Assembly: GCA_947625965.1 (NCBI GenBank)
Contig: CANQQO010000110.1
Span: 1 to 33,692, forward strand
From: an uncultured Oscillospiraceae bacterium
Lineage (GTDB): Bacteria; Bacillota; Clostridia; Oscillospirales; Oscillospiraceae
DNA: 33,692 bases
Reading direction: 5' to 3'
Shown here: piece by piece, positions 1 through 33,692 of the stretch
How the letters are laid out: each line of letters starts with the position of its first letter
Position numbering within the stretch: position 1 is the first letter of the stretch
Program-made: the position numbers and the translations under genes
Notes under the pieces: generated by a model
The model's database searches: none
Told to the model about the DNA's origin: nothing
The model's input: only the letters and a program-made list of their open reading frames with translations

Positions 1-342
1 GAGCGGGAGATGGAAGTGACCAGCCGCGTCCTCTCCGCGCCCACCTGTTACAAGGACGGCAGCGAGGTCTACACCGCCACCCTGACCCTGGACGGGGTGA
101 CCTACCAGGACACCCGGGTGAGGCTACTTCCCCGGCTCCGCCACGCATATGAAAACGGCTTCTGCATCCATTGCGGCGAGGCGGCGCCCACCATGCCCAC
201 GCCGTCCGACGCCGCCGGACCCGCTGAGGACGACACGCCCAAGACCGGCGACGTAACACCTCTGGCTCTTTACCTGATCGCTTGGACACTGGCGGGAATC
301 GGTGCTGCCTTCTGCGGAATTTCCATGAAAAGAAGACGTTAA
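1..342 (+). CDS. C-terminal fragment of a sortase-anchored surface protein (5' end outside window)
   Basis: The frame is open from the first base and ends at TAA 340-342, so only the last 113 residues are present. The visible part carries a motif of the type HAYENGFCIHCG (two CxxC-type cysteines), common near the C-terminus of clostridial extracellular proteins. A short proline/alanine-rich linker follows, then a sorting signal: TPKTGD, a hydrophobic stretch (TPLALYLIAWTLAGIGAAFC) and a basic tail (KRRR). By family knowledge this means covalent anchoring to peptidoglycan by a sortase after export. The giant protein encoded opposite ends in the same TPKTGD, so one sortase may process both. The function of the missing N-terminal part cannot be judged. 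The ATG at base 10 is internal and not a start. Confidence 0.8.
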   Translation, partial: EREMEVTSRVLSAPTCYKDGSEVYTATLTLDGVTYQDTRVRLLPRLRHAYENGFCIHCGEAAPTMPTPSDAAGPAEDDTPKTGDVTPLALYLIAWTLAGIGAAFCGISMKRRR

Positions 343-424
343 CGGTTCGGTCAGGGCCATGCCCTGATAGAATTCCCACACCCCGGAGGAAAAAATGACA
401 AGCACGTTCCTCCGGCCAAGACAA

Positions 425-455
425 GAGGGGCCGGTTCGCCGGCCCCTCAGTTTTT
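425..455 (+). terminator. Intrinsic terminator of the partial surface-protein gene
   Basis: A perfect 10-bp stem, 425-434 paired with 439-448, is closed by a TTCG loop and followed by AGTTTTT. It lies 82 bases after the stop codon at 342. The hairpin also forms one edge of structured repeat copy A. Confidence 0.85.
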
Positions 456-704
456 CAAATAGCCTTTCCAAGTTTGCCGTCCGAAGACGGCAAATCGATT
501 TCGATTCATTTTTAGCCAGCGCGTGTACCTGGCTAAAAATACCTCTCAGGCGGTAGTCGTGCGAATCGGGGAAAAATCCCCGGCAAGTGTGCGGGTCAGC
601 CTGTAATCCCCTCTAAACGGGAGCCCAGCGAAGTGAGTCCCATTTGGGAGGCTGTCAAAAGCGAATGTTTTTTGACCGCCTCAGGAGCCGGCTCACCGGC
701 TCCT
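425..704 (-). repeat. Multi-hairpin intergenic repeat, copy A
   Basis: This stretch aligns, as reverse complement, with 28427-28713. Shared helices (plus-strand coordinates) are 473-481/486-494, 508-519/529-540, a 5-bp helix GCCTG/CAGGC around a variable arm, an AAATGGGA-type helix near 613-643, and a GAGGC...GCCTC helix at about 649-682. Hairpins 425-448 and 683-704 bound it. Loop GCGTGTA in the second helix is conserved. Strand is set to minus because on that strand the first helix has a C(UUCG)G tetraloop, matching C(UGCG)G in copy B; orientation remains uncertain. It lies between two convergent genes. It could be a structured RNA, a 3'-UTR element or a non-autonomous mobile repeat. No protein-coding role is apparent. 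Confidence 0.8.
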
Positions 705-743
705 CACACGCTGCGGTCCCCTTTCGTGGCCTTTTGACAGTTT

Positions 744-777
744 GAGCCCGGGGCGAATGCCCCGGGCTCATCTTTTT
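744..777 (+). terminator. Terminator-like hairpin between repeat A and the giant gene
   Basis: Perfect 11-bp stem 744-754/759-769 with loop GAAT, followed on the plus strand by ATCTTTTT. The T-run is on the plus side, so it would stop plus-strand transcription leaving repeat A. On the minus strand, where the giant gene ends at 833, the hairpin is followed by AAACTGTC and has no T-run. It may still act weakly in that direction. Confidence 0.6.
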
Positions 778-832
778 CGGTGGTCTGTTGCCCCTGCCCC
801 TTGTGGGGGCGGGGAAACAGATAGTTGGTTGA

Positions 833-3800
833 TCAGAAGCGGCGCTTCTTCCGCATGGGGTATGCCGCCGCCAAGGCCAGCAGAGACACCGCCATCATCA
901 CCAGGTAGATGGCCGGGCTGCCAGCGTCGCCGGTCTTGGGCGTGTCGCCGGGCGTGGAGGGATTCGTCGGAGTCGTAGTCGGCGTTGTCGTCTCATCGGG
1001 AGGAGGCGGCAACGGATCTCTCCGGTTCACAAAGTCCGCTTCCGCTGTCTCATCCGCCACGATCTCGCCGGTTTCACCGGTGTACGTGGTGCGGTAGCCG
1101 TCCTTGTCGGCCTCCTGCTCCGTGACCTCATAGGCCACTCCGTCCGGCAGGCCCACAGCGCGGGCACTCTCGCCATGCCGCAGCGTAAACTCCGCAACGC
1201 CGTCGTGGAAGTCCATGTCTCCATACAGCCCGTTGATGCTCTTGTCGCTGAGCGTCACCGTGAAGTGGAAGACCTTGTTCTTGTCTCCGAGCTCGCCTTC
1301 CACGATCTTAGTCACCAGCAGGTCGCCGACAGGCTTCAGCGGGTTGGGAATGATCTCGGTGAGCACCTCATCGTCGTTGCCTACCGTCACGCCGGCCTGG
1401 TTCAGGATCCGATCGTCCTCGCCCTCGCCGGGCTCGTCCGGGTATTCCCAATGCTTCGCCGCGTTTCTGTTCACGCGGACCTCCAGGGTCACGTCGCCCT
1501 CGTCGCCGCCGTCGCGGGCGGTCAGGGTCCACGTCACCTGGTGGAGCTGCGGATCGTAGACGATCGTGATCCCCTTCGCCTCGTCCTTGGCCTCGTAGCC
1601 ATCGGCCGCGTTCAGAGTCACGCCGTCAAAGCTGGCGCTGACAAAGTCCACGCCGGGATCCAGCTTGTCCCGGATCACCACGTTTGCGGGCTCCGTATGA
1701 CCGTTCTTCCAGTGGATCGTGTAGTCTACCAGATCTCCGGTCTTGACGATCTCACCCTCGCCAGGATTGGTCTCCGTCTTCTCGGGCACCGGGTTCTCCA
1801 CGATCTCCGTCTGGGCGCTGTCGTTGTCCACACTGACAATGGCCTGGTTCAGGACCTCGTAGTCCTTCTCGCCGTCGTCGCCTTCGCCGTTATCGTAGTC
1901 CCACTTGGCCGTGGCGTTCTCATTCACCTTCACGTCCAGACCAACGGTCCCTTCAGCGCCGGGCGCCTGCTTGTCCAGAGTCCAGGTGACGGTATGGGTC
2001 GCTTTGTCGTAGGCGATGGTCACATCACCCTCAGTGATGGAGCCCTCTTCGGTCAGATTCAGTTCGCCATAGCTGGCACTGACGAAGTCCACGCCGGGAT
2101 CCAGCTTGTCCGTAATCACGATCTTGGCGGGCTGGTCCTTGGTGTTCTTCCAGGTGATGTCATAGTGGATGACATCACCCACGGCCACATGGCTGCCTGC
2201 GCCGGGATCGGTCTCCGTCTTCTCGGGCACCGGGTTCTCCACCTGGTTCGTGACCTTGTGGTCGTTGCCGACGGTCACCTCGGCGCGGTTGATGACCTGG
2301 TGGTCCTTATCGTCGCCCTGGCTGCCGCCGCCGGTCTCGTCGCCGTAGGTCCAAGTCTTCACGGCGTTCTCGTTGACCCGCACGGTCAGGATCACCTTTC
2401 CGGTCTCGCCGGCCGGGAAGTGCTGGATGGTCCAGGTCACCTTATGGGCAGAGGCGTCATACGTAATGGTAACGGCACATTCCGCGTCGCCCACTGTGAC
2501 AGTGCCATTGATAGAGGTGCTGGAGTGGTCCTCCTTTGCCTTCAGTTCCACATTGCCGTAGCTGGCGCTGACAAAGTCCACACCGGCATCCAGCCAATCC
2601 TCGACCTTGACTTCCTTCGCGGTGTCTTGGCCGTTCTTCCAGCCGATCTCGTAGGTGATGGGATCGCCCACACCCACGGGCGCGCCGTCGCCGGGATTGG
2701 TTTCCGTCTTCTCGGGTACCGGGTTCTCCACGATCTCCGTCTGGGCGCTCTCGTTGTCCACACTGACAGTGGCCTGGTTCAGGACCTCATAGTCCTTCTC
2801 GCCGTCGTCGCCGGCACCATTGTCGTAGTCCCACTTGGCTGCGGCGTTCTCGTTCACCTTCACGTCCAGGCCCACGGTCCCTTCGGCGTCGGCATTCTGT
2901 CTGCCCAGGGTCCAGGTCACCATGCGGTCCGTTGCGTTGTAGGAAATGCTGACGCCATTGCCGCCGTCCACATGGGTCTGCCCGGCTTCCAGGATCAGGT
3001 CGCCGTAGTTGGCGCTGACGAAGTCCACACCGGGATCCAGCTTGTCCGTGATCTGGATCACAGCGGGCTGGTCCTTGGTGTTCTTCCAGGTGATGTCATA
3101 GTGGATGGCATCTCCCACGCCCACTAGGCTGCCTTCGCCAGGATCGGTTTCCGTCTTCTCAGGCACCGGGTTCTCCACCTGGTCCGTGACCTTGTGGTCG
3201 TTGCCGACGGTCACTTCGGCGCGGTTGATGACCTGATGGTCCTTCCCGCTGTCCTGGCTGCCGCCGTCGGTCGCACCGTTATAGGCCCAAGTCTTCACGG
3301 CGTCCTCGTTGACCCGCACAGTCAGGGTCGCCTTTCCGCTCTCGCCGGCTGGGAAGTTCTGGATAGTCCAGGTCACCTTATGGGTGGCGGCGTCATACGC
3401 AATGGTAACGTCACATTCCGCGCCGCCCACTGTGACGGTGCCATTGATCGAGGTGCTGGATTGGTCTTCCTTAGCCTCCAGTTCCACATTGCCGTAGCTA
3501 GCGCTGACAAAGTCCACACCGGCATCCAGCCAATCCTCCACGGTGACGGTTTCCGCCTGGTCGTGGGCGTTGGCCCAGCCGATCTCATAGGTGATGGGAT
3601 CGCCCACACCCACGGGCGCGCCGTCGCCGGGATCGGTTTCCGTCTTCTCGGGCACCGGGTTGTCCACTTCCTCCGTCTGGACGGTCGTGTTGCCCACGGT
3701 GACTTCGGCCTGGTTCCGGATCAGGTAATCGTCATCAGTGCCGGGGTTGTCGGGATAGGTCCAGCCCTTCTTGGCGTTTTCATTGACCTTCACGTACAGA

Positions 3801-6800
3801 TCGACCGTTCCGTAGTCACCGGCGGCTCGATTCTTCAGAGTCCAGGTGACGGTATGGGTCGCTTTGTCGTAGGTGATAGTCACATCACCCTCAGTGATGG
3901 ACCCCTCTTCGGTCAGCTTCAGTTCGCCATAGCTTGCGCTGACGAAGTCCACGCCGGGATCCAGCTTGTCCTTGATCGTCACGGTGGCGTTCTGGATCTT
4001 GGGATTGTTCCAATCGATCTGGTAATGGACCGTCTGGCCAATCGTGACCTGTTCGCCCTCGCCGGGATCTACTTCGGTCTTCTCGGGCAGCGGGTTCTCC
4101 ACCTGGTCTGTGACCTTGTGGTCCTCGCCGACGGTCACCTCGGCGCGGTTGATGACCTGGTGGTCCTTATCGCCGCTCTGGCTGCCGCTGCCGGTATCAC
4201 CGTCATAGTCCCAAGTCTTCACGGCGTTCTCGTTGACCCGCACGGTCAGGGTCGCCTTTCCGCTCTCGCCGGCCGGGAAGTCCTGGATGGTCCAGGTCAC
4301 CTTATGGGCAGAGGCGTCATACGCAATGGTAACGTCACATTCCGCGCCGCCCACTGTGACGGTGCCATTGATCGAGGTGCTGGATTGGTCTTCCTTAGCC
4401 TCCAGTTCCACATTGCCGTAGCTAGCGCTGACAAAGTCCACACCGGCATCCAGCCAATCCTCCACGGTGACGGTTTCCGCCTGGTCGTGGGCGTTGGCCC
4501 AGCCGATCTCATAGGTGATGGGATCGCCCACACCCACGGGCGCGCCGTCGCCGGGATCGGTTTCCGTCTTCTCGGGCACCGGGTTGTCCACTTCCTCCGT
4601 CTGGACGGTCGTGTTGCCCACGGTGACTTCGGCCTGGTTCCGGATCAGGTAATCGTCATCAGTGCCGGGGTTGTCGGGATAGGTCCAGCCCTTCTTGGCG
4701 TTTTCATTGACCTTCACGTACAGATCGACCGTTCCGTAGTCACCGGCGGCTCGATTCGCCAGAGTCCAGGTGACGGTATGGGTCGTTTTGTTGTAGGTGA
4801 TGGTCACATCACCCTCAGTGATGGACTCCCCTTCGGTCAGCTCCACACCATCATAGCTTGCGCTGTCGAAGTCCACGCCGAGATCCAGCTTATCCGTGAT
4901 CGTCACGGTGGCGTTCTCGAGCTTGGAATTGTTCCAATCGATCTGGTAATGGACCGTCTGGCCAATCGTGACCTGTTCGCCCTCGCCGGGATCTACCTCG
5001 GTCTTCTCGGGCACCGGGTTCTCCACCTGGTCCGTGACCTTGTGGTCGTTGCCAATGGTCACCTCGGCGCGGTTGATGACCTCGTGGTCCTTATCGCTGC
5101 CCGGGCTGCCGCTACCGGCTTCACCGTCGTAGGCCCAAGTCTTCACGGCGTCGTCGTTGACCCGCACGGTCAGGGTTGCCTTTCCGCTCTCGCCGGCCGG
5201 GAAGTTCTGGATGGTCCAGGTCACCTTATGGGTGGCGGCCTCATACGTAATGGTAACATCACATTTCGCGCCGCCCACTGTGACAGTGCCATTGACAGAG
5301 GTGCTGGAATGGTCTTCCTTTGCCTCCAGTTCCACATCGCCGTAGCTGGCGCTGACAAAGTCCACACCGGCGTCCAGCCAATCCTCCACGGTGACGTCTT
5401 CCGCCTGGTCGTGGGCGTTGGCCCAGCCGATCTCATAGGTGATGGGATTGCCCACACCCACGGGTACGCCGTCGCCGGGGGTGGCTTCGGTCTTCTCCAC
5501 CACCGGGTTGTCCACTTCCTCCGTCTGGACGGTCGTGTTGCCCACGGTGACGTCGGCCTGGTTCCGGATCAGGTAATCGTCCTCAGTGCCGGGATTGTTG
5601 GGATATTCCCAGCCCTTCTTGGCGTTTTCATTGACCTTCACGTACAGATCGACCGTTCCGTAGTCACCGGCGGCTCGATTCGCCAGAGTCCAGGTGACGG
5701 TATGGGTCGTTTTGTTGTAGGTGATGGTCACATCACCCTCAGTGATGGACTCCCCTTCGGTCAGCTCCACACCATCATAGCTTGCGCTGTCGAAGTCCAC
5801 GCCGAGATCCAGCTTATCCGTGATCGTCACGGTGGCGTTCTCGAGCTTGGAATTGTTCCAATCGATCTGGTAATGGACCGTCTGGCCAATCGTGACCTGT
5901 TCGCCCTCGCCGGGATCTACCTCGGTCTTCTCGGGCACCGGGTTCTCTACCTGGTCCGTGACCTTGTGGTCGTTGCCGATGGTTACCTCGGCGCGGTTGA
6001 TGACCTCGTGGTCCTTATCGCCGCCCTGGCTGCCGCTGCCAGCTTCACCGTCGTAGGCCCAAGTCTTCACGGCGTTCTCGTTGACCCGCACGGTCAGGGT
6101 CGCCTTTCCGCTCTCGCCAGCCGGGAAGTTCTGGATGGTCCAGGTCACCTTATGGGTGGCGGCGTCATACCTAATGGTAACGTCACATTTCGCGCTGCCC
6201 ACTGTGACGGTGCCATTGATCGAGGTGGTGGAGTGGTCCTCCTTTGCCTCCAGTTTCACATTGCCGTAGCTGGCACTGACAAAGTCCACACCGGCATCCA
6301 GCCAATCCTCCACGGTGACGGTTTCCACCTGATCGTGGGCGTTGGCCCAGCCGATCTCATAGGTGATGGGATCGCCCACACCCACGAGCGCGCCGTCGCC
6401 AGGATCGGTTTCGGTCTTCTCCACCACCGGGTTGTCCACTTCTTCCGTCTGGACGTGATAGTTGCCCACGGTGACTTCGGCCTGGTTCCGGATCAGATAA
6501 TCGTCATCAGTGCCGGGGTTGTCGGGATAGGTCCAGTCCTTCTTGGCGTTTTCATTGACCTTCACGTACAGATCAACCGTTCCGTAGTCACCGGCGGCTC
6601 GATTCGTCAGAGTCCAGGTGACGGTATGGGTCGCTTGGTTGTAGGTGATGGTCACATCGGTACCAGAGGCAGTCCCTTCTTTGGTCAGCTCCACGCTGCC
6701 GAAGCTTGCGCTGACAAAGTCCACGCCGGGATCCAGCTTGTCCGTGATCGTCACGGTGGCGTTCTCGAGCTTGGAATTGTTCCAATCGATCTGGTAATGG

Positions 6801-9800
6801 ACCGTCTGGCCAATCGTGACCTGTTCGCCCTCGCCGGGATCTACCTCGGTCTTCTCAGGCACCGGGTTCTCCATGGTGTCGGTAAAGACCTTGCCATGGT
6901 TGCCCAGTTGCACGGAGGCCCGGTTGATCAGCTCATGGTCCTCGCCCTCGCCTGTCGCACCGGCGTCCGTGTTCCCCTGGTAGGTCCAGGTCGTGTAAGC
7001 GTTCTCGTTGACCTCAACGGTCAGCTCCACGTGCTCCGCCGTCTGCTTCCGAGGATTCGTAATGGTCCAGGTGACAGTGTGGCTATCCGCGTTATACTCG
7101 ATTCGGACTTGGGATACCACACCGTTCAGCGTGACCGTGCCAGTGGCAGTATTGCTATTGCCGTTCGCGTTCAAGGTCACGCCGCCGTAGCTGGCGCTGA
7201 CGAAGGTACCGCCAATATCCAGCGGATCCACCACGGTCACGGTCTGCGTCGTCGGATCGGTGACGGTCCAACTGATCTCGTAGGTGACCTGTTCACCCAC
7301 CTCGACCTGCTCGCCGTCGCCGGGGTAGGTCTCGGTCTTCGCGATCAGCGGGTTCTCCACGATCTCCGTCTGGGCGTGTTTGTTGTCCACGCTGACGGTA
7401 GCCTGGTTCATGACCTTATAGTCCTTCTCGCCGTCGCCGCCGTCGCCAGTGGCATAGTCCCACTTGGCCGTGGCGTTGCCGTTCACCTTCACATCCAGGC
7501 CAACGGTCCCGCCGATGTTGGCATCCTGCTCGTCCAGGGTCCAGGTGACGGTATGGGTCGCTTTGTTGTAGTCAATGGTCACATTGCCCACAGTGATGGG
7601 CCCTTCTCCGGACAGAGTCACGGTGCCATAGCTGGCGCTGATGAAGTCCACACCGGGATCCAACTCGTCCGTGATCACGATCTTGGCGGGCTGGTCCTTG
7701 GTGTTCTTCCAGGTGATGTCGTAGTGGATGGTATCCCCCACGCCCACTAGGTTGCCCTCACCGGGAGTCGCCGCCTCGGTCTTCTCGGGCACCGGGTTCT
7801 CCACCTGGTCCGTGATCATGTGGTCGCCGCCGATGTTCACCTCGGCGCGGTTGATAACCTGGTGGTCCTTATCGCTGCCCAGGCTGCCGCCGCCGGCTTC
7901 ACTGCCGTAGGTCCAGGTCGTTATCGCGTTCTCGTTGACCCGAACGGTCAGGGTCAGATGCCCGCTCTGGCCGCTGGGGAACTCGGTGAGGGTCAGGGTG
8001 ACCTTGTGGGCAACGGCGTCATAGGCCAGATTCACATTCGTGGCGCTATTGTTCGTCATCGCGGTGTCAATGGTCACACTGTCATAGGTGGCGCTGACAA
8101 AGTCCACACCGGCGTCCAGCCAATCTTCCACTTTGACGGTTTCCGCCTGATCGTGGGCGTTGGCCCAGCCGATCTCATAGGTGATCAACTGCCCAACCTC
8201 CACGGGCGCGCCGTCGCCGGGATCCGTCTCGGTCTTCTCCACCAACGGGTTGTCCACTTCCTCCGTCTGGACGGTCGTGTTGCCCAGGGCGACGTCGGCA
8301 CGGTTCCGAATCAGGTAATCGTCCTCAGTGCCGGGAGTGTCGGGATACTCCCAACCCTTCTTGGCGTTTTCATTGACCTTCACGTACAGATCGACCACTC
8401 CGCCGATACCGGCGGCTCGATTCTTCAGAGTCCAGGTGACGGTATGGGTCCCTTTGTCGTAGGTGATGGTCACATCATCAGTACCAGAAGAGGTAGGATC
8501 TTCTCCGCTCAGAGTCACGTCGCCGAAGCTGGCGCTGACAAAGTCCACGCCGGGATCCAGCTTGTCCGTGATCGTCACGGTGGCATTCTCGAACTTGGGA
8601 TTGTTCCAATCGATCTGGTAATGGACCTCCTGGCCAATCGTGACCGGCTTGCCCTCGCCGGGATCTACCTCGGTCTTCTCGGGCAGCGGGTTCTTCATGG
8701 TGTCGGTAAAGACCCTACCATTGTTGCCCAGTTGCACGGAGGCCCGGTTGATCAGCTCATGGTCCTTGCCTTCGCCTGGCGTACCGGCATCCGCGTCGTC
8801 CTGGTAGGTCCAGGTCGTGTACGCTTTCTCGTTGACCTCAACGGTCAGCTCCACGTGCTCCGCCGTCTCCAACGGAGGATTCGTAATGGTCCAGGTGACA
8901 GTGTGGCTATCCGCATCATAATGAATGGTAACTGTGGATCCCGCACCGACACTGCCGGTAGTATTGCTATTGCCATTGTTCGCGTTCAGGGTCACGCCGC
9001 CGTAGCTGGCGCGGACGAAGGTACCGCCAATATCCAGCGGATCCACCACGGTCACGGTCTGCGTCGTCGGATCCGTGACGGTCCAACTGATCTCGTAGGT
9101 GACCTGTTCACCCACCTCGACCTGCTCGCCGTCGCCGGGTTCCGTCTCGGTCTTCGCGATCAGCGGGTTCTCCACAATATTGGTCTTGACCTCGGGTTTG
9201 TTGTCCACAATGACGCCGGCCTGGTTCTCGACCTTCTGATCCACGGTGGCGTTCTCGTTGACCACGGTCTCCAGCGCAACCGTGCCATAGGCGCCGGCGG
9301 CTCGCTCCGCCAAGGTCCAGGTGACGGTATGGGTCTCCTTGTTATAGGTGATGGTCACATTGGTACCAGTAGCATCACCTTCACCGGTCAGAGTCACGTC
9401 GCCGAAGCTGGCGCTGACAAAGTCCAGACCCGGATCCAGTGCATCAGTGATCGTCACGGTGGCTTCCTTCAAAATGCCGTCGTCATCCACGGCGTCGTTG
9501 ACCCAACTGATCTCGTAGGTGATGTGAGTGCCCACGCCCACGATCTTCCCGTCGCCGGGGACGGGCTCGGTCTTCATGGGACCGGGCGTGTTGGTAACGA
9601 CGACTGACACATCGGTGTTGAAGTCCACAGTGCCGGTGGCGTTGTTGATAACGGACTCAAAGGGATCCTGCTCCGCCTCGGTGACGGTATAGCGGGTGCC
9701 GCCGGGCAGGCCCTTAATCTCGACCTTCTCGCCGTCCTTCAACTGGAAGGTAAGCACATAGACGTTTCCGCTGCCTTCGAAGGGCGGCAGGGAGGTCTCG

Positions 9801-12800
9801 GTACCGCCGGAGATCTTTACAGCCGTCGCGTCGGTCAGGTCCGTTCCATCAGGCAGGGTCAGGGTGAGAGTGAAGTCAAAGGTCTGATCCAGGAGCTCCG
9901 CGTCCGTCGTACCCGCGACCACCTTTTTGATGGACAGGACGCCGGTGTTCCGGGTGTTTTCAAACTCCACCACGACCTCGGTCTGTCCGGGGATCGTTCC
10001 GGTGGCGTTAGCGGGCACAGTCGTCCGCCAGCCGTCGGCAGTCAGCTCCTCAACCTTATAGTCGACATTGGCCGGCAGGTTGTTGGCGGACTTGCTCTCG
10101 CCGTGCTTCAGGGTGAATTCCGCAACGCCTTCGCTGTTGAAGGTCATGTCGCCGAAGGTACCCGCAAGCGGCGTGCCATCTTTCTGAATCACGGTGACCC
10201 GGAAGTTGAATTCCTGCTCGGGGTCAGCAGCATTACCGGACACGGTCTTGGTGACCGTCAGGGTGCTTTCATCGCCCAGGGGATTGCGGACCTCGTTGGT
10301 CACACGGGGGGTATGGCCCACGTTGACCGTCGCCTGGTTGATGACCTGGCTGGGCACCAATGCCCGATCCGTCACACGGACGGTCAGGGTCACTTGGCCA
10401 GCCTCAAGAGCCTCGCGGACGCCCAAATTCCAGGTGACTGTCCGCTTGCCGGTCGCCGGGTCCTCGGTATAGGTGATGCTTATCTTTTCGTCCCCTTCGC
10501 CCGTCTCGAAGGTCGGGTTGGCAAGGGTAATGGTGTGTCCTTCAAAGGTCGCCTGGACAAAGTCCACGCCAGCGTCCAGCACGTCGGTAATGGTGATATT
10601 GGCCGGAGCGGGCTGACCCGTTGCGTCCTCAGCGTCATTGACCCAATCGATGGCATAGGTGATCCGGTCGCCCACATTTACTGCGGGGTAGGTCATGTTC
10701 CCGTCGTCATCAATGGTGTAATCTCCATCGGACATTTCATCACTATTGATGTGGGTCTCGGTCTTGGGCTCGGTGGGATTCTCAACGATCCGGGTCTTCA
10801 CCTCGGGATCATGATCCACCGTAACACCGGCCTGGTTGCGGACGAGGAAGTCTGTTGCTGTCTTATCCACATCCCGATTGGGATCCGCGTAGCTCCAGAA
10901 GTAGTCCGCGTCCTCGTTCACCTGGACACGCAGGCCAACAACGCCTTCCGTAAGGGCCGCGCGGTTCGCAAGGATCCAAGTGACGGTATGGGTCGTCGGA
11001 TCATATTCAATGGTGATGTCGCCCGATGTAACGGTGATTTTTTTCGTCACCTTCGGCGTCGAGATGGGCACGGGAGTATCCATAGCGAGCAGCATGAACT
11101 CCTCGGGCTCGTCCTCAGAGGAAGGCGTGGTTTCGGTCGGGTCCGTCTCGGAAGGCGTAGTCTCGTCCGGGTCCGTCTCGGTAGGAGGCGTAGTCTCATC
11201 CGGGTCCGTCTCGGTAGGAGGCGTGGTTTCGTCCGGGTCCGTCTCGGTGGGAGGCGTAGTCTCGGACGGGCCCGTCTCAGTGGGAGGCGTGGTTTCGGAC
11301 GGGTCTGTCTCGGCGGGAGGTGTGGTTTCGGCCGGGTCCGTCTCGGGAGGCGTGGTTCCGTCTTCCGCGTCGTCGGTGGGATCGGTGTCGTTGGTTTCGT
11401 TGGTGGACGCCGCGTAGGTACCGTAGGTGCTGCGGGCAGAGCTCATGCGGGTGACGCCAGCCGTGCGGATGGCCTCAGGCGCATTGGCGCCCTCAGGCGC
11501 GGGAGTCCCCGTGGGTTCGGTACCGTCAGTGGGTTCCGAGCCGTCAGTGGGATCGGAGTCCTCCGTGGGTGCAGTATTCCCGGTGGGTTCGGTGGCGTCC
11601 TCAGGACCGTCCTCGCCAGTGCCATTGGAGGCGCCGGGATCAGAGGCGGGCGTGCCATTGCCGCTGGGTTCGGTAGGCGTATTCCCTGCGGCGCTGGTGC
11701 CGGAGCCCTCGGAGTCACCGCCAACGGTGACAGCCGTCAGGGTCACAATGCGGTCGGAATTGACAGAGCCGGCATGAATGAGTTGGCTGTTGTACTTGAT
11801 CTCGAAGTAAGTGCCCCGAGGCAGCGCCTCAAAGGTATACTTGTCGCCGGCCTTCAGCGTCAGTGTAATGGCCTCGCCGGCTTTCACCGACTTGGTGCTT
11901 CCATCCGGGCAGTTCAGCGTGAACGGACCGGTTTCCGTGGTGCCCTCCGGCAGGGTCAGGGTGACTTCGACCTCGACTTCACGCCCGATCGCACTATCCA
12001 GGGTGATGCTCAAATTGGCGGTGGTCGGAAGCGGATCGTTACTCGCTCTCAATTCCACATCGCCAAACGAGGCAGAGAGGAAGTCCACGCCGGGGTCCAG
12101 CTTGTCGGTGATGATGACGTCGGCAAAATCTTCCTTATAGTTCCGCCAGGAAATGCTGTAGTCGATCTCTTCTCCAAACTTGACCAGTTTCCCTTCGCCG
12201 GGGGTGTCTTCCACCTTGTCCACCTTGGGCGTGGGATTCTCCACCTTGGGCGTGAGGGCGGATTGTCCATCCAGGGTCACTTCCGCCTGGTTCTCGATCT
12301 CGCCTTGTTCAGTGGCCTTCTCGTTGACCCGGACTTTCAGCGTCGCCTTGCCCACTTCGCCAACGGGGCGGTTCTTCATGGTCCAAGTCACGGTGCGGGT
12401 AGCAGCGTCATATTTGATGGTGATCTCGCCGTGTTCATCCCAGGCAGAGGCGGAGCCGTCGGGATCGCCCGCGTTCAGGGTAACGCCGCTAAAGGAGGCG
12501 CTGACAAAGTCCACACCCGGGTCCAGCACGTCCGTGATCTCCACGTCCACTTCACCCGCGTTGGTGTTCTTATAGGTCACCTCATAGGTCACCACGTCGC
12601 CCACGTAGACCACGGGGCCGGTGCTGACCAGGTTCCCATCCTCGTCCTTGCCGCGAACCATGACGGGAGCGTTGTCAACGGATTCGCCATGCTCGATCTG
12701 CGTCTCCTGCTTGTCGGTCAGGGGGTTCTCCACAACGCGGGTGTACTGCCTGCCCTCATTGTCCACGTTGACATTGGCACGGTTGAAAACCTCATAATCC

Positions 12801-15800
12801 TTGTCCGTGCCATGTTCAAACTCATCATCCTCGCCCGGCTCAAAGTCGCCGACATCCTTGTAGGTGTTGCTGTCAAACGCTTTCTCGTTGGCTTTGACAA
12901 CCAGGGTCACAGCTCCCTCGGCATAGCCGGGGCAGTCGGTGAAGGTCCAAGTGACGACGTGCTTGTTCGCATCATATGCAATGGCGACAGTGCATTTCAC
13001 GCCAGCCACCGTAACCGTGCCGCTGGTCTGATTCGTACCCGCTTCCAGCTTCACGTCGCCAAAACTGGCGCTGAAGAAGTCCACGCCGGGATCCAGCGGG
13101 TCTTCCACAACCAGAAGGGCGGGCACTTCCTTGTAGTTCTGCCAGGTGATCTGGTAGGTGATGGGGTCGCCGACCTGGACCAGGACGCCGTTGCCGGGAT
13201 CGGTCTCCACCTTATCCGGGCCCAGAGGATTGTGGACGGTCTCCGTCTCGATGTCGTAGTCATTGCCGACCTTGACAGAGGCGGTGTTCTCCACTTCGCC
13301 CTTCTGTGCGGCCTTGGAATTGACCACGATGACCAACTCGACCGAGCCCTCCGTTCCGGGGGCAACATTCTTGAGGGTATAGGTGACGGTACGGCTGGTC
13401 TTGTCATATTGAATCGAGACATTCGTATTGGCGACTGCCGTATCGTCCACGTTAAGGGTCAGGCCGTTTGCGGTGGCGGAGAAGAAGTCTGCGCCATCAT
13501 CCAGCTTGTCCGTGATCGTCACGGTTTGCGCTTCTTCGTCGTAGTTGCTGTAGCTGATCTCGTAGGTAATGTGCTTGCCCACTTCGGTGTGGGGGCCGTA
13601 GAGGTCGCCTGTGGCGTCCTTCGTCAGGTTGCCGAGTTCCTCGCTAACTTCGGTGCCGTCCACTTCGGTCTCGGTCTTGTGGGGATCGGGCACCGGGTTC
13701 CGCAGGGTACGAGTGATGGTCGTGTCGTTGCCAACCTGGACGGAAGCGTGGTTGTCCACGAACTGGGGATCCTTCGCGCTCTCCAGGACCTCCACCACCA
13801 GGGTCACAGTGCCCTCATAATGGGCGTGCTGCATACCCAGGTTCCAGGTGACAGTACGGGAGCCTTCGTCATAGGTTATGACGGGCAGAGTGCTCTCCCC
13901 GACCGTGACGGTGGCGTCAGTCTTGGTGCTGCCGGCTTCAAGGGTGGCAGTAGTCGTGACTGGGTTAGGCCCTTCGACCTCAGGGTTGCCGCCATAGGGT
14001 TTCGCATCGGCCGGGTTGAAGCTGGCGCTGACAAATTTCACATTCGGGTCCAGCTTGTCCGTAATGGTGATGGCGGTATCTTCCGTATTATAGTTCTGCC
14101 AGGTGATCTTGTAGGTGATCTTGTCGCCGACATAGACAGTGGGGCCGTGGTACAGGTTATCCTTGTCCGCGTCCTGCTTCAGATCCGTTTCAGGTACTGT
14201 CACAGTCTGGCCTGAAGCCTCGGGACGCTCGGGCACGTGCTCGATTTGAGACTCCGTCTTGTCAGGCTCGCCCACGGGGTTGAGGACGGTGTTGGTGGTG
14301 TAGGAATTATCCGCCACGCGGACGGTGGCCCGGTTGCGGACCAGGTAGTCTGGCGTGGGAGCCGGCTCGGTAGGCGCATCCGCCACGCCGTCGCCGTCGT
14401 AGTCCCAATATTCCTTGGCGTCTTTGTTGACCTTGACGGTGAGGGTAACACTGCCCTCGGCAAGGGGTTCCTGCTCACCAAGGTCCCAAATCACCACATG
14501 GCCGTAGTCCAAAGTGGGTGTGCTGGCCGCATTGTTGTAGATCGTCTTGAGGGCGGCGTTGGCGTCTTCCATTTTTTCGTAGAAATTGCCGCCGTTGCTG
14601 GCTTCCACGAAGTCTACGCCATTGTCCAGCGGGTCGATGATGACGACACGGGCGGGGCTGCCGGTGTTGTTGGCCCACTTGATCTGGTAGGTGATGGTGT
14701 TTCCCACCTGGACGCCGGGGAAGGTATGGGGATCGCTCGCGGAGGGCGTCACGTTCTCGCCGTTGATCTGAGTCTCGGTCTTGTCATTCTTGATGGTGTT
14801 GACAAAGTTGGCGGACTCCTCAAAGGTGCCGGTGTTGCCGAAGACGGACCACACGCCGGTGTAATTGGTGTTAGCCGTCACCTGAGGCATAGCCTTGCTC
14901 TGGTCGTCCTGCTTCTCGCCCTCCACGCCGAAGTGGACGGTGGGGGAGGTGATGTAGCGGCCAATGTTCCGGATGTAGCCGGAGCCTTCGCCCTGGTAGT
15001 GCAGGTCCTTGAGCTCGCCATCCTTGAAGAAGTAATGGCGGACCTGATTGCCTCCAATATCCTCGTCACAGCCGCCCTCGCTCAGGGGCTTACAACTCGG
15101 GTTGTCGGCAACGTCATGGTTCACGCCGGTGTTCGTGCTCGTTCCCGTAGCCTCGTCCCAGAGCCAGAAGGTAGACGAGCCGTCAGGAACGTCAACCGGC
15201 TGGTGGTGGTTGTCGCCTTTGGCATCCTTGTCCATGGTGGAATAGGCTTCCCAGACCATGGCGTTGGTGTGATGGAAGGGCTCGTAATGGAGATAGGCAG
15301 AGTCCTGCGTTCCGGTCGCGTTGACCGCCCACATCAGGCCCTTTTCGGTCTTGTTGTCTTTATACTGGGACGGGTAATTGTCGGGGCCGTACTCGCCGTA
15401 GGTATAGCCGTCCTTATAATAGACGGGAATCTGCTGGGCGCCGGGGCGGTAGGTGCTGGTGGAGCCCACCTGCTGGGTGTGGCTGACCTCTTTCAGGGTG
15501 TAACCGGCCTTGATCTGGGACTCGGTGAGCTTTTCGGTGACGCGGTACACGGTGTTGGAGGGAATGCCGCTGAACAGAAGGGCCTGGCCGTGCTTCAGGG
15601 TAAATTCGGCGGTATGTTCAGCAATATACTTGTTGTCCTTCCCCGCGAAGTAGTCCGACCGGTCGGTGGAGGGGATGATCTGGTCGTAGAGATCGGTCTC
15701 GGTCAGAGGTGTGCCAGCCGCGCCGCCGAATTCGTCCGGGTTGGCGTTTTGGCCGAGGGTGACGGTCTTGGTCCAGTAAGCGCCGTCGGTAAGGTAGGGG

Positions 15801-18800
15801 GTGATGATGGTAATGTCCGTGGTGCCGGTGGCGTTGGGGTCGATGGTCAGGACCTCGAAATCGGTAAGGGTCTTGGTGCAGTTGCTCAGGCTATAGGTCG
15901 TCCCTGTGGAGAAGGAATCCACGTCCACCAGGCCGACGTTGGCAACTTTGAAGGTGCCCGCTTTGCCCTTCTCACCTTCGACCGTCACGTCGGTATCCGG
16001 CACTTCTTCGGCATCTTCCAGTTCCTCATTGTGGTAGACACGGAAGGAGTTTGCGGAGCCGCCGCTCACGGTGGTGCTGTTGGTGCCAATGTAGACGTAG
16101 TACACGGTGCCATTGTATACTTCTCCGGCACTGTGGTGTACGCCGGTCGTGCCGGTGCACTCTGCGGCATAGATGTAGGAGGTCCCTTCCGCGTTCTCCG
16201 GGTCCACGATGACGCGACAGCCGTCGGCGTCTACGGTGGCCTTATTGCCGTCCTGGGTCTGGAGGAAGAGCTGATTGTCCAATTGCAGATCGATGTAGTG
16301 GAACTGACGCTGCCAGGACTTGGTTTCAGCATTGTATTCCACCACTACGGCGGTCAGGTCGGTGCCTTGAGTAAGGTCATCCTCGTCCAGGTAGAGCTGG
16401 AAGTTGAACTCCGCAGTATCGTCCACTGATACCCCTTCGCCATTGTCGATGAGCTTCGTCACCAGGAGGGTGGTGTCCGGCACGTAGAGACGGCCGTTGT
16501 TGCCCAGGTAGACGTTCACGATCACGTCCTCTGCGGCGGCATTGGAGTTGTGGCTGATGGTGGGCAGATAATAGTTGTTGGCGGTGCGGGTGGTGTTGTT
16601 GGCATAGAAGCCCCAGTCCAGAGCCTCGGCCTGGGGGTCGCTGGCGTAGCGGTCGTTCTTGTAATATTCTTCGAACGAGATACCATCCTTAGAGGTTGCA
16701 TAGTCGCCGCCCTTGGACTGGATGGCCTGGGCCAGGTCGCCCACGCGGAGTCCACCGGGCTTGGCGCAGACTACCCAGGTGCCACCGCCATACTGCCCAT
16801 CCGCATTGGGCTTGTTGTTATCGGTAGGAGCCTGCCCCTTGGGCACGCCCTGGTACCAGCCGGTGGCAGGGTCAAGGGCTCTACCGATATAGTCCCGGCC
16901 ACGGCTGGGGTCGCCAGTCTCAGTGTAGGACAGGTAGGGGTAGTCGGTGGGGTTCTTGCCGCTGACGTCGTGCCAGACCAGCATATCGCCGTTGGTGATG
17001 CCGGCGGCCTGGTAGGCGGAGCCAAACTCACTGCCCTGCCGGGCAATGACGTACTGGGTCAAGGTGGCGACACCGCCGGCGCCCAGCTCATAGTACTCAA
17101 TGGGGAGGTAATAGTAGGCATTGGAAGCGAAGGGGTCGGGGTTGTCTTCATCTACCACGTCCGGCTTCTTGACGTTGGTCAGGAGGTGGTTTTTCAGCAG
17201 GACGATGTCGCCGTCGTGGACCGTGGAAATGCCTTTTCCGCTGAGGGCGGCCCAAATGGAACTCTCGCGCGCCTCGGGCGTATTCTGATCACCGGTGGGC
17301 TCCAGGTCTTGGGCGATCAGCTTGCCGCCGAAGGTGGTGGGGTCGAAGGTGCGGGCATCGCTGCCTGTATAGTCCTCCTCCAACTCGACCCTCCGCCAAC
17401 TGCCCTGGCCCTGAGTGTAGGTTGTATTCGGGTCCGAGGTGGGCGAAGTCGGTGTCCAGACGTAGGCCGTGTTGTAGAGGGGCAGGGCCTTTTCGAAGGA
17501 GTAGTAGCGGTTGTCGCCGCTGGGGGAGAAGGAGGTCACCGGGTCGCCGTAGGTATAGTCGGTGGAGGTGGTGACGTAGTCGCCGTAGCGGTTCAGAGGG
17601 TTATACCAGTTGGAGAAGAATTCCAGGTTCCCCTGGGCGATGCCACGGGCGGCCTCGGCCGCAGGGGTGGTGACCTTATTATTCTTGATGTACTCCGGGC
17701 TGATGGCTCCGGCAATGTTGATCCGGTTGGAGGCTTCCAGCACGTCGTCGCTGACGCCTACGGTGTAGAACACCCGCAGGGGGAAGCTGGCGGAGTAATC
17801 CGAGCGGCCGGGAGTCATGTTCGTCTCGTAGGTATAGTTCCCTTCCACATCCTCGTTGATGGTGACCCTCCGCAAGGGCAGCATATTCACCGGGATGTTG
17901 ACCCAGAGGGCCTCGTCATAGTTGGTGTCGGTCAGGGTGCCGGAGGTCGTGTCGCTGTAATCCCCGCTGTCCTCCACCCAGATCCGCAGGTCGGACAGGG
18001 CGTACACGCCCGGGGTATCCAGGTGTTTCTGGCCCGTCGGGTCATAAGAGACATTGCTCGGGACGGAACTGCCGTAGGCGGGGTTCATGTGAAGCTTGTT
18101 ACGGTCCGCCTGATCCTCAGCGATCCGGTAGAAGGTATAGACCGTCTGCCGCATTTTCTCCGTAATTTGGTCGGGATCAGTCCTATTGATATTTTCCAGC
18201 GTGGGCACAAACGCCGAGGCATTCTTGTAGCTGATACGGTAGACCCAGCCGGCGGCCCAGGCTTTTTCGGCGCTCCCGCCAGGGGCGTCCGAGCCACTAT
18301 AACGCTGGGCGTCGGTGGCACCGCTCTGACCATCCAGGTACCAGCCTTCGGGGAGAGCATCGTCAGCCGTCGGGTGGGCTTGCAGATAGGCGGTGTTCCA
18401 CTGGTAGTCGTACACGGCGGTCTTGGTGATGCCATAGAGCTCCCCGAACAAGGCCAGGTTCTTGACATCCTTCACGTCCATGTACTTGCCCACGGGGTCC
18501 ACGTAGGTGACGGAGTCGCCCACGCCCATATCGTTGGTGCCTCCAACGGGGGTGAAGACATTGCCGGTCACTTCGCCAAGGATCTCCTCAAAGATGCCGG
18601 AAATATCCCCCGCATTATCGGAGTTGAAGTACCGGTCTGTGTAGTTAATATTATCTATGACTTGCTGCTTCGTTACATTATTTAAGGTTGGCGTGGAACC
18701 AGGAATGGTATTAAAGTAGCAAACATTACCGTTACTCGTGCCGACCCACGTCGAGGTCGTCTTCCACTGATTCCAAAGATTATAGATAGCTCGAACGGTT

Positions 18801-20179
18801 GGGCTTGAGCTTGAGGATGTAAAGCCCTGGCTCGGATTGAGAAGGGCCGTACCATCCGCCACTCCGTTTATGTGGCCTGACTGCCCCAAGGAGATACCAA
18901 TGGAGTAGAAGCCCAGGTCCACCTGGTCAAGATTCTCCGCGCCTCCGGCTTGTGCGTTCGCTACGTACTTGTTGATAACCGCCGCTTTCATATAGGCAGC
19001 GTGCATCAAAGTCGTCAGGAGAACGCCCTGGTTGCTAAAGCTTGCAGTATTCAGCGTCCAGTTGTTGCTGGGATTGGATACATCCCACCAGTTTCCGCCT
19101 GCACCGCTATATCCGTTGTGCCTGGTCATGTACTGGGGGTCGCCGTCGCCCAGCACAACAAAGAAGGGAAGACGGCTCAGCTTTTTACCGTCTTTCGTTG
19201 TGATGACGGTGTCCGACTCCGACTGTCCTGCCAAAATATTCAGGCCCATCCACATACCGGAGTCCAGGTTTGTGTTGCCGCCGATATACTGTGTTCCGCC
19301 GGCGCCGTTGCCGCCGCCGCCTCGTGAGCCAGTGCTGGCAGAGTAGACGGTCGTGACGCCGCCGCTCGGCGTTACCGCATTAAAAGTATAAGAAAAGTAC
19401 TTGTCATTCGCAGGATTGTAATACCAGTTGGATCGGGAAATATTGATATACTGGCCATCGCCCACCAGAACATGATTCGCTGCGGTGGCTCGATCGTCAT
19501 CGGCTCTATTTCCGCTATTTGACATACCACCACTAACGGCACCGTACCCAGGGGTCAGCTTGGTACTGTAATGCGCTAGGGGCATCAGCGTATACGGCCG
19601 GGAAGCAAAAAGCACCACCGCCACCCGGTTGTTGGGGTTCATTTTCATTAAAGTGTCAATGGCGCTGTTCATAGCGGCGACAGACTGATAGATCTTGCTG
19701 CTCGAACTAAAGGCGTCGCCCATGGAGCCGGACACGTCCAGAACCATGACCAGGTCCAGGGGGGTCTGGTTCGCCGTGTTGAGCTGTATAGTAGAGCCCA
19801 GCACGCTATATACATGGAGGAAGTCCGCATCAAGGTTAATGGTGGTATCGGACACACCATCATCGGCCGGGTTCAGGGTCAGCGCATTGCTGGTACTGCT
19901 CCAGTTTTCGTCCCCGTTATCGTAGCCGTAGGCAAACACGGTCTTGTCGGACCAGAGACGACCGGCATAGCGGGTGTTGGACGAGAAATCCAACATCTGC
20001 TGATAGGTATCCATCGTGCTGGGGTCCGCCTCCCGCTTAACGCCCGAGGTCGGCGTGCCAGTGGCACCGGCCGCCTGCACCGGCGGAATCAGTGGCGCGA
20101 CAAAGCCCAGCGTCATGCACAGGCACAACACTAGGGCCATCAGCTTGTGAAACTTGCTTTTGGTCGTTTCCACTCTCAT
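833..20179 (-). CDS. Giant VWA-domain, multi-repeat, cell-wall-anchored surface protein (6448 aa)
   Basis: Start ATG at 20179 is chosen because AGGAGG precedes it by about 7-8 nt and a signal peptide follows (basic start, hydrophobic core, VQAA around residue 37); an in-frame ATG at 20329 lacks both. The VWA domain has its MIDAS motif DVSGS at residues 148-152 and extends to about 535. Pilin/Cna-B-like segments follow (about 1230-1800), then seven DUF11-like domains (about 1800-3315), two more Cna-B-like domains (3315-3535), eighteen DUF11-like domains (3536-6284), a last Cna-B-like domain, a Pro/Thr linker and TPKTGD at 6413-6418 with a membrane anchor and KKRRF tail. Known relatives are sortase-anchored adhesins or pilus-tip proteins; binding to host, mucin or neighbouring cells is inference. 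The frame is open throughout. No sortase gene lies nearby. Confidence 0.9.
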   Translation of the reverse strand: MRVETTKSKFHKLMALVLCLCMTLGFVAPLIPPVQAAGATGTPTSGVKREADPSTMDTYQQMLDFSSNTRYAGRLWSDKTVFAYGYDNGDENWSSTSNALTLNPADDGVSDTTINLDADFLHVYSVLGSTIQLNTANQTPLDLVMVLDVSGSMGDAFSSSSKIYQSVAAMNSAIDTLMKMNPNNRVAVVLFASRPYTLMPLAHYSTKLTPGYGAVSGGMSNSGNRADDDRATAANHVLVGDGQYINISRSNWYYNPANDKYFSYTFNAVTPSGGVTTVYSASTGSRGGGGNGAGGTQYIGGNTNLDSGMWMGLNILAGQSESDTVITTKDGKKLSRLPFFVVLGDGDPQYMTRHNGYSGAGGNWWDVSNPSNNWTLNTASFSNQGVLLTTLMHAAYMKAAVINKYVANAQAGGAENLDQVDLGFYSIGISLGQSGHINGVADGTALLNPSQGFTSSSSSPTVRAIYNLWNQWKTTSTWVGTSNGNVCYFNTIPGSTPTLNNVTKQQVIDNINYTDRYFNSDNAGDISGIFEEILGEVTGNVFTPVGGTNDMGVGDSVTYVDPVGKYMDVKDVKNLALFGELYGITKTAVYDYQWNTAYLQAHPTADDALPEGWYLDGQSGATDAQRYSGSDAPGGSAEKAWAAGWVYRISYKNASAFVPTLENINRTDPDQITEKMRQTVYTFYRIAEDQADRNKLHMNPAYGSSVPSNVSYDPTGQKHLDTPGVYALSDLRIWVEDSGDYSDTTSGTLTDTNYDEALWVNIPVNMLPLRRVTINEDVEGNYTYETNMTPGRSDYSASFPLRVFYTVGVSDDVLEASNRINIAGAISPEYIKNNKVTTPAAEAARGIAQGNLEFFSNWYNPLNRYGDYVTTSTDYTYGDPVTSFSPSGDNRYYSFEKALPLYNTAYVWTPTSPTSDPNTTYTQGQGSWRRVELEEDYTGSDARTFDPTTFGGKLIAQDLEPTGDQNTPEARESSIWAALSGKGISTVHDGDIVLLKNHLLTNVKKPDVVDEDNPDPFASNAYYYLPIEYYELGAGGVATLTQYVIARQGSEFGSAYQAAGITNGDMLVWHDVSGKNPTDYPYLSYTETGDPSRGRDYIGRALDPATGWYQGVPKGQAPTDNNKPNADGQYGGGTWVVCAKPGGLRVGDLAQAIQSKGGDYATSKDGISFEEYYKNDRYASDPQAEALDWGFYANNTTRTANNYYLPTISHNSNAAAEDVIVNVYLGNNGRLYVPDTTLLVTKLIDNGEGVSVDDTAEFNFQLYLDEDDLTQGTDLTAVVVEYNAETKSWQRQFHYIDLQLDNQLFLQTQDGNKATVDADGCRVIVDPENAEGTSYIYAAECTGTTGVHHSAGEVYNGTVYYVYIGTNSTTVSGGSANSFRVYHNEELEDAEEVPDTDVTVEGEKGKAGTFKVANVGLVDVDSFSTGTTYSLSNCTKTLTDFEVLTIDPNATGTTDITIITPYLTDGAYWTKTVTLGQNANPDEFGGAAGTPLTETDLYDQIIPSTDRSDYFAGKDNKYIAEHTAEFTLKHGQALLFSGIPSNTVYRVTEKLTESQIKAGYTLKEVSHTQQVGSTSTYRPGAQQIPVYYKDGYTYGEYGPDNYPSQYKDNKTEKGLMWAVNATGTQDSAYLHYEPFHHTNAMVWEAYSTMDKDAKGDNHHQPVDVPDGSSTFWLWDEATGTSTNTGVNHDVADNPSCKPLSEGGCDEDIGGNQVRHYFFKDGELKDLHYQGEGSGYIRNIGRYITSPTVHFGVEGEKQDDQSKAMPQVTANTNYTGVWSVFGNTGTFEESANFVNTIKNDKTETQINGENVTPSASDPHTFPGVQVGNTITYQIKWANNTGSPARVVIIDPLDNGVDFVEASNGGNFYEKMEDANAALKTIYNNAASTPTLDYGHVVIWDLGEQEPLAEGSVTLTVKVNKDAKEYWDYDGDGVADAPTEPAPTPDYLVRNRATVRVADNSYTTNTVLNPVGEPDKTESQIEHVPERPEASGQTVTVPETDLKQDADKDNLYHGPTVYVGDKITYKITWQNYNTEDTAITITDKLDPNVKFVSASFNPADAKPYGGNPEVEGPNPVTTTATLEAGSTKTDATVTVGESTLPVITYDEGSRTVTWNLGMQHAHYEGTVTLVVEVLESAKDPQFVDNHASVQVGNDTTITRTLRNPVPDPHKTETEVDGTEVSEELGNLTKDATGDLYGPHTEVGKHITYEISYSNYDEEAQTVTITDKLDDGADFFSATANGLTLNVDDTAVANTNVSIQYDKTSRTVTYTLKNVAPGTEGSVELVIVVNSKAAQKGEVENTASVKVGNDYDIETETVHNPLGPDKVETDPGNGVLVQVGDPITYQITWQNYKEVPALLVVEDPLDPGVDFFSASFGDVKLEAGTNQTSGTVTVAGVKCTVAIAYDANKHVVTWTFTDCPGYAEGAVTLVVKANEKAFDSNTYKDVGDFEPGEDDEFEHGTDKDYEVFNRANVNVDNEGRQYTRVVENPLTDKQETQIEHGESVDNAPVMVRGKDEDGNLVSTGPVVYVGDVVTYEVTYKNTNAGEVDVEITDVLDPGVDFVSASFSGVTLNAGDPDGSASAWDEHGEITIKYDAATRTVTWTMKNRPVGEVGKATLKVRVNEKATEQGEIENQAEVTLDGQSALTPKVENPTPKVDKVEDTPGEGKLVKFGEEIDYSISWRNYKEDFADVIITDKLDPGVDFLSASFGDVELRASNDPLPTTANLSITLDSAIGREVEVEVTLTLPEGTTETGPFTLNCPDGSTKSVKAGEAITLTLKAGDKYTFEALPRGTYFEIKYNSQLIHAGSVNSDRIVTLTAVTVGGDSEGSGTSAAGNTPTEPSGNGTPASDPGASNGTGEDGPEDATEPTGNTAPTEDSDPTDGSEPTDGTEPTGTPAPEGANAPEAIRTAGVTRMSSARSTYGTYAASTNETNDTDPTDDAEDGTTPPETDPAETTPPAETDPSETTPPTETGPSETTPPTETDPDETTPPTETDPDETTPPTETDPDETTPSETDPTETTPSSEDEPEEFMLLAMDTPVPISTPKVTKKITVTSGDITIEYDPTTHTVTWILANRAALTEGVVGLRVQVNEDADYFWSYADPNRDVDKTATDFLVRNQAGVTVDHDPEVKTRIVENPTEPKTETHINSDEMSDGDYTIDDDGNMTYPAVNVGDRITYAIDWVNDAEDATGQPAPANITITDVLDAGVDFVQATFEGHTITLANPTFETGEGDEKISITYTEDPATGKRTVTWNLGVREALEAGQVTLTVRVTDRALVPSQVINQATVNVGHTPRVTNEVRNPLGDESTLTVTKTVSGNAADPEQEFNFRVTVIQKDGTPLAGTFGDMTFNSEGVAEFTLKHGESKSANNLPANVDYKVEELTADGWRTTVPANATGTIPGQTEVVVEFENTRNTGVLSIKKVVAGTTDAELLDQTFDFTLTLTLPDGTDLTDATAVKISGGTETSLPPFEGSGNVYVLTFQLKDGEKVEIKGLPGGTRYTVTEAEQDPFESVINNATGTVDFNTDVSVVVTNTPGPMKTEPVPGDGKIVGVGTHITYEISWVNDAVDDDGILKEATVTITDALDPGLDFVSASFGDVTLTGEGDATGTNVTITYNKETHTVTWTLAERAAGAYGTVALETVVNENATVDQKVENQAGVIVDNKPEVKTNIVENPLIAKTETEPGDGEQVEVGEQVTYEISWTVTDPTTQTVTVVDPLDIGGTFVRASYGGVTLNANNGNSNTTGSVGAGSTVTIHYDADSHTVTWTITNPPLETAEHVELTVEVNEKAYTTWTYQDDADAGTPGEGKDHELINRASVQLGNNGRVFTDTMKNPLPEKTEVDPGEGKPVTIGQEVHYQIDWNNPKFENATVTITDKLDPGVDFVSASFGDVTLSGEDPTSSGTDDVTITYDKGTHTVTWTLKNRAAGIGGVVDLYVKVNENAKKGWEYPDTPGTEDDYLIRNRADVALGNTTVQTEEVDNPLVEKTETDPGDGAPVEVGQLITYEIGWANAHDQAETVKVEDWLDAGVDFVSATYDSVTIDTAMTNNSATNVNLAYDAVAHKVTLTLTEFPSGQSGHLTLTVRVNENAITTWTYGSEAGGGSLGSDKDHQVINRAEVNIGGDHMITDQVENPVPEKTEAATPGEGNLVGVGDTIHYDITWKNTKDQPAKIVITDELDPGVDFISASYGTVTLSGEGPITVGNVTIDYNKATHTVTWTLDEQDANIGGTVGLDVKVNGNATAKWDYATGDGGDGEKDYKVMNQATVSVDNKHAQTEIVENPLIAKTETYPGDGEQVEVGEQVTYEISWTVTDPTTQTVTVVDPLDIGGTFVSASYGGVTLNANGNSNTATGTVTLNGVVSQVRIEYNADSHTVTWTITNPRKQTAEHVELTVEVNENAYTTWTYQGNTDAGATGEGEDHELINRASVQLGNHGKVFTDTMENPVPEKTEVDPGEGEQVTIGQTVHYQIDWNNSKLENATVTITDKLDPGVDFVSASFGSVELTKEGTASGTDVTITYNQATHTVTWTLTNRAAGDYGTVDLYVKVNENAKKDWTYPDNPGTDDDYLIRNQAEVTVGNYHVQTEEVDNPVVEKTETDPGDGALVGVGDPITYEIGWANAHDQVETVTVEDWLDAGVDFVSASYGNVKLEAKEDHSTTSINGTVTVGSAKCDVTIRYDAATHKVTWTIQNFPAGESGKATLTVRVNENAVKTWAYDGEAGSGSQGGDKDHEVINRAEVTIGNDHKVTDQVENPVPEKTEVDPGEGEQVTIGQTVHYQIDWNNSKLENATVTITDKLDLGVDFDSASYDGVELTEGESITEGDVTITYNKTTHTVTWTLANRAAGDYGTVDLYVKVNENAKKGWEYPNNPGTEDDYLIRNQADVTVGNTTVQTEEVDNPVVEKTEATPGDGVPVGVGNPITYEIGWANAHDQAEDVTVEDWLDAGVDFVSASYGDVELEAKEDHSSTSVNGTVTVGGAKCDVTITYEAATHKVTWTIQNFPAGESGKATLTVRVNDDAVKTWAYDGEAGSGSPGSDKDHEVINRAEVTIGNDHKVTDQVENPVPEKTEVDPGEGEQVTIGQTVHYQIDWNNSKLENATVTITDKLDLGVDFDSASYDGVELTEGESITEGDVTITYNKTTHTVTWTLANRAAGDYGTVDLYVKVNENAKKGWTYPDNPGTDDDYLIRNQAEVTVGNTTVQTEEVDNPVPEKTETDPGDGAPVGVGDPITYEIGWANAHDQAETVTVEDWLDAGVDFVSASYGNVELEAKEDQSSTSINGTVTVGGAECDVTIAYDASAHKVTWTIQDFPAGESGKATLTVRVNENAVKTWDYDGDTGSGSQSGDKDHQVINRAEVTVGEDHKVTDQVENPLPEKTEVDPGEGEQVTIGQTVHYQIDWNNPKIQNATVTIKDKLDPGVDFVSASYGELKLTEEGSITEGDVTITYDKATHTVTWTLKNRAAGDYGTVDLYVKVNENAKKGWTYPDNPGTDDDYLIRNQAEVTVGNTTVQTEEVDNPVPEKTETDPGDGAPVGVGDPITYEIGWANAHDQAETVTVEDWLDAGVDFVSASYGNVELEAKEDQSSTSINGTVTVGGAECDVTIAYDAATHKVTWTIQNFPAGESGKATLTVRVNEDAVKTWAYNGATDGGSQDSGKDHQVINRAEVTVGNDHKVTDQVENPVPEKTETDPGEGSLVGVGDAIHYDITWKNTKDQPAVIQITDKLDPGVDFVSANYGDLILEAGQTHVDGGNGVSISYNATDRMVTWTLGRQNADAEGTVGLDVKVNENAAAKWDYDNGAGDDGEKDYEVLNQATVSVDNESAQTEIVENPVPEKTETNPGDGAPVGVGDPITYEIGWKNGQDTAKEVKVEDWLDAGVDFVSASYGNVELKAKEDHSSTSINGTVTVGDAECAVTITYDASAHKVTWTIQHFPAGETGKVILTVRVNENAVKTWTYGDETGGGSQGDDKDHQVINRAEVTVGNDHKVTNQVENPVPEKTETDPGAGSHVAVGDVIHYDITWKNTKDQPAKIVITDKLDPGVDFVSASYGELNLTEEGSITEGDVTIAYDKATHTVTWTLDKQAPGAEGTVGLDVKVNENATAKWDYDNGEGDDGEKDYEVLNQAIVSVDNDSAQTEIVENPVPEKTETNPGEGEIVKTGDLVDYTIHWKNGHTEPANVVIRDKLDPGVDFVSASFDGVTLNAADGYEAKDEAKGITIVYDPQLHQVTWTLTARDGGDEGDVTLEVRVNRNAAKHWEYPDEPGEGEDDRILNQAGVTVGNDDEVLTEIIPNPLKPVGDLLVTKIVEGELGDKNKVFHFTVTLSDKSINGLYGDMDFHDGVAEFTLRHGESARAVGLPDGVAYEVTEQEADKDGYRTTYTGETGEIVADETAEADFVNRRDPLPPPPDETTTPTTTPTNPSTPGDTPKTGDAGSPAIYLVMMAVSLLALAAAYPMRKKRRF
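836..943 (-). other. Cell-wall sorting signal of the giant protein (TPKTG type)
   Basis: The last 36 codons encode TPKTGD, a hydrophobic segment (about IYLVMMAVSLLALAAAY) and the positive tail RKKRRF. The first motif position is Thr rather than Leu, so this is an LPXTG variant. It resembles the (S/P)PXTG motifs used by Clostridioides difficile SrtB. Confidence 0.85.
1330..9575 (-). repeat. Tandem array of 18 DUF11-like domains within the giant gene
   Basis: Each unit of about 145-165 residues begins with KTE...PGxG, continues VGxxITYEIxWxN, then (D/E)xLDxGVDFxSAS(F/Y), TITYxxxTHTVTWT, VxVNENA, and ends NxAxVxVxN...VxNP. Boundaries (approximate minus-strand starts) run from 9575 for the first unit to 1780 for the last. 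Units fall into recognisable types by the WxN strand: SWTV, DWNN, GWAN, TWKN. Types are ordered S-D-G-T, then S-(D-G)x4-T, then G-T-H. Domain assignment is by motif recognition; boundaries are good to about 10 residues. Confidence 0.8.
3157..6857 (-). repeat. Four tandem copies of a 924-bp super-repeat (DWNN+GWAN domain pair)
   Basis: Corresponding positions recur exactly 924 bases apart, for example the domain junctions near 4085, 5009, 5933 and 6857. Each copy encodes two DUF11-like domains (308 residues). Stretches are identical by eye between neighbours: 4685-5023 with 5609-5947 (339 bp), and about 3389-3830 with about 4313-4754 (about 440 bp). Other parts of the same copies have diverged. 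Confidence 0.9.
11030..12050 (-). other. Module inserted inside one DUF11-like domain of the giant protein
   Basis: The sixth DUF11-like domain starts normally (GEEIDYSISWRN ... LDPGVDFLSASFGDVEL, ending near 12050) and resumes at SGDITIEYDPTTHTVTW near 11030. In all other copies these halves are separated by only about 5-30 residues. The inserted stretch of about 330 residues holds a Cna-B-like beta domain (LSITLDSAIG ... TFEALPRGTYFEI) and then a long Ser/Thr/Pro/Glu-rich linker. The linker contains two less biased islands, near AIRTAGVTRMSSARSTYG and EEFMLLAMDTPVPIS. The insertion is in frame, so the protein continues. Confidence 0.75.
11131..11358 (-). repeat. 33-bp tandem repeat encoding TETDPxETTPP linker
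   Basis: About seven imperfect 33-bp units encode an 11-residue TETDPDETTPP-type sequence, a typical extended wall-spanning linker. It lies in the inserted module of the giant gene and is a likely site of copy-number change by slippage. Confidence 0.85.
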
Positions 20180-20307
20180 GTTCGTTCCCTCCTGGAAAAG
20201 AATCCTTGCGGTCACACGGCGTAAGGGCCGTATGGTCAAATCCGGTCGCTTCCGGCCCCTTTCCGCGAGAAAGGCCAATCCGCGCCCAATTTGACGTATG
20301 ATACTAT

Positions 20308-20336
20308 ATTCTACATCAACTTGAAACACTTTTCAA
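20308..20336 (-). promoter_or_regulatory. Promoter of the giant surface-protein gene
   Basis: On the minus strand TTGAAA (20336-20331) is followed after exactly 17 bases by TAGAAT (20313-20308). An A/T-rich tract of opposed T and A runs lies directly upstream at 20338-20366 and could serve as an UP element. Predicted transcription start is near 20301, giving a leader of about 120 nt. Confidence 0.65.
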
Positions 20337-20455
20337 TCCTTTTTTTATGCAAATCAAGTAAAAAAAGCCGCCATTTACGTAATCCGCCGGGCCCCGCCCC
20401 CCGAAATCCCGCGAAGCAAGCCCGTCCGGAGGGGCGGCAATTGCCCCGGAAACGC

Positions 20456-20484
20456 TTGCATTTCCAGGGGGGGCATGGTATAAT
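20456..20484 (+). promoter_or_regulatory. Promoter of the DUF2207-like gene
   Basis: TTGCAT (20456-20461), a 17-base spacer and a perfect TATAAT (20479-20484). The start would be near 20491, leaving a leader of about 170 nt before the ATG at 20661. Confidence 0.75.
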
Positions 20485-20518
20485 AGCCGCGAAAGCGGCC
20501 CATTTCGTTCTTTTTCTC

Positions 20519-20599
20519 CCGCCACGGCGGGCGGAGATCGATGGCCGCAACACGACTATTTCCTTTTCTTTCAGTTCTCTTCCTTCCGCCACGGCGGGC
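20519..20599 (+). repeat. Direct repeat with small hairpin potential in the leader of the DUF2207-like gene
   Basis: The 14-mer CCGCCACGGCGGGC occurs at 20519-20532 and 20586-20599, each preceded by a pyrimidine-rich run. Each copy can fold as CCGC-CACG-GCGG. Because both lie between the predicted transcription start and the start codon, they would be in the mRNA leader. A regulatory role is only a possibility. Confidence 0.45.
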
Positions 20600-20660
20600 A
20601 GGGGGAAAAAGAGGACATTCTATATCCTTTTCCACATCATCCAGGAGAGGAGGGAAAGCC

Positions 20661-22418
20661 ATGCGCCGCGCCTTCGCACTGGGTACGGCCGTCTTGCTGC
20701 TGCTGTGCCTGATCCCGGCCGCAAACGCCCTGACCGGGGCCAGCGGAATCCAAAACCGGTCCACCGTGTCCAGCGACGGGTCCTGCCAGGTCACCTTGAC
20801 CGTCAATCTCCACCTGGATTCCCCCGTGGAGCACCTCCGCTTCCCCGTCCCCGGTAACGCCAGAAACGTCCTCCTGGGCGGCGTCAGCGCCTCCCTCCGA
20901 AGGGCAGGTCAGCGGCAGGAGGTGGACCTGTCCGGAATTATCGGGTCCGTGGCCGGGGATTTCCAGATCACCGTGTCCTATACCTTGGCTAACTGCGTCT
21001 CCTACGCAGACCAGGACGGAGACGAAAATACCCCGGAGCGGCTGGTGCTGACCGTGCCGCTGCTGTCCGGGTTCGCCTACCCCGTATCCGCTATGGACTT
21101 CTCCGTGGCCCTGCCCGGGACCGTGGAAACACGGCCCACCTTCTCCAGCTCTTACTACCAGCAGGCCATCGAGTCCGATCTGGAATACACCATGGAGGAA
21201 AACGTCATCACCGGCCGAATCGCTAAGCCCCTGCGGGATCTGGAATCCCTGTCCATGTCCCTGGAGGTGACAGAGGAAATGTTCCCCCAGACTCAGGTCC
21301 GGACCTGGACCGTGGACCTGGACGACGTGGCTATGTACGTCTGCATCGGACTGGCGGCGCTGTACTGGCTCGCGTTCCTGCGGTGCCTGCCAGCGCTGCG
21401 GCAGCGGTCTACCCTGCCCCCCGAGGGGCTCTCCGCCGGGGAGCTGGGCTGCGCCCTGACTGGACAGGGACTGGACCTGACCATGACGGTCCTGACCTGG
21501 GCCCAGCTCGGCTATGTGCTCATCCAGGTGGACAACGCCGGGCGGGTCCTGCTCCACAAGCGGATGGAAATGGGCAACGAGCGGGACGCCTTTGAGCTGA
21601 AATGCTTCCGCGCCCTCTTCGGCCGGCGGCAGATGGTGGAGGGCACCGGAAGCCACTACGCCCGCCTCGCACGGCAAATGGCCTCCCTGGCGCCCCATAC
21701 CCGGGCCTATTACCGGCCCTCCAACGGAAATCCCAGGCTGTTTCGGGCCCTGGCCGCCGCGGCGGGGCTCTTCGGCGGGATGTCCCTGGGCTCCCCCCTG
21801 GGGGGCGCGGGGGTGCTGGGGGGGCTGACCGGGGCGCTGTTCGGGGCACTGGGCTGCGTCGCCGCCTGGTACATCCAGGGATGGGCCTTCCATCTGTTCA
21901 CCCGGGACCGGCGGCCCCTGCTCTATGGGGCGCTGGGCTGCGCCGGGTGGCTGCTGCTGGGCGCCCTGGCCTCCGGCCTGCCCTTCGCCGCCGGTCTCAT
22001 CGTCTGGGAGCTGCTGGCCGGACTTGCGGCGGCCTACGGCGGACGGCGGAGCGGCCTGGGCCGCCAGACCATGGCCCAGATCCTGGGTCTGCGGCAATTC
22101 CTCCGGCGGGTGACGCCTCAGGAGCTTCAACGGCTCCGGCGGGAAAATCCCGACTACTTCTTCACCCTTCTCCCCTACGCCATGGCCCTGGGGGTGGACC
22201 GGGCCTTTGCCAGGCGGTTCGGAAATCTGCGGATGGGGGCCTGCCCCTATCTGACCACCGGGCTGGACGGCCACCGGACTGTGACCGAGTGGGACCTGCT
22301 GCTGCGGCAGACGGTGAAGGCCATGGACCTCCGGCAGCGGTGGCTGGCCTTTGAACAGGCGTCCCCGCCCCCGGCCTCCCGGAGACGGCGGCGGAGACGG
22401 CGGCGGCACGGAAGATAG
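20661..22418 (+). CDS. DUF2207-like membrane protein with signal peptide (585 aa)
   Basis: Start ATG 20661 is preceded by GGAGAGGAGGG and opens a clear signal peptide (MRRAFALGTAVLLLLCLIPA, probable cleavage after ANA). An upstream in-frame ATG at 20541 would place an unsuitable leader before it. Residues about 25-220 form an extracellular beta-rich domain. A transmembrane helix follows at about 223-243, then a cytoplasmic part beginning LPPEGLSAGELGCALTG, glycine-rich membrane segments at about 360-413 and 420-460, and a C-terminal part with FTLLPYAMALGVDRAFARRF. These layouts and phrases resemble the DUF2207 family, whose function is not known. The C-terminus is an arginine run (ten Arg before HGR). 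It is transcribed divergently from the giant gene and ends at a shared terminator. A role in envelope homeostasis is a guess only. Confidence 0.75.
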   Translation: MRRAFALGTAVLLLLCLIPAANALTGASGIQNRSTVSSDGSCQVTLTVNLHLDSPVEHLRFPVPGNARNVLLGGVSASLRRAGQRQEVDLSGIIGSVAGDFQITVSYTLANCVSYADQDGDENTPERLVLTVPLLSGFAYPVSAMDFSVALPGTVETRPTFSSSYYQQAIESDLEYTMEENVITGRIAKPLRDLESLSMSLEVTEEMFPQTQVRTWTVDLDDVAMYVCIGLAALYWLAFLRCLPALRQRSTLPPEGLSAGELGCALTGQGLDLTMTVLTWAQLGYVLIQVDNAGRVLLHKRMEMGNERDAFELKCFRALFGRRQMVEGTGSHYARLARQMASLAPHTRAYYRPSNGNPRLFRALAAAAGLFGGMSLGSPLGGAGVLGGLTGALFGALGCVAAWYIQGWAFHLFTRDRRPLLYGALGCAGWLLLGALASGLPFAAGLIVWELLAGLAAAYGGRRSGLGRQTMAQILGLRQFLRRVTPQELQRLRRENPDYFFTLLPYAMALGVDRAFARRFGNLRMGACPYLTTGLDGHRTVTEWDLLLRQTVKAMDLRQRWLAFEQASPPPASRRRRRRRRRHGR

Positions 22419-22437
22419 GCAGTAAATGGATAAATGA

Positions 22438-22469
22438 AGCCCTCCGGGGGAACCCGGGGGGCTATTTTT
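22438..22469 (+). terminator. Terminator between convergent genes
   Basis: An 11-bp stem, 22438-22448 with 22453-22463 (one T-G wobble) and loop GGAA, is followed by ATTTTT. It terminates the DUF2207-like gene and, as a stem, may also serve the minus-strand gene that ends at 22474. Confidence 0.85.
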
Positions 22470-22473
22470 GCAA

Positions 22474-23013
22474 TTATTTGTATCCGATGTGGATCGTGGG
22501 ATTTTTCAGTAGGATGAAGCCCAGGACAGTTTTCAGCTCCTCGTCGGCCTTGCCCTTTCGGGCCAGCTTGCAGAGGGTCAGCTCTTTCTCGAGGCCCGCC
22601 GACACCTTCAGCTCCCGCCGGTCCTCGATGAAGTTGGTCCTATGGACGTACTGGTAGAGCTTCGTGATCTGCCCGTAGGACAGAAGATGGCCGCAACGCC
22701 TGCCATAGAGGTAATTGACCCCCAGCCGCAGCTCACCGTTCAGGACCGGATGGCTCTCGGCAAAGTCCCGGAGCACCCCGTCCAACTGCCCCCGCCGCTC
22801 CAACTCCTGGAACGCCTGGTTCAACGCGCGCACATTGGAATAGTAGGTCCAGATCATCATGCACCCCATACCCAGCAGGAACAGCCCCACCACAATGCCC
22901 AAAATCTCCCCGGAAGCCATCAGCGCCACCCCCAGCACCAAAAGCGGCACCGCACAGCCCACGATCGAGGCATCGGTCTTGAGATAGTCCCTCAACGGTT
23001 TCGTTCTTTCCAT
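22474..23013 (-). CDS. Small membrane protein of unknown function (179 aa)
   Basis: Not recognised as a named family. Residues about 17-58 hold two hydrophobic helices (GCAVPLLVLGVALMASG and ILGIVVGLFLLGMGCMMIW) separated by a short turn. The remaining 120 residues are hydrophilic and probably cytoplasmic, with motifs such as NYLYGRRCGHLLSYGQITKLYQYVHRT spread over residues 100-125, written here only to mark the densest aromatic/basic patch. The start at 23013 has a moderate AAAGGA about 10 nt upstream and a near-consensus promoter close by, so the leader is short. It converges on the DUF2207-like gene and is divergent from tdk. Nothing in context fixes a role. Confidence 0.7.
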   Translation of the reverse strand: MERTKPLRDYLKTDASIVGCAVPLLVLGVALMASGEILGIVVGLFLLGMGCMMIWTYYSNVRALNQAFQELERRGQLDGVLRDFAESHPVLNGELRLGVNYLYGRRCGHLLSYGQITKLYQYVHRTNFIEDRRELKVSAGLEKELTLCKLARKGKADEELKTVLGFILLKNPTIHIGYK

Positions 23014-23048
23014 CTGCCATTTTCCTTTCTCATTGGGTGGATACCAAT

Positions 23049-23076
23049 ATTATACATCCGGCGGCGGAAAATGCAA
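23049..23076 (-). promoter_or_regulatory. Promoter of the small membrane protein gene
   Basis: On the minus strand TTGCAT (23076-23071), 16 bases, TATAAT (23054-23049). The start is predicted near 23042, about 30 nt before the coding start at 23013. Confidence 0.7.
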
Positions 23077-23156
23077 GCCCCCGGGTCGGTTTTTTTCCAG
23101 AGGGCGGGGAAAGTGTCGCTTTTTTGCGTTTATGGCCATTTTGTCTAAAATATTTC

Positions 23157-23185
23157 TTGAAAAAGCCTGGCAAATCCGTTATAAT
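23157..23185 (+). promoter_or_regulatory. Promoter of the nucleoside salvage operon (tdk-cdd)
   Basis: TTGAAA (23157-23162), a 17-base spacer and a perfect TATAAT (23180-23185). The start is predicted near 23192, only about 23 nt before the TTG start codon of tdk. No clear operator palindrome overlaps it. Confidence 0.8.
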
Positions 23186-23214
23186 GGAGAAAAGCGAAAA
23201 AGGGAGGTCTTTCC

Positions 23215-23835
23215 TTGGCAAAGCTCTACTTCAAATACGGGGCCATGGGGTCCAGCAAAACCGCCCAGGCCCTCATCACTAAGTACAATTACGAGGAAAA
23301 CGAGCTGAAGGTCTGGCTCATCAAGCCCAGCGCCGATATTCGGGACGGGGTCAGTCGGCTCCGCAGCCGCATCGGCCTGGAGGCCGAGGTGGACATCCTT
23401 CCGCCGGAGGGGGACGTGTACAGGACCTTCCAGGCGGAACAGTTGGGGCGGTGCGACGTGATCATCGTGGACGAGTGCCAGTTCATGACGGAGGCCCAGA
23501 TCGACCAGCTCCGGGCCATTGTGGATGATTTCAACGTGCCGGTGATGTGCTTCGGCCTCCGGACCGACTTCCAGTGCCACCTGTTCGCCGGGAGCAAACG
23601 GCTCATGGAGGTGGCGGACACCATCCAGGAGATCAAAACCATCTGCGACTGCGGCGCCAAGGCCACCGTCAACGCCCGGATCGGCGCCGACGGCAAGATC
23701 GTCACCGAGGGAGCCCAGCTCCTCCTGGGCGGGAACGACAGCTATATCGCCATGTGCCACAAGTGCTGGGTCCGGGGCATCCGGGAGGGCAAGCGGATCA
23801 AGCTCCACGGCATGGGGGAGCCGATCCCCCTGTGA
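23215..23835 (+). CDS. tdk: Thymidine kinase (TK1-type)
   Basis: Phosphorylates thymidine (and deoxyuridine) with ATP to dTMP in the cytoplasm. The start is TTG at 23215, supported by GGGAGG 7 nt upstream and by MAKLYF continuity. Residues 9-16 are a P-loop, GAMGSSKT, with Ser where the Walker A motif normally has Gly before the Lys. DECQF at 86-90 carries the expected catalytic Glu (87). RTDF at 116-119 fits the thymidine-binding lasso region. Four cysteines (144, 146, 181, 184; CDCG and CHKC) fit the structural zinc site of the TK1 family. Length (206 aa) is normal. It is first in the operon, 48 bases before deoC. In deo context it provides salvage as the alternative to degradation. Confidence 0.95.
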   Translation: MAKLYFKYGAMGSSKTAQALITKYNYEENELKVWLIKPSADIRDGVSRLRSRIGLEAEVDILPPEGDVYRTFQAEQLGRCDVIIVDECQFMTEAQIDQLRAIVDDFNVPVMCFGLRTDFQCHLFAGSKRLMEVADTIQEIKTICDCGAKATVNARIGADGKIVTEGAQLLLGGNDSYIAMCHKCWVRGIREGKRIKLHGMGEPIPL

Positions 23836-23883
23836 GCGGCGAAAGCGTTACAAAAGAAATACTAGTAAAGGAGAGTATAAAAT

Positions 23884-24552
23884 ATGCAACTGTCTGAAAT
23901 TTTATCCAAATGCGACCACACCCTATTGGCCCAGACCGCGACCTGGGAGGAGATCCGGGCCCTCTGCGACGACGGCATGAAATATCACACCGCCTCGGTG
24001 TGCATCCCGGCGTCCTACGTGGCCCAGGCCAAGGAATATGGGGCGGGGAAGCTGCCCATCTGCACCGTCATCGGCTTCCCCAACGGCTACGCCACCACCA
24101 AGGCCAAGTGCTTCATGGCCTCCGACGCCGTGGAGAACGGGGCCGACGAGGTGGATATGGTCATCAACCTGGGCTGGGTGAAGGACAAGAAGTACGACGC
24201 CCTCCGCTCCGAGATCGCCGATATCAAGGCCGCCTGCCACGGCAAGCTCCTAAAGGTCATTATCGAGACCTGCCTGCTGACCGACGAGGAGAAGATCGCC
24301 ATGTGCCAGGTGGTCACCGAGGCCGAAGCGGACTACATCAAGACCTCCACCGGCTTCTCCAAGGCCGGGGCCACCTTCCACGACGTGGAGCTCTTCGCCC
24401 GCCACATCGGTCCGAAGGTGAAGATCAAGGCCGCCGGGGGCATTTCCAGCCTGGCCGACGCGGAGAAATTTATCGAGCTGGGGGCCTCCCGCCTGGGCAC
24501 CTCCCGGATCGTGAAGATCGCCAAGGGCCTGGCCAATGACGGAAGCTACTAA
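23884..24552 (+). CDS. deoC: Deoxyribose-phosphate aldolase
   Basis: Cleaves 2-deoxyribose-5-phosphate to glyceraldehyde-3-phosphate and acetaldehyde by a Schiff-base mechanism. The ATG at 23884 follows AAAGGAGAG. Family motifs are all present: VIGFPNG (62-68), EVDMVINLG with Asp91, KVIIETCLL (124-132), YIKTSTGF with Schiff-base Lys153, and KAAGGI with Lys182. The length of 222 aa is typical of the TIM-barrel DeoC family. It stands between tdk and deoD in the salvage operon, 30 bases before deoD, which has its own AAGGAAGGAG ribosome site. It acts last in the pathway started by DeoD and DeoB. Confidence 0.97.
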
Positions 24553-24582
24553 CTATTTATTATAAGGAAGGAGAAGATCACT

Positions 24583-25329
24583 ATGCTGCCTACCCCCACC
24601 CCCCACATCGCCGCCAAGCCCGGCGATTTCGGCAAGACCGTCCTCATGCCCGGCGACCCCCTCCGGGCCAAATTCATCGCGGAGAACTTCCTGGAGAACC
24701 CGGTGCTGGTGAACGACGTCCGGGGCGTCCAGGGCCATACCGGCTACTATAAGGGCGTGAAGGTCTCCGTCATGGCCTCCGGCATGGGGATGCCCGCCAT
24801 CGGCATCTACTCCCACGAGCTCTACAACGGCTACGGCGTGGAGAACATCATCCGGGTGGGCTCCGCCGGGGCCATCCAGGAGAACATCCACCTCTACGAC
24901 CTGGTGCTGGCCATGGGCGCCTGCACCGACTCCAATTTCGCGCAGCAATTCCATCTGCCGGGGACCTTCGCCCCCATCGCCTCCTATGAGCTCCTGTCCG
25001 CCGCCGTCAAGGCCGCCCAGGAAAACAACGCTGTATACCACGTGGGCAACGTCAACTCCTCCGACGTATTCTACGGCGACCACGCGGGCATCCCGGAGGG
25101 CCTGGACAGCCTCTACGGCCTGAAGAAAATGGGCGTCATGGCCCTGGAAATGGAGGCCGCCGCCCTGTACATGAACGCCGCCCGGTACGGCAAGCGGGCG
25201 CTGTGCATCTGCACCATCTCCGACCACGTTCTCACCGGCGAGGAGACCACCTCCGACGAGCGTCAGAACGCCTTCACCACCATGATGAAGGTGGCCCTGG
25301 ACGTGGCCGCCGCCATGGAGGGGAAGTAA
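24583..25329 (+). CDS. deoD: Purine nucleoside phosphorylase, DeoD type
   Basis: Phosphorolysis of purine (deoxy)ribonucleosides to base plus (deoxy)ribose-1-phosphate. The protein matches the hexameric DeoD family. His8 in TPHIAAK corresponds to E. coli His4, GDPLRAK holds Asp25 and Arg28 of the phosphate site, SGMGMPAIGIY lies at 66-76, RVGSAGA at 91-97, and EMEA at 189-192. Catalytic Asp214 in SDH is spaced 23 residues from Glu191, as in E. coli (181 to 204). The length, 248 aa, is slightly longer than E. coli because of a short N-terminal extension. The start at 24583 has AAGGAAGGAG upstream. Only four bases separate it from deoB, indicating translational coupling. Confidence 0.97.
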   Translation: MLPTPTPHIAAKPGDFGKTVLMPGDPLRAKFIAENFLENPVLVNDVRGVQGHTGYYKGVKVSVMASGMGMPAIGIYSHELYNGYGVENIIRVGSAGAIQENIHLYDLVLAMGACTDSNFAQQFHLPGTFAPIASYELLSAAVKAAQENNAVYHVGNVNSSDVFYGDHAGIPEGLDSLYGLKKMGVMALEMEAAALYMNAARYGKRALCICTISDHVLTGEETTSDERQNAFTTMMKVALDVAAAMEGK

Positions 25330-25333
25330 CGCC

Positions 25334-26497
25334 ATGAAACGGGTATTTCTGATCGTTCTCGACTCCTGCGGCGCGGGGGCCATGCCCGACTCCGAGCGCT
25401 TCGGGGACGTGGGGGTGAACACCCTCCGCTCCTGCGCCACGTCGAAGGAGCTGCACATCCCCAACCTGCTCCAGGCGGGTCTGGGGAATGTGGACGGCCT
25501 GGACTTCCTGGGCAAGGCCGACGCGCCCACCGGCGCCGTGGCCCGGCTCACCGAGGCGTCCATGGGCAAGGACACCACCATCGGCCACTGGGAGATCGCC
25601 GGCGTGATCTCACCGGAGCCTCTGCCCACCTATCCCAACGGCTTCCCCGAGGAGGTCCTGGCCCCCTTCCGGGCGGCCACCCACCGGGGGACCCTTGCCA
25701 ACGCCCCCTGGTCCGGCACCGAGGTCATCAACGTCTACGGCGACGAGCACGTCCGCACCGGGGACCTGATCGTCTACACCTCCGCCGACTCCGTCTTCCA
25801 GGTCGCCGCCCACGAAGAGGTGGTGCCCCTGGAGGAGCTCTACGAGGACTGCCGCATCGCCCGTAAAATTCTCACCGGCAAGCACGGGGTGGGGCGGGTC
25901 ATCGCCCGGCCCTTCCTGGGGGCAGACGGGAAGTATTCTCGGACCACCAACCGCCACGACTTCTCCCTGGAGCCCCCCAAGCCCACCCTCCTGGACGCGG
26001 TGAAGGGCGCGGGCCTGGACAGTCTGGCCGTGGGGAAGATCTATGACATCTTCGCCGGGGTGGGCGTGACGGAGCACGTCTACACCAAGGGCAACACCGA
26101 CGGCCTGGTCAAGACCATGGCCTACGCGGACCGGGATTTTCGCGGCCTGTGCTTTGTGAATCTGGTGGACTTCGATATGCTCTACGGTCACCGCCGGGAC
26201 ATCGACGGCTACGCCCGGGCTCTGACGGAATTCGACCAATGGCTGCCGGAGTTCCTTTCCAAGCTGGGGCCGGAGGACGTGGTGATGATCACCGCGGACC
26301 ACGGCTGCGACCCGGCCTACCTCGCCACCACGGACCACACCCGGGAATACGTGCCCCTGCTGATCCTGGGGCCAAAGGTCCGGCCGGTAAACCTGGGCAC
26401 CCTGCCCACCTTCGCGGCCATCGCCGCCACGGCGGCGGAGCTGCTGGGGGTGAAGCTGGACACGCCGGGAGCCAGCTTCGCCGGGCAAATCCTGTAA
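25334..26497 (+). CDS. deoB: Phosphopentomutase
   Basis: Interconverts (deoxy)ribose-1-phosphate and the 5-phosphate, linking DeoD to DeoC. It belongs to the alkaline phosphatase superfamily and uses two Mn ions. Visible metal/catalytic motifs are VLDSCGAGAMPD with Asp10, GKDTTIGHWE with the phospho-accepting Thr81, NLVDFDMLYGHRRD, ITADHGCDP, and TDHTREYVPLL near the C-terminus. Length is 387 aa, as in Bacillus homologues. The start ATG 25334 sits four bases after deoD and its ribosome site lies inside the deoD end (GAGGGGAAG). Next in line is cdd after 13 bases. Known in Firmicutes also as drm. Confidence 0.96.
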   Translation: MKRVFLIVLDSCGAGAMPDSERFGDVGVNTLRSCATSKELHIPNLLQAGLGNVDGLDFLGKADAPTGAVARLTEASMGKDTTIGHWEIAGVISPEPLPTYPNGFPEEVLAPFRAATHRGTLANAPWSGTEVINVYGDEHVRTGDLIVYTSADSVFQVAAHEEVVPLEELYEDCRIARKILTGKHGVGRVIARPFLGADGKYSRTTNRHDFSLEPPKPTLLDAVKGAGLDSLAVGKIYDIFAGVGVTEHVYTKGNTDGLVKTMAYADRDFRGLCFVNLVDFDMLYGHRRDIDGYARALTEFDQWLPEFLSKLGPEDVVMITADHGCDPAYLATTDHTREYVPLLILGPKVRPVNLGTLPTFAAIAATAAELLGVKLDTPGASFAGQIL

Positions 26498-26510
26498 GGG
26501 AGGGACCGGG

Positions 26511-26921
26511 ATGGCACCGGAGGAATTGATCCGCCTGGCCCGGGAGGCCATGACCCACGCCTACGCCCCCTATTCCGGCTACTATGTGGGGGCCGCGCTC
26601 CTCTGCGCCGACGGGACGGTGTACCAGGGCTGCAACATTGAGAACGCCTCCTTCAGTCCCACGGTCTGCGCGGAGCGCACCGCCTTTTTCAAGGCGGTGT
26701 ACGACGGGAAGCGGGAGTTCGCGGCCCTGGCTGTCTGCGGCGGCAAGGGCGGGACCGTCACGGGCTATTTCCCGCCCTGCGGGGTCTGTCGGCAGGTGAT
26801 GCGGGAATTCTGCGGGGATGGTTTCCCCGTTTACCTGGACGGCGGCCCGGAGGGGTATCAGGTAAAAACCCTGGCGGAGCTGCTTCCCAGCGGCTTCGAG
26901 GCGGCGCGGTATATGCGCTGA
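26511..26921 (+). CDS. cdd: Cytidine deaminase
   Basis: Deaminates cytidine and deoxycytidine to uridine and deoxyuridine. It is a small (136 aa) tetrameric-type enzyme with zinc motifs CAER (Cys53, catalytic Glu55) and PPCGVC (Cys90, Cys93), plus GCNIENASFSP substrate-site sequence at 40-50. The start ATG 26511 follows GGGAGGGACC. It is the last gene of the tdk-deoC-deoD-deoB-cdd operon. No hairpin terminator is visible after it in the 160-base gap, so some read-through into the lipoprotein gene is likely. A pyrimidine nucleoside phosphorylase to use its uridine product is absent from the window. Confidence 0.96.
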   Translation: MAPEELIRLAREAMTHAYAPYSGYYVGAALLCADGTVYQGCNIENASFSPTVCAERTAFFKAVYDGKREFAALAVCGGKGGTVTGYFPPCGVCRQVMREFCGDGFPVYLDGGPEGYQVKTLAELLPSGFEAARYMR

Positions 26922-26995
26922 CGGAAAAAGTGGCGGCAAAGTGGACAGGTTTCACGGCCGCAGTTGTGAGTTTTTACAAAAAGTGCGGAAACCTG

Positions 26996-27024
26996 TTGAT
27001 TTTTTTCCAAAAATATGTCACAAT
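26996..27024 (+). promoter_or_regulatory. Candidate promoter of the BMP lipoprotein gene
   Basis: TTGATT (26996-27001), 17 bases rich in T and A, then CACAAT (27019-27024). The -10 box matches consensus at four of six positions. The predicted start is near 27031. Confidence 0.5.
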
Positions 27025-27030
27025 AAGCAC

Positions 27031-27046
27031 GGCGCTGGAAAGCGCC
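27031..27046 (+). promoter_or_regulatory. 5'-leader hairpin with GNRA loop
   Basis: Perfect 6-bp stem GGCGCT/AGCGCC closed by GGAA, a GNRA tetraloop. It would lie at the very 5' end of the mRNA if the promoter above is used. Such terminal hairpins can protect mRNA from 5' decay. There is no T-run, so it is not a terminator. Confidence 0.5.
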
Positions 27047-27081
27047 AAAAATCAACATCTCTAAATCAAGGAGGAAAAAAG

Positions 27082-28371
27082 ATGAAGAAGATCATCGCAC
27101 TTCTGTTGGCGGCGATCATGGTCATGGGCCTGCTGGCCGCCTGCGGCCCCGCCGGTAACAACGAGACCACCGCCGGTAACAACGAGACCACCGCCGGTAA
27201 CAACGAGACCACCGCCGGCAACCAGGGCACCCAGGGCACTCAGGCCCCCGAGGGCAGCCAAGGTACCCAGGCCCCCCAGGGCGGCAGCGACACCGCCTAC
27301 GACTATGACGCCATCCCCGACACCATGACCGCTGCGGACGGCAAGTACGCCATCGCTTTCGTCACCGACGTGGGCCAGTTGAAGGACAAGTCCTTCAACC
27401 AGGGCACTTGGGAAGGCGTGAAGCGCTACGCCACCGAGAACGGCAAGTCCTACAAGTACTACCAGCCCGCCAACGGCTCCGAGGCCACTGACGACGACCG
27501 GTTCAGCGCCATGAAGGCCGCTGTGGACGGCGGCGCCGAGATCGTTGTCTGCGCCGGCTTCCTGCAGGAGACCGCTCTGCGTCAGGCCGCTGTTACCTAC
27601 CCCGACATCAAGTTCGTCTTCATCGACGGCTATCCCATTCAGGAGCAGCCCTCTGTTGAAGGCCAGGAGAACACCTCTCCCATCCTCACCAACGTCGCCC
27701 CCATCTCCTTCCAGGAGGAGCAGGCCGGCTATCTGGTGGGCTATGCCGCTGTGAAGGACGGCTTCACCAAGCTGGGCTTCTCCGGCGGCGGCGGCGGCGA
27801 GAACCCCGCCTGCTGCCGTTACGGCTATGGCTTCATCCAGGGCGCCCAGGCGGCTGCCGCTGAGATGAACATCACCGTGGATATGCGGTACTCCTGGGAG
27901 TACGGCGCCGACTTCTCCCAGAGCGGTGAGCTCACCACCATGCTGAACGGCTGGTACACCGCCGGCACCGAGGTCATCTTCTCCTGCGGCGGTCAGATGT
28001 GCCAGTCCGCTTTCGCCGCCGCCGCCACCAACGACGGCTACGTCATCGGCGTGGACGTGGATCAGGCCGGCGAGTCCGAGACCGTTGTCACCTCCGCCAT
28101 GAAGGGTCTGCGGGAGTCCGTGGTCTATGCCTGCACGCAGTTCTACGGCGGCAACTGGGATGCCCTGGGCGGTGTCAGCACTGTTCTGGGCGCCAAGGAC
28201 GACGCTGTGGGTATGCCCACCGACGCCGCCTCCTGGGGCCTGCAAACCTTCACCGTGGAGGAGTACAACAAAGTGCTCGGCGCCATGAAGGACGGCAGCC
28301 TGACTGTGGACACCGACTACTCCAAGGCTGTGAACGAGAACTTCCCCAACGTGAACCTGAGCATCGAGTAA
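27082..28371 (+). CDS. BMP/PnrA-family substrate-binding lipoprotein, probable nucleoside binder (429 aa)
   Basis: The ATG at 27082 follows AAGGAGGAAAAAAG. The signal peptide ends in lipobox LLAAC, so Cys21 would be lipidated and the protein tethered outside the membrane. A low-complexity linker (GNNETTA three times, then Gly/Gln/Pro/Thr) precedes the binding domain from about residue 90. Typical BMP-family phrases are IAFVTDVGQLKDKSFNQGTW, EIVVCAGFLQ, KFVFIDG, EEQAGYLVGYAA, GFIQGAQ, and VIGVDVDQ. Family members (PnrA/TmpC, BmpA) bind purine and other nucleosides for ABC importers. Position directly after the nucleoside operon supports this. Codons are strongly biased (AAC, GGC, ATC), suggesting high expression. 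The ATPase and permease genes expected beside it are absent. Confidence 0.9.
   Translation: MKKIIALLLAAIMVMGLLAACGPAGNNETTAGNNETTAGNNETTAGNQGTQGTQAPEGSQGTQAPQGGSDTAYDYDAIPDTMTAADGKYAIAFVTDVGQLKDKSFNQGTWEGVKRYATENGKSYKYYQPANGSEATDDDRFSAMKAAVDGGAEIVVCAGFLQETALRQAAVTYPDIKFVFIDGYPIQEQPSVEGQENTSPILTNVAPISFQEEQAGYLVGYAAVKDGFTKLGFSGGGGGENPACCRYGYGFIQGAQAAAAEMNITVDMRYSWEYGADFSQSGELTTMLNGWYTAGTEVIFSCGGQMCQSAFAAAATNDGYVIGVDVDQAGESETVVTSAMKGLRESVVYACTQFYGGNWDALGGVSTVLGAKDDAVGMPTDAASWGLQTFTVEEYNKVLGAMKDGSLTVDTDYSKAVNENFPNVNLSIE
27151..27213 (+). repeat. Three perfect 21-bp tandem repeats in the lipoprotein linker
   Basis: GCCGGTAACAACGAGACCACC occurs three times in tandem, encoding AGNNETT units, with a degenerate fourth beginning at 27214. 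In-frame units can change linker length without breaking the gene. Confidence 0.9.
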
Positions 28372-28388
28372 TTTCCCATAACACCCGA

Positions 28389-28419
28389 CAGGGGAAGGCG
28401 GTCGCCTTCCCCTGTTTTT
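28389..28419 (+). terminator. Terminator of the BMP lipoprotein gene
   Basis: A GC-rich perfect stem CAGGGGAAGGC/GCCTTCCCCTG with loop GGTC-like centre (28389-28414) is followed by TTTTT. It lies 18 bases after the stop codon. Confidence 0.92.
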
Positions 28420-28426
28420 ATGCGAA

Positions 28427-28728
28427 AGCGCCGGCGAATCCGCCGGCGCTTGAGGCTGTCAAAAACGAAAGTTTTCGACAGCCTCCCAAATGGGACCCGC
28501 TTCGCTGGGCTCCCATTTGGAGGGGATTGCAGGCTGAACCGCGCACTCGCTGTACGCCGGAGGCGCACAGCTCGCACACTCTCAGCCTGAGAGGTATTTT
28601 TTGCCAGGTACACGCCCTGGCAAAAAATGATCAGAATCCATTTGCCGTCTGCGGACGGCAAACTCGGAAAGGCTATTTTGATAAGCTGAAGCGCCGGCGG
28701 ACCGCCGGCGCTTTGCTTGTCAAATAGC
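28427..28728 (+). repeat. Multi-hairpin intergenic repeat, copy B
   Basis: Reverse-complement relative of 425-704. Helices are: edge hairpin 28427-28436/28441-28450; 28452-28466/28471-28485 with GAAA loop and one A-C mismatch; 28486-28495/28511-28520; CAGGCTGA/TCAGCCTG at 28530-28537/28582-28589 enclosing arm 28549-28558/28562-28571; 28596-28608/28616-28628 (13 bp); 28642-28650/28655-28663 with UGCG loop; and a closing hairpin 28689-28698/28704-28713. Outer arms at 28672-28686 and 28715-28728 lengthen the closing hairpin. Both edge hairpins share the same AGCGCCGGC core, unlike those of copy A. It lies between the convergent BMP lipoprotein and hemW genes, after the strong lipoprotein terminator. 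No coding function is apparent. Confidence 0.8.
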
Positions 28729-28776
28729 GCATTTCAATCCTTCGACGCAGGATACGGGGGCTGGAAACTCTCCCCC

Positions 28777-28815
28777 AAAATGCGCCGCCCTCCGGTCCGA
28801 AAATTCCGGCGGCGC
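28777..28815 (-). terminator. Terminator of hemW (and the lepA-hemW unit)
   Basis: On the minus strand GCGCCGCC (28815-28808) pairs with GGCGGCGC (28789-28782) around an 18-base loop that can pair further, followed by ATTTT (28781-28777). It lies 45 bases after the hemW stop. Confidence 0.65.
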
Positions 28816-28859
28816 GGAACGTGGAAAGGCATGGCCGGCCGGGGAGAGCGCCTCCCGGC

Positions 28860-30053
28860 CTACCGTCTCCTGGCGAAGGGCGTGGTCTGGTCCTGGATCA
28901 GGAGCAGATCCGAAATGATGGAGTTGGACACCAGAAAGCCCTCCGGCGTCAGCCGCCAGCCCCCGTCGGGGGTGCGGGTGGCCAGGGCGTGGTCCTTGCA
29001 GCGGTTGAGGGACGCCTCCAGAGGCTCGAAGGGCAGCAGGAACAGGTTTTCGTACTCGTCCTTCCGGATGCCGGCGGTGGTCCGCAGGCGGGTCATCAGG
29101 TACTCCCCCGCCCGCTCCCGGGCGGGGATCTCCTGGACCTCCCGCAGCACCGGGCCATGGCGTTTGATGCCGTCGATATATGCCTGGAGGTCCCGGACCA
29201 CGGAAAACCGTTTCCCGGCGAAATCCGAGCTGGCGTCGGGGCCGAAGCCCAGGTACTCCCCGCCCATCCAGTACTTGAGATTGTGCCGGGAGACCATGCC
29301 CTTCCGGGCGAAGTTGGAAATTTCATACTGCCGGTAGCCGTGGTCCTTGAGGATCTCTACGGCGGACAGGTACATATCCGCCTGGACGTCGTCGTTGGGA
29401 ATGTTGCACAGCTCCTTGTAGTCGTACAGGGGGGTCCCGGGCTCCACCTTCAGCGCGTAGCAGCTCATATGCTCCGGGGCCAGGTTCAGGACGTGGACCA
29501 GCGTCTCCTGCCAGGCCGCCAGGGTCTGCCCCGGCAGGCCGTACATCAGGTCCAGGGACAAATTTTTATACCCCGCCCGGCGGATGCGCTGGACGGCGGT
29601 GAGGACCTGGGCGTAGTTGTGGGGCCGGCCCAGGCGGCGGAGCAGATCGTCGTTGTCGGTCTGGACCCCCAGGCTCACCCGGTTGAAGCCCTCCCCCCGG
29701 AGACGGTGGAGGAGCTTATCGGACACGGAGTCCGGATTGGCCTCGAAGGTGATCTCCGCGTCGGAGGTCACGTCGAAGGCCCGGCGGATGGCGCTGAGGA
29801 TGGTGGCCATGCCGTCGGCCCCGAAGTAGCTGGGGGTCCCGCCCCCAAAGTACACCGTGTCCACCCGGTACCCCGGCGCCAGGGGCCCCGTCTCCCGGAT
29901 GTGGGCGCAGATCGCGTCCACAAACCGGTCGATCAGCCGGTCGTCCTTGGTGGTCAGGGAGTAAAAATCGCAGTATTGGCACTTGCTGCGGCAGAAGGGC
30001 ACATGGATATAGACGCCCAGGGGCGTTTTGTCTCGTCTTCCCAGAATGGGCAT
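28860..30053 (-). CDS. hemW: Radical SAM heme chaperone HemW
   Basis: This is a coproporphyrinogen-oxidase-like radical SAM protein. HemW binds heme and delivers it to target proteins. The iron-sulfur cluster motif CRSKCQYC (Cys21, 25, 28) has the CxxxCxxC form. YFGGGTPS, FEANPDS, GVQ, and GLPGQT are standard family motifs. HNLKYW at about residue 255 is the HNxxYW heme-binding signature that marks HemW rather than HemN, and the N-terminal extension of true HemN is missing. Length is 397 aa. The start at 30053 uses AAGGAGG overlapping the end of lepA, 10 bases away, so the two are co-translated. The lepA-hemW order is conserved in Firmicutes; hrcA, often next, is not here. Confidence 0.93.
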   Translation of the reverse strand: MPILGRRDKTPLGVYIHVPFCRSKCQYCDFYSLTTKDDRLIDRFVDAICAHIRETGPLAPGYRVDTVYFGGGTPSYFGADGMATILSAIRRAFDVTSDAEITFEANPDSVSDKLLHRLRGEGFNRVSLGVQTDNDDLLRRLGRPHNYAQVLTAVQRIRRAGYKNLSLDLMYGLPGQTLAAWQETLVHVLNLAPEHMSCYALKVEPGTPLYDYKELCNIPNDDVQADMYLSAVEILKDHGYRQYEISNFARKGMVSRHNLKYWMGGEYLGFGPDASSDFAGKRFSVVRDLQAYIDGIKRHGPVLREVQEIPARERAGEYLMTRLRTTAGIRKDEYENLFLLPFEPLEASLNRCKDHALATRTPDGGWRLTPEGFLVSNSIISDLLLIQDQTTPFARRR

Positions 30054-30063
30054 AAGTTCCTCC

Positions 30064-31872
30064 TTAGTCGTCGTCCAGCTTCAGAACCGCCATGAACGCC
30101 TCGGAGGGAACGGAGACGGTGCCGAAGGTCCGCATCCGCTTTTTGCCCTCCTTCTGCTTTTCCAGCAGCTTCTTCTTCCGGGTGATGTCGCCGCCGTAGC
30201 ACTTGGCCAAAACGTCCTTTCGCAGGGCTTTAATGGTCTCCCGGGCGATGATCTTGCCACCGATGGCCGCCTGGACGGGGATCTCAAACTGGGCCCGGGG
30301 AATGTTTTCCTTTAATTTTTCGCAGATCTTCCGGGCCCTGGGGTAGGCGTTGTCGGCAAAGAGGATGAAGCTCAGGGCGTCCACCAGGTCGCCGTTGAGG
30401 AGGATGTCCAGCTTCACCAGGCGGCTGGGCCGGTAGCCGATGAGCTCATAGTCCAGGGAGCCGTAGCCCCGGGTCCGGGACTTGAGGGCGTCAAAGAAGT
30501 CATAGATGATCTCGTTGAGGGGCATCTCGTAGTGGAGCTCCACCCGCCGCTCGTCCAGGTAGACCATGTTCTTGAACTCCCCCCGGCGGGAGGTGCACAG
30601 GTCCATGATAGACCCCACGTACTCCTGGGGGGCGATGAGGCTGGCCTTGACGAAGGGCTCCTCCGCAAGCTGGATCTCCATGGGGTCGGGGTAGTCCAGG
30701 GGATTGTCCACCATGACCGTCTCGCCGTTCAGCTTGGTCACCCGGTAGACCACGTTGGGGGCGGTGGTGATCAGGTCCAGATTGTACTCCCGCTCCAGAC
30801 GCTCCTGGATGATCTCCATGTGGAGCAGCCCCAGGAAGCCGCACCGGAACCCAAAGCCCAGGGCCAGGGAGCTCTCCGGCTCGTAGCGCATGGAGGCGTC
30901 GTTGAGCTTCAGCTTTTCCAGGGCCTCCCGAAGATCCTGGTACTTGGCCCCGTCGGCGGGGTAGATGCCGGAGAAGACCATGGGCTGGACCGCCCGGTAG
31001 CCCGGCAGGGGCTCCTTCGCCGGATGCTCCGCCCCGGTGACGGTGTCGCCCACCCGGGTGTCGGACACGGTCTTGATGGAGGCGGTGATGTAGCCCACCT
31101 CCCCCGCGCCCAGGGAGTCCCTGGGGGTCAGGCCCAGGGGATTCATGGTCCCCACCTCCACCGCCCGGTAGACGGCGCCGGTGGCCATCATGCGGATCTC
31201 CATGCCGGGTCGGACGGTCCCCTCCATCACCCGGACGTAGACGATGACCCCCCGGTAGGAGTCGTACTGGCTGTCGAAGATCAGGGCCCGCAGAGGGGCC
31301 TCCCGGTCCCCCTTGGGGGGCGGCACGTCCCGCACGATCCGCTCCAGAACGGCGCGGATGTTGATCCCGTTCTTGGCGGAGATCTCCGGGGCGTCCTCGG
31401 CGGGGATGGCAAGAATGTCCTCGATCTCCGCCTTGACCTCCTGGGGCCGGGCGGAGGGCAGGTCGATTTTGTTGATGACGGGCACGATCTCCAGGCCCGC
31501 GTCGGCGGCCAGGTAGGTGTTTGCCAACGTCTGGGCCTCCACGCCCTGGCTGGCGTCCACCACCAGCACCGCCCCCTCGCAGGCGGCCAGGGACCGGGAC
31601 ACCTCGTAGTGGAAGTCCACATGGCCCGGGGTGTCGATGAGGTTCAGGTCATAGGTCTCCCCGTCGTCGGCCAGGTAGCTGAGCTGGACGGCCCGGGCCT
31701 TGATGGTAATGCCCCGCTCCCGTTCCAGGTCCATGGAGTCCAGGATCTGGTCGGCCATCTCCCGGCTGTCAACGGCCCCGCAGATCTCCAGCAGCCGGTC
31801 CGCCAGGGTGGACTTTCCGTGGTCAATATGGGCGATAATGGAAAAATTCCGAATTTTGGATAGATCGGTCAT
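30064..31872 (-). CDS. lepA: Elongation factor 4 (back-translocating GTPase LepA)
   Basis: Ribosome-associated translational GTPase acting on elongating or stalled ribosomes. Start ATG 31872 gives [20 protein letters not shown], the conserved LepA beginning. An ATG seven codons upstream lacks a ribosome site, and the frame upstream contains no family sequence. GTPase motifs are AHIDHGKST (G1, 14-22), RERGITIKA (G2), DTPGHVDF (G3), and NKID (G4). The LepA-specific C-terminal domain is visible as [20 protein letters not shown] followed by [11 protein letters not shown]. The length of 602 aa is standard. It has its own promoter, divergent from rpoD, and is followed by hemW after 10 bases. Confidence 0.97.
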
Positions 31873-31912
31873 AGGCAATTCCTCGCAGAACATCTCTTTT
31901 TGCTTATTTGCT

Positions 31913-31941
31913 ATTATACCGAATTTTGCCGGAAAAGTAAA
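31913..31941 (-). promoter_or_regulatory. Promoter of lepA-hemW
   Basis: On the minus strand TTTACT (31941-31936), 17 bases, TATAAT (31918-31913). The start is predicted near 31906, about 34 nt before the coding start. Confidence 0.7.
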
Positions 31942-32035
31942 CCGTATGTTTTGCCTTTTCTCCGGGCAAACTGAAAAACACAGCGGCAAAAACCGTCCAA
32001 TCCCGCGAAAATGAGAAATTTCTTCGGAAAAACCC

Positions 32036-32064
32036 TTGCCGAAACCGGGGAATTGGGATATAGT
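32036..32064 (+). promoter_or_regulatory. Promoter of rpoD
   Basis: TTGCCG (32036-32041), 17 bases, TATAGT (32059-32064). The start is predicted near 32071, 38 nt before the ATG at 32109. It is divergent from the lepA promoter, with about 95 bases between their -35 boxes. Confidence 0.7.
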
Positions 32065-32108
32065 CATATGGAAAATGATGAAACGGCCATGCCAAAGAGG
32101 AGATCGCT

Positions 32109-33263
32109 ATGAGCACGCAAAAAAAATCCGGCAAACCCTTGGACGACAATTATATTGCCCTGCAAAATCTCATCGCCCAGGGCCGGCGGGACGGCATGAT
32201 CCGCGCCTCGGAGCTCAACGCCCAACTGGAAAAAATGGACCTGAGCCCCGAGAAGATCGAGGAGATTTATGACCGTTTTGAGGCCATGAACATTCAGGTC
32301 ATCAGCACGGATCTGGACCTGGACCTGGGGGAGGATCTGGACGTGGGGCTGGACGACGGCCTCATTGACGACCTGGATCTGCCCACCGGCGAGGAAGAGG
32401 ATCTGGTGGACCCGGTGGACCTGGCGGCGGAGTACAATCTGGACGATCCGGTGCGGATGTACCTAAAGGAGATCGGTCAGATCCCCCTGCTGTCCGCCGA
32501 AGAGGAAGTGGAGCTTGCCAAGCGGGTCACCGAGGGGGACCAGGAGGCCAAAAACAAGCTCACCGAGGCCAACCTTCGGCTGGTGGTCTCCATCGCCAAG
32601 AAATACTCCGGCCGGGGTCTGCACATTCTGGACCTGATCCAGGAGGGCAACACGGGTCTGATCCGGGCTGTGGACAAATTTGACTGGACAAAGGGAAACA
32701 AATTCTCTACATATGCCACCTGGTGGATTCGGCAGGCCATCACCCGCGCCATTGCCGATCAGGCCCGGACCATCCGGGTGCCGGTGCATATGGTAGAGGT
32801 CATCAACAAGGCCACCCGCTGCAACCGGAAGCTGGTCCAGGAGCTGGGCCGGGAGCCCACCATGGAGGAGATCGCCGACGAGCTGGGTCTGCCTGTAGAG
32901 AAGATCATCGAAGCCAACCGGACGGCGGCGGACACCCTGAGTCTGGATACCCCCGTGGGCGACGAGGAGGACACCTCCATCGGCTCCTTCGTGGAGGACG
33001 ACCGGACCCCCGGTCCGGCGGACGCCACCTCTAACGCCCTCCTGGCGGAGGCGCTGAAGGATATCCTGAGCACCCTGACCGAGCGGGAGGCGGACGTTCT
33101 TCGGATGCGTTTCGGGATGTACGACGGCCGGACCCATACGCTGGAAGAAGTGGGTCAGATTTTCGGCGTCACCCGGGAGCGGATTCGTCAGATCGAAAAC
33201 AAAGCCATCCGCAAGCTCCGCCACCCCAGCCGCGCCAAAAAGATCAAGGATTTTTACGCTTAA
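32109..33263 (+). CDS. rpoD: RNA polymerase primary sigma factor (sigma-A/sigma-70)
   Basis: Directs RNA polymerase to housekeeping promoters. The start ATG 32109 follows AAGAGGAG. Regions appear in order: a region 1.1-like N-terminus (about 10-60); an acidic stretch (about 67-105); region 1.2 [18 protein letters not shown] (about 112-130); region 2 with [35 protein letters not shown] and [15 protein letters not shown]; region 3; and region 4 ending [20 protein letters not shown], the helix-turn-helix for the -35 box. Length is 384 aa, close to Bacillus SigA. The dnaG gene often found upstream in Firmicutes is not adjacent; lepA is. The -10/-35 boxes in this window agree with its expected specificity. 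Confidence 0.96.
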
Positions 33264-33284
33264 ATCGGAACCTCAGAAAATTCC

Positions 33285-33317
33285 CGCTCCCGAAGGCCAA
33301 CGGCCTTCGGGAGCGTT
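33285..33317 (+). terminator. Terminator of rpoD
   Basis: A perfect 14-bp stem 33285-33298/33302-33315 lies 22 bases after the rpoD stop. Only TTCAT follows, so the T-run is weak. Confidence 0.75.
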
Positions 33318-33371
33318 CATCTGTCAAAAATCAGCACGATCTCATTGTCCTTATTCCCCGCCGCCACGCAT

Positions 33372-33424
33372 GGTCAAACAGGCGCGCCTGGAAATCGTTT
33401 CCAAAGCGCCCGCCTCTTTTGACC
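33372..33424. repeat. Rod-like imperfect palindrome downstream of rpoD
   Basis: Nested arms GGTCAAA/TTTGACC (33372-33378/33418-33424), AGGCG/CGCCT (33380-33384/33411-33415) and GGAAA/TTTCC (33390-33394/33398-33402) can fold into one interrupted rod. The function is unknown. Nothing else is seen between 33318 and 33510. Confidence 0.5.
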
Positions 33425-33512
33425 GCTCTCCCACCTTAGAAAACGGGTAACGAATATAGGCAACCCCGTGCGCATTGACTGCGGCGGCGCTCTGAGAGGC
33501 TTGTCGGAAGGG

Positions 33513-33636
33513 TGTACCTTTTTATTTTGGTGCGGTTGTCGGTGTAGGTGCTATCCCGGCCTTTTCTGGGAGACTGTACCTTTTTATTTTGGTGCAATTA
33601 TATTTGTAAGTGCTTCCCCGACCCCTTCCGGGGGAG
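33513..33636 (+). repeat. Two tandem copies of a 62-bp unit
   Basis: The 21-mer TGTACCTTTTTATTTTGGTGC (split here as TGTACCTTTTTATTTTGGTG plus C) is exact at 33513 and 33575. The rest of each unit is related: TGTA(G/A)GTGCT and a small CCC...GGG stem. No gene is apparent in this 3' region. Confidence 0.8.
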
Positions 33637-33666
33637 GTACTTTCTTGCCCCGAGCAAGAAAGTACC
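33636..33666. repeat. Long perfect hairpin near the window end
   Basis: GGTACTTTCTTG (33636-33647) pairs perfectly with CAAGAAAGTACC (33655-33666) around a 7-nt loop. It abuts the 62-bp repeats and is followed by CAAAGAAG. The structure may continue beyond the window. Confidence 0.75.
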
Positions 33667-33692
33667 CAAAGAAGTCGGCCTAAGGGGCTCTT

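Follow-up and report, generated by a model that had tools for sequence, protein, structure and literature searches.

A MITE-like repeat of Oscillospiraceae with a conserved interior fold, flanked in most copies by a duplicated terminator hairpin

Bacterial MITEs are short, gene-free sequences with imperfect terminal inverted repeats; they occur in many copies, duplicate their target, and carry the ends of a full insertion sequence (IS). Among other dispersed repeats, bcr1 of the Bacillus cereus group is mobile and structured. For genes co-transcribed with bcr3, longer mRNA half-lives are reported (PMC3446304). IS1272, of the IS1182 family, and TnSha1, a transposon borne by IS1272, target hairpins, several of which are confirmed terminators; both are reported to remove hairpin sequence with no duplication left (PMC4923244, PMC5678879). 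Duplication of the whole hairpin is drawn as a possible pathway b in a paper that, for IS1272, reports loss of the hairpin (PMC5678879).

The repeat analyzed here is present twice in the window, by which we mean the whole 33,692-nt stretch of DNA from an uncultured Oscillospiraceae bacterium. Judged from its sequence, it is a MITE-like element with a complete terminator as its duplicated target and an interior fold conserved across species and genera. Like MITEs it is short, gene-free, and present in many copies; its terminal inverted repeats are shared with an autonomous element, and both a target duplication and empty sites were found. It differs from MITEs in that its interior was absent from the IS elements seen, its fold covaries across species and genera, and what it duplicates is a complete terminator; searches of open-licence papers turned up no MITE described as duplicating a whole terminator. 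The likeness to IS1272 and TnSha1 lies in the hairpin targets and in the transposase family of the candidate mobilizer (IS1182), whereas the repeat is short and gene-free and has the whole hairpin duplicated in most copies. The IS1272-type replacement of a stem-loop, in which the hairpin is deleted and no duplication remains, thus does not describe it. With bcr1 and bcr3, likened by description only, it shares a dispersed intergenic distribution; those repeats belong to other bacteria, and the available part of the source reports no link to terminator hairpins (PMC3446304).

Copy A of the element occupies positions 449 to 682 on the plus strand and consists of a left end (CAGTTTTTCAAA), a multi-hairpin interior, and a right end (TTTTTTGACCGCCTC). 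The C of this left end is base 448, common to the end and to the left flanking terminator hairpin (425 to 448), which has a perfect 10-bp stem and resembles in stem layout the right flanking terminator hairpin (683 to 704), recognized by sequence and fold. Both hairpins lie outside the element. Because they have diverged from each other, target duplication at copy A is inferred from the family. Copy B (28452 to 28688, minus strand) runs from its left end (CAGCTTATCAAAA) through a GGCTGTC hairpin at its right end. The terminator hairpin at the right end of the element (28426 to 28451, AAGCGCCGGCG...CGCCGGCGCTT) has a second copy at the left end (28689 to 28713); the two have the same stem, with an alignment score of 19.5. 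The first-pass annotation had drawn the repeat as 425 to 704 plus a corresponding second span. The repeat is real, but the outer hairpins included in those spans are terminators of the insertion sites.

As the same annotation had described, the two copies lie in opposite orientations. They align in three blocks, of 90 nt (84% identity), 59 nt (85%), and 57 nt (86%), and in a DNA search copy B matched copy A at 80%. Copy A was aligned with 40 other copies from its own genome; the covariance model described below matched it at 467 to 604 (99.3 bits) and copy B at 28529 to 28668 (138.9 bits). The predicted fold of copy A was more stable than 200 of 200 shuffles on either strand (z −6.98 and −6.59). 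The details read from the two copies were likewise confirmed: in the signature hairpin (helix 2; 508 to 540, plus strand) the pair A514-T534 is T-A in copy B and the conserved loop GCGTGTA is identical; another loop is TTCG on the minus strand of copy A and TGCG on the plus strand of copy B; the arm within CAGGC/GCCTG is unlike in sequence between the copies; and convergent open reading frames lie on both sides of each copy. Three of these details did not extend to the family. Among the 58 own-genome copies having letters on both sides of the A514-T534 pair, 57 had U-A and one had A-U, and the change is thus private to copy A; no other own copy has as many private changes as copy A, with 14. 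The UNCG loop varies across the genus, and the argument built on it was abandoned. The neighbors of 112 copies, called with a crude ORF caller, were convergent at 34, both antisense at 41, both sense at 23, and divergent at 14; because that caller also gave a nearly uniform background, we draw no conclusion from gene context.

A large family was found in the source genome. The signature hairpin occurred at 71 places with two or fewer mismatches (60 exact, 8 with one, and 3 with two) and at nine more with exactly three, giving 80 at three or fewer, where the reversed control pattern gave 2. A DNA search returned at least 40 long matches and 7 short secondary ones (40 of 107 candidates scored). 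The covariance-model search of the source genome and its relatives, suggested beforehand, gave 80 matches at E ≤0.001 in the 2.03 Mb of the source genome, the last few of them weak, and matches in other genomes as well. Because several copies lie at contig ends, the true copy number is likely higher. Further copies in related genomes, whose absence had been set in advance as a refutation of the proposal, were thus found. A DNA search of 61 genomes sampled from the genus gave matches in 21, the source genome among them. In the order, the model matched 24 of 295 sampled genomes (again with the source genome included), 14 of 148 genera, and three families, the best match in the third family having an E-value of 4.6e-9. 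Among the matches listed, the named holders included Candidatus Faecousia, Pseudoflavonifractor, and Candidatus Gemmiger; a cultured holder is Pseudoflavonifractor sp. MSJ-30, with a copy in L105. Of 391 genomes sampled across the class, 10 matched; the matches in the seven beyond the order scored only 30–38 bits each and may be due to chance. Divergent relatives at four loci from another family of the same order (L301, L302, L304, and L305) retain GCCTCGCAGAG and a hairpin whose loop is similar, and their other arms differ. Two IMG/VR contigs classed as viral (L198 and L199) each have copies of the repeat and may be prophage or host DNA. Rfam gave no match in the whole window at the gathering score, group II intron models included, and at a low threshold the matches in 300 to 900 all fell below that score. 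In 13 related loci the Rfam matches were confined to L305 and comprised four tRNAs and a fluoride riboswitch.

The element is approximately 200–235 bp long, is gene-free as judged by length and alignment, and occurs in many dispersed copies. Its terminal inverted repeats are imperfect and of the type CAGNNTGTCAAAA, and in an alignment of 41 own copies the conserved sequence ran from CAGCTTGTCAAA to TTTTTGACAGCCTC. On either side of most own copies was a GC-rich hairpin whose sequence was specific to the site and usually the same on the left and the right. Of 186 distinct elements collected, 152 (59 own and 93 related) had both ends and both flanks. Duplication was assessed by local alignment of the left flank with the right flank, using pairs drawn from different copies as the null. 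The match between left and right hairpins was above the 99% level of the null in 40 of 59 own copies and 78 of 93 related copies, and duplication at that level was absent in the other 19 and 15. In 16 own and 36 related copies the best-aligned stretches agreed in every letter, and duplications identical over 22–31 bp were listed. When 117 duplications were compared in both orientations, 97 aligned better as direct repeats, 11 aligned better as reverse complements, and 9 were undecidable; the 11 inverted pairs fit either a cruciform intermediate or a palindrome inverted later. Outside the left hairpin, an A-run was present in 85 of 113 duplicated copies and a T-run in 13; outside the right hairpin, a T-run was present in 66 and an A-run in 11. 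Runs placed in this way outside the hairpin pair are as expected for a target that is a bidirectional intrinsic terminator.

Three own copies (L017, L018, and L028) are without the right-end GGCTGTC hairpin and yet have matching terminator hairpins on both flanks, identical in L018, near-identical in L028, and inverted in L017. In two distant copies from other genera of the same family (L309 and L311), one hairpin sequence was seen by eye on both flanks, and the duplication therefore extends past the genus.

A search for empty sites in sister strains had also been proposed. Eight loci, each represented by its joined flanks, were queried against the six closest sister genomes, which are approximately 88% identical in DNA as measured on one gene, and 13 of the possible stretches were retrieved. 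At four of the eight loci, two to four sisters each had the flanks close together and the element absent. At three of these a single hairpin was present in the sisters (L082, four sisters; L075, two; L023, four); its sequence was recognizably related to the duplicated hairpin at L082 and not recognizably so at L023. At the fourth, L006 (three sisters), the spacer was longer, with one apparent hairpin near the expected position. The remaining four loci gave a single flank, flanks on separate contigs, or flanks approximately 0.85 kb apart (L010). The site of copy B (L029) was uninformative, because the DNA past the neighboring gene differs in five sisters and the contig ends in the sixth.

Of 61 genomes of the genus, 19 had PF13751 transposases, at 24 places in all; the source assembly (92% complete) has such a transposase only as a 135-aa piece. 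When these places (L200–L222 and the source fragment, L069) were scanned for ends, both ends were recognized at four (L203, L204, L205, and L219), and one such end was present within the stretch at five (L206, L207, L209, L216, and L222). Ends of the repeat type were absent from the other places scanned, and those of L201 differ. The recognized elements have the left end CAGCTTGTCAAAAAA or similar and the right end TTTGACAGACTGA or similar. The left end CAGCTTGTCAAAAAA is common to the repeat, L204, and L219, and the right ends are similar but imperfect. All three proteins tested (L203, L204, and L205) scored above the cut-off for NF033551, the IS1182 transposase model, and the Pfam domains agreed. 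These IS1182-type elements are also flanked by whole hairpins, which are identical at L204 and L205, near-identical at L203, and diverged at L219. L204 is not a clean case, because the DNA past its hairpins is also an inverted repeat (approximately 75% over 237 bp, with hairpin and end counted in). The signature hairpin and the left-interior segment were found in none of the IS loci scanned; the repeat is therefore not a simple deletion of these elements and shares only their ends.

In L203, L204, L205, and L219 a hairpin lies just inside the right end, as in the repeat, and such a subterminal hairpin may therefore belong to end recognition. Adjoining the 135-aa piece of the source genome (L069, positions 601–2000; contig C11 of G000) is what appears by eye to be a CRISPR-like array with repeats like GTCGCACCCCGCAAGGGGTGCGTGGGTTGAAAT; because these repeats are palindromic, the array may have been a target of the transposase.

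For the interior, a covariance model was built from 41 sequences, taken from 33 of 43 related and 8 of 16 own stretches, with L186 left out. In these sequences 98.9% of cells paired, and there were conserved loops. Changes on both sides occurred in 17 of 37 pairs, against a shuffled mean of 9.4, and none of 500 shuffles equaled it; the cells with such changes numbered 121, whereas shuffles gave 25.2 and sliding the alignment gave no more than 28. The covariation is strong, yet this is no phylogenetic test, because the shuffle control ignores relatedness. Selection on shape, claimed originally from copies A and B, thus finds its support between species; the two-copy argument fails, because the compensatory change it named is private to one degenerate copy, A. 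The strand of the fold was approached by comparing G-U with A-C in 41 related sequences (46 of the 93 related elements, under 90% alike, minus 5 for gaps). Among pairs internal to a helix and predicted on both strands, G-U outnumbered A-C by 32 to 10, which leans toward the element's own strand being the one that acts as RNA; with every both-strand pair counted, the figures were only 45 to 30. With poorly supported helices excluded, the own-genome copies had 29 singletons at the 77 stem sites with support and 35 at the 74 sites in loops. Among private pair variants 16 of 26 were broken, as compared with none of three variants found in three or more copies, a small contrast that falls short of significance (p 0.08). 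These counts hint, weakly, that selection acts when elements spread and that copies drift afterwards.

That the repeat is a mobile element is well supported by its dispersed copies, the empty sites in sisters, the target duplication, and the ends shared with IS1182-type elements. The reading we prefer, with a probability of roughly 0.8, is that it is a MITE moved in trans by an IS1182-type transposase into terminator hairpins, with duplication of the whole hairpin. The target would be an intrinsic terminator hairpin, in most cases one that works in both directions. Provided in trans, the enzyme would join both ends of the element to the outer feet of this hairpin, and repair would then leave one complete terminator on either side, as in the published pathway b (PMC5678879). 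With an A-run outside the left hairpin and a T-run outside the right one, transcripts coming in from a neighboring gene are expected to read through the repeat and end only at the distal terminator. The interior fold would be kept for movement and not for host benefit. The copies without a duplication above the null 99% level (19 own and 15 related) count against this reading, and the 11 inverted hairpin pairs count against a plain staggered cut, because such a cut does not predict them. Also against the preferred reading stand the source assembly's holding no more than a 135-aa transposase piece, the absence of the interior from the IS loci scanned, the recognition of both ends at only 4 of 24 transposase places, and the hairpin loss reported for IS1272 and TnSha1. 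A further step, which we offer only tentatively, is that the interior serves, as structured RNA or as single-stranded DNA, as a cofactor bringing an IS1182-type transposase to terminator hairpins, perhaps during termination; the element would then be a structured-nucleic-acid parasite of terminators, duplicating the one that it invades.

The strong interspecies covariation, the conserved loops, the matches in 24 of the 295 genomes sampled from the order, and the G-U excess of 32 to 10 would also be expected of a structured non-coding RNA, stand-alone or in 3' UTRs, whose host function drives its spread and retention. We consider this unlikely: sisters with approximately 88% DNA identity (one gene) are without copies at the four loci read, most private pair variants are broken, singletons in supported stems are not much rarer than those in loops, and the G-U excess falls to 45 to 30 when all both-strand pairs are counted. 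The broken private pairs weakly favor a role in movement over one as host RNA. If instead the element is mobile but served by another enzyme, such as a Y1 transposase of the IS200/IS605 or RAYT type, the likeness of its ends to those of IS1182-type elements would be coincidental. The interior hairpins do resemble substrates of single-strand transposition, and no intact IS1182-type gene was found in the source assembly; but elements encoding IS1182 transposases agree with the repeat over 15 bp at the left end, resemble it at the right end, and also have a duplicated hairpin, which makes another enzyme a poor prospect. The flanking hairpins themselves are alike within a copy and unlike between copies, and 11 of 117 pairs align better inverted, as could arise if they were part of the element and held similar by pairing or gene conversion, with no target duplication. 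To this we give almost no credence, because element-free sisters have one hairpin at that place, of recognizably related sequence at L082, the same duplication occurs at IS1182-type elements, and the A- and T-runs are located beyond the two hairpins.

A MITE moved by an IS1182-type transposase would be of interest on several grounds. This related-looking system appears to duplicate whole terminators, whereas the papers on IS1272 and TnSha1 report loss of the hairpin. The 113 natural insertion products with a duplication, some with empty sites in sisters, provide material for the study of hairpin-directed transposition. The repeat may supply new 3' ends to genes of gut bacteria, and a conserved fold in a gene-free element raises the question of whether structure aids the movement of DNA.

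Elsewhere in the window, the minus strand from 833 to 20329 contains an open frame of 6,498 aa over tandem repeats with spacings near 435 and 489 nt. By eye, this frame has a PKTGD-like wall-anchor end. Positions 1 to 342 on the plus strand, for which Pfam gave no match, encode a KTGD-like end.
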